Under the pieces are notes generated by a model. That model was not told the DNA's origin, made no database searches, and was given only the letters and a program-made list of their open reading frames with translations. Below are positions 1 to 64,000 of a stretch of 64,000 bases of DNA, piece after piece. A program made the position numbers and the translations under genes. The stretch comes from Roseivirga thermotolerans (lineage in GTDB: Bacteria > Bacteroidota > Bacteroidia > Cytophagales > Cyclobacteriaceae), in contig NZ_BNAG01000003.1 of assembly GCF_014653175.1 (NCBI RefSeq), positions 620,001-684,000 of the forward strand, in the 5' to 3' direction. Every line of letters begins with the position of its first letter. Position 1 is the stretch's first letter.

Positions 1-239
1 CGTTCCCGACCCACAGTTTTGGCCATTATTTCTTCCGTTAACTCTTCGAAGTAGTTTTGAGGAACCTCGAATGGAAGCGTCTTCAGCTTTTCATTTTTGT
101 AAAGCGTGCTGTCTTCTCTTTCTGCGGCTTCAAGTATGTCTTTATTTAGCCGATCGAAATAACCCTCCGGTACCTCGAAAATATTCTTGGCCAGTTCGGG
201 TTGGTCTTCAAGCTTAATATGTCGGCCTTTTTTGTTCAT
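1..239 (-). CDS. Small protein with repeated VPxxYF motifs, partner of ECF sigma factor (partial)
   Basis: The left edge of the window cuts this gene, so only the first 79 codons are visible. It starts with ATG 30 bases after the sigma-factor stop, so the two are probably one operon. The visible protein has two copies of a short pattern, NIFEVPEGYFDRL near residue 20 and LPFEVPQNYFEEL near residue 58, each followed by an acidic helix. In Bacteroidota, short proteins with this pattern often follow ECF sigma genes, sometimes with a later membrane segment, and are thought to act on the sigma factor. No enzymatic motif is visible. A role as anti-sigma or sigma-associated protein is inferred from position only. 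Confidence 0.6.
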   Translation of the reverse strand, partial: MNKKGRHIKLEDQPELAKNIFEVPEGYFDRLNKDILEAAEREDSTLYKNEKLKTLPFEVPQNYFEELTEEIMAKTVGRE

Positions 240-269
240 GGTACTTTGATTTTCAAATGGTTAGAAGGT

Positions 270-809
270 TTAATCTGCGTTCAGTTCTTCCTCTACTTTT
301 TTAACAGCCAGGTGAAAGCTGGCTTTTAAGGCACCCACGCTGGTGCCGGTTATTTCTGCTATTTCTTCGTACTTCAGGTCATCGAAATATTTCATGTTAA
401 ACACCAGTCGCTGCTTTTCGGGCAGTTTTAATACGGCTTTTTGGAGTTTCATCTGAATCTCATCTCCGTTAATCAATTGACCGTGTGTCAGGTGGTTAGA
501 AAGTTCTTTGTGTACATCGTCTATAGAGAGTGCAGTTCTTCGTTTAATTCGTTTGAGCTGATTCAGTGCTTCGTTGGTAGCTATTCGGTATATCCAGGTA
601 AATAGCTGAGAGTTTTCCTTGAACTCATCGAGGTGTTTGTACACTTTAATGAAAACCTCCTGAGTCACATCGTCTGCATCGTCATGTGTAATGACAATTT
701 TACGAACATGCCAGTACACCCGCTCCTGATAAGCCGAAACTAACTTCCGAAAGGCCCTTTCTCTTGTGGAGGGTTGCTTAAATTCGGTGAGTATTTCCTG
801 TTCGTGCAA
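270..809 (-). CDS. RNA polymerase ECF-type sigma-70 factor
   Basis: A 179-residue protein of normal length for an extracytoplasmic-function sigma factor. Sigma region 2 spans about residues 23-90, with the DADDVTQEVF core-binding segment and the TWIYRIATNEALNQ helix that contacts the -10 box. Sigma region 4 spans about residues 122-175, with LPEKQRLVF and the helix-turn-helix YEEIAEITGTSVGALKAS that reads the -35 box. No extra C-terminal domain is present. It is transcribed away from the MarR gene and directly ahead of a small VPxxYF-motif protein that may regulate it. The target regulon cannot be told from the sequence. Confidence 0.92.
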   Translation of the reverse strand: MHEQEILTEFKQPSTRERAFRKLVSAYQERVYWHVRKIVITHDDADDVTQEVFIKVYKHLDEFKENSQLFTWIYRIATNEALNQLKRIKRRTALSIDDVHKELSNHLTHGQLINGDEIQMKLQKAVLKLPEKQRLVFNMKYFDDLKYEEIAEITGTSVGALKASFHLAVKKVEEELNAD

Positions 810-955
810 GTGGTGAAGTTTTGGAGTTAGATGCTACTGCGAATGAATGGTTTAATATAGCTGTACTAATTTACATTATGCTGCTGAATTTGAGGGGTTT
901 TCTTACATTTGATAATGTGTACCTGCAGGTTTAGGACGTAAATTTTTTAATGTGT

Positions 956-965
956 GTAATATTAC
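956..965. promoter_or_regulatory. Palindrome upstream of the MarR gene, candidate operator
   Basis: The perfect 10-base palindrome GTAATATTAC lies about 100 bases ahead of the MarR start, in the divergent gap shared with the sigma operon. Autoregulating MarR proteins usually bind short AT-rich palindromes in their own promoter region. No confident -7/-33 promoter pair was recognised nearby, so this is only a candidate. Confidence 0.2.
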
Positions 966-1064
966 GTTCAATGTACAAAACAAACCTGTGGTATAATGTG
1001 TATTTACTGACGTGGAAGAATTAGTACAATGTGTTAATTTTAGGCGTCATCCAACCAAAGACCC

Positions 1065-1526
1065 ATGGGAATCGCGGAAGATATAAAACAGGGCAAGGAC
1101 TTTAAGAGTTCTTACGAAAAATTGATAGTTAACATTCTTTACACCAACGGCTGGTTGTTAGACAAGCAGAACAAGCTGTTAAAGACCTTTGGTATCACCT
1201 CTCCGCAATACAATGTAATGCGCATACTAAGAGGCCAGTATCCTAAACCATGTACGGTAAACACTATTATAGAGCGTATGCTGGATCGTATGTCGAATGC
1301 TTCCAGAATTGTAGACAGGCTGGAAACAAAACGGTTGGTTGAGCGCACTATTTGTGAGTCGGATCGAAGGGCAAAAGATGTGCTCATTACAGCTAAGGGG
1401 CTCAAAGTGCTGGAACAGGTCGATGAGGCGCTCGCATGCTGGATGAAAGGCTTCGAAGGTATTGATATTCAGTCGGTAGAGGGGGCCAGCGAGGTGTTGG
1501 ATGCTATGCGGGCCTCTATCGAGTAA
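1065..1526 (+). CDS. MarR-family winged-helix transcriptional regulator
   Basis: A 153-residue protein with the MarR layout. An N-terminal dimerisation helix is followed by a winged helix-turn-helix, seen in the segment with TVNTIIERMLDRMSNASRIVD (about residues 64-84) and the wing LVERTICESDRRAKDVLITAKG (about 91-112), where the D-x-R-R-x-K wing motif is well conserved. These proteins are dimeric repressors or activators, often ligand- or redox-responsive. The gene is alone on the + strand. Its last 11 bases overlap the end of the convergent P1 peptidase gene, so the two 3' ends are antisense to each other. The target is unknown; its own gene is the most likely one. Confidence 0.9.
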   Translation: MGIAEDIKQGKDFKSSYEKLIVNILYTNGWLLDKQNKLLKTFGITSPQYNVMRILRGQYPKPCTVNTIIERMLDRMSNASRIVDRLETKRLVERTICESDRRAKDVLITAKGLKVLEQVDEALACWMKGFEGIDIQSVEGASEVLDAMRASIE

Positions 1527-2637
1527 CTCCATATTTTTTCAGCAAGGGCAGTACTTTATCCATCGGTAGTGCTTCAATGGTTCGGCCGTTGCCTTCCATG
1601 CGTTTAGCCGCTATTAGCGAATTAATTATGGCTTCTTCGGTGGCTTCAATGGCGGCCATAAATAATGGCGATATGTTGTCATTTCTCAATACATTGCCTG
1701 TGTCGGTTGTATGAGCGGTTTGGTATGCAATTCTCATGTTTTCGGCTGTAGAGGCAGCTACTACATAGTCTCCACTACCGTTGGAGGCGATTCCCCCGGT
1801 TTTGGCCAATCCCAACATGGCTCTTTTGGCCAGCCTTTCCAGTTGTCTGGCATCCAGGGGAGCGTCAGTCAAAACTACAATCATGCATGAACCATCACTT
1901 TTCTCAATAGCACTCCTGAACGGGTACCGGTTAAGTTCTTGTCCTATGGGAGCTCCGGCAATGGTTAGGTTGCCGCCAAAGTTCGATTGTACCAGAACGC
2001 CCACCGTATAACCTCCCAATGTTTCCGGAATCCTTCTGGATGAGGTGCCAATACCTCCCTTAAACCCAAAGGCTATGGTGCCTGTTCCGGCACCAACATT
2101 ACCTTCGGTTACCGGGCCGGATTGTGCTCCCTGAATGGCTTTTATTACATGGTTTTCAGTAATGTGCATACCTCGAATATCGTTAAGGCCGCCATCGTTA
2201 GTTTCACCCACTACCGCGTTTACCGATCGTACATTTTCGTTGCCGGGTAGGTCAAGCGTATATTTGACAGTACCCTGTATGCCCATAGGTACGCTCAAGG
2301 TGTTGGTAAGAATAATAGGCGTTTCCAGGTTGCCTAACTCCTGCACCTGGCTGATTCCCGCGAGTTTGCCAAAGCCATTGCCAATATAAATGGCGGCCGG
2401 TACTTTTTCTTGAAAGATGTTTCCCGCATGGGGAAGAATGGCGGTTACTCCGGTTCTTACAGTTTCGCCTTCAATGAGAGTGGTGTGACCAACTTTTACT
2501 CCAGGTACATCCGTAATGGCATTCCATTTTCCGGTGGGTAGGACACCAATAGTAATGTTGTAATCTCTAGCTCGTTGGCCTATGGCCAGGTGAGTAGAGA
2601 GGAACAGAAGTATCAGAAATATCCCTTGCCTTTTCAT
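1516..2637 (-). CDS. P1 family (DmpA/S58) Ntn-hydrolase aminopeptidase, exported
   Basis: A member of the L-aminopeptidase/D-esterase (DmpA, MEROPS S58) family of self-cleaving peptidases. The start is set at the internal ATG that begins a clean signal peptide (MKRQGIFLILLFLSTHLAIGQ); an upstream ATG at 2664 would put nine polar residues in front of it. Family motifs are present: GNVGAGTGTIAFGFKGGIGTSS, and the Gly-Ser pair in DGSCMIVVLTDAPL (G258-S259 in the longer numbering), where family members cut themselves to free the catalytic Ser. The later NGSGDYVVA segment also fits. Export to the periplasm or cell surface is predicted. It probably degrades short peptides or peptide amides. Confidence 0.88.
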   Translation of the reverse strand: MKRQGIFLILLFLSTHLAIGQRARDYNITIGVLPTGKWNAITDVPGVKVGHTTLIEGETVRTGVTAILPHAGNIFQEKVPAAIYIGNGFGKLAGISQVQELGNLETPIILTNTLSVPMGIQGTVKYTLDLPGNENVRSVNAVVGETNDGGLNDIRGMHITENHVIKAIQGAQSGPVTEGNVGAGTGTIAFGFKGGIGTSSRRIPETLGGYTVGVLVQSNFGGNLTIAGAPIGQELNRYPFRSAIEKSDGSCMIVVLTDAPLDARQLERLAKRAMLGLAKTGGIASNGSGDYVVAASTAENMRIAYQTAHTTDTGNVLRNDNISPLFMAAIEATEEAIINSLIAAKRMEGNGRTIEALPMDKVLPLLKKYGVTR

Positions 2638-2742
2638 CTTATCAAAATAGAGATTATCTGTCAAATTCGGAGCTACAGATGGTATAAGTGGGCTCTTTTA
2701 GGAAGTTTCACTATCTTCCGAGTGCTACTTTAATTAAAAGCT

Positions 2743-3975
2743 ATGAATCACAAGGCCATCAAGCTTTCGTTGTACATCAACTATTTTGTTTTTGCCATTC
2801 TGCTCAATTCTGTGGGGATCGTTATTCTTAAGTCGCAAAAAGTTTTTGGGGTAGATGAGGTAGAAGCAAGCACTTTGGAGGGGTTTAAAGACATTTCCAT
2901 AATGGTAACTTCTTTTCTTATCGCTTCTTTTCTACCAAGAATAGGATATAAAAAAGGAATGTTGACTGCCCTTGGGGTGGTGACCATAGCTTGCCTTGTA
3001 ATGTATTTCGGTAATTCTTTTTTAACTACTAAGCTCCACTTCCTGATGGTGGGTATAAGCTTCGGTGTTATTAAAGTGGCTGTATACTCGGTAATTGGCC
3101 TGGTAACCAATAGCCAGAAGGAGCATAATAGTTTTATGAGCAATATAGAGGGGGTGTTTATGTTTGGAATTGCTCTGGCCTATTTTCTTTTCCCCGCATT
3201 TAATGTGCCTGACCAACCCAATGCATGGCTCAATGTATATTGGGTTTTGGCTGGACTTACTTCTGTGGCTTTTGTGCTGCTCTGGAGGGCACGGTTTGAG
3301 CACTCGTATGAAGCTCCCGGCAATAGCCTTTCGGCCGATTTTATGGAAATGATTTCGCTGATAGCCAAGGGTTTGGTACTGGTGTTTGTTGGAGCCGCAT
3401 TTTTATTTGTGATGGTGGAGCAGGGAATAATGACCTGGCTGCCGACTTTTAACGAGAAGGTTATGCAGTTGCCTGAAAACGTGGCGATAATGATGGCGAG
3501 CATTTTGGCCATTTCGCTGGGTATTGGACGCTTGTTAGCGGGGCAGTTGTCGCGATTATTTTCATGGCATGTAGTTTTGGTAGTGAGCATATTAGGGGCA
3601 ATGGCTATGGTGCTATTTGTGTTGCCTGAAGCTGTAAATGCCAATATGGATGGAGTGGAAACATTGGCGGATGTGCCCCTGATTGGCTACGCATTTCCCT
3701 TGGTTGGCTTGTTTATAGCTCCCATATATCCATTGCTCAATTCGGCAGTACTTAGTGCATTACCTAAAAAGCTGCATAGTCCCATGTCAGGGCTCATTAT
3801 TATTTTTTCAGCCTTGGGAGGCACCATAGGCTCTCGAATTGTAGGCTATCTTTTTAAAACACTGGGGGCCGAAAAAGCCTTTACCTATACGCTAATCCCT
3901 ATGGTTGTTTTGCTTACCGCTCTGTTTATGCTTAAACGACTTACGGCAAGGGAGTTGGCTAACAAGAAATCTTAA
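2743..3975 (+). CDS. MFS transporter, FucP/TsgA-like
   Basis: A 410-residue hydrophobic protein with about 12 membrane segments, the usual size for the major facilitator superfamily. The first loop contains LPRIGYKKGMLTALG, a variant of the loop 2-3 signature, and the C-terminal half repeats the pattern with SGLIIIFSALGGTIGSRIVGYL. The overall look (early NYFVFAILLNSVGIVI helix, long C-half) resembles the sugar-proton symporter branch (FucP, TsgA) rather than drug efflux pumps. No sugar-catabolism gene adjoins it, so the substrate is unknown. It is divergent from the P1 peptidase; the two share a short gap where promoters must lie. Confidence 0.82.
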   Translation: MNHKAIKLSLYINYFVFAILLNSVGIVILKSQKVFGVDEVEASTLEGFKDISIMVTSFLIASFLPRIGYKKGMLTALGVVTIACLVMYFGNSFLTTKLHFLMVGISFGVIKVAVYSVIGLVTNSQKEHNSFMSNIEGVFMFGIALAYFLFPAFNVPDQPNAWLNVYWVLAGLTSVAFVLLWRARFEHSYEAPGNSLSADFMEMISLIAKGLVLVFVGAAFLFVMVEQGIMTWLPTFNEKVMQLPENVAIMMASILAISLGIGRLLAGQLSRLFSWHVVLVVSILGAMAMVLFVLPEAVNANMDGVETLADVPLIGYAFPLVGLFIAPIYPLLNSAVLSALPKKLHSPMSGLIIIFSALGGTIGSRIVGYLFKTLGAEKAFTYTLIPMVVLLTALFMLKRLTARELANKKS

Positions 3976-4029
3976 ACCTTTTGAAGAACCAATTGTCGAA
4001 CCATTAATTTTTTAAACCTATAACAAACT

Positions 4030-4440
4030 ATGAAAAACCAACTCAAAGCTATTTTTGGTCTCTCTGCATTGTTTTTTTTGACAAGTGCTTTTGTGGTAGC
4101 ACCAAGCCCCAATGAAAGCAGGGATGCACAGGAGCAGGATGCTAAAATTGAACTTCCCGAAAATGTAAAAGCCATTGTAGAGAAAAAGTGTATGAACTGC
4201 CATAAACCCGATGCTCGTAATGAAAAGGCAAAAGAGAAGCTGCAATGGGTTAAGGTGCCTCAAATGAATAAAGAGGAGCAAGAGCATTTTGTAGCTGAAA
4301 TGTTCGAGGTTTTGGAAGATGGTAAAATGCCTCCTCAAAGAATGGTAGAGCGTTTTCCTGAAATGAAATTGACCGAAGAAGAAACCAAAACCTTGTTGGC
4401 CTGGGTAGAGAAAGAAGAAAAGCGTCTGAAGGGCAAATAG
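4030..4440 (+). CDS. Haem-binding c-type protein with single CxxCH
   Basis: A 136-residue secreted protein. Residues 1-24 look like a signal peptide (LSALFFLTSAFVVA). The haem-attachment motif CMNCH is at residues 54-58. The GKMPPQR segment near residue 100 provides a Met that could be the distal haem ligand, as in Bacteroidota haem-binding-domain proteins. The C-terminus is helical and charged. The protein probably sits in the periplasm as a small electron carrier or haem sensor. It follows the MFS gene by 54 bases, but nothing links their functions, and it is followed by a strong terminator. Confidence 0.8.
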   Translation: MKNQLKAIFGLSALFFLTSAFVVAPSPNESRDAQEQDAKIELPENVKAIVEKKCMNCHKPDARNEKAKEKLQWVKVPQMNKEEQEHFVAEMFEVLEDGKMPPQRMVERFPEMKLTEEETKTLLAWVEKEEKRLKGK

Positions 4441-4481
4441 CCTATCAGTTTTTGGCCTTTGGCAAAGCCGAGCTAGAGAAG

Positions 4482-4552
4482 GAGCCTCTCAAAATTCCGG
4501 ATTTTGCTTACTCTTGAAGAGGAAAGCAGGAGTTTTGAGAGGCTCTTTTTTT
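4482..4552 (+). terminator. Rho-independent terminator after the haem-binding gene
   Basis: A perfect 13-base inverted repeat (GAGCCTCTCAAAA at 4482-4494 and its complement at 4533-4545) is separated by 38 bases and followed directly by seven T residues. The T run is on the right, so it ends rightward transcription of the cytochrome-like gene. Confidence 0.82.
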
Positions 4553-4592
4553 ATGGTTAACAAACCCGATCCGTGTGGTTATGAAAAACCTA

Positions 4593-5513
4593 TTAGATTT
4601 CTTTAATCAGGTCGATAAAGCCTGAGTTTTGCCCCTTAGGCCTTACCACCATCATGGGAATATCATTGTTGTACTGAATTAGTTGTTCAGCGCGACTTCC
4701 AATAAAGAGGGCAGTAGTAGATGTTCTTCCTTTTACGCCAATAAAAATAGCGCTCGGATTGTTTTCATGGGCAAAGTCTATGATATCCGTCACCGGATTG
4801 TCGTTGGTGTCTAATGAATAAACCACCTCAAGGTCTACCCCCTCATGGTCTATTTCTGACATGAATTTTTTGTAATCCTTTTCCGCATTGGCACGCATCA
4901 CTTCGGCAAATTCCTCGTAGGTTTTGCCTGAGTAATGATAGCCCCCCGGCACTGTATATACGTTCTGACATACAATCTTTACTCCCGGATACTTACGGGC
5001 AACTTTAATGGCTTCTTCCATGGCAATTTTAGAGTGCTTGGAGAAGTCGCACGGAACATGCAACATGTTCACTGTAGGTTTTGCCTCTTCCGGAATGATG
5101 AATAGGTTACAGGCTGCTCTTCTGGCCAGACGGTTGGAAAGAACACCTCCTCCAATGAAGTTCTTGTGTCTCCCCATCATAATGAGATCTATGTTGTGTT
5201 TGTCTACAAACTTAAGAATGGCCTTAGACGGAGCTCCTTCTTTAATGTGATAGCTTGAGATATCTTGCAGATTTTTAGGGAGCGTATTTTTTACCAGTGT
5301 ACTGATTTTACTTTTACGCTCTTCAATGGCCTTATCCTTAATTTCAGGGAAGTCTCGTAGTACCTCTTCCGGTATTTTTATCTCACTAATGCTGTTAAAG
5401 AAGTGAATCTCTTTGGTTTCATTGGTGGTGGCAATTACTTCCAAAAACCTCAGTAGTGTGCGGTCTGCATCTGAGGTATCCATCAAAACCATTATTTTTT
5501 CTCGTGAAGGCAT
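4593..5513 (-). CDS. Universal stress protein with two Usp domains
   Basis: A 306-residue protein made of two tandem Usp domains. The first (about 1-145) begins KIMVLMDTSDADRTLL and ends with the nucleotide-binding loop GRHKNFIGGGVLSN followed by NLFIIP. The second (about 150-295) begins NMLHVPCDFSKHS and ends with GVKGRTSTTALFIGS followed by PMMVVRP. The G-x2-G-x9-G(S/T) pattern is recognisable in the first loop and looser in the second. Such proteins bind ATP or act as dimeric stress factors in the cytoplasm. The gene is a single unit; its 3' end faces the terminator of the convergent cytochrome-like gene. Confidence 0.9.
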   Translation of the reverse strand: MPSREKIMVLMDTSDADRTLLRFLEVIATTNETKEIHFFNSISEIKIPEEVLRDFPEIKDKAIEERKSKISTLVKNTLPKNLQDISSYHIKEGAPSKAILKFVDKHNIDLIMMGRHKNFIGGGVLSNRLARRAACNLFIIPEEAKPTVNMLHVPCDFSKHSKIAMEEAIKVARKYPGVKIVCQNVYTVPGGYHYSGKTYEEFAEVMRANAEKDYKKFMSEIDHEGVDLEVVYSLDTNDNPVTDIIDFAHENNPSAIFIGVKGRTSTTALFIGSRAEQLIQYNNDIPMMVVRPKGQNSGFIDLIKEI

Positions 5514-5608
5514 AGACTAAGAATTCGGTGCAAAATTAATATTTGGTGAATATGCAAGGCGAATAAATATAGAAATAATATTCTTGGTTTTCTTCACTGA
5601 CCCTTGCC

Positions 5609-6688
5609 TCATAATTGATTGATAAGGTCTGCCAAAAGCTCTATTTGCTCTTTAGAATGTGTTGGAAATGATGCAATGCGGATTTGTTTTCCTTTGTATT
5701 GGCCATAGCCATTGCCGATGACCAAACCTTTGGCTTTTAGGGCATCAATAATCACGCTAGAGCTTCCTGAAGTATTGGCTACAGCCACCGTTTGAGACCT
5801 CAGGTGTTTTTCACTGACAAACGGAGTAAGCTCAGGGTGTTGCTCCAGGGTATGGTACAATAAGGCCGACTTGTAGCGCGCTTCGTGCCTGATGGTATCA
5901 ATGCCTTTTTCTAACATATCTCCGGCAACTCGGCCTAAAAGGTATATACCCAATACATTGGCTGTATAAGTGGTTTGTCCTTTTTCCGCATTCTTCACCA
6001 GATTTGGGAGTGCCATGTAACTGCCTATGCTCTGACCACTTTGTAGCTTACTTTTGGCAGCCTCTATTGCCCTGGGGCTCACAATCCATACGCCCAGACC
6101 TGCAGGCAACCCAAAGCATTTTTGTACAGAAAAATAGACGCTGTCCACCATGGAGAAATTCAGATCCGTTACGGGGAGGGCCGAAACACCATCGACAGCT
6201 ATAAGGGCTTCTTTATGCTTTTGACGAATGGTATAAATACTTTCCGTAGGAAAGGCCACCCCGGTGGAGGTCTCATTGAGGGCCATAGTAATCAGTTCAG
6301 TATCTGAAGGAATAAGGTCCGGATTGGTATCCGGCAATTGGCCAAACGGGGCTTCGGCCTTTTCCGGACTCAGTTTCCAGTCGGTAGCAAAATCATAAAA
6401 GCGATTGGAAAAGGCACCATAGCAATAGTGAAAAGACTTTTGGGTGACGAAGTTTTGGAGCTGACGCTCCCAAATTTCTGTAGCCGAACTGAGGAAAAGC
6501 ACACGGTAGTCGGCCGGAATATTCATGAGGGCTTTAAGGTTTTCTTCGGTTTGCCGGTAGTAGGCTTCGGCCTGAGCGCTACGGTGATTGATTTCCATAA
6601 CCTGCTCTTTAAGAGCGGCTTTTAGGTGTTCTTCTACCGTGAAATATAGAGCAGACGGGCCGGGGGTAAAGAATATTTTTTTAGGCAT
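5609..6688 (-). CDS. Class V aminotransferase, phosphoserine aminotransferase-like
   Basis: A 359-residue fold-type I PLP enzyme of the SerC/alanine-glyoxylate aminotransferase class. It opens with KIFFTPGPSALY, the substrate-loop signature of the class. Typical stretches follow: INHRSAQAEAYY, a PLP-phosphate region around LFLSSATEIWE, the Asp of LIAVDGVSALP, and the Schiff-base Lys in YFSVQKCFGLPAG (about residue 194). SerC would fit the SerB-SerA fusion found 10 kb away, completing the three steps from 3-phosphoglycerate to serine. Length and start match SerC, but an alanine-glyoxylate transaminase cannot be excluded. Its first 8 bases overlap the end of the MFS gene upstream, so both are co-transcribed. 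Confidence 0.8.
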   Translation of the reverse strand: MPKKIFFTPGPSALYFTVEEHLKAALKEQVMEINHRSAQAEAYYRQTEENLKALMNIPADYRVLFLSSATEIWERQLQNFVTQKSFHYCYGAFSNRFYDFATDWKLSPEKAEAPFGQLPDTNPDLIPSDTELITMALNETSTGVAFPTESIYTIRQKHKEALIAVDGVSALPVTDLNFSMVDSVYFSVQKCFGLPAGLGVWIVSPRAIEAAKSKLQSGQSIGSYMALPNLVKNAEKGQTTYTANVLGIYLLGRVAGDMLEKGIDTIRHEARYKSALLYHTLEQHPELTPFVSEKHLRSQTVAVANTSGSSSVIIDALKAKGLVIGNGYGQYKGKQIRIASFPTHSKEQIELLADLINQL

Positions 6689-7874
6689 TGTTTTCTGCGG
6701 CTTTTAGTTCCTCAACATGTTGATGATAGTGTTTTCTTACAAAGAGAAAATAGAACACCAACGGGAACAAAAGTATCACTCCACAGATAAAAAACATCAT
6801 GCCTATTCCACAATATTCGGCTACATAGCCAAGAGCAATTGAGCCGGCTCCAATGCCCAGGTCTACGGCTGAAAAGAAGGTAGCATTGGCGGCTCCTCTG
6901 CGCTCCATAGGAACCATATTGAGCGCCATGGTTTGTACCGTAGGCATTATGATGCCATTGCCAAAGCCAACTAATACACCCACAGCCATCAGTGGCCAAA
7001 AGCTATCGATATAACGCAACCAAATGAGCCCTGCTACAGTCACTAGCAGGCCTGTAGCTACCAAAGCAGAAGGGCCTCTTCGGTCCATAATTTTGCCAAC
7101 AATAAGCCTTACAATCGCCACGCCTATGGCCATAAAAATAAAGAACAGAGCCCCTTGATTAATTTGCAGTTCATCGCTGTATATGCGTATAAATGAAATA
7201 ATAGCCGCAAAAGGGAAAGCCCCTGTAAACATGACTACTGCAATGCGATTTACTCGCTTGTCGAACATTTTGGAGAGCTGAATTTTTGTTTCTCCGGTTT
7301 TGATTTTTGGCACTTTTACTACCAGAGCCAATACCAAAGCGGCCAGGGCTACAATGGCAGAAATGCTAAAAAGGTTTACGAAGTTATTTTGGCCCATAAT
7401 CTGGTCGCCTCCGTAGGGAGCTAAGGCAATAGCGAAGGTCATAGCCAGGCCAAAGTATCCAATGCCTTCTCCGCGCCTCGACTCAGGTATAAGGTCGGCC
7501 GCAATGGTGCTCCCTCCTGTGGTAATAGTTCCCCAGGCGATACCATGAAACACCCGAATGATGAGTAGAATGAAAAAGGTCGAAGCCAGATGATAGGCGG
7601 CCGTAAGAATAGTAAAAAACAACAAAGCCCAAAGGTAAACCGATCTGCGGCCGTAGGCATCGAGTACATAGCCACAAAATGGCCTTACCAACAAGGCGGC
7701 CAGTGCATAAACGCCAATTATATAGCCCACCTGATTTTTGTTAGCATCGAGTGCGTTTACGGCATAAATGGGTAGGGTAGGGAGTAAAAAGTAAAAGGCC
7801 GAGGCCATTAAGAAATACGAAACAAAATGCAGGATGAAGTCCCGCGAGAGAATGTTGTCTTTATTTGGTGCCAA
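6681..7874 (-). CDS. MFS transporter, DHA1-like
   Basis: A 397-residue protein with about 12 predicted membrane segments. The loop 2-3 signature is clear, RPFCGYVLDAYGRRSVY, and is repeated in the second half as GKIMDRRGPSALV. The HGIAWGTITTGGSTIAADLIPESRRGEG segment is typical of the drug/metabolite efflux branch. The gene heads a two-gene operon with the SerC-like aminotransferase, which it overlaps by 8 bases, so export of an amino-acid-related compound is possible but only inferred. Confidence 0.85.
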   Translation of the reverse strand: MAPNKDNILSRDFILHFVSYFLMASAFYFLLPTLPIYAVNALDANKNQVGYIIGVYALAALLVRPFCGYVLDAYGRRSVYLWALLFFTILTAAYHLASTFFILLIIRVFHGIAWGTITTGGSTIAADLIPESRRGEGIGYFGLAMTFAIALAPYGGDQIMGQNNFVNLFSISAIVALAALVLALVVKVPKIKTGETKIQLSKMFDKRVNRIAVVMFTGAFPFAAIISFIRIYSDELQINQGALFFIFMAIGVAIVRLIVGKIMDRRGPSALVATGLLVTVAGLIWLRYIDSFWPLMAVGVLVGFGNGIIMPTVQTMALNMVPMERRGAANATFFSAVDLGIGAGSIALGYVAEYCGIGMMFFICGVILLFPLVFYFLFVRKHYHQHVEELKAAENNA

Positions 7875-7979
7875 TAGTCGAGTCGTGTCTAAACCTGCAA
7901 GCTACTAAAAAGTGGCTGGAAAACGTAAGATGGTGTACTTTATGAATGTCTGGCTGAAATAAGGTGCTTTTCTTTTTTC

Positions 7980-8005
7980 TTGAAACCAAAGGCTTCATAA
8001 GTTTG
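7980..8005 (+). promoter_or_regulatory. Candidate Bacteroidota-type promoter for the structured RNA
   Basis: TAAGTTTG at 7998-8005 fits the Bacteroidota -7 box TAnnTTTG exactly. A TTG lies 15 bases before it at 7980-7982, somewhat closer than the usual -33 spacing. Transcription would begin around 8012-8016, just ahead of the closing stem of the RNA. Confidence 0.4.
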
Positions 8006-8013
8006 TATTATTA

Positions 8014-8268
8014 ACGGGGAAAAAAGAAATACCCATTTGAGCTTAGACCAGTTTTCGAACTTTACAATTCTAACTCAAATACCGGGTGAATCCCTCTCAA
8101 AACAAGGCCTCATCCCGATTTTTCGGGACCTCGTACTTAGTGCAGGATAACAGTGGACTGTTGCGAGTTTAAAGGATAGCCCAAATCTTGTCTTTAATAG
8201 AGGTTCGAAAAGACCTCTGAGTTCTTATGGGTAAAATAAAAAGCCGCTTTTGAAGCGGCTTTTTATTT
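8014..8268 (+). ncRNA. ssrS: Structured RNA, candidate 6S RNA
   Basis: No protein frame explains this stretch, but it folds strikingly. Bases 8031-8060 pair with 8203-8232 to give 24 base pairs (6, 9 including two G-U, and 9) broken by a 2x2 and a 4x4 internal loop. Inside are unpaired strands of 23 and 20 bases (8061-8083 and 8183-8202), then a second stem (8084-8100 with 8161-8182). The apex has two small hairpins, including TCCCGA-TTTT-TCGGGA. A closing stem, central bubble and terminal stem are the hallmark of 6S RNA, which mimics an open promoter and binds RNA polymerase. The 3' bubble strand can also form its own hairpin (8200-8219), as expected for the release state. A promoter box precedes it and a strong terminator follows. 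The exact ends are estimated, and another ncRNA class is possible. Confidence 0.55.
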
Positions 8269-8270
8269 TA
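8232..8270. terminator. Perfect bidirectional Rho-independent terminator
   Basis: An 18-base perfect inverted repeat (8232-8249 and 8253-8270) around a 3-base loop, GC-rich in the middle (AAGCCGCTT) with A/T tracts on both outer sides. It can stop the structured RNA on the + strand and the kinase/phospho-lyase gene on the - strand, whose stop codon lies inside the right arm. Confidence 0.88.
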
Positions 8271-10520
8271 GGTGTTTCTGGTTAGAATTTCGTGCATAGC
8301 CGACACAAGCTCTTCTGCATTGGTCTTGTTAAAGCACATAGGAGGTTTCGATTTAATGACATTGTCGTGAGGACCATCTGTACTTACCAGAATGTGCCTG
8401 TTTCTCAATTCGTTCTTAATAACTGAGGCCAGTTGAGTGTGAGGTGTCAGGTCATCATCGGCAATAATCTCTAAGCCCAGAAACAGTCCTGAACCCCTAA
8501 TGTCACCAATTTGAGGAAACTGTTTTGCCAGGGTAGTAAATAGATCCTTTTTATAATTGCCAACCTCTAAGGCATTTTTCTGTAAGCCTTCCTCTTCGAT
8601 GGTTTCGAGTACGGCCAATCCTATTTCGCATGAAACGGGGTTTCCTCCGAAGGATGAGAAAAATTCCATGCCGTTATCGAAAGCATCGGCTATGGGCTGA
8701 GTACAAACCACGGCTGCCATGGGGTGGCCGTTGCCAATAGGCTTGCCCAGTACCACAATGTCCGGAGAAACCTCATGCATTTGGAAGCCCCAATAGTGGC
8801 TGCCCATGCGGCCAAAACCGGTTTGAACCTCATCGCTTATGTATAGGCTTCCACTGTTTCGTAGATGAGGGACGAGTTTTCTCAGAAAGCCATTGGCCAA
8901 AGGCACCTGGCCTCCGCAACCCACAATAGGTTCGGCAATGAAAGCCGCCAGAGGTTCACCCTGGCTCAAAAGGTTAATATAGTCTTGTGCATAATCTTCT
9001 CCAGCGCTTGCTCCTCTGTAACGTCCCCTGTAGGAGTCGGGGAGTTCGGCTTCGACAATATTTTCTGCACGCCCGGTTCCTCCTTTTCCCATGTATTTGT
9101 AGGGGCTTATTTGAATGCCTGTGCGAGTGTTGCCATGATAGCCGTGTTGCACTACCCCAATGTTCGTTCGGGAGGTGAAGTTTTGGGCCAGCCGAATAGC
9201 AAGGTCACTGGCTGCGCTTCCGGAGTTTACAAAAAATACACGGTTGAGGTGGTCCGGAAATTTGCTTAAGAGCTTTTCTGCATATTGGGGGAGTGCATCG
9301 TACAAGTACCGGGTGTTTGTATTGAGTTTTGCGATTTGACGTTGCGCAGCTTCTACAACTTTTGGGTGTTGGTGGCCTACATGCGGTATATTGTTATAGG
9401 CATCTAAAAACCGGTTTCCATGCCTATCGAACATGTATTGAAATATGGCCGACTCCATATGAATAGGTGTATTGTAACTAATGGAGAGTCCCTTGCTAAT
9501 GAATTTATGACGATTGTTTATCTGGTTTTCAAGGGGAGGGGGGCCTTTCGGAGAATACGAACAGGCCTCGCGAAAAGTGTTTTCGGCAAGGACAGGTCCA
9601 ATGGTTATCCATTTCTCTAAAAGCTTCCAGGCTCCTTCTTCACTAATTTGAATGTAAGTATTATGCGGCTGTGCTTTGGCCTGTTCGGCCGACTTGCACA
9701 CACTGGTAACCAATCGACCGGCTATTAGATAATATAGTAGGTTTAATTCTTCTTCTTGCAGTGGCATCACACTGTGGTAGCCCTTAACCAGATATGAAGC
9801 CCACTTTAGGGGCTCTTCCTTATTCATGAGAGCATAGGTGCAGGCAATGGCTACTTCGTTGATAAGGGCTGAGTAGGAGGCATCACCAAAATCGATGATT
9901 CCAAATGCCGAATCGTGGACCAATACATTCCAGTCGTTGGCGTCATTGTAAATAATACTGTGCCTGAGATGGGGGAGTTTGTGGGCAACGTGTTGGCGCC
10001 ACTCAATAATGTAATGGTCAACCAACTTCTTTTTAGAGGGAGGGGCGATGTATTGTGCGAGAGGGGTTGCCAACTCAAAATTATCAAGGTTCCAAACGAG
10101 TCTACGACTAGCTATGGCACTATTTTCAAAATTAATGAGTCGTTGGTCCATATGGCCCAGGAACTGCCCAAAGCTTTCAAACAGCTGAGGAGTATGTGTG
10201 GTTTCCGCCAAAAATGTTCCCTCAATATAACTCATGAGTTGAAGGAGGCATTCTTTTCCGTTGAGCGAAACGGTGCTTAAAAGCTCATGGTTTGTGTTGG
10301 GGATGGTGGTTGAAATTTGTCGGCTATTCAAATGGTCTAGCTGACGAACGAGCGCAATTTCACCCAGCACCTCTTCCTTAACTCTCGGGGTGTTGGGATA
10401 TACTTTTAACACGTAGTTGGCCTCGTGGCCAATAACTCTATAATTGTGGCTTATGTAGCCTTCCAGTTCTTCAATGGTTTTGACCTGAATCTGGTAATGA
10501 GTGAGGAGTAGCTCTTCCAT
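8268..10520 (-). CDS. Fusion of APH-type kinase and class III aminotransferase-fold phospho-lyase
   Basis: A 750-residue two-domain enzyme. Residues 1 to about 310 are an aminoglycoside-phosphotransferase/hydroxylysine-kinase-like domain with the catalytic loop [13 protein letters not shown] (D193, N198) and the metal-binding IIDFGDAS (D210). Residues about 335-750 are a class III PLP domain with [11 protein letters not shown] (D563) and the Schiff-base Lys in [11 protein letters not shown] (K593). In animals the separate homologues are hydroxylysine kinase and the phospho-lyases for 5-phosphohydroxylysine or phosphoethanolamine. A fusion suggests phosphorylation of an amino alcohol followed by elimination of phosphate and ammonia. 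Some bacterial relatives carry a peptidase domain between the two halves; none is seen here. The exact substrate is unknown. The gene is alone. Confidence 0.87.
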
Positions 10521-10593
10521 ATGTGTGCACTAAAGCTCGGAAACAAGGCCTAAATACCCAAGCCAAAGTGCGCATCAAAAGCCAGAGGGGCAT

Positions 10594-10631
10594 AAAAAAC
10601 CCGCTACTCACAGTTTTCCATGAATAGCGGG
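10594..10631 (-). terminator. Rho-independent terminator after the amidohydrolase
   Basis: Read on the - strand: CCCGCTATTCA, a 10-base loop, TGAGTAGCGGG (one mismatch in 11 pairs), then TTTTTTATG. It ends the amidohydrolase transcript before the kinase/phospho-lyase gene, so the two are separate units. Confidence 0.82.
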
Positions 10632-10657
10632 AATTTTTTTACGTTTTTGGAGGCCGA

Positions 10658-12382
10658 TTAGTCTGCCTTGTAAACTATTTCTCCTCCCACCACAGTCATG
10701 CTTACTTTGGTTTTGAGAATCTCTTGCTCAGGAATAGTCATAATGTTTTTGTTGAAGATGGTAAAGTCTGCTGCTTTTCCAACTTCAATAGAGCCTTTGA
10801 AGTCTTCTTCGAACTCTGCATAGGCACCATCTAAAGTGTATGATTTAAGAGCCTGCGCCCGGGTCATAGCCTGGTCGGCTTCAAAGCCTTCTTCAGGAAA
10901 ACCTTCGAGAGTTTTTCTTGAAATGGAAGCATAAAATGACGGTAGCGGATCCAGAGGCTCTACGGGAGCATCAGTACCATTACAAACTACAGCACCGCTT
11001 TGCATTAGTTTTTGCCATACATAGGCGCCTTCAACAATGCGTTCTTCACCGAGCCTGTCAATGGCCCAAGGCCTGTCTGAACTCATATGAATGGCCTGCA
11101 TGGCGGCTACAATATTCATTTCTCCAAAGCGGGCAATGTCTTCTTCACTAAGGTGCTGGGCATGCTCTATTCTAAAGCGCTGAGCTCTTCGGTCAATGTT
11201 GGGGTATTTATTGAATGCTGCCTCGTAGCGATCGAGTATTTCTCTATTGGCACGGTCGCCAATGGCGTGAGAGCATACTTGAAAGCCGGAAGCAAGAGCT
11301 TTTTCAGACACTTCGGTTACGGTTTCCATGGGGAGGGTTTCATGGCCGTAGTGGCCGGGTCTGTCGGTATACTCTTCGAGCAACCATGCTCCTCTAGGGC
11401 CAAGGGCACCATCGCAATTCAGTTTAATGGACCTCACGGTGTGCAAATGATCGGGGTCTATCATCGGGCCTTTTTTGTACCACTCTTCCAGGAGTTGTGG
11501 CGATCGGCCTGTGAGCATGGTATACATTCTTACCTTGAGCTTGCCCTGATCTTTGAATCGCTGCAATCGGTCTATGAAATCCTGGCCGGAGCCGGCATCG
11601 TGAAAACTGGTAATTCCAAGTCTCAGGCATTCATCGATAGCCATTTGGAGCGCTTGTTCGGCTCTTTCTTCTGTTTCTGCCGGAACGAGTTTGCCTACTA
11701 TAGACGCAGCCCGTTCGGTAAATACTCCGGTAGGGTTGCCTAGTTCATCTTTAATAATTTCTCCTCCTTCTACTTCTCCCTGCAGGCTCTCAATGCTCAG
11801 GTTATTCACGCCCGCCAGTTCCATGGCTTTGGCATTGGCAAAGGCAGCATGGCCGCTGGCATGTCTCAGCCACACCGGATTGTTAGGGCTTACTTCTGAA
11901 AGTTTGTCATGAGTCTGGAAGCCTTTAACCATGTGGTCGGGCTTCTCTATCCACTTATCCTGGTGCCAACCCCTTCCGGTAATCCAATCACCGGGTTGAG
12001 CTTTTTCAACCGCCTCAGCTACTTTTTCAACCAATTCGTCATAGGTTTTTACATACATCAGGTCCAGTTCCAGCTTGTTGTAGCCTACGCCCATCATGTG
12101 GGCATGCGACTCTATAAAACCGGGTGTCATGGTTTGTCCCTGCAGGTCTACCATTTCCGTGTCATCACCCTGTAGTTTTATTATTTCAGCTTTGGAGCCG
12201 GTGGCCATTATCATGCCGTTCTTTACGGCCACAGCTTCTACTTGTGGGTTGCTGTCATCTACCGTATAGATTGTTCCATTGTAGAAAATTGAATCGGCCT
12301 TTTCGCCACTGTTACAGGCTTGTAATACGAGTATTGTCAGTAGTAGGAGGGCTCCTGCTACTCTTCTCATTAATGTCTTCAT
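10658..12382 (-). CDS. Amidohydrolase family 3 lipoprotein (YtcJ-like)
   Basis: A 574-residue metal-dependent hydrolase. The N-terminus is a lipoprotein signal (ALLLLTILVLQAC, lipid-bearing Cys at residue 23), so the enzyme is anchored in the cell envelope. The metal-binding barrel motifs are in order: GFIESHAHMM (H93, H95), the segment CSHAIGDRANREIL, RIEHAQHL, and NGTDAPVEPLDP with the last metal ligand Asp. This is the YtcJ/AdeC-like amidohydrolase 3 group, which hydrolyses N-acyl or cyclic amide compounds. The true substrate is not evident. It has its own terminator and no operon partner. Confidence 0.88.
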   Translation of the reverse strand: MKTLMRRVAGALLLLTILVLQACNSGEKADSIFYNGTIYTVDDSNPQVEAVAVKNGMIMATGSKAEIIKLQGDDTEMVDLQGQTMTPGFIESHAHMMGVGYNKLELDLMYVKTYDELVEKVAEAVEKAQPGDWITGRGWHQDKWIEKPDHMVKGFQTHDKLSEVSPNNPVWLRHASGHAAFANAKAMELAGVNNLSIESLQGEVEGGEIIKDELGNPTGVFTERAASIVGKLVPAETEERAEQALQMAIDECLRLGITSFHDAGSGQDFIDRLQRFKDQGKLKVRMYTMLTGRSPQLLEEWYKKGPMIDPDHLHTVRSIKLNCDGALGPRGAWLLEEYTDRPGHYGHETLPMETVTEVSEKALASGFQVCSHAIGDRANREILDRYEAAFNKYPNIDRRAQRFRIEHAQHLSEEDIARFGEMNIVAAMQAIHMSSDRPWAIDRLGEERIVEGAYVWQKLMQSGAVVCNGTDAPVEPLDPLPSFYASISRKTLEGFPEEGFEADQAMTRAQALKSYTLDGAYAEFEEDFKGSIEVGKAADFTIFNKNIMTIPEQEILKTKVSMTVVGGEIVYKAD

Positions 12383-12497
12383 AGGTTTAAGATTGAAGAT
12401 GAAAAAGTAAGGCTATTTCCTGACTCGTGCAATGCGAAATGTAGGCAGCGGGGCTGGGTGAATTATTATAATGTGGGAGGGTTTGTGGATGAGGTGG

Positions 12498-12590
12498 TAA
12501 AAATAAAAGAGGCCATCAACGAAGCCGGATTAAATAACATCAGGGTTATGAAGGTGTTATTTAACTCAAAGCCTCTCGATTGGCCTCCTT
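12498..12590 (-). terminator. Long imperfect hairpin, likely terminator of the HEIGH protease gene
   Basis: Two nested inverted repeats form one long hairpin: AAAGAGGCCA (12506) with TGGCCTCCTT (12581), one mismatch, and inside it TTAAATAACATC (12530) with GGTGTTATTTAA (12553), one mismatch. On the - strand it is followed by TCTTTTATTTTT, so it should stop transcription leaving the metalloprotease gene. Confidence 0.6.
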
Positions 12591-12625
12591 TGTGTTGATT
12601 ATTTACAGACTATGAAATCAAATAA

Positions 12626-13480
12626 TTAGTACAGGTATTCCAAAGCAGCAATGTCATACTGCCCGAATTCACCATCTTCATTAGAGCTAAAGCATGATAG
12701 CATAATGGAGTTGGGGTCGAATCCGGTAGGAGTACCAGGGATGTGGATGGCACCTACACCTCCAGAACCTTCATTTCCTCCGGTGCCACAAGAGAGCGAC
12801 CGGTTGAAGTAGTCGGTGTGTCTAAGGCCAAGGCAGTGTCCGATTTCATGGGTAATTACGTGCTCAGTTACATTTGTACCAAAGCTACTTGTACCCGACT
12901 GAATTTGAACATACTTGTAGGGGTTGCCACCACTAGGGAACCCGGCAGACCCGCCACCGCCACCGCTTACACGGTACACTACTATATCGTATGGCTGATA
13001 GTTGGTGCCAAAAGTTAGTGTAAATGTAAGACCGGTATTCAGGGCGTTATAATTGTTAATGGCCCACTGCAAGGCAGTTCTCATGGTATTGTCCAGGGCG
13101 TTGCTGCCACCGGTGTAGCCAATAACATTAATAGTGCGGGGGGCATTTACCAGGTTGGTGGTTCGGTACTGCTCACCAACCGCTCCTACGTGCTCAATTT
13201 TACTTTTCAGCATTTTCTCCAGGTTTTCCGGAGTAATGATGATGTCATTTTCAAGCACATAATTGCCGGCTTCATAAGCAGGATCCAGAACCTCAGAACT
13301 CTTTGACATTCTGATGTCGCTTACGTCAAAACCCAACTCGGTAAATTGGTTTTTAACGGTTTCGCTTATTTCCTCCTGTTGGAGCTCTGTTGGATCTTGA
13401 TCTTCGGTACAAGAGACAGCAAAGATCATGATCAAAAGTGCGCTAAAGGCACTAAGCAATGATAGTTTTACTTTTTGCAT
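12626..13480 (-). CDS. Dual-action HEIGH metallopeptidase, lipoprotein
   Basis: A 284-residue secreted zinc protease. A lipoprotein signal ends in FAVSC (Cys24), followed by an acidic tether. The catalytic motif is HEIGHCLGLRH, giving ligands H211, H215 and H221 and the base E212; downstream SIMLSCF supplies the Met-turn. The linker from about 172 to 185 is Gly-rich. This is the M57/HEIGH family common in Bacteroidota, placed on the cell surface or in the periplasm for protein degradation. It is divergent from the large subtilase across 211 bases of very AT-rich DNA, so both exported proteases may share regulation. That gap holds no other recognisable feature. Confidence 0.92.
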   Translation of the reverse strand: MQKVKLSLLSAFSALLIMIFAVSCTEDQDPTELQQEEISETVKNQFTELGFDVSDIRMSKSSEVLDPAYEAGNYVLENDIIITPENLEKMLKSKIEHVGAVGEQYRTTNLVNAPRTINVIGYTGGSNALDNTMRTALQWAINNYNALNTGLTFTLTFGTNYQPYDIVVYRVSGGGGGSAGFPSGGNPYKYVQIQSGTSSFGTNVTEHVITHEIGHCLGLRHTDYFNRSLSCGTGGNEGSGGVGAIHIPGTPTGFDPNSIMLSCFSSNEDGEFGQYDIAALEYLY

Positions 13481-13691
13481 TGTAAGTGATGTTTAGTTAA
13501 TAATAAATGTTAAGGTTGAGTTGTAAATAATCAACAATTAATGTTAATAAAATATATTAAAAAATAAAACTAATTAATGTATTATGCTTGTACTTTAGTG
13601 TGAATTGCTGAAAAATGTATTTAAACTATTTAATTTGTGTATTAACATATCAAGAGGTTATTTAGCAATATCATTAATAAATTAAATTAGC

Positions 13692-16514
13692 TTGAAGACT
13701 GTAGCTAATCGATTACTCTGTGCATTAATTGCCGTATTCTTTTGGGGGAATTCAGAGTTGGTTTTAGCTCAGGTTAACACTGCATATTCCTTTTTTGAAA
13801 GAGAAACAGTGCTAAAGGAAGTGAAGGCTCGACCTGATGATTTTTATGCTATTCAGACTAATTCACATGCTTCCTTACATGGGCTTAAGATACTTCGCCC
13901 ACTTGCCAACGGATGGTTTATTATCGATGGCTTAGCGGCTAAGGCTATCGACCCATCAACCGTTCAATCGGTGTGGAAGGTTGGCAATTCCTGGAAACTC
14001 TCGGCCAATGTTGCTCTGGAAAATACTATGGGCACATATGTGGTAAAGGGGCTTAGAACCGAAGTATTAAGAGAACGACTTGATGCAGAAGAGATAGATT
14101 ACCGGTTGACTAACCACTCTGCATTTATTGTAAGGCTGACATCGGAGCAGCTGCAACATATTCTCCAATGGCCCGAAGTACATTATGTGGGCAATGAGCA
14201 GCTCTTTCCGATATGGGAGAGCAAGGTGTTAGATTTGAACCTTGTGCCCAACAGAGTAAGGCAATTGTTTCATCACTACCCCAATCTGAAAGGACAAAAT
14301 GAGTTAGTCTCTATTAAAGAAAATGGGTTCGACCCGAACGATTTAGACCTTTGGGGCCGAAGTGTGACGACACCACGTACGGCCGAAGATACAGATAACC
14401 ATGCCACAGAAATGGCCACTATTATTGCCGGAACCGGAAATACTTCGGTGTTAGGTTTAGGTGTGGCCTCCAAGGCTTCGCTTACTTCTTCTTTTCCACA
14501 AGACCTCTTTCCCGATGATCCAGAGTATTTTAATGATTGGGGTATCCAAATTCAGAATCATAGTTACGGTACGCGCATTGAGAATTTTTACGGTGCTTTG
14601 GCTTCGGCCTATGACGAGCATGCCTGGCAAACACCACCTGTTTTGCATGTGTTTTCATCGGGCAACTTAGGTTTGGAAACAAGCAGCGAGGGGCCTTATG
14701 CCGGGTTGACCGGGTATGCCAATTTATCGGGTAATTTTAAAATGGCTAAGAACACCCTGCTGGTGGGAGCTGTAGATACCCTTGATCGTCCGGTGTTGTT
14801 TTCGAGCAATGGCCCCACCTATGATGGAAGAGTTAAACCCGATTTAGTTGCTTACAGTATGTTTGGTTCGTCCAATTCTGCCGCGCTGACTTCTGGTGTA
14901 GCGGTGCTATTGCAGCAAAAATATAAGCAGATAAATAACGAACCAGCTCCGGCCGCTTTGCTGAGGGCTTTGCTAATAAATGGTGCTGATGATGTGTTTA
15001 CGCCAGGACCCGATTTTAAAACAGGATTTGGCAGCCTCAATGCTTTTACAACCATGAGAGCACTTGAAGAAGAACGGTATATATCAGGAGTGTTGTCAAA
15101 TGGAGTTGTGAATAATCATACGGTCCAAATTCCGCCAAACATTAGTGAATTTAAGGCAACACTGGTTTGGACCGATCCTGCCGCTGTGGTGAATAGTGAC
15201 AAGGCTATTGTTCATGATTTGGATTTCAAAGTTTTGGATGTGCAGAGTAACGTTTGGCAACCTTTTGTTTTAAATCCTAATCCATCCAATCTTTCCGATG
15301 AGGCCGTAACAGGTCGGGATAGCCTCAATACCGTGGAACAAATACGAATTTTGAACCCTTCGCCCGGTTTCTATACCTTGAGGGTGGAGGCTTTTAATCA
15401 CTTGGGCGAAGATCAACCCTATGTTATTGCCTACGATTGGAAGGCGGCCAACCAGTTCAATTGGGTGTATCCTACGGGTTCTGATCATGTGCCTTACAAC
15501 GGTGAGACCACGGGTTATCTACGATGGAATAGTACGCTGGCTGCTCACAGTGGTGAGCTCTGGCTTACACTTAATGAAGGAGACACCTGGCAACAGATTG
15601 CTTCCGGCATAGACCTTCGGGCGGGTTTGTTCCGATGGCGTGCACCGGATACTACGGCTACTGCTCAACTCAAAATGGTTGTGGAGGGTAATGAATACCT
15701 TTCGGATGAGTTCGTGGTCCATCGTACCACTGTTCCTCGTATCGGGTATTTCTGTGGGGACTCTACTCGCATAGCCTGGAAGCAATTGCCAGCAGCGATG
15801 AGCTATGAGGTACTTAACTGGAACAATGGTTCCATGGAAACTGTGCTAAGCACTACCGACACGGCTGCGGTTTTTCAATCGGGTGGTTTGAACTCCCGGT
15901 TCCTCTCGATTCGTGCGGTACTAAAAAACGGTAAGAAAACTTTGGCCAGCCTGTCTGTAAACTATGAATTTGGAACGGGATGCTACTTGAATTCTTTTTT
16001 CATTACGGAGCAGCAAGAAGGAGGAGGAGTGGAGCTGGAGTTGGCCTTGGGAACTGTGGCGGGCATTGAGCAAATACGTTTTTTACACAGAGAAGGGGTG
16101 GAACCAATGAAAGAAATAGGAGTGGTTGCAGCCGGGAATTTTGGAACTACCATAACTTTTGTTCATGATAGTCCGGCTGATGGATATAATGGTTACAGGG
16201 TTGAGCTTCATTTCGAAAACGGAGAGCAAATTCGATCGGAAGAGTTAAGCACGTATTGGTTGAATAAAGTTTCGGCTGCGGTGTTTCCTAATCCTGTTGA
16301 AGCAGGGGGAGACCTGAATGTCTATCTTCGTGATAACCCGGTGACCCATCGAGCCTTTTTTACGCTCTACAATAGTTCCGGTCATGTGCTTCTTACCGAA
16401 CCAATTGTGGCCAGAGGCTATAGTTTTAGAATACCAAGCCTTTCAAGAGGAATGTATTTTTATACCGTAACCAACGGTTTGAATAGTCAAAGAGGGAGAC
16501 TGGTGGTGAAGTAA
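13692..16514 (+). CDS. Subtilisin-like S8 protease with type IX secretion sorting domain
   Basis: A 940-residue exported protease starting with TTG; the start is supported by the signal peptide right behind it (LLCALIAVFFWGNSELVLAQ). The subtilase core spans about residues 195-460: the His motif NHATEMATIIAG (H237), the oxyanion Asn in FSSGNLG (N325), and the nucleophile in FGSSNSAALTSG (S394). Where most family members have Asp in D-T-G, this protein reads SIKENGFD, so Glu210 takes the Asp place. A jelly-roll-like region follows (about 465-580), then further beta domains. The last 75 residues are a type A sorting domain (VFPNPVEAGG at the start, GMYFYTV near the end), directing secretion and surface attachment by the T9SS. 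Confidence 0.9.
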   Translation: MKTVANRLLCALIAVFFWGNSELVLAQVNTAYSFFERETVLKEVKARPDDFYAIQTNSHASLHGLKILRPLANGWFIIDGLAAKAIDPSTVQSVWKVGNSWKLSANVALENTMGTYVVKGLRTEVLRERLDAEEIDYRLTNHSAFIVRLTSEQLQHILQWPEVHYVGNEQLFPIWESKVLDLNLVPNRVRQLFHHYPNLKGQNELVSIKENGFDPNDLDLWGRSVTTPRTAEDTDNHATEMATIIAGTGNTSVLGLGVASKASLTSSFPQDLFPDDPEYFNDWGIQIQNHSYGTRIENFYGALASAYDEHAWQTPPVLHVFSSGNLGLETSSEGPYAGLTGYANLSGNFKMAKNTLLVGAVDTLDRPVLFSSNGPTYDGRVKPDLVAYSMFGSSNSAALTSGVAVLLQQKYKQINNEPAPAALLRALLINGADDVFTPGPDFKTGFGSLNAFTTMRALEEERYISGVLSNGVVNNHTVQIPPNISEFKATLVWTDPAAVVNSDKAIVHDLDFKVLDVQSNVWQPFVLNPNPSNLSDEAVTGRDSLNTVEQIRILNPSPGFYTLRVEAFNHLGEDQPYVIAYDWKAANQFNWVYPTGSDHVPYNGETTGYLRWNSTLAAHSGELWLTLNEGDTWQQIASGIDLRAGLFRWRAPDTTATAQLKMVVEGNEYLSDEFVVHRTTVPRIGYFCGDSTRIAWKQLPAAMSYEVLNWNNGSMETVLSTTDTAAVFQSGGLNSRFLSIRAVLKNGKKTLASLSVNYEFGTGCYLNSFFITEQQEGGGVELELALGTVAGIEQIRFLHREGVEPMKEIGVVAAGNFGTTITFVHDSPADGYNGYRVELHFENGEQIRSEELSTYWLNKVSAAVFPNPVEAGGDLNVYLRDNPVTHRAFFTLYNSSGHVLLTEPIVARGYSFRIPSLSRGMYFYTVTNGLNSQRGRLVVK

Positions 16515-16670
16515 TGAGCATCTAAATAGCGCATTGTCGCTTTGGCAAGTCAATGCTGAAATGAAACTACCTCACCTGGGTTTAAACGGTTTTGAGTTTT
16601 AGACCCAAACCGGAAACAGCCCTTCCATCGCTTTGAGACTTGTTTCTGATCTCTCCCTTACGGAGCTTGA

Positions 16671-18572
16671 CTAGTATAGTACCCTGAACTTAATGGTGTG
16701 CTCAATCTTCTTCAGCGCAGTGATTAAGTCCTTGTCATAAGCCTTGTTGATGTCGGTGATCACATACCCAACAGTTTCATTGGTTTTGAGATATTGCCCA
16801 TCAATGTTGGCATCGTGTTCGGCCAGAACTTTGTTGATTTTGGCCAGCACTCCCGGTTTGTTAGAGTGAATGTGAATCAATCGGTGTGCATTATTCAGTT
16901 TCGGTAGGGTGATATTCGGGAAATTCACACTCAACGCGGTATTACCGGTGTTGATATAATCCATGATTTTGTTTGGAACAAAATCCGCTATGTTTTCCTG
17001 GGCTTCCAGGGTGCTTCCGCCAATGTGTGGAGTTAAAATCGTGTTAGGTAGGCCAATTAACTCCGACTCAAACGGATCATTATTGCTTTTGGGTTCTTCC
17101 GGGAACACATCTACACCGGTTCCCCTAATTTTGCCCGATTGTATGGCAGCTTTTAAGGCGGGCACATCCACTACCGGCCCCCTGGCCAGGTTGAGGAAAA
17201 TAACCCCGTTCTTCATGAGGTCGAAGTGCTCTTTGGTAAAGAAGCCGGTGTTTTCCGGCCTTCCATCAATGTGCAGTGTTACTACATCGGCCAGCTGCAA
17301 TAGTTCTTCAAGGCTTTCGCATTTGGTAGCATTGCCCAGGGCCAACCGTTCTTCTATATCGTAGTAGTGTACTTGCATTCCCAGGTTTTCGGCTAAAACC
17401 GAAAGTTGTGAGCCAATGTTGCCATAACCGATGATTCCCAGCTTTTTACCCCTTATTTCAAAGCTGTTGCTGGCTGTTTTAGACCATTTTCCCCGATGCA
17501 TATCAGCTGACTTATCGGGAATGCCCCGCATGAGCATAATGATTTCTGCTATGGCCAGCTCAACTACCGACCGCGTATTGCTAAAAGGAGCATTGAATAC
17601 GGCCACACCTTTGGCAAGGGCGGCTTCTAAATCGATTTGATTAGTGCCAATGCAAAAGGCACCAATGGCCATCAGCTTGTCTGCCGCTTGTAACACCTTG
17701 GCTGTAACCTGTGTTTTGGAGCGTATACCAAGTACATGGATTCCCTTAATTTTTTCAACTAGTTCATCTTCATCGAGGCCTGCCGGATAGCTTTCTACAG
17801 AGAAACCATCGGCTTTTAGTTTGGCCAATGCATTGGGATGAACATTTTCCAGCAGGAGCATTTTGATCCTGTTTTTGGGGTATGAAAGGGCTCCACTCAT
17901 TTTATTATCAAAAAGAATTTCGTCAAAACTAGGGGCTATATGATCGGCATAGGCTTTTACCTGGTCGCGTTCTATATTCTCGGTAAAGGCATAGAACTTT
18001 TTGGCCACACCGGCTTTCTTAACTTCATAGTCAGTATAGCCATCGCCAATCATATGAATTTCGCCTTCGAGGCGCAACTGCTCAATTTGCTTTACCTTAC
18101 CACCATTGGAGGAAAGGACATTTTGCCTGTTGAAATCAGTAATGTTTCCTGATGCATCGAATACAAAGTCATTGGCAAAAACGTGCTCGGCTTTTATTCC
18201 TAAACCGGTTACCACCGGCACTATGAACTCTTTAAAACCATTGGAGACAATGTAGGTTCTGTCGGCATATTGTTCAAAAAAGTGCTTGTTTCTGCTTACC
18301 GACCTGGAAACGAGTTTTTTTAACCGGGTCACCAGCTCGTCCAGGTGTTCTCTTCTGGCATCGAGCAGACGGATTCTGGCTTCTAAAGACTCACGTAACG
18401 ATAACTCTCCGGCCATGCCCAAATCAGTGACTTCTTTTATTTTTTGAAGTCTTTCTACTTTTTGAGGGTGTCCTGTCAGGGCAATTTCTCCCAGAATATC
18501 GAGCGCTTCTACCTGAGTAAAGGTGCTATCAAAGTCTATTACAAAGTGTACATTGGTAGTTATTGTATTCAT
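16671..18572 (-). CDS. Phosphoserine phosphatase-phosphoglycerate dehydrogenase fusion (SerB-SerA)
   Basis: A 633-residue fusion of two serine-biosynthesis enzymes. Residues about 5-220 are a HAD phosphatase: FVIDFDSTFT (nucleophile Asp), TYIVSNGFKEF, and MIGDGYTDYEV. Residues about 235-545 are D-3-phosphoglycerate dehydrogenase, with the NAD loop GIIGYGNIGSQ, the RGPVVDV segment and the catalytic His in LTPHIGGST. Residues about 555-633 are a C-terminal ACT domain (LIHIHSNKPGVLAKIN), the usual site for serine feedback. It thus joins the first and last steps of the pathway; a SerC-like enzyme for the middle step is encoded at 5609-6688. The start is set at the ATG that overlaps the preceding stop as ATGA; an in-frame ATG at 18602 is less likely. 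Confidence 0.92.
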   Translation of the reverse strand: MNTITTNVHFVIDFDSTFTQVEALDILGEIALTGHPQKVERLQKIKEVTDLGMAGELSLRESLEARIRLLDARREHLDELVTRLKKLVSRSVSRNKHFFEQYADRTYIVSNGFKEFIVPVVTGLGIKAEHVFANDFVFDASGNITDFNRQNVLSSNGGKVKQIEQLRLEGEIHMIGDGYTDYEVKKAGVAKKFYAFTENIERDQVKAYADHIAPSFDEILFDNKMSGALSYPKNRIKMLLLENVHPNALAKLKADGFSVESYPAGLDEDELVEKIKGIHVLGIRSKTQVTAKVLQAADKLMAIGAFCIGTNQIDLEAALAKGVAVFNAPFSNTRSVVELAIAEIIMLMRGIPDKSADMHRGKWSKTASNSFEIRGKKLGIIGYGNIGSQLSVLAENLGMQVHYYDIEERLALGNATKCESLEELLQLADVVTLHIDGRPENTGFFTKEHFDLMKNGVIFLNLARGPVVDVPALKAAIQSGKIRGTGVDVFPEEPKSNNDPFESELIGLPNTILTPHIGGSTLEAQENIADFVPNKIMDYINTGNTALSVNFPNITLPKLNNAHRLIHIHSNKPGVLAKINKVLAEHDANIDGQYLKTNETVGYVITDINKAYDKDLITALKKIEHTIKFRVLY

Positions 18573-18928
18573 CGGTTTTCCTTGCCCATCATTAGTCGGC
18601 ATTGGTTGCCAAAAACTGCAGCCACTCCTGCTGCTATACCACCCAACAGGCCTGTTATCAGAAGCAAGAGCACCACATTTCCATTCAGGAAGAATAGTGT
18701 CGCAATTTTTCTTGCCAGAATAAAGTCGTTCGGGTTAGATAGCAACCAGGCGTTGACTATCCAAAATAAGGCGATTGCCAGAAAGGGAACAAAGAAGACG
18801 GCTGCTTTTCGTAGGCGAACGATTGCACCACTAATGAAGCCTGCAAGCATAACGGCCCACCAGGGTAGAAACATGGAAAATGTGATGCCTAATACTAAGG
18901 TGAGTATAAAGTTGGTGAGCTTTTTCAT
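18569..18928 (-). CDS. Small membrane protein, unknown function
   Basis: A 119-residue hydrophobic protein with about four membrane segments, beginning MKKLTNFILTLVLGITFSMF and including AVMLAGFISGAIV, VFFVPFLAIALFWIV and LLLLITGLLGGIAAGVAAVFG. I recognise no family motif. The start is chosen at the ATG whose A-T-G-A overlaps the stop of the penicillin acylase gene; its own stop overlaps the start of the SerB-SerA gene in the same way. Such 4-base overlaps on both sides point to translational coupling within one operon. Confidence 0.75.
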   Translation of the reverse strand: MKKLTNFILTLVLGITFSMFLPWWAVMLAGFISGAIVRLRKAAVFFVPFLAIALFWIVNAWLLSNPNDFILARKIATLFFLNGNVVLLLLITGLLGGIAAGVAAVFGNQCRLMMGKENR

Positions 18929-21339
18929 TGTTTTGGGTTTAGCGTTTGGGTGAATAAAACACCGGTAGGGTTTTCGGTAGATTGCATAAATTGGAGCTCC
19001 AGATATTCGCCAGCAGCCCAAATATCAACCAGGTCATCATAGTATTTGCTGCCCGGGTTGCCCGATTGCCCCCCCGGGTACACTCCTAATGCTTTGGGAG
19101 GGTCAGACATTTCTACTATCATTCGCCAGGAAGGGCCATGATTTCTTGATGTAGCATTTACAATTCCGCTGTTACCCCCAATGGGAAGGTTGAAGCGTGA
19201 GAAAGCCGGTAAGGCCTGAAGCAGGTGACCTACGTAGGTAGCTTTGACATCACCCCAATTGTAATTACCCAGTCGTTCTTTCCAGGTGTTTAGCTCCTTT
19301 ACTCCTTCTTTGAATGAAGCCACAAACAGATCGGTGGCAGTTTCTATTTCGGGGGTGTTTACTCTGTCCATAAATGGATCGTCAGGAAAGTTTTTCAAAA
19401 GGTTAATGGTTTGATAGGTGAAGGGAGGAACCATTGCCAGGGTATCTGCCCTCAACTCGTCCCAGACCATTCGGTTGAGTTTGCTCCACCAGGCTTCCCA
19501 AACACTGGCACCTTTAGAGTCAGTGTTGTTGTAGAAGTTCCATGCTTTGGCATCGTTCAGATAAGCCAATTCTTCTTCAGACAAACCGTCAGTTGGCATT
19601 ACTTTTAGCATATGAGGAAGCAATTCTGCGGCTTTCAGATTGTAGTTGTTGTTGTGCAGGTCTTTAAAGTCCTGAATGGTAAATTTCTTTTTAGACCTGA
19701 AGAAATCGTTTATTACCCGGTTTCTGTACATTTCGTACCCATCGTTGAATACGTAGTAAGGATAACTTTTGTCTACCGGGTGTTGGTTGGCCGAGCTCAC
19801 AAAGCCTCTTTCCGGATTCTTTACATGTGCATTATGCGCCTGTGGAATCCATCCCTGCCAATCATGCTCAGGATTGGTTCCGTCCATTAAGAATTTACCC
19901 TGCCCCTTCCATTTATTAGGGAACCTTCCCTGAATCCATAAGGCTATATCTCCATCTCTAGAAGAAAAGACGAAATTTTGGGCCGGAGCTACAAAATGAA
20001 CGAGAGCAGCTTCATACTCATGGTAGTTTCTGGCTCCGTTCAACTCAATTAAAGTTCTTTGATTATTTCCGCCCAAATGCCCTGTCCATTGCATGGCATA
20101 TCCCATTTTCTGTCCATTGCCTTTAAAGGAGGTGTCATAACTCACGGGGCCATGGTGAGTGTATACAACCGTATCGTAAAAGGTCTCTCTTCCTCGTATA
20201 ACAATCTCTTCTACTCTTTTGGTCGTTGGTTTCCATTGATTGTCGTGCCAGTATTCCTCTCTTTTTTCGTCTTTGAATTTTATTTTATACCAATCTCTTA
20301 CATCACGTGTGGCGTTGGTAACTCCCCAGGAAATGTGGTTGTTAAAACCAATGACAATGCCCAGGGCTCCGGGCAAGGTAGCTCCAAAAGTGTTTTTCTC
20401 AGGGGTAGCGAGTTGCATTACATACCAAATGGAAGGAAGATTAAGCTGCAGGTGAGGGTCGTTGGCCAAAATGGCATTACCTGAATAAGATTTATCAGGC
20501 CCTACCGCCCAGTTGTTACTACCATTATCCGGGTTTGGTTTATGCAAAACATCAGTAATATAATCCATTGGAAAATCTCCTTCAGGAGTGTCTGGCACAG
20601 TAACTTCCCAATCACTCCAATCTGTTTCGGCTGGTATTACAGGGTCATTTGCATCAAAAAAATCAGGGAAAAGAAAGTCGAAACGCTCTCTTCCATAGTT
20701 GTTGATAAAGTTGGTAAACTCAAGGTCAGTCTCATATCCGGCCAGCATGTCTGTCATATACATTAGCAGTAGAGCTGTTTTTTTGAGTGTCCAGGGCTCT
20801 GGAGCATAATCCAAAAGCTTATACTCAACCGGGTATTTACTGGGTGACAAAGACTCTATATAGCTATTGATTCCATCGCGATAAGCCTTCAGGTACCCCA
20901 AAATTTCCGGATCTTTCTGCATGTTTTCCAAGGCTTTTTCGGCTCCAAAGAGCATTCCCTTTCTTCGCTGACTTCGGTCATAATCCAGGGCCGCACTACC
21001 CACAATTTCAGAGAGTCTTCCGGCCGATGCATGCGTTTGAAACTCCATTTGCCAAAGCCTGTGCTTCGCGGTTATATACCCTTGCGATCGGTATAAGTCT
21101 AAATTGTTTTGAGCAAAGACATGAGGGATGAGGTGTTTGTCGTAATGTACTTTCACCGGTGCTGAAAGGCCTTTAATACTGAGCTCCTCTGTGTTATCTT
21201 CAGAAACATCGTTTAACCAGATGCCTTGGTTGGGCGAAAGGAACTTACCGAGAGGGGGTAAAGGGTCAATTTTAGTGTTTAGTGCTAGGAATACACTCAA
21301 AGCCAAAAGAAAGGATAGTAAGAATTTTAGAAGCTTCAT
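18925..21339 (-). CDS. Penicillin acylase family Ntn-hydrolase
   Basis: An 804-residue member of the S45 N-terminal-nucleophile hydrolases, in which one chain is cut into alpha and beta subunits. An N-terminal hydrophobic segment (LLKFLLSFLLALSVFLAL) exports or anchors it. The alpha part is about residues 55-270. The self-cleavage site is NGSNNWAVG, leaving Ser274 as the beta-subunit nucleophile, followed by ILANDPHLQLN, both family signatures. The oxyanion region IGFNNHISWGVTN is also present. Family members hydrolyse amides such as penicillins, acyl-homoserine lactones or other acylated amines in the periplasm; the true substrate here is unknown. It leads a three-gene operon with the small membrane protein and the SerB-SerA fusion. 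Confidence 0.9.
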   Translation of the reverse strand: MKLLKFLLSFLLALSVFLALNTKIDPLPPLGKFLSPNQGIWLNDVSEDNTEELSIKGLSAPVKVHYDKHLIPHVFAQNNLDLYRSQGYITAKHRLWQMEFQTHASAGRLSEIVGSAALDYDRSQRRKGMLFGAEKALENMQKDPEILGYLKAYRDGINSYIESLSPSKYPVEYKLLDYAPEPWTLKKTALLLMYMTDMLAGYETDLEFTNFINNYGRERFDFLFPDFFDANDPVIPAETDWSDWEVTVPDTPEGDFPMDYITDVLHKPNPDNGSNNWAVGPDKSYSGNAILANDPHLQLNLPSIWYVMQLATPEKNTFGATLPGALGIVIGFNNHISWGVTNATRDVRDWYKIKFKDEKREEYWHDNQWKPTTKRVEEIVIRGRETFYDTVVYTHHGPVSYDTSFKGNGQKMGYAMQWTGHLGGNNQRTLIELNGARNYHEYEAALVHFVAPAQNFVFSSRDGDIALWIQGRFPNKWKGQGKFLMDGTNPEHDWQGWIPQAHNAHVKNPERGFVSSANQHPVDKSYPYYVFNDGYEMYRNRVINDFFRSKKKFTIQDFKDLHNNNYNLKAAELLPHMLKVMPTDGLSEEELAYLNDAKAWNFYNNTDSKGASVWEAWWSKLNRMVWDELRADTLAMVPPFTYQTINLLKNFPDDPFMDRVNTPEIETATDLFVASFKEGVKELNTWKERLGNYNWGDVKATYVGHLLQALPAFSRFNLPIGGNSGIVNATSRNHGPSWRMIVEMSDPPKALGVYPGGQSGNPGSKYYDDLVDIWAAGEYLELQFMQSTENPTGVLFTQTLNPKQ

Positions 21340-21450
21340 TGTCGATGAATTTGCTATGAATATAAGGTGATTTTAATGCAAATAGCTACATAGAAAGAGA
21401 ACAAGTTCCAACATGATGTCTTCCGGGTTTGGTGGAAGTGAAGGTTTCTG

Positions 21451-21482
21451 TTGTGAGCTTTCTGCTAATCGTTCTACCTTTG
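21451..21482 (+). promoter_or_regulatory. Candidate promoter for the polysaccharide locus
   Basis: TACCTTTG at 21475-21482 fits the TAnnTTTG -7 box, and TTG at 21451-21453 lies 21 bases before it, close to the normal -33 spacing for Bacteroidota. The predicted start site is only a few bases ahead of the kdsC-like ATG, giving an almost leaderless message. It is the only good promoter candidate seen before the long + strand gene run. Confidence 0.4.
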
Positions 21483-21492
21483 TCAGATACAC

Positions 21493-22032
21493 ATGAAAGA
21501 CTTTTCAAAAGAATTGACCGAGAGGGCCAAAAAAATCAGAGCTATTTTCTTTGATGTTGACGGAGTGCTAACCAATGGTAGTATTATTTACGACAACAAT
21601 GGCTTGGAATCCAAGCACTTCAATGTGAAAGATGGTCAGATTATCAAGTACCTGAAGCAGTACCAAATCGCAACGGTAGTAATTACCGGGCGCGATTCCA
21701 GAGTAGTCAGAAACCGATGTAACGAGTTATCGATAGACAGGCATTACCACGGGGTTAAGGATAAAGGGGCGGTGTATGAAGATTTGAAAAAGGAGCTTCA
21801 TTTACACGATAGTGAGATAGCCTATATTGGAGACGATATTAACGATTTACCCATTTTGAGTAGGTGTGGATTGAGCTGTACTCCGGCCGATGGTCATTGG
21901 CAGGTAAAGGAGCATGTTCATTGGGTACTGTCTAAAAAAGGTGGTGAAGGGGCTCTTCGTGAACTGGCCGATATGGTATTGTTGAGTCAGGGTAAGTATG
22001 AAGAAATTATTAACAAACTCTTGAAAGCATAA
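21493..22032 (+). CDS. kdsC: KdsC-like HAD phosphatase (3-deoxy-D-manno-octulosonate 8-phosphate phosphatase)
   Basis: A 179-residue HAD phosphatase of the C0 (capless, tetrameric) type. The nucleophile motif is IFFDVDGVLTNG, motif II is VVITGRDS, the Lys is in GVKDKGAVY, and motif IV is YIGDDINDLPIL. KdsC removes phosphate from Kdo-8-phosphate in the cytoplasm before CMP activation. The assignment as KdsC rather than a nonulosonate phosphatase rests on the kdsA gene that follows after one base. A second, different HAD of this type occurs at 49216 next to an NeuB-like gene. Confidence 0.9.
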   Translation: MKDFSKELTERAKKIRAIFFDVDGVLTNGSIIYDNNGLESKHFNVKDGQIIKYLKQYQIATVVITGRDSRVVRNRCNELSIDRHYHGVKDKGAVYEDLKKELHLHDSEIAYIGDDINDLPILSRCGLSCTPADGHWQVKEHVHWVLSKKGGEGALRELADMVLLSQGKYEEIINKLLKA

Positions 22033-22033
22033 G

Positions 22034-22879
22034 ATGAAAAAATTTGAGGAAGGGTTTCAACTGTCTGACAGTATTACGGTTGGCTCAGGTAAGATGGTTT
22101 TGTTTGCCGGACCATGCGCTGTGGAGTCTTATGAGGTGTGCGCGCGCGTGGCAGAAACCCTTAAGGAAATTTGCTTGAGGCTCGATATTCAGTATATCTT
22201 TAAGGCATCGTTTGATAAAGCTAATCGTACTTCGGCAAAATCCTTTCGAGGAGTAGGGTTAGACGATGGTCTACGAGTATTAGACCAAATCAAGCGTGAT
22301 TTCCAGTTGCCGATAGTCACTGACATTCATGAGTCTTACCAGGCTAAACCTGTGAGTGACGTGGCGCAAGCATTGCAAATTCCCGCTTACTTATGTCGCC
22401 AAACAGACCTGCTTTTAGCGGCTGGTGAAACCGGTAAAACGGTGAAAATCAAACGCGGACAGTTTATGGCACCGGAAGATATGCAGTACGCAGTAAACAA
22501 GGTGAAATCTACAGGAAACGAAAAGGTTATTTTGACTGAAAGAGGAGTATCTTTTGGCTATCATAATTTGGTGGTAGACATGAGGGCACTTCCTGTAATG
22601 AGACAATACGCTCCCGTAGTTTTTGACGTTACCCATAGTGTGCAGCAACCCGGAGGCATGGGAGGGAGTTCAGGAGGGCAAAAGCAGTTTGCTCCCTATT
22701 TAGCCAGAGCGGCCGGAGCAGTGGGGGTCGATGGGTTCTTTATTGAGACTCATCCCAACCCGGAGAAAGCTTTAAGTGACGGGCCAAACATGATCCCTCT
22801 GCATAAAATGAATGATTTTCTGACCATGGCCAAAGCGGCCTTTGAAATGGGTCAGCAAGCAAATAATGACGTTGAATGA
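22034..22879 (+). CDS. kdsA: 3-deoxy-8-phosphooctulonate synthase
   Basis: A 281-residue enzyme that condenses arabinose-5-phosphate with phosphoenolpyruvate to Kdo-8-phosphate. Conserved stretches include VLFAGPCAVES near the N-terminus, FKASFDKANRTS, KIKRGQFMAPEDM and FDVTHSVQQPGG. The Cys in AGPCAVES (C28) is the position of the metal ligand in metal-dependent KdsA enzymes; the metal-free E. coli type has Asn there. This one therefore belongs to the metal-dependent class by that residue. It starts one base after the kdsC-like gene and overlaps the export lipoprotein gene by ATGA, tying Kdo supply to the polysaccharide locus. Confidence 0.95.
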   Translation: MKKFEEGFQLSDSITVGSGKMVLFAGPCAVESYEVCARVAETLKEICLRLDIQYIFKASFDKANRTSAKSFRGVGLDDGLRVLDQIKRDFQLPIVTDIHESYQAKPVSDVAQALQIPAYLCRQTDLLLAAGETGKTVKIKRGQFMAPEDMQYAVNKVKSTGNEKVILTERGVSFGYHNLVVDMRALPVMRQYAPVVFDVTHSVQQPGGMGGSSGGQKQFAPYLARAAGAVGVDGFFIETHPNPEKALSDGPNMIPLHKMNDFLTMAKAAFEMGQQANNDVE

Positions 22880-23727
22880 AAACAAGAAATAGAAAAAGCC
22901 CTTTAGCCCTAAAGCTAATGGGCTTTCTTTTTGTGGTGCTTCTGGTAAGTAGCTGTATTCCCAATGAAAAAATTGTGTACTTACAGAACAAGGAAGACGA
23001 CCCTGCTTTGGCCAATGATACATTGATTGAACTAAAGAGAATTGACTACCGTCTTCAACCCAACGACATTCTTCTGATTAACTTTTTTTCCAAAGAGACC
23101 CAAGCTGTTGAGGATTATTATCCGATTTTTCAGAGAAGAGCCATGATGGGGCTAGGTGGGGGAAATAACAATAATGGAAATAATATCCTCAATGACCCTT
23201 ACATGACTGGTTATCATATCGATAAAAACGGAGAAATAGAAATTAACGGTATAGGTAGAATAAAGGCGGCAGGATTAACTACCGATGAACTAAAGTACAG
23301 CATTGAAGATATAATTAGAACGAAAGATGGTGTAATGGATATTCTGGTTGGGGTTAAGCTGCAAGGAATTCCCTTTACAATTTATGGAGAGGTGGGGTCT
23401 CCTGGTAGTAGAGTAGAAAGAGTTTATGAGCTCACCTTACTGGAGGCCATTGCTACTTCTGGCGATTTGACCTTGAATGCCAATAGGGAACACGTGATTT
23501 TATTGAGAGATTATCCGGATGGTGTTAGAATTCATGAGATTGATGTAACAGGAAGAGCTATCATTCCCACCGAGTACTGGTTTATTCAACCGGATGATGT
23601 GATTTATGTTCCCCCTTTAAAAATTCGTGAGTTAGGTGTTGGTACCAGTGCCTTACAAAACCTCTCAGTAATTGTTTCTGTTATATCCAGTACAACATTG
23701 ATTATTAGTTTATTGACCAGATTCTAA
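22876..23727 (+). CDS. Polysaccharide export outer-membrane lipoprotein (Wza-like)
   Basis: A 283-residue lipoprotein with signal FLFVVLLVSSC (Cys27). The polysaccharide export domain begins at YRLQPNDILLINFF (about residue 57) and contains the central repeat with IDKNGEIEINGIGRIKAAGLT. A single SLBB-type segment follows (about 150-240, FTIYGEVGSPGSRV). The last 25 residues form a hydrophobic helix (VIVSVISSTTLIISLL), as in Wza, where it spans the outer membrane. It is shorter than E. coli Wza, as usual in Bacteroidota. It forms the outer-membrane channel paired with the tyrosine kinase encoded next, with which it shares one base. Confidence 0.9.
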   Translation: MKTRNRKSPLALKLMGFLFVVLLVSSCIPNEKIVYLQNKEDDPALANDTLIELKRIDYRLQPNDILLINFFSKETQAVEDYYPIFQRRAMMGLGGGNNNNGNNILNDPYMTGYHIDKNGEIEINGIGRIKAAGLTTDELKYSIEDIIRTKDGVMDILVGVKLQGIPFTIYGEVGSPGSRVERVYELTLLEAIATSGDLTLNANREHVILLRDYPDGVRIHEIDVTGRAIIPTEYWFIQPDDVIYVPPLKIRELGVGTSALQNLSVIVSVISSTTLIISLLTRF

Positions 23728-26162
23728 TGGCAGGATCCGAATTCGATTTTTTTGATGAAAGCAATACAGGTTCGGGCGGGAGTTCAGGGAATATAGATCC
23801 TGTACTTATTCTTATAAAGGTAATAAGGAACTGGCCGGTAATTGTACTATCCTGTTTGCTAGGTCTGCTGGTGGTATTTATATATCACCGATATACGACC
23901 GAGCGGTATGCGCTGAAAGGATCGATTATGATTCCTGAGGAGAACCCAAACATAGCCTCCCAATTCTTTACCGACTTTATAGGTGGGGGCTTCAGTCCTA
24001 ACTTTCTCAATGAGCTGGAGGTACTGCGGAGTGTAGATATTACTGCTGCGGCTATAGATTCTCTCGATTTTGGTATCGAATATTATTCAAAGGGAAGAAT
24101 AAAAACCATTGAAGAATATAATACGCTTCCGTTTACCATATTTCCTACAGAAGGTCATAAACAGGTCTATAACAAAGAGTTTCTTATCAGCTTTACTGAC
24201 AACAATAGTTTCAGACTTACATTTGCTGATAACGACAATCATGAGAAAAGTGAATTGTATCGTCCTAATAGCCTTATAAGTACGGATGAATACAGTTTCA
24301 CGGTATTCTTCAACCGGACGGTCGATTTAAAAGATAAGAGCTATACTTTTAAATTTCGCGACAAGCAAAGCCTTGTTAATGAGTGGAATAGCCGATTGAA
24401 AGTAGACTATTTACGAGCCTTTACTACTATAGCCGAGTTAAAACTTACCCACAGTGAACCAAAGAAGGCAGCAGCTTTTATTAATACTGTGATGGACGTC
24501 TACAGAGGCTTGGAGCTTAAGCGAAAGGACGATTTAGCTGACAAAACACTATCCTATATAGATCGTGAGTTAAGGATTCTTGATGACACACTTTCTATCT
24601 ATGAAACTAAGTTGGATAGAGTGAAAGTGGAAGAAAAAACCCTTAGTTTAGATAATGTCGGAAGTAAGGTAGAGTCGCAGTTGCTTTCACTGGAACGAAG
24701 AAAAGGAGAGGTGTTAGCCTCAATTCGGCAACTTCAACAGAACCTCGATTTTTTGGCAGATAGTACGAAATTTGAAGAAGCTTTTGTGCCGATCACTGTA
24801 ACTGGCGATGATATGTTTGGCACTTACATTGAGCGTTTGCAGAAGCTATTGGTGGACAGGAGCAAACTTTTGATTACTCTGGCTCCGAAACATAAAATGG
24901 TAAAGGACATTTCTAATGAAATAGACGGCTTAGTCTCTCTGATTAGAAATAGTGCTCAAGTGCAAATATCAGGCTTCAATGAGGAACTAAAACAGATAGA
25001 TAAAGATATTAAAGTAGCTGAGAGGGAGTTTGAGAATTATCCGGAGAAGCAGCGAAAACTAACAGATCTCCAAAGAATATATAATGTTTATGTGAGCATG
25101 TTTCAGTTCTTGAGACAAAGAAGAGCTGAGGCTGGAATTGCCAAGGCTGGAAATGAATCCAATGCTCAAATTGTTGACAAGGCGGTTTCTAATGTAAAGG
25201 CTATTTACCCCAATAAACCATTTAACTATGCTATTGGAGCGGGAGTTGGCTTAGGGCTTCCACTGCTTTTCTTTTTCCTAAGGGAAGTATTGAACGATAA
25301 GGTAGAGTTCAGAAAGCAGATCGAAAAGCTAACCTCAATACCGGTAATTGGTATGATTGGCCATAATAAGTATGAGGGCAACCTTGCAGTGCTTAAGCAT
25401 CCTAAATCGATTATGTCTGAGTCCTTTCGGGCCATTCGATCGAATATGGCGTTTTTTGGAAGAGATCGAAAAATACAGACTGTCTTAGTAACCTCCAATG
25501 CCTCCGGTGAAGGCAAGTCTTTTTGTTCGCTCAACCTAGCTTCCATGTTGGCAGTTTCAGGCAAAAAAACCGTACTGATTGGTTTGGACTTGAGAAAGCC
25601 GAAACTCTATGACGATTTTGGATTGACCAACGACTTTGGAGTTTCCAACTATTTGGCCGGTTTTGTAGATAGGGATAAGATTATTCAAAAGACAGCTTAC
25701 GAAAACCTAGACTTAATAGCTGCCGGGCCTGTGCCTCCTAACCCCGCTGAGTTGCTCATTTCAGATGAAATGAAGGAACTGATCCAGTACCTAAAGGATC
25801 ATTATGAACAGGTGATTATAGATACACCACCGGTGGGTATCGTAGCCGACACATTCAACCTTACTCATCTGGCCGACCTCAATATTTTTGTGGTTCGCCA
25901 GAACTATACAGTAAAACAGGTATTTCCATTTTTGAATGATATTACCAAAAAAGGTATTGTGAAAAATGCCACTTTACTACTCAATGACTTTAAGGTAAAC
26001 AGAGGCTATGGCTATGGTTACGGTTATGGCTACGGCTATGGTTACGGTTATGGCTATGGCTATGGCTATGGTTATGGCTACGGTAATTATGGTGGAGGCT
26101 ACTATTCGGATGAGGAAACCCAAAGTAGTAAAGGGAATTTTTTAAAGAGATTTAAACGTTGA
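23727..26162 (+). CDS. Wzc-like polysaccharide co-polymerase and BY-kinase with Gly-Tyr tail
   Basis: An 811-residue inner-membrane protein. The Wzz domain lies between two membrane helices (about 36-54 and 501-520), with long coiled-coil segments at about 255-470. The cytoplasmic kinase (about 550-755) has Walker A NASGEGKS (K597), Walker A' VLIGLDLRKPK (D621) and Walker B VIIDTPP (D699), the BY-kinase set. Autophosphorylation of C-terminal tyrosines controls chain export. Here the tail is extraordinary: residues 760-785 are 13 consecutive Gly-Tyr pairs, followed by NYGGGYYSDEE and a basic end. Usual BY-kinases have a cluster of roughly four to eight tyrosines. It overlaps the wza-like gene by one base and the exporter permease by four. 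Confidence 0.93.
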   Translation: MAGSEFDFFDESNTGSGGSSGNIDPVLILIKVIRNWPVIVLSCLLGLLVVFIYHRYTTERYALKGSIMIPEENPNIASQFFTDFIGGGFSPNFLNELEVLRSVDITAAAIDSLDFGIEYYSKGRIKTIEEYNTLPFTIFPTEGHKQVYNKEFLISFTDNNSFRLTFADNDNHEKSELYRPNSLISTDEYSFTVFFNRTVDLKDKSYTFKFRDKQSLVNEWNSRLKVDYLRAFTTIAELKLTHSEPKKAAAFINTVMDVYRGLELKRKDDLADKTLSYIDRELRILDDTLSIYETKLDRVKVEEKTLSLDNVGSKVESQLLSLERRKGEVLASIRQLQQNLDFLADSTKFEEAFVPITVTGDDMFGTYIERLQKLLVDRSKLLITLAPKHKMVKDISNEIDGLVSLIRNSAQVQISGFNEELKQIDKDIKVAEREFENYPEKQRKLTDLQRIYNVYVSMFQFLRQRRAEAGIAKAGNESNAQIVDKAVSNVKAIYPNKPFNYAIGAGVGLGLPLLFFFLREVLNDKVEFRKQIEKLTSIPVIGMIGHNKYEGNLAVLKHPKSIMSESFRAIRSNMAFFGRDRKIQTVLVTSNASGEGKSFCSLNLASMLAVSGKKTVLIGLDLRKPKLYDDFGLTNDFGVSNYLAGFVDRDKIIQKTAYENLDLIAAGPVPPNPAELLISDEMKELIQYLKDHYEQVIIDTPPVGIVADTFNLTHLADLNIFVVRQNYTVKQVFPFLNDITKKGIVKNATLLLNDFKVNRGYGYGYGYGYGYGYGYGYGYGYGYGYGNYGGGYYSDEETQSSKGNFLKRFKR
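26004..26081 (+). repeat. Thirteen tandem hexamers encoding Gly-Tyr in the BY-kinase tail
   Basis: Thirteen copies of GGYTAY run without a break. Codons alternate among GGC/GGT and TAT/TAC, so the protein repeat is exact while the DNA is not a pure microsatellite. In-register gain or loss of hexamers would change the number of tyrosines without shifting frame. Confidence 0.95.
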
Positions 26163-27007
26163 GACAGGAAAGAGTAAAAACTGTAATTGAACCAAGATCT
26201 GCCTGGTTCGATCTAAAGTTTCGTGAAATAGCTCAATACAAAGACTTACTCTTCTTATTTGTCAGGAGAGATCTTGTAGCCCAATACAAGCAGACAATAC
26301 TAGGCCCATTATGGTATTTTATTCAGCCCATTTTAACCACACTTACCTACACGCTGATTTTTGGGAATGTAGCAGGACTCTCAACTGATGGATTGCCAAA
26401 AATGTTATTCTACATGGCTGGTGTTACATGTTGGCGTTACTTTTCTGACTCTCTGAACAAAACCTCTAATACATTCACCCAGAACGCTCAGATTTTTGGG
26501 AAGGTGTACTTTCCAAGGGCTATTATGCCCATTTCTATTACGATTACCAATTTGGCCATGTTTGGTATTCAGTTGCTCCTTTTCTTTGGCTTTTATGCAT
26601 TTTATGTCATTACCGGGCAGTTTAGTTTGAATCTACAGCCAGAGTTGTTTTTGTTTCCACTACTTATTGTAATAATGATGTTGTTGGGTCTTGGCTTTGG
26701 TTTTATTCTTTCTGCCCTTACAACTAAATATAGAGACCTGAAATTTTTGATTACTTTCGGAGTACAGCTACTTATGTATGCTACTCCGGTCATCTATCCT
26801 CTATCTAGCTTACCTGCTAAGTACAAGCCTTTTATTTTGGCCAACCCAATGACTCCTATTATTGAGACGTTTAGGTTCATGTTTCTGGGTTCAGGTAGCA
26901 TGAATTATATGCATTTGGGTTACTCAATTGTGTTTGCAATAGTACTGTTTCTTATTGGCCTCATTATTTTCAATAGAACAGAGAAGAATTTTATGGATAC
27001 TGTATGA
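26159..27007 (+). CDS. ABC-2 type polysaccharide exporter, permease (Wzm-like)
   Basis: A 282-residue permease with about six membrane segments. The N-terminal cytoplasmic part contains the family signature VRRDLVAQYKQTILGPLWY, followed by FIQPILTTLTYTLIFG. The segment LLMYATPVIYPLSSLPAKYK is typical of O-antigen and capsule ABC permeases. It begins with TTG, overlapping the stop of the kinase gene. Together with the ATPase encoded downstream it moves finished or lipid-linked polysaccharide across the inner membrane. Confidence 0.93.
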   Translation: MRQERVKTVIEPRSAWFDLKFREIAQYKDLLFLFVRRDLVAQYKQTILGPLWYFIQPILTTLTYTLIFGNVAGLSTDGLPKMLFYMAGVTCWRYFSDSLNKTSNTFTQNAQIFGKVYFPRAIMPISITITNLAMFGIQLLLFFGFYAFYVITGQFSLNLQPELFLFPLLIVIMMLLGLGFGFILSALTTKYRDLKFLITFGVQLLMYATPVIYPLSSLPAKYKPFILANPMTPIIETFRFMFLGSGSMNYMHLGYSIVFAIVLFLIGLIIFNRTEKNFMDTV

Positions 27008-27088
27008 TCCATAATTTGAGTGATTATTCTTTTCAGGCAATCAAGAAATGTAAGCTGAATGAAAAATTACTAATCGATTACTAAGAGA

Positions 27089-28369
27089 GTGAGTGACATA
27101 GCGATTAAAGTAGAGAACCTTTCCAAGCAATACCGACTAGGTGTTGTTGGTACCGGCACCATAAGTCACGATTTGAATCGTTGGTGGGCCAGAATTCGAG
27201 GCAAGGAGGATCCCTTCCTTAAAATTGGCGAAACTAACGACAGAAGTAAGGCAGGAAACTCGGACTATGTATGGTCTTTAAAGGATATAAACTTTGAAGT
27301 AAGGCAAGGCGAGGTACTAGGAATTATTGGTAAGAATGGAGCCGGTAAAAGCACGCTGCTTAAGATTTTATCTAAAGTTACCGGTCCTACTACCGGGAAA
27401 ATAACCGCTTTTGGCAGAATAGGAGCTTTGCTGGAAGTGGGTACGGGCTTTCATCCTGAACTTACCGGAAGAGAAAACATTTTTTTAAATGGGGCCATTC
27501 TGGGTATGACCAAGGCCGAGATTAAATCCAAACTTGATGAAATAGTAGATTTCTCTGGCTGTGCACGCTATGTAGATACGCCCGTAAAACGATATTCTTC
27601 TGGAATGAAGGTGCGCCTGGCATTTGCTGTTGCAGCTTTCTTGGAGCCTGAGATTCTGATTGTTGATGAAGTGTTAGCTGTGGGAGATGCAGAGTTTCAA
27701 AAAAAGGCCATTGGTAAAATGCAAGACGTGAGCAAAGGGGAAGGTCGAACCGTTTTGTTTGTGAGTCATAATATGGAGAGTGTAAAAAAACTCTGCACTC
27801 GCGCAATTGTATTAGAGAATGGACAAGTGAAGTTTGATAGTGATGCTAATTCAGCAGTTAATTTTTATGCAAATGCACAGAAGCTAAAACTCAATTTACA
27901 TAGTAATTCAGTTTGGAATTTTGAAGATGCTCCAGGGAATGAGAATATAAAAATTCTTAATATTAATGTTTCTCCTATAAATGGTGATGTTCTATCGATC
28001 AGTTCAGGGATAAAAATTGAGTATAGTTTCTATAATAGAAAAGAAGATATTAATCTAGCTACTACAGTACAGGTTACAAACCTCAAAGATGAAATCGTGA
28101 TCCATCAAGGACACAAACTAGCCTATAATCCGAAGTCAAGAAGAGGGGTTTATACAATATCGTTCCATATACAGCCCTATATACTTAATGCTGGACACTA
28201 CAAACTAGGTCTTATCTTTGGAGAAAATGCTAGGTACGTACTGTGGAAGGTAGAAGAGTTTATTGCGTTTGAACTATCTTCAGAGTTCGAAAAAGATTTG
28301 CCTAAGGTATTACCAGGGACACTCTATTTAGATATGAGTCCTGAAGTGAATTTCGAACCAGTAGGATAG
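27089..28369 (+). CDS. ABC exporter ATPase with C-terminal carbohydrate-binding domain (Wzt-like)
   Basis: A 426-residue protein starting with GTG. Residues about 1-245 form the ATPase: Walker A GIIGKNGAGKST, signature YSSGMKVRLAF, Walker B ILIVDEVLAVGD, H-loop VSHNME, and a long insert ahead of Walker A. Residues about 270-426 form a beta-rich extra domain like the Wzt C-terminal domain, which in known O-antigen exporters recognises the chemical cap at the non-reducing end of the chain. Its presence predicts that export depends on a terminal modification. The following gene encodes a methyltransferase, which could make such a cap. A gap of 81 bases separates it from the permease; no feature is evident there. 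Confidence 0.92.
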   Translation: MSDIAIKVENLSKQYRLGVVGTGTISHDLNRWWARIRGKEDPFLKIGETNDRSKAGNSDYVWSLKDINFEVRQGEVLGIIGKNGAGKSTLLKILSKVTGPTTGKITAFGRIGALLEVGTGFHPELTGRENIFLNGAILGMTKAEIKSKLDEIVDFSGCARYVDTPVKRYSSGMKVRLAFAVAAFLEPEILIVDEVLAVGDAEFQKKAIGKMQDVSKGEGRTVLFVSHNMESVKKLCTRAIVLENGQVKFDSDANSAVNFYANAQKLKLNLHSNSVWNFEDAPGNENIKILNINVSPINGDVLSISSGIKIEYSFYNRKEDINLATTVQVTNLKDEIVIHQGHKLAYNPKSRRGVYTISFHIQPYILNAGHYKLGLIFGENARYVLWKVEEFIAFELSSEFEKDLPKVLPGTLYLDMSPEVNFEPVG

Positions 28370-28380
28370 AATATGTTTGT

Positions 28381-29265
28381 ATGAAAAGAATACTGAATTT
28401 TTTAAAAAAGGTCCCTGTTATAAATAGAATTATTGATTCAATTCTTGAAAAAAGAAGAAGTTATTTAATTCTTAAAAAAGGTGAGAACCTTAAAAGCTAC
28501 GATTATTTAGCTGTGTACTTGACCAAGTTAGATAAAGCGCATGCCAAGAAAGATCGTGATCTTAAAAAACTCCATAAAGACCTCAATAAACTAAGGAAGC
28601 AACAAGTTGAATCATGGAATTCTTTTGTCTATTGTAAAGGGTATTTTTATCAAGGGTATAAGAGAGTGGGTATCCATGGGATTAAACCGACTGAGGCAAG
28701 AATGAAGAGCTATGATGTATATGATTTCTTTAACGCTAATGGTAGGGTATTAGATATCGGCTCAAATAGTGGCTTCCTTTCGATTTACTTATCTGATTAT
28801 TACAAAGAAGTTGTAGGGATTGAACTAAACCCTTATCTGATAAGGATGGGTGAATGTGTTAAAAATCATCTTGGAGTTCGAAATGTTAATTTTATTAAGG
28901 CAGACTTCATGAGCTACAGTTTCAATAATCAGTTTGACGCGGTTTTCTCACTTTCGAATCACTTTACGATAGATGGTAATTTGAACATGAGTTTTGAGGA
29001 TTATATATATAAGATATACAATTTACTCAATAATGGAGGAGTACTTTTTTTTGAGAGTCATAATATTAATGGAGATGATAGTGATCTTGATCAAAAGTTC
29101 CTTATCGCAAGCCAATATTTTGATTTAAAGAAGTACAAAATGGTGAAGGCTTTTTATCCAGCGGATATCGATAAGCTATTTGCAGTGTTCATTAAGAAAC
29201 CTTCTATATCTGAAAAATACTCATCTTTTAGTTTGGATAAGGCGAGGCACGAATATGAGTATTGA
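28381..29265 (+). CDS. SAM-dependent methyltransferase with N-terminal charged helix
   Basis: A 294-residue class I methyltransferase. The first 85 residues are very rich in Lys and Glu and predicted helical or coiled coil (KAHAKKDRDLKKLHKDLNKL). The SAM-binding motif is VLDIGSNSGFLSIYL (about residue 120), with the acidic ribose ligand in VVGIELNP. Two roles fit the context: capping the chain end for recognition by the Wzt-like domain encoded just before, as methyl-bearing caps do in other ABC-dependent O antigens, or methylating the phosphoramidate group whose pathway starts two genes later. Campylobacter phosphoramidate loci also carry methyltransferases just upstream of the kinase gene. 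Neither role is proven. Confidence 0.82.
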   Translation: MKRILNFLKKVPVINRIIDSILEKRRSYLILKKGENLKSYDYLAVYLTKLDKAHAKKDRDLKKLHKDLNKLRKQQVESWNSFVYCKGYFYQGYKRVGIHGIKPTEARMKSYDVYDFFNANGRVLDIGSNSGFLSIYLSDYYKEVVGIELNPYLIRMGECVKNHLGVRNVNFIKADFMSYSFNNQFDAVFSLSNHFTIDGNLNMSFEDYIYKIYNLLNNGGVLFFESHNINGDDSDLDQKFLIASQYFDLKKYKMVKAFYPADIDKLFAVFIKKPSISEKYSSFSLDKARHEYEY

Positions 29266-29301
29266 GCTCCTATTCTTTATTGTTTATCTACTTACAAACA
29301 A

Positions 29302-30603
29302 TTGAATCAGTTTAAGGATACGGTAAAAAGCTTTTTGAAGTCTTTAGGTATTTGGAGCTTCTACATATCCTTCAATGAGTATCAACGCAATCGAAGTTTA
29401 AGTAAGACTCAAAGGGCTCAGCTTAGGAGAATAAAGTCTGCTGGACAGGTTAAAGTGTTTTTCCTAGTAATTCATGACACGATTTGGAAGTATGATTCTC
29501 TCTTCCGCCTCTTGCAAGAAGATAGTAGGTTTTTACCTTATATTGTTGTAATTCCTTTCGTTAGAAACGGTCAACCAGATATGGAGCTTTACAAGAAAGT
29601 TGTAAAGTTTTTTGGAGATAAAAACTATCCTAGGTTGTCTGTATACAATAGGGATAATAATGAATGGTTGGATTTACAAGCTACTTATCAACCAGACATC
29701 GTTTTTTTCACCAATCCACATCGACTTACTTTTGAGAAGTATTACTCACAAATATATAATAGCGATGTGCTTACTTGTTACGTACCATATGCATTCGTAG
29801 TAATCCATTCATTACGAATTCACTATGCACAGGAAATTCATAGGCGACTATGGAAGTACTTCGTTGAAACAAAAACCCATGGGAAGTATGCCACAAGTTT
29901 CTTAGGTAAGTTTAATAACCGTGTGGTTGTTACAGGTTACCCAGCGTTAGATACTATTTTTGATTCCAGCTATTCGCCAAAAGATGTTTGGAAGGTGAAG
30001 GATAGGAAAAGCGTCAAGAGAATTATTTGGGCACCTCACCATAGTATTGAAGGTCAAGGGAGTAAATTGGATTACTCTTGTTTTACTCTCTATGCCGATT
30101 GGTTTATAAAACAACTTAGAAATAGAAGTGATATTCAAATTGCCTTCAAACCGCACCCGCTATTAAAGGAAAAGCTATATAAGCACCCCGATTGGGGTAA
30201 GATGAGAACCGATAGCTATTATAGGAGTTGGCAAAATCTACCCAATGGTCAACTGGAGGAAAGCGAGTATTTAGATCTTTTCTATTATTCGGATGCAATG
30301 GTCATGGATAGCGCTTCATTTATGGTAGAGTATCTATATTTCCATAAGCCCATAATGTTTCTAGTACATGACGAATTGGTATCAGAAAGGTTCAATTCGT
30401 TTGGTAGAGAGGTTTTCTCACATCTATATCATGGTAGAAATAGTAATGATATCAGTGATTTTATAGATGATATTGTAATATCTGGCAATGATAGTCTAAA
30501 GAATCAAAGGGAGCATTTCTTTTTTAACGAGGTACTTCCCAAGGGCGAGAAAACGGCCAGTGAAAGAATATATCATGAATTGAAAAACGTTTTATGTCCT
30601 TGA
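29302..30603 (+). CDS. CDP-glycerol glycerophosphotransferase-like transferase
   Basis: A 433-residue protein starting with TTG. The C-terminal half has the marks of the TagB/TagF family: IIWAPHHS, the AFKPHPLL motif, and AMVMDSASFMVEYLYFHKPIMFL, matching the family's D-S-x-S-hydrophobic-kP region. Members move polyol-phosphate units from a CDP donor onto a polymer at the membrane. No CDP-glycerol or CDP-ribitol synthesis gene is in the window. Three genes for a CDP-phosphoramidate donor follow directly, so this enzyme is the best local candidate for transferring the phosphoramidate. That link is inference. It overlaps the next gene by 10 bases. Confidence 0.72.
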   Translation: MNQFKDTVKSFLKSLGIWSFYISFNEYQRNRSLSKTQRAQLRRIKSAGQVKVFFLVIHDTIWKYDSLFRLLQEDSRFLPYIVVIPFVRNGQPDMELYKKVVKFFGDKNYPRLSVYNRDNNEWLDLQATYQPDIVFFTNPHRLTFEKYYSQIYNSDVLTCYVPYAFVVIHSLRIHYAQEIHRRLWKYFVETKTHGKYATSFLGKFNNRVVVTGYPALDTIFDSSYSPKDVWKVKDRKSVKRIIWAPHHSIEGQGSKLDYSCFTLYADWFIKQLRNRSDIQIAFKPHPLLKEKLYKHPDWGKMRTDSYYRSWQNLPNGQLEESEYLDLFYYSDAMVMDSASFMVEYLYFHKPIMFLVHDELVSERFNSFGREVFSHLYHGRNSNDISDFIDDIVISGNDSLKNQREHFFFNEVLPKGEKTASERIYHELKNVLCP

Positions 30604-32999
30604 AATCAGAGATCAACTATAAACTTACCGGAACAAAAGCCGAGACTCTTCATATTTTGTCTGAGGCCGGCTATAATGTGCCGAAGATTTACTTTTTTAC
30701 TACCAAAGATTGGCATACTAATAAGCAGAAGGTCATTCTTGAAATTATAAGACAATTTAAAGACAGTGGCAAATTGGCTGTCAGAAGCAGCTCAATCGCA
30801 GAAGATACTATTAACTCTTCAATGGCTGGGGCCTTTACCAGTCTACTAAATGTTTCCTGTAAGGAGTCTGATTTAACTGCCGCCATAAATCGGGTAATAG
30901 GTTCATATAATGAAGAAGAGTCAAATCAGGTTTTGGTTCAACCAATGGTGACAAATGTGGTAATGAGTGGAGTGGTAATGACTCAGGTTCTAGACGATGG
31001 GTCTCCTTACTACGTGATTAACTATGATGATAAGTCTGGTTTGACAGATACTGTAACGAGTGGTAGCTCAATTAACAAAACTGTATATATATATAATGGA
31101 GTAAAGGAAGAAGATTTTGACTCTGAACTACTGCTTAAAGTACTTAAATTGATTAGAGAGCTTCAGTCAACATTCCCCGATATTCCACTTGATATAGAGT
31201 TTGCAATTGACTCTGAAGGTTTAGTACACCTTTTACAGGTACGTAGGATAGTTACGGTTGATAAATGGGATAAGGCCATAATAAGTCAGGTATCGTCCAG
31301 AATGATATACTTGAGGCAATTTATTCATGAGGCCTTCAAGCCCCGTCCAGATCTATATGGCAGCACCACATTGCTGGGATTTATGCCAGACTGGAATCCT
31401 GCAGAGATGATTGGAGTATTACCTCACCCTCTTGCTAGGTCGCTTTACCGAAAGTTAATTACCCAATCAACTTGGCAACTGGCTCGCGAGCAAATGGGGT
31501 ATCGCAAAATGCCCAAAATGGACTTAATGGTTTCACTTTTCGGAAGGGTTTATATAGACGTAAGAAAGAGTATCAACTCTTTTCTACCGGACGGATTACC
31601 GGGAGGTATAAGTGAGAAATTAGTAAATGCATTTGTGGATAGACTCAATCGTAACCCTCACCTTCATGACAAGATAGAATTTGAAATAGTTCATACTGCC
31701 TTTGATTTCTGTTTCGAGGAAGACTTTGAATCGAGATATAGCGGTACTCTTAACAGGGAGGAGTTTTTGGTGTACAAAAGTTTACTGAGAAAACTTACCG
31801 AAGATGCAGTCATAGATAAATTTAATAGTTCTCTTAATCGTTCACTAAGAACCATAGACCTTCTGAAAGAAGCCCAGTTATTTCAGATAGGTTCTTCAGA
31901 AGAAAAGAACTCTTTTTTACTCGCAAGTTGTATAAGTAAATTAATTGATGAATGTATTGAGTTGGGGACATTACCATTCTCAATTTTAGCAAGACATGGT
32001 TTCATAGCAGAGTCACTCTTGAGGTCTGCAGTGAGAAAAAATGCTATTTCGAAAGAACGACTATTAGAATTCAGAAGAAGTATAATTACTATTTCTGGTA
32101 AGATGAGTGAGGATTATTCGTCAGTTATTGAGGGTAGATTAAATAAAGATACTTTTCTTCAAACCTATGGTCACTTAAGACCTAGTAGCTACGACATACT
32201 CTCTCCTAATTATTGTAATAGACCCGATTTGTTTTCTGAAGCTCGCGTTATGAGTGGAAAGGAATGCAAGTCTGAATTCAAACTAACAAACAAAGAAGAG
32301 TCTCAATTGAATGTACTGATTTATGAAAGTGGGTTTAATGGGATTGATGCTAAAAGACTTATGCATTATGCAGAACAGTCTATAAAAGGCAGAGAGTATG
32401 CCAAGTTTATTTTTACCAAGCATTTGTCAGATATTCTTGAGTTAGCAGCTAAATGGGGTGAGTTAAAGGGATTTTCTAGGTATGAGGTTTCAATGCTGGA
32501 GATTGAGGACATCCTGAATATGTTATTTGAACCTCTCACAAATGACATTAGACCCTATTATCAAGATAAAATTTCAAAAGCGATCGAAAACTACGATATA
32601 GCTTCTTCTTTTAAGTTGAGTTACCTCATTCGATCTGTTCGTGATGTCCATATTGTTCCTATGCAACGAAGTGCAGCTAACTTTATAGGAAATACCAGAA
32701 TAGAGGCTGAGGTTGTACTAATTGAAGCAAGTAGCAGAAGTGCTCCAGACATGGAGGGAAAAATAGTATGCATTGAAGGAGCAGACCCTGGTTACGATTG
32801 GATATTTACTCGTAAAATAGGCGGGCTTGTAACCAAATATGGAGGTGCCAACTCTCATATGGCCATTAGAAGTGCTGAGTACGGTATTCCGGCAGCAATA
32901 GGGTGTGGAGAGCAACCTTTTGAACGAGTATTGAGAGCCAGGAAGTGCTTATTGGATTGTAAAAGCAATCGACTTGAGCCCATAACTATTCAAAGCTAA
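30594..32999 (+). CDS. L-glutamine kinase, PEP-synthase-like (Cj1418 type)
   Basis: An 801-residue protein with the split architecture of dikinases. An N-terminal ATP-grasp domain (about 1-225) has LAVRSSSIAEDTINSSMAGAF and the metal-site region HLLQVRRI. A central all-alpha region of about 450 residues follows. The C-terminal mobile phosphohistidine domain has GGANSHMAIRSAEYGIPAAIG with His755. It is not pyruvate phosphate dikinase: the PEP barrel is absent. In Campylobacter jejuni Cj1418 has this layout and phosphorylates the amide nitrogen of L-glutamine using ATP, giving AMP and phosphate. The next two genes match Cj1417 and Cj1416 in the same order, which is the main reason for the specific call. 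Confidence 0.8.
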   Translation: MSLKSEINYKLTGTKAETLHILSEAGYNVPKIYFFTTKDWHTNKQKVILEIIRQFKDSGKLAVRSSSIAEDTINSSMAGAFTSLLNVSCKESDLTAAINRVIGSYNEEESNQVLVQPMVTNVVMSGVVMTQVLDDGSPYYVINYDDKSGLTDTVTSGSSINKTVYIYNGVKEEDFDSELLLKVLKLIRELQSTFPDIPLDIEFAIDSEGLVHLLQVRRIVTVDKWDKAIISQVSSRMIYLRQFIHEAFKPRPDLYGSTTLLGFMPDWNPAEMIGVLPHPLARSLYRKLITQSTWQLAREQMGYRKMPKMDLMVSLFGRVYIDVRKSINSFLPDGLPGGISEKLVNAFVDRLNRNPHLHDKIEFEIVHTAFDFCFEEDFESRYSGTLNREEFLVYKSLLRKLTEDAVIDKFNSSLNRSLRTIDLLKEAQLFQIGSSEEKNSFLLASCISKLIDECIELGTLPFSILARHGFIAESLLRSAVRKNAISKERLLEFRRSIITISGKMSEDYSSVIEGRLNKDTFLQTYGHLRPSSYDILSPNYCNRPDLFSEARVMSGKECKSEFKLTNKEESQLNVLIYESGFNGIDAKRLMHYAEQSIKGREYAKFIFTKHLSDILELAAKWGELKGFSRYEVSMLEIEDILNMLFEPLTNDIRPYYQDKISKAIENYDIASSFKLSYLIRSVRDVHIVPMQRSAANFIGNTRIEAEVVLIEASSRSAPDMEGKIVCIEGADPGYDWIFTRKIGGLVTKYGGANSHMAIRSAEYGIPAAIGCGEQPFERVLRARKCLLDCKSNRLEPITIQS

Positions 33000-33617
33000 A
33001 TGAGGATTGGGATTACAATGAGAATTACAAGGGCAGATTCCTACGAGGAATATAGGGACTCCATTGCCCAAGATTGGAATAAGTTCATGGCTTCTAAGTT
33101 CTCAAAGGATCAGTATATGTTCATTCCTAATATAGAAGATTCGGTTACAACCTTTGTCCGAGACTGGGGAATAGACATGATTTTTTTGTCTGGTGGAGAA
33201 GATATTGGTACCGACAAATCAAGAGATAATACTGAAACAATGCTGATTAAGTATGCTTTAGATTCCAAGATACCTTTAATAGGCGTTTGCAGAGGTATGC
33301 AAATGATTAATGCTTTTTTTGGGGGTAATACTGTAGATGGAGGAGAGACATTCAGAAAAAGACACGTTGCGCATGACCATGAGATTTTCTTCTTAAAGAA
33401 AAGAAGAGTGGTCAATTCGTATCACTCTCGAAAAATCACGGAGAATAGTCTTGGCAAAGGGTTGTCTGCTTTGGGCTTTGACTCAGTGGATGGAACGGTT
33501 GAGGCCTTGGGATATAAGCATGTATTGGGACTAATGTGGCATCCCGAAAGAGAGAGGGATATAGATAAAGATACAGCAGATATTATTATAAATCACATTC
33601 GTGAATATGGAAAATAA
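33000..33617 (+). CDS. Gamma-glutamyl-CDP-amidate hydrolase, class I amidotransferase fold (Cj1417 type)
   Basis: A 205-residue class I glutamine-amidotransferase-fold hydrolase. The triad is visible: nucleophile Cys97 in IGVCRGMQMIN, and His181 and Glu183 in GLMWHPERE. It resembles gamma-Glu-GABA hydrolase (PuuD, peptidase C26), but no polyamine genes are nearby. In C. jejuni the homologue Cj1417 splits CDP-L-glutamine into cytidine diphosphoramidate and glutamate. The ATG follows the stop of the kinase gene with no spacer, and the gene overlaps the nucleotidyltransferase gene, so the three are translationally linked. Confidence 0.8.
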   Translation: MRIGITMRITRADSYEEYRDSIAQDWNKFMASKFSKDQYMFIPNIEDSVTTFVRDWGIDMIFLSGGEDIGTDKSRDNTETMLIKYALDSKIPLIGVCRGMQMINAFFGGNTVDGGETFRKRHVAHDHEIFFLKKRRVVNSYHSRKITENSLGKGLSALGFDSVDGTVEALGYKHVLGLMWHPERERDIDKDTADIIINHIREYGK

Positions 33618-34359
33618 AGCAATTATCCTTGCCGCAGGAAGAGGTTCAAGAATGAAGGAACATACTGAGACGAAACCCAAGTGTCTTACTGAACTAGCTG
33701 GAAAAACCTTATTAGATTGGCAAATTGAGGCGCTGAGAAAGGCTGGGATAGAAGATGTCTATGTGGTAAGAGGTTACAGGAGTGAATTGATAAATCGGCC
33801 AGGATTACAGTATATAAAAAATGAAAGATGGGCAGAGACTAACATGGTCGCTTCGCTTTTTTGTTTTGACTCTTCAATAAGAGAACCTACCATTATATCA
33901 TACTCAGATATTGTCTATCATAAATCTCATATCGAAGAGCTTAAGAAAGTTGAGTCAGATATAACGATTACTGCCGATAAGGAATGGTTCGCACTTTGGA
34001 AGCTTAGATTTGAGAATCCTTTTGAAGACGCTGAGACATTCATTACCAAAGATGGAAGATTAAATGCTATAGGAGGTAAAACTCATCACTTCAATGATAT
34101 TGAAGCTCAATATATGGGCTTGATTAAGTTATCTCCCAAAGGGTGGGGAATTGTACGGTCTGTTTATGATGAGTTGCCTCAAGAGAGGAAGGATAATATT
34201 GATATGACTTCACTACTAAATTTACTTCTTGAAAAAGGAGTGCCAATTAATGTGGTTTATGTTAAGGGTCAGTGGTGTGAGGTAGACTCTTATGATGATG
34301 TATTATGTTATGAAAGAGAGTTGAATAAAAACCCGGAATGGGCACATGATTGGCGATGA
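33607..34359 (+). CDS. CTP:phosphoglutamine cytidylyltransferase (Cj1416 type)
   Basis: A 250-residue GT-A-fold nucleotidyltransferase. The nucleotide-binding signature AIILAAGRGSRMKE starts the protein, followed by KPKCLTELAGKTLLDWQ. The Asp of IISYSDIVY is the metal ligand position, and WCEVDSYDD near the end gives the second. In C. jejuni Cj1416 couples CTP and glutamine phosphate to CDP-L-glutamine, the substrate of the hydrolase encoded just before. Sequence alone would also allow a sugar-phosphate or choline-phosphate nucleotidyltransferase; gene order decides. An alternative GTG start lies two codons earlier. Confidence 0.8.
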   Translation: MENKAIILAAGRGSRMKEHTETKPKCLTELAGKTLLDWQIEALRKAGIEDVYVVRGYRSELINRPGLQYIKNERWAETNMVASLFCFDSSIREPTIISYSDIVYHKSHIEELKKVESDITITADKEWFALWKLRFENPFEDAETFITKDGRLNAIGGKTHHFNDIEAQYMGLIKLSPKGWGIVRSVYDELPQERKDNIDMTSLLNLLLEKGVPINVVYVKGQWCEVDSYDDVLCYERELNKNPEWAHDWR

Positions 34360-34886
34360 AATATAAATATCTATCAACACAAGTGCCTCGAGTCAAAATT
34401 GACTATTCATATTCGGTTTTTGAGGGGGAGAGGTTTTTGGATGCTTGGTTTACAAGTAGGCAAGTAGTACAAGGTAATAATGATTCTGTTTGTTACAAAC
34501 TAAATCGAATAACTGGCTCTAGCACCGAAGGTTTGTTTTTAGAGTGGATAGGTATTAAAAACAACAAAGGTGAACTCAACAAAGAAAAATTAAACCTACT
34601 AGTCAAGAGGTTCGAGGTTACAAAGAAGATATACTCATCCTATGACGAAAATTTTAGGCCTAAGGATAAGAGCTTGTACAACGAGTATAGGTTGTATCAG
34701 CTCTTTAGCTTAGTCTTATGTAAGGAGTATGCTGATTCAAACCGACTTCCACTGCTAAATGCTCTTCTTAAACTAAATGATATTGTTTTGAGTGTGTATG
34801 AGATAGGTGAGGAATTGGATGTGGAATTGCTAAGAGAAACGTTAGCTCAAGAAGTAAGATTTGTCTTAGAACTTAGAAGGGATTAA
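34356..34886 (+). CDS. Unknown protein linked to the phosphoramidate genes
   Basis: A 176-residue protein; I recognise no family. The start is the ATG overlapping the preceding stop as ATGA. The N-terminal half is predicted beta-rich (VKIDYSYSVFEGERFLDAWFTS), the C-terminal half helical and Leu-rich (LPLLNALLKLNDIVLSVYE), and it has no signal peptide or membrane segment. It sits between the cytidylyltransferase and a formyltransferase-like gene with no spacing on either side, so it probably serves the same pathway. The expected phosphoramidate kinase (Cj1415, adenylyl-sulfate-kinase-like) is not recognisable here: there is no P-loop. Confidence 0.7.
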   Translation: MKYKYLSTQVPRVKIDYSYSVFEGERFLDAWFTSRQVVQGNNDSVCYKLNRITGSSTEGLFLEWIGIKNNKGELNKEKLNLLVKRFEVTKKIYSSYDENFRPKDKSLYNEYRLYQLFSLVLCKEYADSNRLPLLNALLKLNDIVLSVYEIGEELDVELLRETLAQEVRFVLELRRD

Positions 34887-35621
34887 ATGTCGAATAATAA
34901 AAGAATAGTGCTTTTGGCTGGAGAGACGAAAAGAGCACGAACCTATGCCCAGCAATTGGAGAGAGTTTGGCAACTCGATCGGAATGTTGAAATTCTAGGT
35001 GTGTTCTATGGTCAAACGCTGAGAACTTGCCCTGAGTCTCTTTTAAACGATGAGACTGGTGAGTATTTTGATAAAGAGAATATCTTTATTCCAGATTTAA
35101 ACGAACCCATTGAAAAGACATTTGATCGGAATGGGTGGATTTACCATAAAATTATTAGCGATGATGTAAATTCGGAGGAGTTATTGACGCTTTTAGAATA
35201 CTTATCGGTGGATGTGGTGGTTTATGCAGGCTATGGTGGGCAGATTTTAAAAGGCAAACACTTTAATGGCAAAAGAAAGTACCTCCATATGCATCCAGGA
35301 AGTTTGCCCGATGAACGCGGCAGTACAACTCTATTTTACAGCATCCTGAAAGGGCATAATTGCACAGTAACATCATTCTGGATGACTGAAAAGATAGATG
35401 ATGGTGAAATTCTATACCAGGAAGAATATGTAGTTCCTAATAAAGGAGTTGATTTGGACGGTTGGTTTGATCATGTAATTCGTGGGGATTGCTTTTTCAA
35501 GACCATGAAGCGGTACTTATCAGGAGAGTTGAGCTCTTTTAAAGTAGATACATCTAAGTCTGAGGAATATTACATCATACATCCGGTTTTGAAGCACGTG
35601 GCATTAATGGGTTTAACCTGA
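34887..35621 (+). CDS. Formyltransferase-fold protein with altered catalytic motif
   Basis: A 244-residue protein resembling the N-terminal domain of methionyl-tRNA or sugar formyltransferases. The core loop reads LHMHPGSLPDERGSTTL, and the later Asp is in EKIDDGEILYQE (D171/D172). Active formyltransferases have Asn-x-His here; this protein has His134-x-His136, so the Asn is replaced. It lacks the usual C-terminal oligonucleotide-binding domain. The gene starts directly after the stop of the unknown protein. A tailoring step on a nitrogen is possible, but with the altered motif another acyl or one-carbon chemistry, or no catalysis, is equally open. Confidence 0.68.
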   Translation: MSNNKRIVLLAGETKRARTYAQQLERVWQLDRNVEILGVFYGQTLRTCPESLLNDETGEYFDKENIFIPDLNEPIEKTFDRNGWIYHKIISDDVNSEELLTLLEYLSVDVVVYAGYGGQILKGKHFNGKRKYLHMHPGSLPDERGSTTLFYSILKGHNCTVTSFWMTEKIDDGEILYQEEYVVPNKGVDLDGWFDHVIRGDCFFKTMKRYLSGELSSFKVDTSKSEEYYIIHPVLKHVALMGLT

Positions 35622-35645
35622 TTTGGAATTTGTATTTGATCTGAT

Positions 35646-36065
35646 TTGAGTTTTTGTAGAGAGTTGTTGTTGCCTAAAATAGAAGATATTCGTGGCAACC
35701 TTACTTTTTTTGAGGTGGGTAGTAACTTTCCTTTCGAAATTAAAAGGGTGCATTGGATTTATGATGTACCTGGAGATGAGGAAAGGGGAGGTCACGCACT
35801 CAGACATAGCCATGAGGTGATTATAGCCTTGTCCGGAAGTTTTGATGTAGAGGTATTCAACGGCAAAGACTTTGATATATTTCCTCTTAGAAGATCATAC
35901 AAAGCTCTATATGTTCCTAACCTCTGTTGGAGAAAATTGACGAACTTCTCCACTAATTCACTGGCACTAATAGCCTCTTCAAACTTTTTTGATAAGACAG
36001 AATATATCTATTCAATAAAAGAACTTGCAAATGACTCGGAGTTTAAGAAAAAGTACGGTCTTTGA
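35646..36065 (+). CDS. FdtA/QdtA-like cupin, first of a tandem pair, altered active site
   Basis: A 139-residue single-domain cupin of the dTDP-4-oxo-6-deoxyglucose 3,4-ketoisomerase family (FdtA/QdtA/WxcM-like), starting with TTG. Shared features are IRGNLTFFEV near the start, VHWIYDVPGDEERGGHA, and GSFDVEVFNG. Typical members read G-G-H-A-H at the catalytic site followed by a Gln; here it is GGHALRHSHEV, so the second His is Leu and the Gln position differs. It may be a partner subunit, a paralogue with another specificity, or degenerate. The next gene is an intact homologue that overlaps it by about 40 bases. Confidence 0.78.
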   Translation: MSFCRELLLPKIEDIRGNLTFFEVGSNFPFEIKRVHWIYDVPGDEERGGHALRHSHEVIIALSGSFDVEVFNGKDFDIFPLRRSYKALYVPNLCWRKLTNFSTNSLALIASSNFFDKTEYIYSIKELANDSEFKKKYGL

Positions 36066-36483
36066 TTGTTCTATTCTAGATTTAGATAAGGCTCATACCT
36101 TGAAAGGTAATCTTACGGTTGTTGAGAACCTGAAGAATATACCGTTCGAAATAAAACGAGTTTACTATCTCTATGATGTTCCTGGTGGGAGTGAGAGAGG
36201 TGGACACGCTCATATAGAGTTACAACAATATCTAATTGCTGCTAGCGGAAGCTTTGATGTTAAATTAAGTGATGGTACTAATACAAGAACAGTTTGTCTG
36301 AATAGACCATATTATGCCCTTCACATTGTTCCTGGAATTTGGAGAGAATTACAGAACTTTAGTTCGGGTTCAATCTGTCTTGTGCTGGCTTCTCACCCCT
36401 ATGACGAAACCGATTATGTTCGAAGTTTTGATGAGTTTATCGTAGCAAAAGAGAGAAATAATGATCATATGCGTTGCAGGTAA
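36025..36483 (+). CDS. dTDP-4-oxo-6-deoxyglucose 3,4-ketoisomerase (FdtA/QdtA-like)
   Basis: A 152-residue cupin with the full family pattern: LKGNLTVVENL, RVYYLYDVPGGSERGGHAHIELQQYLIAASGSFDV, and WRELQNFSSGSICLVLAS. The GGHAH motif and the following Gln-Gln are canonical. The enzyme moves the keto group of dTDP-4-keto-6-deoxyglucose from C4 to C3 so that C3 can be aminated. Whether it yields the gluco (Qui3N) or galacto (Fuc3N) series cannot be read by eye. The first ATG lies inside the previous gene; a second in-frame ATG is two codons later. The rmlA and rmlB genes for its substrate are not in the window. Confidence 0.87.
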   Translation: MQMTRSLRKSTVFDCSILDLDKAHTLKGNLTVVENLKNIPFEIKRVYYLYDVPGGSERGGHAHIELQQYLIAASGSFDVKLSDGTNTRTVCLNRPYYALHIVPGIWRELQNFSSGSICLVLASHPYDETDYVRSFDEFIVAKERNNDHMRCR

Positions 36484-37648
36484 ACATGCTCTAGCTGTAG
36501 AAAGCCTAAAGTATCTTGTTAAAGAATTTCCAGAGTTTAATTACTGTGTAGTTCCATCTGATACTGATGATGGTTGTACTTCTTGGCAACCATCACTTAA
36601 ATATGAGTCTCATAAGTTGGGTATTCCTAGTATAAAATTAGAAGAGGTCTATCCATTGGATAAACTAATATTTTTCTCCTTTCAATTTGATAGAATATTA
36701 AAGCCGGGATTGTTTAGTTCAAATATGCTCTTTAATATTCATTATTCACTTCTGCCATTTTACAAAGGGATGTATCCAGCCGTACATCCAATTTTAAATG
36801 GTGAAGAACAAACAGGAGTGACTCTTCATAAGATAGATCATGGTATTGATACCGGGGATATAATTGATCAAAAGATTGTGAAGATTGATCACTGTGATAC
36901 CAGCCAAGATTTATATCTGAAGCTTACCGAGGCTGGTGTTCAATTATTTAAAGAAAATGCTAGAAAACTATTGTTGAATAAGTTTGTAGCTTCTTCACAG
37001 CCGAATCGTTTAGGTTCCTATTATTCTGTTAACTCGTTGAATTTTAGTAACCTGTGTATAGACTTTAATAAAACGGCAATAGAGGTCCATAATCAGTTTA
37101 GAGCCTTTTCATTTAGGCAGTACCAGTTACCAACTTTTAATGGAAGGAGAATATATAAGACATCTGTAACCAATGAAAGAAGCGTACAAAAACCTGGCTC
37201 AATAATAACTGATGATTCAGTTAAAACTGTGATATCATCAGTCGATTATAACCTTGAGTTGTATAAAGATTATTACGATGAACTTTGGTTGGCTTGTATC
37301 AATGGTAGTCTTTCTCAGGTAAAGACTTATGCTTCAAGAGTATATGATATTAACTTAAGGAATAATCGGGGTTGGAGTGCGATTATACTGGCAGTCTTCC
37401 ATGGACATAAGGAAATAGTTCAACATCTGATTTCATTGGGGGCTGATGTCAATTGTACTAACTATAGGGGAACAACCCTCCCAATGTATGCTCTCACTTA
37501 TTTCAAAAATAGTGGAGATCCCAGCATGTTACATTTGTTAGGAGCATATGAACTAGATATCAAGTTAGAAGATGAATCTGGTAAAAGTATATTTGACTAC
37601 TGTGATGAAACACAAGCGGTTCTTCTCCAAAAAGCGTTCAAGTCTTAA
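36461..37648 (+). CDS. dTDP-3-amino-sugar N-formyltransferase with C-terminal ankyrin repeats (QdtF-like)
   Basis: A 395-residue, three-part enzyme. Residues about 1-180 are the formyltransferase core with the catalytic Asn-x-His in FNIHYSLLPFYKG (N92, H94) and Asp in HKIDHGIDTGDII (D130). A small middle domain follows (about 185-265). Residues about 275-390 are ankyrin repeats, clearest in NRGWSAIILAVFHGHKEIVQHLI. In Providencia QdtF has exactly this layout; it transfers a formyl group from N10-formyl-tetrahydrofolate to the 3-amino group of dTDP-Qui3N, and its ankyrin part binds a second sugar nucleotide. The neighbouring ketoisomerase and aminotransferase supply that substrate. It overlaps the ketoisomerase gene by 23 bases. 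Confidence 0.87.
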   Translation: MIICVAGKHALAVESLKYLVKEFPEFNYCVVPSDTDDGCTSWQPSLKYESHKLGIPSIKLEEVYPLDKLIFFSFQFDRILKPGLFSSNMLFNIHYSLLPFYKGMYPAVHPILNGEEQTGVTLHKIDHGIDTGDIIDQKIVKIDHCDTSQDLYLKLTEAGVQLFKENARKLLLNKFVASSQPNRLGSYYSVNSLNFSNLCIDFNKTAIEVHNQFRAFSFRQYQLPTFNGRRIYKTSVTNERSVQKPGSIITDDSVKTVISSVDYNLELYKDYYDELWLACINGSLSQVKTYASRVYDINLRNNRGWSAIILAVFHGHKEIVQHLISLGADVNCTNYRGTTLPMYALTYFKNSGDPSMLHLLGAYELDIKLEDESGKSIFDYCDETQAVLLQKAFKS

Positions 37649-37657
37649 TCCTCCAAA

Positions 37658-38752
37658 ATGGACATAAAATTTTTGTCGTTCGATAAGATTAATAACCAGA
37701 TTGATCAAGAGTGTTTAGAGGCATATAAAAGAGTGTTTGATTCCAGATGGTACATTTTAGGGGAAGAAGTAAATACCTTTGAGTCAGAGTATGCTTTATT
37801 CTCTGAAACTAAATATGCGGTTGGTGTATCAAATGGTTTAGAGGCTTTGCACCTCTCTTTGCGAGCTTTAGGCGTTGGAGAGGGTGATGAAGTTATCGTT
37901 CCTTCCAATACCTTCATCGCCACCGTTTTAGCGGTAAGCTATACAGGGGCTACTCCTGTATTTGTCGAACCTCGAGAAGACACATTCAACATTGACCCTG
38001 AGAAAATAGAAGGAGCAATCACGAGTAGAACGAAAGCCATTATTCCGGTTCATCTTTATGGGCAAGCCTGTGAAATGAAGCAGATCATGGAAATAGCAGA
38101 TAACTATAAGATATATGTTGTTGAAGATAATGCTCAAGCTCAGGGCGCAACTTTCAATAATAGAAAAACGGGGAGTTTTGGCCATGTCAATGCAACCAGT
38201 TTCTATCCTGGTAAAAATCTTGGTGCATTAGGGGATGCTGGTGCTATAACAACAAATTGTTCAGAATTATATCAATCGCTTAAGACAATAAGAAACTATG
38301 GCTCAGAAAAGAAATATCATAATCAAGTAATCGGATATAACGCTAGGCTAGATGAGATTCAGGCAGCATTCCTTTCTGTAAAACTTAAGTATTTGAACGA
38401 CTGGAATAAGGAACGAAAAAAGATTGCTAAATGGTACAATGAAGGTATTATTTCAGACAAGGTTATTAAAAATGAAATTGCTCAAGGAGCTACTTCAGTC
38501 CATCATCTATACGTGATTCGAACAGATCGAAGACCAGAACTACAACAATTTTTATCTCAAAAAGGAGTTGAAACACTCATTCACTATCCTATTCCTCCGC
38601 ATCTTCAAGGGGCTTATAAATACTTAGGCTTTGCAGAAGGAGCTTTTCCAATTGCTGAGAAACTTGCGCGTGAGGTTTTAAGCTTACCACTTTATATTGG
38701 AATGAAGAAGGATGAAGTGGATTATGTATGTGATTTAATTAATCGGTTTTGA
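37658..38752 (+). CDS. DegT-family sugar 3-aminotransferase (FdtB/QdtB-like)
   Basis: A 364-residue fold-type I PLP enzyme of the DegT/DnrJ/EryC1 family. Motifs are GVSNGLEALHLSLRALGVGEGDEV, the PLP-ring Asp in VVEDNAQAQGA (D157), and the Schiff-base Lys in FYPGKNLGALGDAG (K186). The phosphate-binding arginine region YNARLDEIQAAFL follows. FdtB and QdtB, which aminate C3 of the 3-keto sugar using glutamate, have this form. It comes ten bases after the N-formyltransferase gene, completing the ketoisomerase, aminotransferase and formyltransferase set. Confidence 0.9.
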   Translation: MDIKFLSFDKINNQIDQECLEAYKRVFDSRWYILGEEVNTFESEYALFSETKYAVGVSNGLEALHLSLRALGVGEGDEVIVPSNTFIATVLAVSYTGATPVFVEPREDTFNIDPEKIEGAITSRTKAIIPVHLYGQACEMKQIMEIADNYKIYVVEDNAQAQGATFNNRKTGSFGHVNATSFYPGKNLGALGDAGAITTNCSELYQSLKTIRNYGSEKKYHNQVIGYNARLDEIQAAFLSVKLKYLNDWNKERKKIAKWYNEGIISDKVIKNEIAQGATSVHHLYVIRTDRRPELQQFLSQKGVETLIHYPIPPHLQGAYKYLGFAEGAFPIAEKLAREVLSLPLYIGMKKDEVDYVCDLINRF

Positions 38753-38756
38753 TATA

Positions 38757-39641
38757 ATGAACAGAGTTGAAGGACCATTGGTGAGTATAGTAGCTGTTTG
38801 TTTCAATCATGAGCAATTTCTTATTGAAACCTTGAATAGCATAAGAAGCCAATCATATTCAAATGTTCAATTAATTATTGCTGATGATTGTTCAAAAGAT
38901 AACTCAGTAGATGTTATTAATCGCTGGATTAGGAAACACTCTGTTAATTGTGAACTTTTGGTTCATGATGTCAATCAGGGGGTATGTGCGACACTAAACG
39001 AAGCTTTTAATCTAGTACGAGGACAATACTATCAAATGATTGCTTGTGACGATGTTATGCTCCCTGATAAGATTGAGAAGCAGGTGTCTATTCTAGAAAA
39101 ACATAAGGAACTATCTGTCATTCACTCTTCAGCACATCGAATAAATGAAGATGGTGAGGTTCTTGATTATAATTTCATTTTAGGAGAGAATTTGGAGGGT
39201 ATGCAAAATTCCCAACTTCTACTTGAAGGTATGATAAACTCCAGTAAAATTATTGCTCCTACAATATTGTATAGAACCAAGCATTTACCATCAAAGCCTC
39301 TGTACGATGAGTCCTACTTGTATGAAGACCTCTACTTAAATCTTAGACTTCTTATTGAAGGTAGAAAGTTTTATTTTATAGATGAACCTTTAGCAAAATA
39401 TCGTGTCTCAAGTACCTCCTTGATTAGGAATACTGAATTGAAATCTCGATTAATGAGTGACAGAATGAATATTCTGAGAGAGCTATTACTGGGGATTGAT
39501 AGTAGGATTGATTATGAGCTTTTTACGTATTTCAATAGTCATATTGGTTTGAAGCAGGCTTGTTTAGATTTCATTTCAGGGAGAATTGGTTTGCAACAAT
39601 TTGGTATGAAGCTAAGATCACGGCTCCTTAAGAAGAAATAG
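38757..39641 (+). CDS. Family 2 glycosyltransferase
   Basis: A 294-residue GT-A glycosyltransferase with the GT2 start VSIVAVCFNHEQFLIETL, the nucleotide loop LIIADDCSKDNS and the metal motif ACDDVM (about residue 97). The C-terminal part carries a short helical segment but no membrane anchor. It starts five bases after the aminotransferase stop, so it is a good candidate for adding the N-formylated amino sugar. The acceptor and linkage are unknown. Confidence 0.88.
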   Translation: MNRVEGPLVSIVAVCFNHEQFLIETLNSIRSQSYSNVQLIIADDCSKDNSVDVINRWIRKHSVNCELLVHDVNQGVCATLNEAFNLVRGQYYQMIACDDVMLPDKIEKQVSILEKHKELSVIHSSAHRINEDGEVLDYNFILGENLEGMQNSQLLLEGMINSSKIIAPTILYRTKHLPSKPLYDESYLYEDLYLNLRLLIEGRKFYFIDEPLAKYRVSSTSLIRNTELKSRLMSDRMNILRELLLGIDSRIDYELFTYFNSHIGLKQACLDFISGRIGLQQFGMKLRSRLLKKK

Positions 39642-39646
39642 TTAAT

Positions 39647-40786
39647 TTGAAAGTTGTATTCATAGTCCCTAATCTGACTCCCGGAGGGATTCAGAAACAG
39701 GCTTATTTACTCGGTAAGTACTTTTCGAAGAGTCTTGGGTTTCAGGTAACTTTTGTTGGAATGATGGCCTATGATGAAATCTATGTTTCTCAATTAAAAG
39801 AAGAAGGAATATCAGTTATTTTCAGACCCGACCTGGGGGATGTGATTTGGAATTACAATAACCATGGCTTTTTTAGAAGAGCTTTTGGTTGGTTCCGGCT
39901 TTGGGTTTTTCAGCTTAGCTTTGGAAGAAGCCTTCTTTTTACTTTTACACGCAATGCCGATTTATTCATGAATGTTTTGGTGAATTTTAGTCTGATTAAA
40001 AGGTCTTTTAGTTTTGAAAGGGGAGGGCATGACTCAATTAAACCTGAAAGTCCAAGCATGATAACATACTTAAGAAGAAAGGCCAATCCTATTTATGTTG
40101 CCAACTCGAATCACGGCAGAGATTCAATGGCTAAAATCAAAAATATTAATCCTTCAATAATTTATGTAGTTCCGAATGGTATTGAGCTTAACTCATACAT
40201 GCCTAGAAAAAATGAAGGCTCTAAATTAAGAATAGTGATGGTGGCGAATTTTTTCAACGAAAAGGAGCATTGCTTTGTCATCGAAAGCCTATTTAAAATT
40301 CCGCTAGTAGAATTAAAAAGAATAGAATTGAAATTTGTTGGGTTAGGGGGTGGAAGAGATTGCCAAGACAATTTTAATAAAGCCCAAAAGTTAGTTAATG
40401 AACTTGGTATGTCTGAATATATCCATTTTGAAGGCCAAACAAACAATGTCGAGAATTTGTTGTCTCAAATGGATATTGGTTTGCTGGCTACCAAGTCTGA
40501 AGGTTGTCCAAATGCTATTTTAGAGTATATGAGAGCATCTTTGCCAGTTTTGGCCAGTAAAATACCGGGGGTTCAAGAAGTAATAAGCAAAGCAAATGAG
40601 CAGTTTCTGTTTGAAAACGGTAATGTTAAGGAATTTCAGTCTAAGCTTTTGTTTCTACTTTCCAGTAAACATATGAGGGAAAAAGTTGGTAAACAGAATC
40701 GCTTGCATGTTGAAATGAACTTTAGTGTGCAAAAGATGTGTGGTTTATATTCAGATATTTTGAGGAAAGAGAATTTGTTGAACTAA
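39647..40786 (+). CDS. Family 4 glycosyltransferase
   Basis: A 379-residue GT-B enzyme starting with TTG. The N-terminal acceptor domain has the Gly-rich start FIVPNLTPGGIQKQAYLL. The C-terminal donor domain has the E-x7-E motif in KSEGCPNAILEYMRASLPVLAS, typical of retaining GT4 enzymes. An internal loop rich in Phe and Arg (about 65-110) may contact the membrane. It follows the GT2 gene by five bases. Confidence 0.9.
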   Translation: MKVVFIVPNLTPGGIQKQAYLLGKYFSKSLGFQVTFVGMMAYDEIYVSQLKEEGISVIFRPDLGDVIWNYNNHGFFRRAFGWFRLWVFQLSFGRSLLFTFTRNADLFMNVLVNFSLIKRSFSFERGGHDSIKPESPSMITYLRRKANPIYVANSNHGRDSMAKIKNINPSIIYVVPNGIELNSYMPRKNEGSKLRIVMVANFFNEKEHCFVIESLFKIPLVELKRIELKFVGLGGGRDCQDNFNKAQKLVNELGMSEYIHFEGQTNNVENLLSQMDIGLLATKSEGCPNAILEYMRASLPVLASKIPGVQEVISKANEQFLFENGNVKEFQSKLLFLLSSKHMREKVGKQNRLHVEMNFSVQKMCGLYSDILRKENLLN

Positions 40787-40788
40787 GA

Positions 40789-41583
40789 ATGAATCACTAC
40801 TTAATCACTCGCTTTAATTTAAAGGTTGCAGGTTGGAACTCAACACGGGATGGGGACCCCATTACCAATACGGAATGGCTATCACATAGATTTGAGTTAT
40901 TCGAAAAATATTGTTTTCCGTCCATTCGAAATCAAAGTGACCAAGACTTTACTTGGTTAGTGTTCTTTGACTCGAATACTCCGGAAGTTTTTAAGAATAG
41001 AATTGAAAATTTCGCAAAATCCTTCCCTAATTTTCAACCGCTTTTTATATCGAGCCTTCAACAACTTATTCCAACCACCAAACAGGTTATTGCTAAATCT
41101 TCAAGTACGAGCTTTATAATTACTTCAAGGGTTGATAATGATGATCTTTTACATCGCGACTATATTAAGGTTGTGAAGTTTTTGGCAAAAGAGGAGGATG
41201 GGTTGGTTATTGACCTTAGAAAGGGATATCAATTGATTAATAATCAGGAAAAAAACGAGATAAGACTATATAGATATAAATTCAATCCTTTCATAAGTCT
41301 TGTGGAACACAGAAGTTGTTTCAAGTCAGTTATGCAAGTTAATCATAGCGACTGGAAAAGGTCTAAAAGTATTGTTGTAGAAAAGCATAAACGACTCTGG
41401 ATTGAGCATGTGCATAGTAAAAATAAACTTAATGATCAAAAGCCGTATCTCTTTCTAAGTATGAAGCGAGATTGGACAGATTTTGGAATGTTAGACAGCA
41501 TGAATTGCGATTCATTTTTTTCCATACTTATGCAAAATGCTGGATTAGGGTTTAAAAAGATTGCCAGAAGGGTTGGTGTTTAA
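40789..41583 (+). CDS. Putative rhamnosyltransferase-type glycosyltransferase
   Basis: A 264-residue protein from the ATG three bases after the GT4 stop; an in-frame upstream start would overlap that gene. The N-terminus MNHYLITRFNLKV, then HRFELFEKYCFPSIRNQSDQDFTWLVFFDSNTP, and the acidic metal motif in SRVDNDDLLHRDYI match the putative rhamnosyltransferase family seen in capsule loci. The donor sugar is not certain. A 58-base gap to the next gene holds nothing evident. Confidence 0.8.
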   Translation: MNHYLITRFNLKVAGWNSTRDGDPITNTEWLSHRFELFEKYCFPSIRNQSDQDFTWLVFFDSNTPEVFKNRIENFAKSFPNFQPLFISSLQQLIPTTKQVIAKSSSTSFIITSRVDNDDLLHRDYIKVVKFLAKEEDGLVIDLRKGYQLINNQEKNEIRLYRYKFNPFISLVEHRSCFKSVMQVNHSDWKRSKSIVVEKHKRLWIEHVHSKNKLNDQKPYLFLSMKRDWTDFGMLDSMNCDSFFSILMQNAGLGFKKIARRVGV

Positions 41584-41641
41584 AGCAATTGACTCGTGCA
41601 ATGAAGTATTTACCGAGCATTTGCTTGGTATGAATTAAAGT

Positions 41642-42730
41642 ATGGGTAAGATCAGCACTAACTTAGTTTCAATAATTACTCCGGTATTTAATAGGGAGGC
41701 AGATTTGCCCTTAACGATTCATAGCGTTTTAAACCAAACGCATAGTAATTGGGAGCTACTGTTAGTAGATGACGGGTCAACAGATAATTCCTTGAATATT
41801 GCCCGATTATTTTCGAGTCAAGACCATCGAATTCACTCTATACGAAGAGATGACTCTTTACCCAAAGGAGCTTCTGCTTGCAGAAATATTGGGATAGATA
41901 GGGCAAAAGGTGATTTTATTATGTTTTTGGATTCAGATGATCTTTTGGCCCAAAGCTGCTTGGAGCACCGTGTTCAAACAATAATTGACAAACCATATGA
42001 TTTCATTGTTACTCAAACAGGAATCATAAGAAAGAGTAATCCACAAATCAAAAAAATATGGAGTTCTTTACTGCATAAAGATGATGTTGAGGCATTTGTC
42101 AAAATGGAAGGTTGGTGTGTATCCTCAACTTTCTTCAGAAGTGATTTCGTGAAAAAGTATAAGTTCGACCCTTACGCTCCTTCTTTACAAGATTGGTCGT
42201 TTCATTTATCAGTTCTGTTAGACCGACCCAATTATAGAAAATACCCTGATTCAAATCCGGATGTTTTTGTGCGCTCTGGCCATGGCGGACGAATATCCGT
42301 CACCAATAATTCTCCTGACAGACTGGTAAAAAGATTAGAAGTATTTTTACGAATGGAGCAGCAATTGATTGCGAAAGGATATCTAGAATATGCCAATAGG
42401 CTTGATAGGCAGTACCTGAAGCATTTAAACCATGCAGCCATATTCTTCGAGGGTAAAGATTACACAGAACTAAAAAATGTGTGGAGGAAATCCTGCTCCT
42501 ATACAATGCCAATTGCGAGAAGTATTAACTTTTACCTAACCTTGCAGCGATGTGTTAGATTCTTAAAACTAAGGATTTTTCACGGTGTTGTTTATAAGGC
42601 GGCTAGAGCTGTTTTTCCTAAACATCTTTTTTTGCCAAATCGAAGAGAAGTATTACTACAGAATCCAATACCATTAGAAAAAGGAGTTGAACAGCTAATT
42701 CCGCAAACTCAAAAAGTCACCAAAAAATGA
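41642..42730 (+). CDS. Family 2 glycosyltransferase
   Basis: A 362-residue GT-A enzyme. It starts VSIITPVFNREADLPLTIHSVL, has the nucleotide loop LLVDDGSTDNSLNIA and the metal motif MFLDSDDLL. The last 120 residues are basic and helical and may bind the membrane or partner proteins. Its stop overlaps the start of the aldolase-fusion gene by ATGA, so the two are translationally coupled. Confidence 0.9.
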   Translation: MGKISTNLVSIITPVFNREADLPLTIHSVLNQTHSNWELLLVDDGSTDNSLNIARLFSSQDHRIHSIRRDDSLPKGASACRNIGIDRAKGDFIMFLDSDDLLAQSCLEHRVQTIIDKPYDFIVTQTGIIRKSNPQIKKIWSSLLHKDDVEAFVKMEGWCVSSTFFRSDFVKKYKFDPYAPSLQDWSFHLSVLLDRPNYRKYPDSNPDVFVRSGHGGRISVTNNSPDRLVKRLEVFLRMEQQLIAKGYLEYANRLDRQYLKHLNHAAIFFEGKDYTELKNVWRKSCSYTMPIARSINFYLTLQRCVRFLKLRIFHGVVYKAARAVFPKHLFLPNRREVLLQNPIPLEKGVEQLIPQTQKVTKK

Positions 42731-44280
42731 GCGAAATTAAGAAAGGGGTACAAATCTTGGATTGTACCCTTAGAGACGGAGGCTATTATACTAATTGGGA
42801 TTTTGATAAACAGTTAGTACAGGCCTATTTGAATGCGTGTAATAAGCTACCTATAGATTGGATAGAAATTGGTTATAGAAGCCCTGCCAAGGAATCTTAC
42901 CTAGGGCAATATTTCTACTTACCTGAATACTTGATTCGAGACACAAAATCTAGAACTACAAAAAAAATTGCTCTAATTCTGAATGAAAAGGACATCGATC
43001 CTCAAACTGTGAGAGCTTTACTGGGTGATTGTATCGGTCATGTAGATATGATCCGAATGGCTGTTAATCCGATCCGAATGGATCAAGCCATTGAGTTAGC
43101 AAAGAGAGTGAAAGAAATGGGATTTCTCGTTGCTTTCAATGTAATGTACATGTCTACGTGGGATCAAATTGAGGGGTTCTACGAGAAGTTGTCTCAGTTG
43201 AATGGTTTGATCGATTATTTTTATTTGGTTGATTCCTACGGTGGAGTATATCCTGCAGAAGTAACCAAGGCTGTTGAGAAGGTTAGATCAAAACTTGATG
43301 TAAGCATAGGTTTTCATGGACACAATAACCTCGAGTTAGGCCTAATCAATACCTTAACAGCAATAGAGGCTGGAGCAGATGTGGTAGATGCAACATTTAC
43401 CGGAATGGGGAGAGGAGCAGGAAACTTGAAAACAGAGTTGTTATTAACAAGCCTCAGTTCTCGTCATGGTTTATCAGTAGATTTTAATGCCCTCGGTAAT
43501 GTAGTGGGAGCCTTTGAACGTTTGCAAAAGGAATATGGCTGGGGTACCAATCTTCCATACATGGTTTCTGGAGCTAATTCTTTGCCCCAGAAGGAGGTTA
43601 TGGAATGGGTAACGAAAAGATTCTACTCAGTGAATAGTATAATTCAGGCCCTAAACAATCAAAGCGAGGGTATTGAAGACAACCTTAAACTCTCTCTTTT
43701 TAATTCAAAAAAGCACTATAAGACCGCACTAATTGTAGGTGGTGGCGACTCTGTGAAGCAACATGAAGAAGCTATTCTTCATTGGGTTAAGAAGCAAGAT
43801 GAACTTTGTATCATACATGCGAGTTCCAAAAATGCCAATACATTCATAGAACTCTCAAAAGATCAGTTTTTTTGCCTGGTTGGCAATGAAGGACACAGAC
43901 TAGAAAACCAGGTGCATGGTAGTTTTGGCTTTGTAACTCAATGTGTTTTACCACCATATCCTCGAAAAATGGGTACCTATATTCCGGCCACTCTCGAGAA
44001 AAAAAGTGCGGAACTGAAAGAAATCACCTTCACCAATAGAGTTAAAGATTCTCACACGGTCTTGGCACTTCAAACGGCTTTGGAACTGCAGGCACAAAGT
44101 ATTTATGTTATAGGCTATGATGGTTATTCGGGAGATGCTGTTAGTCAGAATGAGATTGAACTTTCTACAGAAAACGAAGCCTTGTTCTTTGAATTTGTAA
44201 AAGTTGGCACTCAACTTAGCTCGCTCACTCCAACACGATACAAAGGCCTTAAGCCTGACTCGGTTTACTCACGCATATAA
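42727..44280 (+). CDS. DRE-TIM aldolase/metallolyase fused to a C-terminal DUF115-like domain
   Basis: A 517-residue two-part protein. Residues about 1-290 are a DRE-TIM barrel of the HMG-CoA lyase / 4-hydroxy-2-oxovalerate aldolase group: catalytic Arg16-Asp17 in ILDCTLRDGGYY and the metal ligands in IGFHGHNNLE (H197, H199), plus a conserved GMGRGAGN loop. Residues about 325-517 look like a nucleotide-binding domain (TALIVGGGDSVKQHEEAI) similar to MptE/Maf-type domains. No aromatic-degradation or leucine genes are near. Next come a CMP-sugar-type cytidylyltransferase and a HAD phosphatase. The likely job is making or breaking a carbon bond in a keto-acid sugar for the polymer, but the product is unassigned. 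Confidence 0.78.
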   Translation: MSEIKKGVQILDCTLRDGGYYTNWDFDKQLVQAYLNACNKLPIDWIEIGYRSPAKESYLGQYFYLPEYLIRDTKSRTTKKIALILNEKDIDPQTVRALLGDCIGHVDMIRMAVNPIRMDQAIELAKRVKEMGFLVAFNVMYMSTWDQIEGFYEKLSQLNGLIDYFYLVDSYGGVYPAEVTKAVEKVRSKLDVSIGFHGHNNLELGLINTLTAIEAGADVVDATFTGMGRGAGNLKTELLLTSLSSRHGLSVDFNALGNVVGAFERLQKEYGWGTNLPYMVSGANSLPQKEVMEWVTKRFYSVNSIIQALNNQSEGIEDNLKLSLFNSKKHYKTALIVGGGDSVKQHEEAILHWVKKQDELCIIHASSKNANTFIELSKDQFFCLVGNEGHRLENQVHGSFGFVTQCVLPPYPRKMGTYIPATLEKKSAELKEITFTNRVKDSHTVLALQTALELQAQSIYVIGYDGYSGDAVSQNEIELSTENEALFFEFVKVGTQLSSLTPTRYKGLKPDSVYSRI

Positions 44281-44285
44281 GATAT

Positions 44286-44981
44286 ATGAAGGATATCACT
44301 TTTTTCTTACCTACCCGGAAAGGAAGTAGCAGGGTAGTAAATAAAAACACAAGAAACTTTGCCAAGGTAGAGGGAGGGCTCCTTGCTGTTAAGCTTCGGC
44401 AGCTTATGGAGAGTAAGGAGATTGCTGAGATTGTTCTTTCAACAAATGATGAAGAGTGCATAAGGGTAGCTTCTCAGTTTGGCGACAAACGTCTGAAGAT
44501 TATAGAACGCCCCGAACATCTTTGTTTAGATACTACACCTTTGACTGATTTAATTAATTATGTTCCTGAGGTTGTAAGCTCTACCCATGTTTTGTGGGGG
44601 CACGTTACCACTCCCATGGTGGACGGTAAAGAGTATGACAGAATCGTTTTGAAGTATTTTGAAGGACTAACAAACGGTTTTGATTCTCTCGTTACAGTTA
44701 AAAGACTTCAAAATTTTCTAATTGACCCGGATTTGGGAAAAGTAATGAATGCCCAAACTCATATTGAGAATAGATGGCCGAGGACACAGGACTTGAAACT
44801 TCTGTATGAAGTAAATCACGCTGCCTTTATTACTGCCATTGATAACTACCGGGATATTAATGACCGTGTGGGTGTTAATATAATGTTTTTGGAGCAAGAC
44901 AGCATTCAGTCTATTGATGTAGACTGGGAAGACGACTTTAGAATAGCTGAAGCCGTGTATTCAAATTTAATGAATGGTTAA
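44286..44981 (+). CDS. Acylneuraminate cytidylyltransferase-like protein
   Basis: A 231-residue protein of the NeuA/KdsB type. The N-terminal loop FFLPTRKGSSRVVNKNTRNF matches the CMP-sugar synthetase P-loop-like signature (A-R-x-G-S-x-x-x-x-x-K-N), with Thr-Arg-Lys in place of Ala-Arg. The IVLSTNDEE and VDWEDDFRIAE regions are where family members bind base and metal. Its substrate would be a keto-acid sugar activated as the CMP ester. It lies five bases after the aldolase fusion and overlaps the HAD gene by eight, so it belongs to that module rather than to the SpsF-NeuB module 2 kb later. Confidence 0.82.
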   Translation: MKDITFFLPTRKGSSRVVNKNTRNFAKVEGGLLAVKLRQLMESKEIAEIVLSTNDEECIRVASQFGDKRLKIIERPEHLCLDTTPLTDLINYVPEVVSSTHVLWGHVTTPMVDGKEYDRIVLKYFEGLTNGFDSLVTVKRLQNFLIDPDLGKVMNAQTHIENRWPRTQDLKLLYEVNHAAFITAIDNYRDINDRVGVNIMFLEQDSIQSIDVDWEDDFRIAEAVYSNLMNG

Positions 44982-45591
44982 AACAATATTTTGGGACTTT
45001 GATGGGGTTATAATGAACTCTATGCCAATCCGAAACAAAGGGTTTGAGTTAGTGCTAAAGGATTACCCATCAACTGAAGTTGCTCAACTCATGGCTTACC
45101 ACTTATCAAATGGAGGTCTTTCCAGGTATGTGAAATTCAGATACTTTTTTGAAAAAATAAGAAAGGAGATTAATGTTACGGACGACAAAATCCTGAGATA
45201 TGCATCTATGTTTTCTAAAGTTATGCTGAAGGAACTTAAAAATCCTGATTTATTGATTGATGATAGCCTAGCTTTTATAAAGAGCAACTACGGCAGGTTT
45301 GATATGCATATTGTTTCGGGGTCTGACCAAACTGAATTGAGGCAAATTTGTTCTTCAATAGGTATAGATCAATATTTCTCCACTATCAATGGTTCTCCTG
45401 CCAGTAAGACGGAAATTTTAAAAGAGTTATTAAATCGCTTTGAATATCAGACTCAGAACTGCGTCCTCGTGGGTGATTCCATAAACGACTTGTCTGCAGC
45501 AAAATCATTTGGTATACACTTTATTGGGTATAATAACCCAGCACTAATGAGTCTGTCAGATTCCTATCTGGAAAGTTTTAGAGAATTTTAA
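44974..45591 (+). CDS. HAD-superfamily phosphatase
   Basis: A 205-residue HAD with a C1-type helical cap. The motifs are IFWDFDGVIMNS (nucleophile Asp), MHIVSGSDQTEL, the Lys in SPASKTEIL, and CVLVGDSINDLSAA. It resembles phosphoglycolate or beta-phosphoglucomutase-like phosphatases, unlike the two KdsC-like HADs in this window. Its place after the aldolase and cytidylyltransferase suggests removal of a phosphate from the intermediate before or after chain-carbon assembly. Confidence 0.85.
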   Translation: MVKTIFWDFDGVIMNSMPIRNKGFELVLKDYPSTEVAQLMAYHLSNGGLSRYVKFRYFFEKIRKEINVTDDKILRYASMFSKVMLKELKNPDLLIDDSLAFIKSNYGRFDMHIVSGSDQTELRQICSSIGIDQYFSTINGSPASKTEILKELLNRFEYQTQNCVLVGDSINDLSAAKSFGIHFIGYNNPALMSLSDSYLESFREF

Positions 45592-45599
45592 CCCACGGT

Positions 45600-46817
45600 G
45601 TGAAGCGTAAAAGAATAGTACTCGGAATAATTCATACATCCTTAGGTGAACTTCAGTGGATTGTTCCGTACTTTTATTGCCTCTCTAAGCAGGATAAAAA
45701 TTTAGAGTTCGTCTTACTTTTTTTTTCAAAATCTGTATTCAGCAAAGCGCAATCTGAGGAAGCCCACCTTAAAGAATTCAGTCAGATAGGCCGAGTAATC
45801 CACAAGAAAGATATACTGCCTTTTTTGCTTTCTTATAGAAAAAACATTGTAGCAGTTTATAAAGACTTTTGGCCCATACATAGACACAGCCTGGCTTCGG
45901 CAATTCGATTTTGTTGTCCCAAGGCCACTATGTATTTATATCCACATGCCAATGCCATTTATAGCCTTGATGGTACGGTTGAGAAAAAGGATGATCCAGT
46001 TTTAATATCTAAACATGATCATGAATGTTTTGACTACCTATTGTTGAATACCCAATGTGATATTGGATACTGGCGCTTGAGGGTTCCCCAAAATGTGTTA
46101 AAAATAGTAGGAAGTCCTGCATACCAGTCAACATGGACAGACAAGGTTAGAGAAACAGCATCAGTTAAAATATCTTCTATTAAGCGACAGTCGGAGGGCA
46201 AAAAAATAGTAGCAGTCTTTACCCGACCTGCAGATTCAGAGTTCTTAGATCCTAATGATTATCAATACTTAATTCGATCGATCATTGAGGTTTTTGTATC
46301 AAAGAGGGAGTATTTCTTAGTTTTTAAGCAACACCCCAGAGAAGACTCTACCTACTTATTGAATGAATTGAAGGAAGTTAATAATAGTAGCTATTGCCTG
46401 TCTGATATTAGTCCAATGCATTTGTGCTCTGAAGCCTACTGTTCAATTAGTTTTTGGTCATCGACCATAACTGATTCGCTGGCTATGAAATGCCCGGCTG
46501 TTGAATTTTTCAGGTACCATCAACGGGGTAATGATAAGTGGTACCCCATAAAAGGCAGTGTGAAAGAGTATAAGTCATTTTATTCTGTACTTGGTTTATG
46601 CCTTGCGGCATCTAATAAGCAACAGCTTGAGATGGCGATTCGAAATCTTGAAAAGAATAGGGATAAATTGCTAAGTCAACAAATGTTAGCTATGTCTCAG
46701 GTGTTTGGCAATGAATTGAGGTTAGAATCCTTACCAGAAAGACATGAAAAACTGGCTACTCCTACTTTTTCCGATTGGTTGAGAGTTGCCATCTCTACGG
46801 TTAAATCTTACTTTTAG
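45600..46817 (+). CDS. Probable GT-B transferase of the glycerophosphotransferase-like kind
   Basis: A 405-residue protein with a GTG start. The C-terminal half has features like TagB/TagF or capsule Kdo-type transferases: KKIVAVFTRPADSEF, a VFKQHPRED motif, and SISFWSSTITDSLAMKCPAVEF, which parallels the D-S-x-S region of the family. The N-terminal half (FCCPKATMYLYPHANAIYSL) would hold the acceptor site. As it directly follows a CMP-activation module, a CMP-linked donor is a reasonable guess. I cannot place it in a named family with certainty. Confidence 0.6.
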   Translation: MKRKRIVLGIIHTSLGELQWIVPYFYCLSKQDKNLEFVLLFFSKSVFSKAQSEEAHLKEFSQIGRVIHKKDILPFLLSYRKNIVAVYKDFWPIHRHSLASAIRFCCPKATMYLYPHANAIYSLDGTVEKKDDPVLISKHDHECFDYLLLNTQCDIGYWRLRVPQNVLKIVGSPAYQSTWTDKVRETASVKISSIKRQSEGKKIVAVFTRPADSEFLDPNDYQYLIRSIIEVFVSKREYFLVFKQHPREDSTYLLNELKEVNNSSYCLSDISPMHLCSEAYCSISFWSSTITDSLAMKCPAVEFFRYHQRGNDKWYPIKGSVKEYKSFYSVLGLCLAASNKQQLEMAIRNLEKNRDKLLSQQMLAMSQVFGNELRLESLPERHEKLATPTFSDWLRVAISTVKSYF

Positions 46818-46827
46818 CTAGTCTGAA

Positions 46828-47589
46828 TTGAAAGAAATCAACGGAGACCTCATAATTATACAAGCCAGAATGTCCTCTACCAGGCTTCCCGGTAAGGTGT
46901 TACAGCCAATATGGAAAGGAAAGAATCTGCTAGATTTGCAGCTCGAGAAATTTCAGAGATTAGGTACTCCTTTAGTTGTGGCTACCACTGTAAATCCATC
47001 GGATGATGCCATTGTCGATTGGGCCAAAAAGAACAACGTAGAGGCTTATAAGGGAGATGAGCAGAATGTGCTAAAGCGTTTTATCGATTGTGCCAGGCAA
47101 TACCAGGCTAAGAACCTGATCCGTGTTTGTTCTGATAATCCCTTTATTCAGTCCGATCAGGTTCCGTATTTTCTAAATTCCTTAGCGCAGGGGGTAGACT
47201 ATATTAGTTTTTGTAACCATTCCGGTATTCCGGCTATAAAAACCCATTGGGGACTTTTTGTAGAGGGAGTAAGGTTAGGTGCATTGGAAAGAGCTTCGGA
47301 AATTCTTGAAACCCATGCTGAGGAAAAATTCTATTCAGAGCATGTGACTAACTTTATTTACGGAAATTCTGAACAATTCAAGATAAAGCTCGATCAAGCT
47401 CCTGAGGCTGTTGATTCGCGAAGCGACCTTAGGTTTACTATCGACACGCCAGACGATTTCCAAAATATGCATAGCTTGCTCCAATTAGCTGGTTCAGAGG
47501 CTAATCTCGAGCAATTAATTGAATTAGTTGACGCTAACCCCAATATTAAATCGGTCATGCGTCAAGGAATTGATCAGTTCAATAAGTGA
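46828..47589 (+). CDS. SpsF-like cytidylyltransferase
   Basis: A 253-residue nucleotidyltransferase starting with TTG. The signature IIIQARMSSTRLPGKVLQPI is the NeuA/SpsF type. LIRVCSDNPFI and DLRFTIDTPDDFQNM are further SpsF-family stretches. SpsF-type enzymes are linked to NeuB-type synthases in spore-coat and surface-polysaccharide loci and are thought to activate nonulosonic-acid-like sugars with CTP. The NeuB/SpsE-like gene follows 50 bases later, supporting that pairing. Confidence 0.87.
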   Translation: MKEINGDLIIIQARMSSTRLPGKVLQPIWKGKNLLDLQLEKFQRLGTPLVVATTVNPSDDAIVDWAKKNNVEAYKGDEQNVLKRFIDCARQYQAKNLIRVCSDNPFIQSDQVPYFLNSLAQGVDYISFCNHSGIPAIKTHWGLFVEGVRLGALERASEILETHAEEKFYSEHVTNFIYGNSEQFKIKLDQAPEAVDSRSDLRFTIDTPDDFQNMHSLLQLAGSEANLEQLIELVDANPNIKSVMRQGIDQFNK

Positions 47590-47638
47590 GTGTTTAATAA
47601 TATGCTCATTGAACGTTAAACATTGAACATTTTAGAAT

Positions 47639-48677
47639 ATGCCTCATACTTACTTAATCGGTGAAATAGGACAGAACCATAATGGCTCTGTAGATTTAGC
47701 CAAACTCTTAATAGATAAAGCCGCTCAACCTGTTAAGGATGAACTCTTTGGCTTGGAATTAAAACCTTGGGATGCCGTAAAACTGACCAAGAGAGATTTG
47801 GCAGAAGAGCTATCCGCTTCGGCCATGGCAAAACCCTATAATAGCCCACATAGCTTTGGAAAGACCTATGGAGAGCACAGAGCCAAGCTTGAGCTCAATG
47901 ATGAGCAGCACTTTGAATTGTATCAGTATGCTAAAGAAAAGGGGCTGGATTTTGTAGAGACGCTCTGCGCTATTGGCTGTTTAAGCATGCTTAAGCTATT
48001 TACCCCTGACAGGCTGAAAGTAGCAAGTCGTGACCTTACCAATCTGCCTTTACTCAATGCTATGGCCGAAACCAAAATTCCAATGGTTATTTCTACAGGC
48101 ATGGGTGGAGTAGAAGAGATAGACGATGCATTGGAGGTAATTACTAAGCATCATAATAAGATAACCATCTTACATTGTTTGTCGCAGTATCCGAGTGAAT
48201 ACAAAAACATCAACCTCAATAGCATTCATTATTTAAAGGAACGCTATGCAGGCTTTGAAGTCGGTTATTCCGATCATAGCATAGGAATAGCCATACCTTT
48301 AGCCGCGGTGGCCATGGGAGCCACTACCATAGAAAAGCACATTACCTTGGACCGAACCATGAAAGGGACAGATCAGGCCGGCTCGTTGGCTCCGGATGGA
48401 ATGCGTAGAATGGTTAGAGATATTCGAAACCTTGAAATGGCTTTTGGTGAAATGAAGAAGGAGAGAAGTGAAGCCGTAGAATTGGCCAAGGTGAAGTTGG
48501 AGAGAAGCATTGCTACCAAAAGAAATATGAAAAAAGGAGAAGTGGTGACAGAGAATGATGTACACCTGCTTAGTCCTGGAGATGGATTTCAATGGGCCCA
48601 GAAGAACGAGGTACTCGGAAAAGTACTCACTCAAGATGTGCCAGCCGATGAAGTGATTTATGAGAAAATGTTAGGTT

Positions 48678-48679
<2 letters not shown>
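47639..48679 (+). CDS. NeuB/SpsE-like sialic acid synthase family protein with SAF domain
   Basis: A 346-residue protein. Residues about 1-255 are the NeuB barrel that joins PEP to a hexosamine-derived sugar: YLIGEIGQNHNGSVDLAKLL, VISTGMGGVEEID, and IEKHITLDRTMKGTDQAGSL. Residues about 285-346 are a SAF (antifreeze-like) domain beginning RSIATKRNMKKGEVV and ending with the substrate-lid region. The early segment reads WDAVKLTKRD where true NeuB enzymes usually have AVKFQ, so the substrate may differ from ManNAc. It lies between SpsF-like and KdsC-like genes, although an inserted element now separates it from the latter. Confidence 0.88.
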
Positions 48680-49704
<1,025 letters not shown>

Positions 49705-49711
49705 TCGATTA

Positions 49712-49796
49712 TCGTCACCATAAGCCCGTCTGCAGGTAGTCAAGTGCTTGCAATCGTCTTTTGCTCGGTAAGCAAAACCCTCCCTTAGCGTGACGA
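49712..49796. repeat. Palindromic intergenic repeat
   Basis: The arms TCGTCACCATAAG (49712) and CTTAGCGTGACGA (49784) are inverted repeats with two mismatches. Inside them lies a 7-base hairpin, TTTTGCT-CGGTA-AGCAAAA (49759-49777). No T tract follows, so it is not a simple terminator. It looks like a short repeat of the REP/MITE type. It fills most of the gap before the next gene. Confidence 0.45.
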
Positions 49797-49823
49797 AAAA
49801 ATGAACTTGATTACTATTTCTAA

Positions 49824-51020
49824 ATGCCAAATAAGTTGGTGAAGGAGAAAAAACATTTCTTAGTCATTTGGCCCACCATTAGGAGAGACTGGGTAAGTAC
49901 ATTTTATAAACTTGAAGACCAGTTTCGGTTTACATTCATTCCTTCAACTTTTCCTCAAGAACCAAATTTTGCCGATTGCTTTGAATGTCGGTATTGGTCA
50001 GAGTTTAGTTCTGTTCAGCAGCTCTTAGATGAGGTTAAACCTGATGGAGTGATATTTATGTCCATAGAGTCTGGCTTGAGCATGGCTACTAACTATCTGG
50101 CTCAAAAAAGAGGAATTCGAACTTTCATTCTTCAACATGGTATATTTACTAACTATAAAGATTACAGGAATAGAGAAAAACTTTGGAGAAAGAATAGCCT
50201 CGCCAGGGAAACCAAAGACTCCCAGGTTCAAAAGGGATTTAGTACTTTGAGATTTCTAAAGAAATCGCTTATAGGCACCGATCGTTTCAAACTTTTATCA
50301 ATAGCAATTTATACTAAGTTACAACAAAATGTTGGGCCCTATTGGGCAGCAAAACATTTGCCTCTTTCTATTAAAAAAGCCAACCAATACATCTGCTATA
50401 GCCCATTTAATGCCACAATACATAGAGAAACAGATAGGGTTTCTGAACATGAAATAAGCTATGTAGGTAGTCATGAGCTAATGAATTATTTGAAAAAAGA
50501 AGAGCCTTTGACGGACAAGCCCTTTTACCTTCATATTGATCAGGCCCTGGCCCAGAATTCGTTTGGAGAAGAGACTGTTAGCAGAGAAGCCATGATAGGA
50601 TTCTACCAAAAACTCAATGATTATTGCCTGAGCCAACAAGCATCCTTGTACATCAAACTTCACCCGGAATCATATAAGTCTGATTGGCTACCGAAGCATG
50701 ATAATATCCATTACATTCGGCATGTAGATAACTTCAATCAGATTATTCAAAGCGCGTTGGGCTGTTTTGGGTTTTATTCGACCATGGTGATACCGGCTGT
50801 TTATTGGAAGCCAACTATTTTATTTAAAATTACCTATTCCGGTTTGCAAGAAGAGCTCGGAAAAATGGGAGCGGCCCAGATTCTTGATTTCCATGACTTT
50901 CAATTTTCACAGTTCAGCTTTCAGAAGTTTGAAAATCCACAACTCATTAAGACTTATTTTATTCAACCGGAAGGAGTCTGTGAGGATAGCCTTGCCAATC
51001 GCTTAAATGAGCCAACTTAA
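49824..51020 (+). CDS. Probable GT-B type surface-polysaccharide transferase
   Basis: A 398-residue protein without a confidently known family. It has the outline of a GT-B transferase: an N-terminal domain with VIFMSIESGLSMATNYLAQKRGIRTFILQHG, and a C-terminal domain with YIKLHPESYK and GCFGFYSTMVIPAVYWKPTILF. The L-H-P motif and the S-T-x region recall polysialyltransferase- and TagB-like enzymes. It follows the SpsF/NeuB/HAD module, so transfer of that CMP-activated sugar is a reasonable guess. It overlaps the next gene by 14 bases. Confidence 0.6.
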   Translation: MPNKLVKEKKHFLVIWPTIRRDWVSTFYKLEDQFRFTFIPSTFPQEPNFADCFECRYWSEFSSVQQLLDEVKPDGVIFMSIESGLSMATNYLAQKRGIRTFILQHGIFTNYKDYRNREKLWRKNSLARETKDSQVQKGFSTLRFLKKSLIGTDRFKLLSIAIYTKLQQNVGPYWAAKHLPLSIKKANQYICYSPFNATIHRETDRVSEHEISYVGSHELMNYLKKEEPLTDKPFYLHIDQALAQNSFGEETVSREAMIGFYQKLNDYCLSQQASLYIKLHPESYKSDWLPKHDNIHYIRHVDNFNQIIQSALGCFGFYSTMVIPAVYWKPTILFKITYSGLQEELGKMGAAQILDFHDFQFSQFSFQKFENPQLIKTYFIQPEGVCEDSLANRLNEPT

Positions 51021-51990
51021 AGTCTACCTATATCCTAGCCTGGGTGGAAGTTTCAGTATGAATCGCTATTTAAATGGCGTAGTTCAGGGTTTGAAATCTA
51101 ACGGGCTGGATTATGAAATCGTGAGGCCAAAAGGATCGGGTTTAATAGCAAAATACCTGCACTATATTTTACTTGTTTGGAGAAGAAAGAGAGAAAAGGG
51201 CAAACACTTAATAATTAGTGAGAGGTATGCCTACCTTTTGCCATTTATGGGTAAGGAAAGAATTGTGGTTTGCCACGATCTTCACACGCTGTATCCGGAG
51301 TCTAATACAGCTTGGATACACAGGCGTATTTACAGACTTTTTCTCAAATTGATGAGCCGTGCTGAGCGTGTGGTTTGTGTTTCCAATCATACGAAAGGCG
51401 ATTTGCTAGAATTTATGCCCTCTTTTAAAAAACATGAGGGAATTAGAGTAGTTCATAATGGGATAGAACCTTTTTGGGAGGAGAGTGGAGAGGTAAAAAC
51501 GAATCATGAGGTTTTAAAGACTCTTTTTAAAAGTAAAAGAGTAGTGCTTTCGGTAGGAACGGACGCATGGTATAAGAATAATTCCTGGTCGCTTAAGCTC
51601 ATGTACGAGTTGCCTGAAGATTTTCATTTATTACGCATAGGCTCGTTCAACTCTTCCAATGAGGAACTCATTAAAGCACTTGATATAAAGAATAGAGTTA
51701 CCAGACTACAAAACCTGAGTGACTCTGACCTAAAGCATTGTTATCAGAATGCTGAGGCTCTCCTTTTTCCATCATTGACAGAAGGCTTTGGATGGCCGGC
51801 TTTAGAAGCAGCACTGTGTGGTTGCCATGTAATTTCGAATGGCACGGGAGCGTTGAAAGAAATTTTTGAAAATACACAAGGTCTGGTGAAACTTGATGAG
51901 GCCAAAAGATTCTTGACGAATAACGATAAAGAGAGTGCCTCTTTGAACTATAAGTTTTGGAATGCTCAGGTTATAGAGCTAATCGCATGA
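51007..51990 (+). CDS. Family 4 glycosyltransferase
   Basis: A 327-residue GT-B enzyme, shorter than most GT4 members. VVCHDLHTLYPES and VVCVSNHTKGDLLEF mark the acceptor half, RVVHNGIEPFW the linker, and LFPSLTEGFGWPALEAALCG the donor-binding E-x7-E loop. The C-terminal helix is short. Its stop overlaps the next ATG as ATGA, so translation is coupled. Confidence 0.9.
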   Translation: MSQLKVYLYPSLGGSFSMNRYLNGVVQGLKSNGLDYEIVRPKGSGLIAKYLHYILLVWRRKREKGKHLIISERYAYLLPFMGKERIVVCHDLHTLYPESNTAWIHRRIYRLFLKLMSRAERVVCVSNHTKGDLLEFMPSFKKHEGIRVVHNGIEPFWEESGEVKTNHEVLKTLFKSKRVVLSVGTDAWYKNNSWSLKLMYELPEDFHLLRIGSFNSSNEELIKALDIKNRVTRLQNLSDSDLKHCYQNAEALLFPSLTEGFGWPALEAALCGCHVISNGTGALKEIFENTQGLVKLDEAKRFLTNNDKESASLNYKFWNAQVIELIA

Positions 51991-53099
51991 AAATATTATT
52001 CGTACATCACAGATACCATACCAATCTTTTCAATTGGTTCAGAGGGTTTCGTCAGAATGGTCATGAGGTGAAACTGTTGGTGTATAAGCCAGATACTGTT
52101 AATCTTCCCGATCTTCCCGAGTCTGACTATTTGCCTCCTTCCAGATGGTCAATGCGTAAAATGGAAAGGAATCCTCGTAAGCGTGGTGACGGTGTAGATA
52201 GTTTTTCACCTTATTATTATCCGTCATTCAAGAGTCTCTATAGGTACTTTAAAGAGCAAAAACCAAAGCTGGTTGTGATCAGACCTGTTTTTTCTCGTTT
52301 CGGATATATGGTTCTTTTTTTATCCGTGCTATTTAGGTGCAGGATAGTGTTCCATAGTCGCATTAGAATTCACAGACACTACACTAAGCCGAAGTTGCTG
52401 GTATTTAAGTTTGTTTTGGGCATACTCAATGCCTATTGGATGTCTCCCTGCAAGGGAAACCCTGAAAAATATCCCCTTGCATCAAAGCGATTGGTCTATT
52501 TTCCTTTTCTAATACAACCCCAGGTTGAAAACAGAACTTACTTCAAAGGTGGGAAAGTCAACATCCTCTGCGTGGCTAAATACTATACCTCAAAAAACCC
52601 TGGACTCATGTTAGAAGCCTTCATAAAACTAAGGCAAGAGTTTGAGGATATTCGGTTAACCATTTGCGGAACAGGCGATGAAAACGGGGAATATTATGAA
52701 AACATGGTGAAACGGAAGGAGGAGCTTCCATTTGCAGAAGATATCCGGTTATTAATCAACCAGCCACTAACTGGAATGTCCGGGCTTTACGCCTCCCATG
52801 ACATTTTTGTGTTGCCTACCCGTCACGATCCGGCTTCATTCACTGTGTTAGAGGCTATGGCTCATGGATTGGCTGTTTTAACCACAGATGTTGATGGCTC
52901 TTCCGGCTATATCGAAGAGGGTAAGAATGGCTATATTACAAGGTCAGGAGATTTAATGCATTTAATAGAACGGGTAAAGGAAATAATTCAAGATAGACAA
53001 AGCCTGGAGAGTTTTGGGGAAAGATCATTGGATATGGTAAAACTGTTGCATGAACCCGGGCGTGTATCTGCAGATTTTATAAAAACAGTAGCGGGATGA
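51987..53099 (+). CDS. Family 4 glycosyltransferase
   Basis: A 370-residue GT-B enzyme. The start is the ATG in the ATGA overlap giving MKILFVHHRYHTNLFNWF; an upstream in-frame start would lie well inside the previous gene. An internal basic, hydrophobic stretch (RFGYMVLFLSVLFRCRIVF) may touch the membrane. The donor motif is LPTRHDPASFTVLEAMAHGLAV, with the usual E-x7-E spacing altered at the first Glu position (Asp-Pro-Ala-Ser-Phe), then TTDVDGSSGYI. Donor and acceptor are unknown. Confidence 0.88.
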   Translation: MKILFVHHRYHTNLFNWFRGFRQNGHEVKLLVYKPDTVNLPDLPESDYLPPSRWSMRKMERNPRKRGDGVDSFSPYYYPSFKSLYRYFKEQKPKLVVIRPVFSRFGYMVLFLSVLFRCRIVFHSRIRIHRHYTKPKLLVFKFVLGILNAYWMSPCKGNPEKYPLASKRLVYFPFLIQPQVENRTYFKGGKVNILCVAKYYTSKNPGLMLEAFIKLRQEFEDIRLTICGTGDENGEYYENMVKRKEELPFAEDIRLLINQPLTGMSGLYASHDIFVLPTRHDPASFTVLEAMAHGLAVLTTDVDGSSGYIEEGKNGYITRSGDLMHLIERVKEIIQDRQSLESFGERSLDMVKLLHEPGRVSADFIKTVAG

Positions 53100-54160
53100 A
53101 CGTTTATATTTTTATATGGAATTTTGAAGTAGGCGGAGCACAAAAGTTTGTAATAAAGCTTGCGAATGCTCTTCATCGGAGAGGTGTTGGTGTGACGATG
53201 TTGGTAGCGAACCCCTCCGGGGCATTTCGTTCTCTTCTAAATCAGGAAGTGAAAATTGTTAAGTTTCAAATTCCCAAAACTAATAACCCTATAAAGATAT
53301 GGAAGTGCTATAAACGACTGACTCAAATTTGTGAGCCCAATTCTATGTTTGTTGTCAATGGGCCAAATAACTTTAGACAACTAAGTAGGTTGAACCTCAT
53401 ATTTCGGCAATGGAATATTGTTGTGAGACTTCATAATGATATCGTAATTAAACCGTCATTTCTTTCTGTATTAAAAAGAATAGAGATGCGGCTTTTGTTT
53501 AATCAAAAGAAAGTGCGAGTTCTGGCAATGTCAGATAAGCAGTGTGAAAGTCACAGGGATATTTACAGGCTAAAAAGAATTCAGCATATACCAAATTTTT
53601 TTCCCGAGATCCAGTCTGACGAGGAAAATAGGCCTGACCCTCGTGAAGGGATAAAGGCTGTGTGTTTGGCTAGGTTTTCACCGGAGAAAGGATATCAGTA
53701 TCTGATCCCTGCATTGGCGGAAATTAAAAGCGGGCTTCATGTAGATATTTATGGGGATGGCCCTATGAAAGAGGAATTGGTTGCTCTTGCCAGATCACTT
53801 AATTTATCTAATGTGTCCTTTTTGTCACCAGTTATAGAAGTAAATGATATACTGCCTAAATATCATTTTCTGATAATGCCCTCTACCTATGAAACTTTCG
53901 GCAATGTTATAATTGAAGCTTTTCGTCATGGGCTACCAGTAGTATCTACGGATTGTGATGGGCCATTGAATTTTGTTGTCAAAAACAAAAATGGTCTTTT
54001 GGCGGAAAAGGGAAACATAATAAGCCTAGCCAATAAGATAGATGAAATGTACTTGGCTATTCACAATAATGATTTCGATTCAGATACCATAAAGAATTCT
54101 GTTTCTGAGAAGTATAGTGAGGAATTTGTTATAAACTCTTATCTGAAGCTATTCAAATAG
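53096..54160 (+). CDS. Family 4 glycosyltransferase
   Basis: A 354-residue GT-B enzyme of typical GT4 form. The start YIFIWNFEVGGAQKFVIKLANAL carries the G-G-A-Q/E loop. LARFSPEKGYQYLIPAL begins the donor domain, and IMPSTYETFGNVIIEAFRHGLPVV gives the E-x7-E motif, followed by STDCDGP. It starts within the ATGA of the previous stop. It is the third GT4 gene in a row, so these probably act one after another on the same repeat unit. Confidence 0.91.
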   Translation: MNVYIFIWNFEVGGAQKFVIKLANALHRRGVGVTMLVANPSGAFRSLLNQEVKIVKFQIPKTNNPIKIWKCYKRLTQICEPNSMFVVNGPNNFRQLSRLNLIFRQWNIVVRLHNDIVIKPSFLSVLKRIEMRLLFNQKKVRVLAMSDKQCESHRDIYRLKRIQHIPNFFPEIQSDEENRPDPREGIKAVCLARFSPEKGYQYLIPALAEIKSGLHVDIYGDGPMKEELVALARSLNLSNVSFLSPVIEVNDILPKYHFLIMPSTYETFGNVIIEAFRHGLPVVSTDCDGPLNFVVKNKNGLLAEKGNIISLANKIDEMYLAIHNNDFDSDTIKNSVSEKYSEEFVINSYLKLFK

Positions 54161-54169
54161 CAACCACAT

Positions 54170-55621
54170 ATGCTATTCAATTCCTTTGATTTTGCCATAT
54201 TTCTCCCGGTAGTTTTTCTGCTGTACTGGTTTGTATTTAAGCACAGCTTAAGACTTCAGAACGCCCTGATTGTGGTGGCCAGTTATGTTTTCTATGGCTG
54301 GTGGGACTGGCGTTTTCTTTCTTTAATACTGTTCAGCACACTGGTCGATTTTCTGGTGGGCAAACAGCTTGAAAAAGAAGCAAAAGATAACAAGCGAAGG
54401 CTCTGGTTGTGGCTTAGTGTTGTGGTTAACCTGGGCTTTCTGGGCTTCTTCAAATACTTTAATTTCTTTCTGGAGAACTTCCAGGCTGCCTTTTCATTCT
54501 TCGGTTTTGAAATAGGAGGGCGAGCTCTTTCCATTGTGTTGCCGGTGGGAATCAGTTTTTATACTTTTCAGACGCTCAGCTACACCATCGATGTATACAA
54601 AAGGAAGCTGAAACCTACCCAGGACTTCATAGCTTTTGCTGCTTTTGTTAGCTTCTTTCCTCAGTTGGTAGCTGGTCCAATTGAGCGAGCAACTCACTTG
54701 CTCCCACAGTTTTATAGGAAGCGGCAATTTAGCTATCCGCTGGCTGCTAACGGTTGTCGTCAGATTCTTTGGGGCTTCTTTAAGAAACTGGTAATTGCCG
54801 ATAATTGTGCGGAGTATGCCAACCTGATTTTCAACAACAGTGAATCCTATTCAGGAAGTACACTGTTCTTAGGAGCCTTGTTTTTTGCATTTCAGATTTA
54901 TGGGGACTTTTCCGGTTATTCGGATATTGCCATTGGTACTTCCAGACTATTTGGTTTTGACCTGATGAAGAATTTTGCGTTTCCGTATTTCTCGAGAGAC
55001 ATAGCCGAATTCTGGCGAAGATGGCATATTTCACTTTCCACCTGGTTCAGAGACTATGTCTATATTCCTTTAGGTGGCAGCAGGGGTTCAAAGTGGGGGC
55101 AAATTAGAAATGTCTTTATCATATTTCTGGTGAGTGGCTTTTGGCATGGGGCCAACTGGACCTTTATGGTCTGGGGTGGACTAAACGCTTTATACTTTCT
55201 TCCTCTGCTTTTACTCAAGCTCAATAGGTCTAATATGGAGGTGGTGGCCGAGAGAAGCTCTTTTCCATCTGCCAAAGAATTACTACAGATGGGGATAACC
55301 TTCATTTTAACAGTTCTGGCTTGGGTATCCTTTAGAGCTGAGGACATCGCTCACGCCTGGCAGATTTATGTAGGTATTTTCGACTCTACACTGTTTACAG
55401 TTCCAAGGGAGGTGCTTTCCAGCAAACTTTTGATGTGTATTGTTTTAGTCCTTTTCTTTGTTTTTGTAGAGTGGTTGGGGAGAAGAAGAGAGTTTGCGAT
55501 TGAATATCTGTTGGAGGCACACCCTCGTTGGTTGAGGTGGTCTTGGTATATATTTCTAATCTTCCTGATGGGTATGTTTATGCAAACCGAAGAGACACCG
55601 TTTATCTATTTTCAATTCTGA
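54170..55621 (+). CDS. MBOAT-family O-acyltransferase (AlgI/DltB-like)
   Basis: A 483-residue polytopic membrane protein with about ten membrane segments. The two family His residues are present: FWRRWHISLSTWFRDYVYIPLGG (H286) and VSGFWHGANW (H326, catalytic). The FFPQLVAGPIERATHLLPQF and YGDFSGYSDIAIG segments are also characteristic. AlgI-like members pass acyl groups, usually acetyl, across the membrane to a polysaccharide together with a periplasmic SGNH-like partner, which the next gene appears to encode. Acylation of this surface polymer is therefore likely. Confidence 0.94.
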   Translation: MLFNSFDFAIFLPVVFLLYWFVFKHSLRLQNALIVVASYVFYGWWDWRFLSLILFSTLVDFLVGKQLEKEAKDNKRRLWLWLSVVVNLGFLGFFKYFNFFLENFQAAFSFFGFEIGGRALSIVLPVGISFYTFQTLSYTIDVYKRKLKPTQDFIAFAAFVSFFPQLVAGPIERATHLLPQFYRKRQFSYPLAANGCRQILWGFFKKLVIADNCAEYANLIFNNSESYSGSTLFLGALFFAFQIYGDFSGYSDIAIGTSRLFGFDLMKNFAFPYFSRDIAEFWRRWHISLSTWFRDYVYIPLGGSRGSKWGQIRNVFIIFLVSGFWHGANWTFMVWGGLNALYFLPLLLLKLNRSNMEVVAERSSFPSAKELLQMGITFILTVLAWVSFRAEDIAHAWQIYVGIFDSTLFTVPREVLSSKLLMCIVLVLFFVFVEWLGRRREFAIEYLLEAHPRWLRWSWYIFLIFLMGMFMQTEETPFIYFQF

Positions 55622-56565
55622 TGAAGGTATTTCTTAAGCGCATATTGATTTTCTTTTTGGTGGCTATTCCGGGGTATTGTGTAATTCTGGTTGCCTGGTC
55701 CAACTTAATTCCTTTCGAGGCATTTAAGAAAAACATGAACTACAAGATGGGAAGCTATGGGCACATGTATACAAGAACCAATGAAGCGAACAATATACAG
55801 AAGACAGACGTTTTGGTGTTGGGTTCTTCACATGCCTACAGGGGCTTTGACCCGAGAATATTTAAGAATGAAGGAATCGAACTATTCAACCTTGGATCGA
55901 GCAACCAGACTCCCCGACAAGGGTTGGTTCTTTTAAAAGAGTATTTAAACCAAGTGAAGCCTGAGCTAGTGATTTATGAGGTTTATCCCGGTATTTTTCA
56001 GCAAGATGGTTTAGAATCTACCTTAGATATTTTGGCCAATGGCCCATTTTCCTGGCCTGTTGCTACATTGGCTTTTAAAGCCAATCATATTAAAGCATAC
56101 AATGCTCTTATTAATCGTGCATTTCTGCAGTTTTGTGGAACTTATGAGTCTTACAATGAGCCTTTAGTAAAACCAAAAGACGGGGATACATATGTAAGGG
56201 GAGGGTATGTTCAAAAAGATGATAGTTATGTTCGAGCACAGAGAATTAAGAATGCGTATTCATGGAATATTCGTCAAGACCAGTGGAGTTATTTTCTAGA
56301 AATTGTCGAATTACTGAAAAAGGAGAAAGTAGAGCTTTTAATGGTACAATCCCCAATAGACTCCACCTATTTTGAGAATATACTTAATAATGATGAAGTG
56401 GATAGTCGTTTTAGTGGTCTGGGGAACTACATTAACTTTAGTCGGCTAATGAAACTGCACTATAAAGAAGACCTTTATGACCTGCATCATTTAAAACAAA
56501 GCGGTGTGGAGAAGTTCAACAAGGTTTTGATTGAAACTTTAATGGAGGAAGGGTATTTGAAGTGA
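55621..56565 (+). CDS. SGNH-like acyltransferase partner of the MBOAT protein
   Basis: A 314-residue protein from the ATG overlapping the MBOAT stop as TGATG. An N-terminal membrane anchor (LIFFLVAIPGYCVILVAW) leads to a periplasmic domain with VLVLGSSHAYRGFDP, where the Ser (S69 or S70) sits at the SGNH nucleophile position, and the late D-x-x-H in LYDLHHL (His near residue 294). These two motifs match AlgJ/AlgX/DltD-type proteins that finish the transfer of acyl groups to the polymer. Coupling to the MBOAT gene supports this. Confidence 0.72.
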   Translation: MKVFLKRILIFFLVAIPGYCVILVAWSNLIPFEAFKKNMNYKMGSYGHMYTRTNEANNIQKTDVLVLGSSHAYRGFDPRIFKNEGIELFNLGSSNQTPRQGLVLLKEYLNQVKPELVIYEVYPGIFQQDGLESTLDILANGPFSWPVATLAFKANHIKAYNALINRAFLQFCGTYESYNEPLVKPKDGDTYVRGGYVQKDDSYVRAQRIKNAYSWNIRQDQWSYFLEIVELLKKEKVELLMVQSPIDSTYFENILNNDEVDSRFSGLGNYINFSRLMKLHYKEDLYDLHHLKQSGVEKFNKVLIETLMEEGYLK

Positions 56566-57704
56566 AAATTCTATTTGTTCAAAAGGAGGGAGGCATATTT
56601 GGCGCAGAGAACTACCAGCTCAAAGTAATTCCCGGGCTAATGGCTAAAGGAGTTGAAGTGGAGTTCCTTAGACTATATACAGATTATCAAGGCGGTAAAG
56701 GAGGAGCATTTATCGAAAGGCTAAACGCTTTAGGTGTCAAGACTTTTGAAGTAAACATTGGGAAATACCCAACCCCACGGGTACTTAAGAAGATAAAGAA
56801 AATTGCCAACGGTGGTAACTACGATATAGTACATACCCATCTGATTCACGCAGATTTACACTTAGCGCTGATAAAGACCTTTATGAAGTTAGAACCCGCG
56901 TTGGTTTCAACCAAACATGGGTATGATAACACCTTCACGTCTAAGTTTGGTTTTGATGCTTCTAAACAATCGAGCACCCCGTATTTTCTTATAAGCAAAT
57001 GGGCTGAGAAGCGAATGTGTGCTTCTTTTACAATTTCGAATGGTTTACGAAATTTCTTTATTGCCACGGGATTAACCAAACCCGAGAAAATGAGGCTAAT
57101 TCACTATGGCTTTGATATGCCTGATAACTATCTGTCTAAAGGTAAAAAAGAGTTTAAAAAAGCCTCCAAGCAGGTGATTATTGCCGGTAGGCTAGTAGCC
57201 TTTAAAGGGCATAGGTTTCTTATAGAGGCCATGAAGATGGTAGTTAGGGTTTTTGGATCTGAGGTTAAGTTATTGATTGCAGGTACGGGAGCTCTGGAAG
57301 CTACTCTTAAAGAGCAAGTAGAAATACTTGGGCTATCTGAACATATCGATTTTCTGGGGTATAGTACAGAAGTTGGGGCATTGATGGCTAACTCCGATGC
57401 AGTAGTAGTACCTTCTATTTCAGAAGGATTCGGTGTGGTGTTTCTTGAAGCCTTCTCGGCCAAAACGCCTGTGATCGCGTGGGATGTTCCTGCAGGTAAT
57501 GAGTTGATGGAGCATGGTAAAACAGGATATCTCGTTCAACCTTATGATGTGACCAGTCTGGGTCAGCAGATTATAAGCGTTTTGAACGACCCTGAAGGAC
57601 AAACCTCCGTTACAGAAGCTGCTTATGAAAAGCTAAAGTCTTATTTTAACCTGGAACGAATGGTGGATGAAACTATTTCCTTCTATAAAGATGCTCTTAG
57701 TTGA
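56562..57704 (+). CDS. Family 4 glycosyltransferase
   Basis: A 380-residue GT-B enzyme starting with GTG inside the previous stop. ILFVQKEGGIFGAENYQLKVIPGL carries the N-terminal loop with the G-A-E acceptor motif. VIIAGRLVAFKGHRFLIEAM starts the donor domain and VVPSISEGFGVVFLEAFSAKTPVIA holds the E-x7-E motif. It is a normal GT4 of the WcaL/RfaG-like kind. After it comes a 114-base gap with no evident feature, then the polytopic membrane protein. Confidence 0.91.
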   Translation: MKILFVQKEGGIFGAENYQLKVIPGLMAKGVEVEFLRLYTDYQGGKGGAFIERLNALGVKTFEVNIGKYPTPRVLKKIKKIANGGNYDIVHTHLIHADLHLALIKTFMKLEPALVSTKHGYDNTFTSKFGFDASKQSSTPYFLISKWAEKRMCASFTISNGLRNFFIATGLTKPEKMRLIHYGFDMPDNYLSKGKKEFKKASKQVIIAGRLVAFKGHRFLIEAMKMVVRVFGSEVKLLIAGTGALEATLKEQVEILGLSEHIDFLGYSTEVGALMANSDAVVVPSISEGFGVVFLEAFSAKTPVIAWDVPAGNELMEHGKTGYLVQPYDVTSLGQQIISVLNDPEGQTSVTEAAYEKLKSYFNLERMVDETISFYKDALS

Positions 57705-57818
57705 GTAACTGGGTATTGATAGCTGTGCTGCAATTACCTGTAATCACATAATGATGCTATTGATTCGAAAGGAAAATCATAAGTTTAACCAGTTACTAAC
57801 CCTCTAATTAACTAGTCT

Positions 57819-59066
57819 TTGGCTCCATTTGAGATACCGGGTTTAATTATTTCGATAGTCTTTTTTTCATTGATTATCTATTTGGTTGGTCAGCGTAATG
57901 TGCCTGCCCAGTTTCGGAACATAGTATCCGGTACAATTCTGATTAGAATATTTGCGGTTTTAGCTTACGCATTGGTCGTTTTTGGGTTGTACGGAGGAGC
58001 TGGAGATCCTGTGGTTTACTTTAGATGGGGGCAGCGCTTTGCTGAGTATTTCAGGCAATTTGATTTATCGCCCTTTTTCGATAGAGATGTTTGGAGAGGG
58101 CCTGCCTTCACGGGAACCAACTTTGTGGGGTACCCCGCAGCATTGGCCATATTGCTTGTTGGGGAAAGCTTTCGGGGTACGTGGTTGCTATACTCGGCTC
58201 TTTGCGTAGTTGGGTTGCTCTATTTTGCCAAAGTGTTCTACAGGGCCTATGGTGGAGCAGAATACAAAACATACCTCTATATTCTTTTATTGTACCCTTC
58301 ACTTTGGTTTTGGACAGCTAATGTGAGTAAAGATACGTGGATGGTTTTTGGCGTGGCAGTCTTCCTCACCGGCATGGTAGATAAAGGCAGAAAGCAGAAC
58401 ATTTATGTAATGGCTTTCGGCCTTTTGTGGTGCTATCTTGTTAGACCACAGTTGGCAGCTATGCTTGCTTTTGCTCTAGCCGGAGCATACTTCTTAGGAA
58501 CCTTGAAGAAGCTAACCTTTAAAAATGTTTTCATTCTTGTTCTCTCTGTAGTGGGAGCGTTTTATTTTCTTTCTGTGGTAGGAGTTGAAGACGTTACCGA
58601 GGTGACTGATTTTGCTGAGCAAACACAAAGAAAATCGTCCTACGGAGGGAGTGAAATTTCTCTGTCACAGGGGCCATTAAAGTTTATTCAGGCTCCTGTC
58701 AATATTTTGCTCAGACCCTTCCCTTGGGAAGTCGGAGGGTTTCTTCAGATAATAAGCTTTTTCGATGTCTACTTCATATGGTATCTGGCTTTTAGGAATT
58801 GGCGGGCAGTAAGAAGATCCTTTTCTATGATCCGAAAGGATAGACTGATTGCGTTCTGTTTTATTTTCATAGGTCTTTTTGCTGTGGGTGCGGGTTTAGC
58901 ACTGGTGAACTTGGGGCTAATTGCACGGCAACGTATTATTCTATACCCGTTTATGTTCATGATTATATATGCTTACAGTGATAAACGGATTGCCTTTTTG
59001 AGAAAGAAAAGAAGAGAAGAGCAAGAAAAACGATATCAGGAAATTGCAGAACTTCAGAAAGCCTAA
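57819..59066 (+). CDS. Polytopic membrane protein, candidate polysaccharide polymerase
   Basis: A 415-residue protein with about ten to eleven membrane segments, starting with TTG. A large extracytoplasmic stretch follows the second or third helix (YGGAGDPVVYFRWGQRFAEYF), and a conserved-looking segment reads LLYPSLWFWTANVSKDTWMVFG. The C-terminus is cytoplasmic and highly charged ([20 protein letters not shown]). Size and topology fit O-antigen polymerases (Wzy-like) or GT-C transferases, but no family signature is decisive. A Wzy-type polymerase next to an ABC exporter would be unusual. The 3' end overlaps the next gene by 23 bases. Confidence 0.65.
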   Translation: MAPFEIPGLIISIVFFSLIIYLVGQRNVPAQFRNIVSGTILIRIFAVLAYALVVFGLYGGAGDPVVYFRWGQRFAEYFRQFDLSPFFDRDVWRGPAFTGTNFVGYPAALAILLVGESFRGTWLLYSALCVVGLLYFAKVFYRAYGGAEYKTYLYILLLYPSLWFWTANVSKDTWMVFGVAVFLTGMVDKGRKQNIYVMAFGLLWCYLVRPQLAAMLAFALAGAYFLGTLKKLTFKNVFILVLSVVGAFYFLSVVGVEDVTEVTDFAEQTQRKSSYGGSEISLSQGPLKFIQAPVNILLRPFPWEVGGFLQIISFFDVYFIWYLAFRNWRAVRRSFSMIRKDRLIAFCFIFIGLFAVGAGLALVNLGLIARQRIILYPFMFMIIYAYSDKRIAFLRKKRREEQEKRYQEIAELQKA

Positions 59067-60186
59067 ATTTTTACTTATTGGAGGCTTTGCTTCCTCCTTA
59101 ATCAATTTTAGAGGGCCATTGCTCAAAAGGCTGGTACAAGACTTTGAAGTGTATGCAGCAGCCCCTTTTATAGATGAAGATACCCGAAGTAAGGTAGAAG
59201 CCATTGGAGCAAAATGCGTATCTAACTCTTTTGAAAGAACAGGCCTAAACCCCATAAAAGACCTGAAGGCATTAATGGCCTTTAGAAAACAGGTTAAAGC
59301 AATAAAACCTGATTATGTGCTGGCCTACACTATCAAGCCCGTTGTTTTTGGGTTAAAAGCCGCTAAGTTCAGAAACGTGAAACGATTTGCCCTAATAACT
59401 GGTAAAGGGTCTGGTTTTGATGAGAGTAGTTTCAAGTCCAGAACGATTGCCAGGTTGGTCAAAAAATTGTACCGAGATACCTTGAAATCGGTTGATGGAG
59501 TGATATTTCAAAACAAGGACGATAAAGATTTTTTTGTTCAGCATAAACTGGTCGGTCATGTAAACAGGGTGGAGGTAATTGAAGGAACAGGAGTAGACCT
59601 AGAATACTATCGTCTAAAAAGCAAGCCCTCCATACCTGAAAAGGTTAAGTTTCTTTTTATTGCTCGTTTGATCAAAGAGAAAGGAATACCGGAGCTTGTT
59701 GAGGCAAGTGAGATTTTGCGTAAAAAAGGACATGCTTTTGAGGTACAGCTCTTAGGCTGGATTGATCCTAATCCCGGAGGAATATCCAAAGCAGAGATCG
59801 ATAGCTTACACAATTCTGGAGTTATAAATTACCTGGGCACTACCAGTGACGTAAGGCCATATATTGAAGCGGCTGACGTTTTTGTGCTACCCAGCTATTA
59901 TAATGAGGGGCTTCCAAGAACCATTCAAGAAGCCATGGCCATGAAAAAACCGATTATTACTACAGATCATCCCGGTTGTAGAGAAACAGTCGAAGAACAC
60001 AGAAATGGATTTCTTGTCCCCGTAAAGGACGCAAAGGCTCTAGCAAATGCTATGGCTTATTTTATGGAACAACCCGATCAGGTTCTGAAAATGGGAGCGG
60101 AAAGCTATGAAATAGCGAAAGAAAGGTTCGATGTAAATAAGATTAATGAGCGTTTGCTTAACTTCATGGAGTTAAATGATGTATAG
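59044..60186 (+). CDS. Family 4 glycosyltransferase (PglA-like)
   Basis: A 380-residue GT-B enzyme starting with TTG. The start [20 protein letters not shown] and [11 protein letters not shown]-like stretch ([18 protein letters not shown]) resemble transferases that add the second sugar to undecaprenyl-linked bacillosamine, such as PglA. The donor domain has [17 protein letters not shown] and [24 protein letters not shown] with the E-x7-E pattern. It overlaps the PglC-like gene by 11 bases, which fits a step right after the initiating transferase. Confidence 0.9.
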
Positions 60187-60787
60187 GCATTTTTTTAAAA
60201 GAGCTTTTGATTTTGTGGCTGCCCTGGCAGCCTTTTTATTGTTGAGTCCTGTTTTTATACTCACCACCGCGCTGCTAACTCTAGCCAATGCCGGAAAACC
60301 CTTCTTTTTTCAACTTAGGCCGGGTAAAAATGGCGAAGTATTTCGCATCTATAAGTTCAAAACCATGAACGATAAGAAAGACTCATTCGGGAATTTATTA
60401 CCCGATGCGCAACGGCTTACCAAAATTGGCCAGTTGGTGAGAAAACTGTCTCTTGATGAAATCCCACAGTTGCTTAATGTAATAAAAGGCGATATGTCGC
60501 TGGTTGGACCAAGACCTTTGCTGGTAGAGTATCTGCCATTGTACAATGAACAGCAGGCAAAAAGGCACAATGTAAAACCGGGTATTACAGGGTGGGCACA
60601 AGTGAATGGTAGAAATAGCCTCGATTGGCCGGCAAAGTTTGAATTAGATGTTTGGTACGTTGAACATCTATCCTTTTGGTTAGATATTAAAATCCTATTT
60701 TTGACTGTCAAGAAGGTTTTTGTGAGGGAGGGAATAAGCTCCAACAGCTCAGTGACAATGGAAAAGTTTAAAGGAAACGAATCATGA
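60176..60787 (+). CDS. Initiating sugar-phosphate transferase (PglC-like)
   Basis: A 203-residue monotopic phosphoglycosyl transferase of the short PglC class. It has one reentrant N-terminal hydrophobic helix with the Ser-Pro kink ([17 protein letters not shown]), IYKFKTMND, the catalytic Asp-Glu in [25 protein letters not shown] (D94, E95), and [17 protein letters not shown]. It moves a phospho-sugar from UDP to undecaprenyl phosphate, starting repeat-unit assembly at the inner membrane. The genes after it make UDP-diacetylbacillosamine, the expected donor. Two ATG codons in a row are possible starts. Confidence 0.93.
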
Positions 60788-61392
60788 TTCTTATAGGTGC
60801 CTCAGGCCATGCAAAAGTAATCATCGATATTCTTGAGAAGAATGACGAGGCAGTTGAGTATTTGCTTGATGCCAATCCGAATATAAAGGAGTTGGCGGGC
60901 TACGAAGTTATAACAGATACTGGCCACAACTATGCTTTAGATAAACAGTACATCATTTCTATAGGTGCGAATAGTATCCGGCAAAAGATTGCCGGCCTTC
61001 ATAACTTGACCTATGGGTGGGCCATTCACCCTTCGGCAATTCTAGGCGATGATGTTTCTATTGGACAAGGTACGGTTATAATGGCCGGGGCCGTGATCAA
61101 TTCCTCAACACAGATCGGGAATCATGCCATTATTAATACTTCTGCTTCGGTAGATCATGATTGTAAGATTGGAGATTATGTTCACATCAGTCCAAATGCC
61201 ACCCTTTGTGGAACGGTGGAGGTGGGAGAGGGCACACAGGTGGGCGCAGGTGCAACTATAATCCCTAACCTTAAAATAGGTAAATGGGCTACTATTGGAG
61301 CAGGAGCGGTAATCATCAGTAATGTGCCAGACCATGCTGTGGTAGTAGGTAATCCGGGACGAGTGATTAGATTGAATAATGGAGAAGAGTAA
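60784..61392 (+). CDS. UDP-4-amino-sugar N-acetyltransferase (PglD-like)
   Basis: A 202-residue acyltransferase with an N-terminal Rossmann-like sugar-nucleotide domain ([17 protein letters not shown]) and a C-terminal left-handed beta-helix of hexapeptide repeats (from about residue 85). The catalytic His is in [18 protein letters not shown] (H125), the same residue number I recall for C. jejuni PglD. The enzyme acetylates the 4-amino group of UDP-2-acetamido-4-amino-2,4,6-trideoxyglucose. The gene overlaps the PglC-like gene by ATGA and the aminotransferase gene by 14 bases. Confidence 0.93.
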
Positions 61393-62521
61393 GATTTGGC
61401 TGTCATCTCCCCACATGGCCGGGAATGAACAGAAGTATGTGGCATCGGCTTTCGAGTCTAACTGGATTGCTCCGTTAGGGCCTTTGGTCGATAAGTTCGA
61501 AGAAGTCTTGTCTGGTTATGTTGGGGTGGCTCATTGCGCAGCCCTTAGCAGTGGTACAGCGGCTATTCACCTAGCCTTAGAGATATTGGGCGTTGGCCCT
61601 GGCGATGATGTAATTGTGCAGTCCTTTACCTTTTGCGGATCCATAAACCCTGTGTTGTACCAAAAGGCCAATCCCGTTTTGGTAGATAGTGATCCCGAAA
61701 CCTGGAATATGGACCCTGAATTACTGCGTGAGGTAATACTGCACCGGATTAAGACGACCGGAAAGCGACCTAAAGCCGTAATTCCAGTGCACTTGTATGG
61801 CATGCCGGCCAGAATAGATGAAATCGTAGAGGTTTGTCGTGAATTTGAGATTGCCGTAATAGAAGATGCAGCCGAGGCACTCGGGTCAAGCTATAAAGGA
61901 CAAAAACTCGGCAGCTTTGGCGACTTTGGTATACTGTCGTTTAATGGGAATAAAATTATTACTACCTCAGGAGGAGGCGCTTTGCTGTCACCTAACAAAG
62001 ATCGGATTATTAAGGCCCGTTTTTTATCAACCCAGGCGCGCGATCAGGCAGTACACTATCAACACAGTGAGTTGGGATATAATTACCGTCTCTCCAATGT
62101 ACTGGCCGGAATAGGCGTAGGGCAAATGGAGTTATTGGAACAATTTGTAGCGCTCAGGCGCAAGAATTTCGACTTCTATTGCCAGCTTTTTGATGGCAGC
62201 CCGGTCACGGTTCATAAAGAGAGTTCAGACCAGTCATTTTCAAATCACTGGCTAACCACTGTGGTTTTTCCCAAGGACCATGAAAAATTGAACAAAGAAG
62301 TTTTCATGCAAGCATTTTTGGAAGAAAATATTGAATCGAGGCCTTTGTGGAAACCAATGCATATGCAACCTCTCTATAAAGGAGCCGAAATGCATGGTGG
62401 TGCTGTATGCCACGATTTATTTCAACGCGGATTATGCTTACCTTCAGGTTCTAATTTAACCAATGCCGATCGCGATAGAATAGCATCAGTAGTTCGAAAA
62501 GTGTTGAGAAATGCTCAATAA
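61379..62521 (+). CDS. UDP-4-keto-sugar aminotransferase, DegT family (PglE-like)
   Basis: A 380-residue PLP enzyme of the DegT/DnrJ/EryC1 family. Motifs are ALSSGTAAIHLALEILGVGPGDDV, the Asp of AVIEDAAEALGSS (D163), and the Schiff-base Lys in ILSFNGNKIITTSGGG (K192). The F-N-G-N-K form is common in PglE-type enzymes that aminate C4 of UDP-4-keto-GlcNAc-6-deoxy sugars, unlike the P-G-K-N-L form of the 3-aminotransferase at 37658. It sits between acetyltransferase and dehydratase genes, overlapping both. Confidence 0.92.
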   Translation: MEKSKIWLSSPHMAGNEQKYVASAFESNWIAPLGPLVDKFEEVLSGYVGVAHCAALSSGTAAIHLALEILGVGPGDDVIVQSFTFCGSINPVLYQKANPVLVDSDPETWNMDPELLREVILHRIKTTGKRPKAVIPVHLYGMPARIDEIVEVCREFEIAVIEDAAEALGSSYKGQKLGSFGDFGILSFNGNKIITTSGGGALLSPNKDRIIKARFLSTQARDQAVHYQHSELGYNYRLSNVLAGIGVGQMELLEQFVALRRKNFDFYCQLFDGSPVTVHKESSDQSFSNHWLTTVVFPKDHEKLNKEVFMQAFLEENIESRPLWKPMHMQPLYKGAEMHGGAVCHDLFQRGLCLPSGSNLTNADRDRIASVVRKVLRNAQ

Positions 62522-64000
62522 GTTTAAAACCCTTAATGTTCTGCCAAGATGGATTATTGTGATGATCGATCTTACCATATTCTCTTTGGCAGCACTTATT
62601 GGGTACTTGCTTCGACTCAATTTTCAAATTGATGAACTTTATGAGTTCGACTTTTTGCGTGGTATAGCCATTTACACCATTTCCGGCCTTATTGCCTCGC
62701 TGCTTACCCGTAGTTTTGCCGGAATTATCAGATATACCGGTATTCAGGATACTTTAAGAGTTCTATATGCCAACCTGGTTTCTTTGCTCATTGTATTTGC
62801 CATTAATTACCTTTCTGAAAATGCCCTACCATATTCAGTTGCACTCATAGCTTTTCTTGTTTCACTGGTTATATCCATTAGTTATCGTTTACTGGTTAAA
62901 GAACTGTTCGCCTTTTATAGAACAGTGCCCAAGAGCCAGCGTAAAATACTTATTATGGGAGCCGGCCGATCCGGTATGATTACCAAGCAACTACTGGATA
63001 ATGACACTCGGTCTAATGTTAAAGTAGTGGGCTTTCTGGAAGACAACCCCAGAAAAATTGGTAATGTAATTGGCGGGGTAAGGATTTTTTCAGCCAAAGA
63101 TGAGTTCGAAAAAGTAGTGATTAAACACAATCCCACAGAACTAATATTGGCAGCTACCAAGCTTTCGCTGGAGCGTAAAAACGATTTGGTAGACCGTTGT
63201 CTGGAGTTTGGAATTAAGGTTACCAGTGTTCCTTCTGCCGACCAATGGATTGGTGGAGAGTTCGATATCAACCAGATCAAAGAGGTGAAAATTGAGGACT
63301 TGCTGGGCAGAAACGCCATTGTGCTCAAGAATAAGTTCATTAGCAAGCAGCTCAACGATAAGTGTATCCTCATTACCGGGGCTGCAGGCTCCATAGGGAG
63401 CGAAATTGTTCGTCAGGTTGTACGTTATTCGCCTGCCAAGGTAATTTTGCTCGACCAGTCTGAAACGGGTTTGTTTGAAATTGAGAATGAGATTAGAGGG
63501 CTCAAGAAGATGGGTGAAGATCTTATCTCGTTTGTGGCGGACATCACCAATACTAACCGACTTAAGGAATGCTTTTCGCGCTTCAGACCTCAGGTAATCT
63601 TTCATGCTGCTGCCTACAAACATGTGCCCATGATGGAGCTAAATGTTCCGGAGGCTGTATGTTGCAATGTGCTGGGTACCAGAAATCTGGCAGACCTTTC
63701 GGTAGAGTTCGATGTGGAAAAGTTTGTGATGATTTCAACCGATAAGGCTGTTAACCCCACCAGTGTAATGGGAGCCACCAAACGAGCGGCAGAGGTATAT
63801 GTACAAAGCCTTAATGAATTTTTGGTAAGTATAGATTCCGGTTCAACAAAGTTTATTACAACGCGATTTGGTAATGTGCTGGGGTCAAATGGATCGGTAA
63901 TTCCCATATTCAAAAAACAGATTCAGGCTGGCGGACCAATTACGGTTACCCATCCTGAAATTACCAGGTATTTTATGACCATCCCGGAAGCTTGTAGCCT
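62511..64000 (+). CDS. UDP-GlcNAc 4,6-dehydratase, membrane type (PglF/WbpM/CapD-like), partial
   Basis: The right edge cuts the gene after 496 codons, and the frame stays open. It starts 11 bases inside the aminotransferase gene. The N-terminal part has about four membrane helices. A first Rossmann domain (about 135-260, KILIMGAGRSGMITKQLL) precedes the catalytic Rossmann domain from about residue 280 with ITGAAGSIGSEI and FHAAAYKHVPMME. The active site reads MISTDKAVNPTSVMGATKRAAEVY: the usual Tyr is Met, as in the PglF/WbpM branch. It makes the UDP-4-keto sugar used by the PglE-like enzyme, so it catalyses the first step of the bacillosamine pathway encoded here. Confidence 0.93.
   Translation, partial: MLNKFKTLNVLPRWIIVMIDLTIFSLAALIGYLLRLNFQIDELYEFDFLRGIAIYTISGLIASLLTRSFAGIIRYTGIQDTLRVLYANLVSLLIVFAINYLSENALPYSVALIAFLVSLVISISYRLLVKELFAFYRTVPKSQRKILIMGAGRSGMITKQLLDNDTRSNVKVVGFLEDNPRKIGNVIGGVRIFSAKDEFEKVVIKHNPTELILAATKLSLERKNDLVDRCLEFGIKVTSVPSADQWIGGEFDINQIKEVKIEDLLGRNAIVLKNKFISKQLNDKCILITGAAGSIGSEIVRQVVRYSPAKVILLDQSETGLFEIENEIRGLKKMGEDLISFVADITNTNRLKECFSRFRPQVIFHAAAYKHVPMMELNVPEAVCCNVLGTRNLADLSVEFDVEKFVMISTDKAVNPTSVMGATKRAAEVYVQSLNEFLVSIDSGSTKFITTRFGNVLGSNGSVIPIFKKQIQAGGPITVTHPEITRYFMTIPEACS

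Follow-up and report, generated by a model that had tools for sequence, protein, structure and literature searches.

P-N bonds are rare in biology, and the locus described here raises the question of whether Roseivirga thermotolerans encodes enzymes that form such a bond and place it on a surface glycan. Passages of the Campylobacter jejuni literature describe an O-methyl phosphoramidate (MeOPN) capsule pathway comprising Cj1415-Cj1418 and the transferases Cj1421/Cj1422 (PMC11800397, PMC3907429), with biochemistry in PMC11800397 and, for single enzymes, in PMC10971088 (Cj1418) and PMC12275187 (Cj1416); the relevant passage of a 2022 review treats the P-N-forming enzyme as a C. jejuni-specific glutamine kinase (PMC9561416). 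Among the matches listed from open-licence PMC papers, we found no literature on the three genes outside Campylobacter, or on the accessory proteins that we call U178 and FMT244. The window, as we term the whole stretch of 64,000 nucleotides that was analyzed, had been proposed in an initial annotation to carry a Campylobacter-type pathway as three adjacent, overlapping genes in a polysaccharide locus.

Three intact genes of a probable phosphoramidate pathway lie within a polysaccharide locus

The three ORFs are all intact and lie on the plus strand at 30594-34359 (Table 1), and their positions bear out the order Cj1418-Cj1417-Cj1416 reported for C. jejuni. Their adjacency is likewise confirmed, while the overlap holds for one junction: the cytidylyltransferase gene overlaps the hydrolase gene by 17 bases, given the listed GTG start, whereas the kinase and hydrolase genes abut (TAA then ATG). 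The kinase ORF and the ORF upstream of it, which encodes a candidate transferase, overlap by 10 bases. Export, sugar, and glycosyltransferase genes surround the trio, in agreement with the proposed polysaccharide setting, and the export genes share its plus-strand run. The methyltransferase encoded upstream belongs to a family other than that of the methyltransferase recurring in other kinase loci.

Table 1. Features of the locus and their positions in the window.
Feature	Position	Strand	Remarks
Poly_export	22876-23727	+	Pfam
Wzc-like GNVR/AAA_31 protein	23727-26162	+	Pfam
ABC-2 permease	26159-27007	+	Pfam
ABC ATPase	27089-28369	+	Pfam
SAM methyltransferase	28381-29265	+	Pfam Methyltransf_25; family label in 7/87 loci
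Candidate phosphoramidate transferase, CDP-glycerol glycerophosphotransferase family (PF04464)	29302-30603	+	433 aa; Pfam 41.5 bits, cut-off 22.1
Glutamine-kinase-type dikinase (Cj1418-like)	30594-32999	+	801 aa; ATP-grasp-type N-terminal domain, family-specific middle, phosphohistidine swivel domain (His755)
Gamma-glutamyl-CDP-amidate hydrolase-like (Cj1417-like)	33000-33617	+	205 aa; class I amidotransferase fold, triad Cys97/His181/Glu183
Phosphoglutamine cytidylyltransferase-like NTP transferase (Cj1416-like)	33601-34359	+	252 aa
U178, undescribed helical protein	34356-34886	+	176 aa from ATG, or 178 aa with the listed TTG start at 34350
FMT244, formyltransferase-fold protein	34887-35621	+	244 aa; Pfam Formyl_trans_N 36.4 bits, cut-off 26.1
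Amino-sugar genes: two FdtA-type proteins, formyltransferase with ankyrin repeats, DegT aminotransferase	35646-38752	+	Pfam

Profile searches revealed that the kinase matches PPDK_N and PEP-utilizers as its only Pfam domains, the PEP/pyruvate barrel being absent, which is the dikinase layout that had been read from the sequence; genome-wide, it is the only PEP-utilizers match found. It scored 899 bits over nearly its full length against NCBIfam NF004508 (cut-off 501), while its second-best family, a PEP synthase model, scored 60 bits. Although the kinase lies above its cut-off, NF004508 (PRK05849, "hypothetical protein") itself names no function; Cj1418 is, we assume, a member of the same family. 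His755, within the motif GGANSHMAIR, is invariant in 89/89 aligned homologues, the window protein included (rows of at least 300 bits).

For the hydrolase, the best NCBIfam model is NF045546 (gamma-glutamyl-CDP-amidate hydrolase) at 102.6 bits, below the curated equivalog cut-off of 250, and the PuuD model scored 28.5 bits. The NF045546 cut-off was also missed by all 14 other homologues scanned, each encoded near or fused to the kinase, with scores of 71-126 bits (nine at 71-126 and five at 87-102). The predicted triad of Cys97, His181, and Glu183 is present and invariant in 59/59 aligned homologues (at least 60 bits and at most 260 aa). The cytidylyltransferase matches Pfam NTP_transf_3, and its closest solved relative in the PDB search is 1jyk, a CTP:phosphocholine cytidylyltransferase. 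The nucleotidyltransferase signature noted earlier (LAAGRGSR...KPK) is of the LicC/COG1213 type, the family in which the passages seen of PMC12275187 place Cj1416, and G13, G15, R17, K27, and D103 are invariant in 63/63 aligned homologues (at least 120 bits and at most 330 aa). No Cj protein appeared among the PDB matches listed for the three proteins.

The initial annotation had named best matches to PEP synthase, PuuD, and a sugar nucleotidyltransferase as the outcome that would speak against it. That comparison mostly came out in favour of the annotation, although the top NCBIfam model of the cytidylyltransferase is an archaeal GlmU-type sugar-1-phosphate nucleotidyltransferase, matched far below its cut-off (72 versus 292 bits). 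The trio is a real observation, and the conservation of its residues is far beyond chance. The curated models, fold, gene order, and partners argue for putative orthology to Cj1416-Cj1418, and from sequence we consider it very probable that the trio would make cytidine diphosphoramidate (CDP-NH2) in this organism.

The trio recurs across many phyla

A species-genome scan yielded at least 80 kinase loci with 35-63% identity to the window kinase along most of the protein, and occurrences of the trio span many phyla. Among 87 loci that were labelled, many of them on short contigs, the kinase is present in 84, the cytidylyltransferase in 65, the hydrolase in 59, and an APS-kinase-type gene in 48. 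The kinase is fused to the hydrolase in two loci (L013 and L048) and to a cytidylyltransferase-like domain in eight. The curated kinase-family model was exceeded in 5/296 genomes of the window's phylum, counting the window genome, and in 21/229 genomes of a sample from one genus, Pseudomonas. A search of viral contigs gave none that was confirmed.

Two conserved proteins form a proposed accessory module

The ATG of U178 overlaps the cytidylyltransferase stop codon (ATGA). U178 had no match in Pfam or NCBIfam at E 0.001, and the best hit of a PDB profile search had an E-value of 0.18; in its AlphaFold model (pLDDT 87), all listed elements are helices. Elsewhere it is fused to APS-kinase-type proteins (L014, L066, and L073) or to FMT244 proteins. 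Within two samples (296 and 229 genomes), both U178 and the high-scoring subfamily of FMT244 were detected in kinase-bearing genomes only.

The catalytic residues of formyltransferases are Asn-His-Asp. FMT244 has the Formyl_trans_N domain in common with the methionyl-tRNA, sugar, and GAR enzymes, as well as His136 and Asp171, but differs in having a His (His134) at the position of the catalytic Asn and a conserved C-terminal motif, HPxLKH. The site reads His-His-Asp in 32/32 homologues and does not conform to the formyltransferase pattern; in the solved formyltransferases aligned with it, the Asn and His are seen. No NCBIfam model was matched at its cut-off. Of the kinase loci with the recurrent methyltransferase, 0/11 also have FMT244, versus 32/90 loci overall (p 0.005, uncorrected for kinship); among 54 well-flanked loci the figure is 0/5 (p 0.14), and a mutual exclusion of the two genes is suggested only weakly. 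U178 and FMT244 are an unexplained accessory module beside a known kind of pathway.

The donor is probably CDP-NH2 itself

The C. jejuni pathway has a fourth enzyme, Cj1415, which we take to be a CDP-amidate kinase of the APS-kinase family. A profile search that matched 11/14 control genomes found no such kinase in the window genome. The sole APS-kinase match there is partial (positions 2-42 of 152), and its 22.2 bits formally exceed the family cut-off of 21.1, the ORF looking by eye like an SRP GTPase. A second search of this genome, run without a positive control, also found none, and no APS kinase was found in the genome of Brumimicrobium oceani, which has a LicD gene near its trio. The "Campylobacter-type" label therefore stands for the identity of the trio but not for a complete pathway, with no Cj1415-type enzyme found in the genome and the hydrolase below the NF045546 cut-off. 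The failure to find a CDP-amidate kinase makes CDP-NH2 itself the probable donor, and we lean towards its direct use without a 3'-phosphate.

Alternatively, the trio makes CDP-NH2, a kinase of another family phosphorylates it at the 3' position, and a PAPS-like transferase follows, in which case U178 or FMT244 might replace Cj1415. APS-kinase-type genes do occur in 48/87 kinase-locus stretches, and one trio locus (L060) encodes an APS-kinase-type/sulfotransferase fusion, which fits the use, in loci of this sort, of a PAPS-like donor bearing a 3'-phosphate. Sulfotransferase-like neighbours are found in 11/34 loci with the APS-kinase type and 2/20 without (Fisher p 0.10, by home-made profiles that may drift), tying the two together only weakly. 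The three U178 fusions to APS-kinase-type proteins suggest that U178 acts near that step. However, U178 is helical with no P-loop visible by eye, and it accompanies the APS-kinase type (22/30 U178 loci, from 90 loci in all) more than it replaces it, and both points speak against U178 substituting for the CDP-amidate kinase. The genome search also yielded no Cj1415-type gene, and we regard 3'-phosphorylation in this organism as unlikely. This route has its core in common with the one we prefer and differs in the last steps, and the odds of the two need not sum to one.

A candidate transferase of the teichoic-acid type

The ORF immediately upstream of the kinase lies above the cut-off for PF04464, the family of the TagF/TarL CDP-glycerol glycerophosphotransferases, but matches them weakly: the only solved relative found is TarL 8va1 (E 2.6e-5), and the curated TarL model gave 36.7 bits, far below its cut-off of 1000. 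PF04464 proteins also occur in four other kinase loci (L099, L100, L008, and L016), and relatives of this ORF occur in 5 kinase-less genomes among the 296 sampled. The kinase-linked relatives form no supported clade; they may have one origin.

We also considered, and rejected, PF04464-type proteins as a mark of loci lacking the APS-kinase type. The label, a home-made iterated profile, was borne out by Pfam in 5/6 cases (L076, L053, L040, L059, and L061, with L047 failing), and there was no enrichment (10/34 loci with the APS-kinase type and 9/20 without; p 0.38). From its position, the upstream ORF is tentatively the likeliest transferase.

Discussion

The results are best explained, and as a whole are likely explained, by a trio that makes CDP-NH2 for a surface glycan with the aid of an accessory module. 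The kinase would phosphorylate the amide nitrogen of glutamine via phospho-His755, the cytidylyltransferase would join N-phosphoglutamine to CMP from CTP, and the hydrolase would remove the gamma-glutamyl group to give CDP-NH2. For this last step we presume the Cj1417 reaction, gamma-glutamyl-CDP-amidate hydrolysis, following the NCBIfam name. A CDP-dependent phosphotransferase, for which the upstream ORF is the best candidate, would then transfer P-NH2 to one of the sugars in the polysaccharide that is exported, and U178 and FMT244 may act on the donor or on the transferred group. That CDP-NH2 is used on a surface glycan in this organism is something we consider likely from the genes around the trio.

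It is quite improbable that the kinase instead acts on another amide or amine and that the locus serves to make some other P-N compound, or a small molecule for export, in place of a tag on a glycan. Two loci would suit such a product, each with a CDP-alcohol transferase: an A. vitis plasmid (L012), where the trio also stands beside a LysE exporter, and L145, where the kinase and hydrolase also stand beside an ATP-grasp enzyme. The window trio, however, is embedded in an extended polysaccharide locus that also encodes export, sugar, and glycosyltransferase functions, and the presence of the hydrolase and the cytidylyltransferase beside the kinase implies that the chemistry is the same. That the genes are remnants, or a misassigned PEP synthase, PuuD, and sugar nucleotidyltransferase, as the generic Pfam names and the public annotation of relatives would suit (for example "pyruvate, phosphate dikinase" and "gamma-glutamyl-gamma-aminobutyrate hydrolase family protein"), is contradicted by the family scores (899 versus 60 bits for the kinase), the lack of a PEP barrel, 1jyk as the closest structure, the intact, invariant active-site residues, the conserved gene order, and the fusions, and is extremely improbable.

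Compared with the published description of the C. jejuni MeOPN pathway, the phosphoramidate pathway proposed for the window has the same kinds of kinase, hydrolase, and cytidylyltransferase in the same transcription order, also inside a polysaccharide locus. It differs in that searches of the genome turned up no Cj1415-type CDP-amidate kinase, in the added, conserved U178 and FMT244, and in a transferase candidate of the teichoic-acid type. We speculate that U178 and FMT244 are a tailoring module of the P-N donor, in which FMT244, as the counterpart of the methyltransferase recurring in other loci, modifies the phosphoramidate with a non-methyl group (formyl or another one-carbon unit, for instance), and a teichoic-acid-type transferase transfers directly from the CDP-linked phosphoramidate, the 3'-phosphate step being skipped; this rather doubtful proposal, if true, would mean that surface glycans of bacteria can carry a chemical decoration of a new kind. 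The missing CDP-amidate kinase leaves the identity of the donor open to direct test, and U178 and FMT244 together offer enzymology a well-defined target. If even part of the kinase-bearing genomes make phosphoramidate glycans, the modification would be widespread among environmental bacteria.

A conserved gene trio most likely encodes a phosphoramidate donor pathway

The initial annotation had described a Campylobacter-type phosphoramidate pathway, and the trio on which it was based is real, consisting of three intact ORFs at 30594-34359 whose active-site residues are invariant in homologues. Pfam detected no PEP barrel in the kinase, which scored 899 bits against NCBIfam NF004508 (cut-off 501; next family 60 bits) and is the sole PEP-utilizers match found in the whole genome. 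The hydrolase matched best the gamma-glutamyl-CDP-amidate hydrolase model at 102.6 bits, below its cut-off of 250, and the closest solved relative of the cytidylyltransferase is 1jyk, a CTP:phosphocholine cytidylyltransferase. When score- and length-filtered homologues from the collected kinase loci were aligned with the window proteins included, we observed invariance of kinase His755 (89/89), hydrolase Cys97, His181 and Glu183 (59/59), and cytidylyltransferase G13, G15, R17, K27 and D103 (63/63); the kinase and hydrolase residues had been numbered exactly.

In Campylobacter jejuni, Cj1417 is the gamma-glutamyl-CDP-amidate hydrolase and Cj1415 an APS-kinase-like CDP-amidate kinase. Excerpts of published work identify Cj1418 as glutamine kinase (PMC10971088) and Cj1416 as phosphoglutamine cytidylyltransferase (PMC12275187), and report that Cj1415-Cj1418 convert glutamine, ATP and CTP to CDP-phosphoramidate 3'-phosphate and that deletion of Cj1421 or Cj1422 abolishes the modification (PMC11800397). 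Since an excerpt of PMC3907429 locates cj1415 and cj1420 downstream of cj1416 and cj1421, respectively, the transcription order is Cj1418-Cj1417-Cj1416; judged from these published gene positions, the window trio has the same order, as initially claimed. The same excerpt reports Cj1416-Cj1418 orthologues with no transferase orthologues in other Campylobacter species, and an excerpt of PMC9561416 calls the kinase C. jejuni-specific. Among the matches listed in the open-licence literature, we found no description of the trio outside Campylobacter, nor of the U178/FMT244 module described below. The conserved trio is most likely a phosphoramidate donor pathway.

The window is part of contig 3 of a 4.2-Mb genome (12 contigs, 99.99% complete). 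Its main plus-strand ORFs form a long run at ~21.5-62.5 kb, many being polysaccharide genes by Pfam, with export genes near the start (Poly_export, a Wzc-like protein, and an ABC-2 permease and ATPase).

Features of the window and of kinase-bearing loci (L numbers) from other genomes
Feature	Sequence	Position	Strand	Remarks
Wzc-like protein	window	23727-26162		long Gly-Tyr repeat tail at C-terminal end
Methyltransferase	window	28381-29265		family differs from that recurring in kinase loci
Candidate transferase	window	29302-30603		PF04464; overlaps kinase gene
Kinase, 801 aa	window	30594-32999	+	first ORF of trio; PPDK_N and PEP-utilizers only
Hydrolase, 205 aa	window	33000-33617	+	second ORF; top NCBIfam model NF045546
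Cytidylyltransferase, 252 aa	window	33601-34359	+	third ORF; MobA/LicC-like nucleotidyltransferase
U178	window	34356-34886		start ATGA-coupled
FMT244	window	34887-35621		formyltransferase fold
Formyltransferase with C-terminal ankyrin repeats	window	36461-37648		downstream of two tandem FdtA-type genes
HMGL-like, CTP_transf_3 and HAD proteins	window	42727-45591		consecutive
Kinase/hydrolase fusion	L013, MT837632.1	652-3687		GenBank "Bacteriophage sp." record
APS-kinase-type/sulfotransferase fusion	L060	9834-11279		trio locus
Kinase	L098	8454-10889		stop codon breaks frame in one genome
Kinase and hydrolase	L012, A. vitis plasmid	7905-12994		beside exporter (by annotation) and CDP-alcohol transferase
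Kinase and hydrolase	L145	7463-13672		beside exporter (by eye), CDP-alcohol transferase and ATP-grasp enzyme
Row resembling window 42727-45591 (by eye)	L124	9966-12829		downstream of PF04464-type protein

The HMGL-like, CTP_transf_3 and HAD row possibly makes a CMP-activated acid sugar of unusual kind, and we take the ankyrin-repeat protein to resemble TDP-3-aminoquinovose N-formyltransferases.

The kinase recurs in other genomes and is fused to a partner in some loci

A scan of one-genome-per-species contigs matched at least 594 stretches, at least 555 of which encode a similar protein (E 0.001); this is a generous count, in which other PEP-utilising enzymes may figure. We retained the best 80 (35-63% identical to the window kinase); among the matches listed, identity was highest for a Salinivirgaceae MAG, at 63%, followed by Brumimicrobium oceani at 61%. 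These nearest relatives agree with the Bacteroidota label of the initial annotation. The family occurred in 5 of 296 sampled genomes of the phylum and 3 of 118 of the taxonomic family, R. thermotolerans counted in both, and the search of the 118 found no kinase in one other genome of the genus.

In 87 labelled loci (86 fetched plus the window, one duplicate removed), we counted kinase 84 times, cytidylyltransferase 65, hydrolase 59, APS-kinase type (putative Cj1415-like CDP-amidate kinase) 48, FMT244 30 and U178 20, with many contigs short, genes missed by mechanical ORF picking, and fused proteins given one label each. Kinase and hydrolase form a single protein in L013 and L048; the L013 record resembles a bacterial chromosome piece, with thioredoxin reductase, ribose-phosphate pyrophosphokinase and Mur ligase-like ORFs by eye. 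An N-terminal cytidylyltransferase-like domain of ~230 aa is joined to the kinase in eight loci (L008, L010, L081, L089, L090 and L099-L101, the last three being the same places as L002, L003 and L005), six of which also have a separate cytidylyltransferase label. The broken frame in L098 could reflect decay or assembly error.

No glycan genes were obvious in the stretches examined of L012 and L145, which are possible P-N small-molecule pathways. Trio loci adjoin flagellin or flagellar ORFs (by eye) in L099, L100, L042 and L143, and some bacteria may carry the phosphoramidate tag on flagellin glycans.

A candidate transferase overlaps the kinase gene

We hypothesize that the PF04464 (CDP-glycerol glycerophosphotransferase family) protein is the phosphoramidate transferase. 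Relatives occur in kinase loci L099, L100 and L008 and, in L076, L053, L040 and more, upstream of the APS-kinase-type gene; in L016, a more distant PF04464 protein adjoins the kinase. The assignment is weakened because five kinase-free genomes of the 296 encode relatives at 378-437 bits (one adjoining an IspD-like ORF by eye) and because kinase-linked relatives form no supported group in a tree. CDP-alcohol transferases are a further recurrent neighbor; among well-flanked loci, they occur in 6 of the 34 that have the APS-kinase type and in 3 of the 20 that lack it.

The fourth enzyme was not found in the genome

No APS-kinase-family gene was found in the genome. The family search, which gave matches in 11 of 14 control genomes, returned one partial match of 22.2 bits (positions 2-42 of 152), formally above the cut-off of 21.1, in an ORF that by eye resembles an SRP GTPase. 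A query with a phosphoramidate-locus APS-kinase-type protein, run with no positive control, matched nothing in this genome. The Brumimicrobium genome, which has a LicD-family gene close to its trio, likewise gave no APS-kinase match, searched alongside three genomes that did. The L060 fusion to a sulfotransferase domain is expected of a PAPS-like, 3'-phosphorylated phosphoramidate donor.

In the genomes sampled, an accessory module was found only with the kinase

Directly 3' of the trio lie U178 and then FMT244. U178 had no family match in Pfam or NCBIfam and no significant PDB relative, and its predicted model is helical (pLDDT 87). FMT244 has a formyltransferase fold by Pfam and predicted model (pLDDT 87), with the catalytic Asn of solved enzymes aligning with an invariant His; His134, His136 and Asp171 are conserved in 32/32. 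Five loci encode U178 fused to FMT244, and three encode it fused to the APS-kinase-type protein. Across 90 kinase loci, both genes occurred in 25, U178 alone in 5, FMT244 alone in 7 and neither in 53 (p 2e-11; p-values are guides only, the genomes not being independent).

Among the 296 phylum genomes, U178 matched in four (156, 52, 33 and 23 bits), and FMT244 exceeded 240 bits in the same four, all within the five kinase-bearing genomes; four more FMT244 matches (59-65 bits) in kinase-free genomes were taken, on score, for probable ordinary formyltransferases. Of 229 genomes from the GTDB genus that contains Pseudomonas fuscovaginae, 21 carried the kinase; FMT244 occurred in 9 (E no worse than 1e-15; two scored 94-100 bits) and U178 in 8 (one at 28.9 bits), in each case within the 21. 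At the thresholds used, neither U178 nor high-scoring FMT244 was found in kinase-free genomes of either set. The two sets had partly seeded the alignments: both alignments drew rows from the window and from one or more Pseudomonas genomes, and that of FMT244 also from three genomes of the phylum.

A methyltransferase family, clearly set apart by score (at least 321 bits; next 102), recurred in 11 of these 90 loci and also occurs in Pseudomonas operons L140 and L142, together with the APS-kinase type, kinase, hydrolase and cytidylyltransferase. None of the 11 loci had FMT244, an exclusion not significant within 54 well-flanked loci. An excerpt of PMC3907429 reports that Xanthomonas and Shewanella LPS bear P-N groups without methyl.

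The accessory module and the failure to find the fourth enzyme add to the interest of this locus. Because the recurrent methyltransferase never accompanies FMT244, there are hints that FMT244/U178 takes the place of methylation. Since no APS-kinase-family gene was found in R. thermotolerans or Brumimicrobium, we infer that some members of the pathway at least end at cytidine diphosphoramidate (CDP-NH2) and use it directly.
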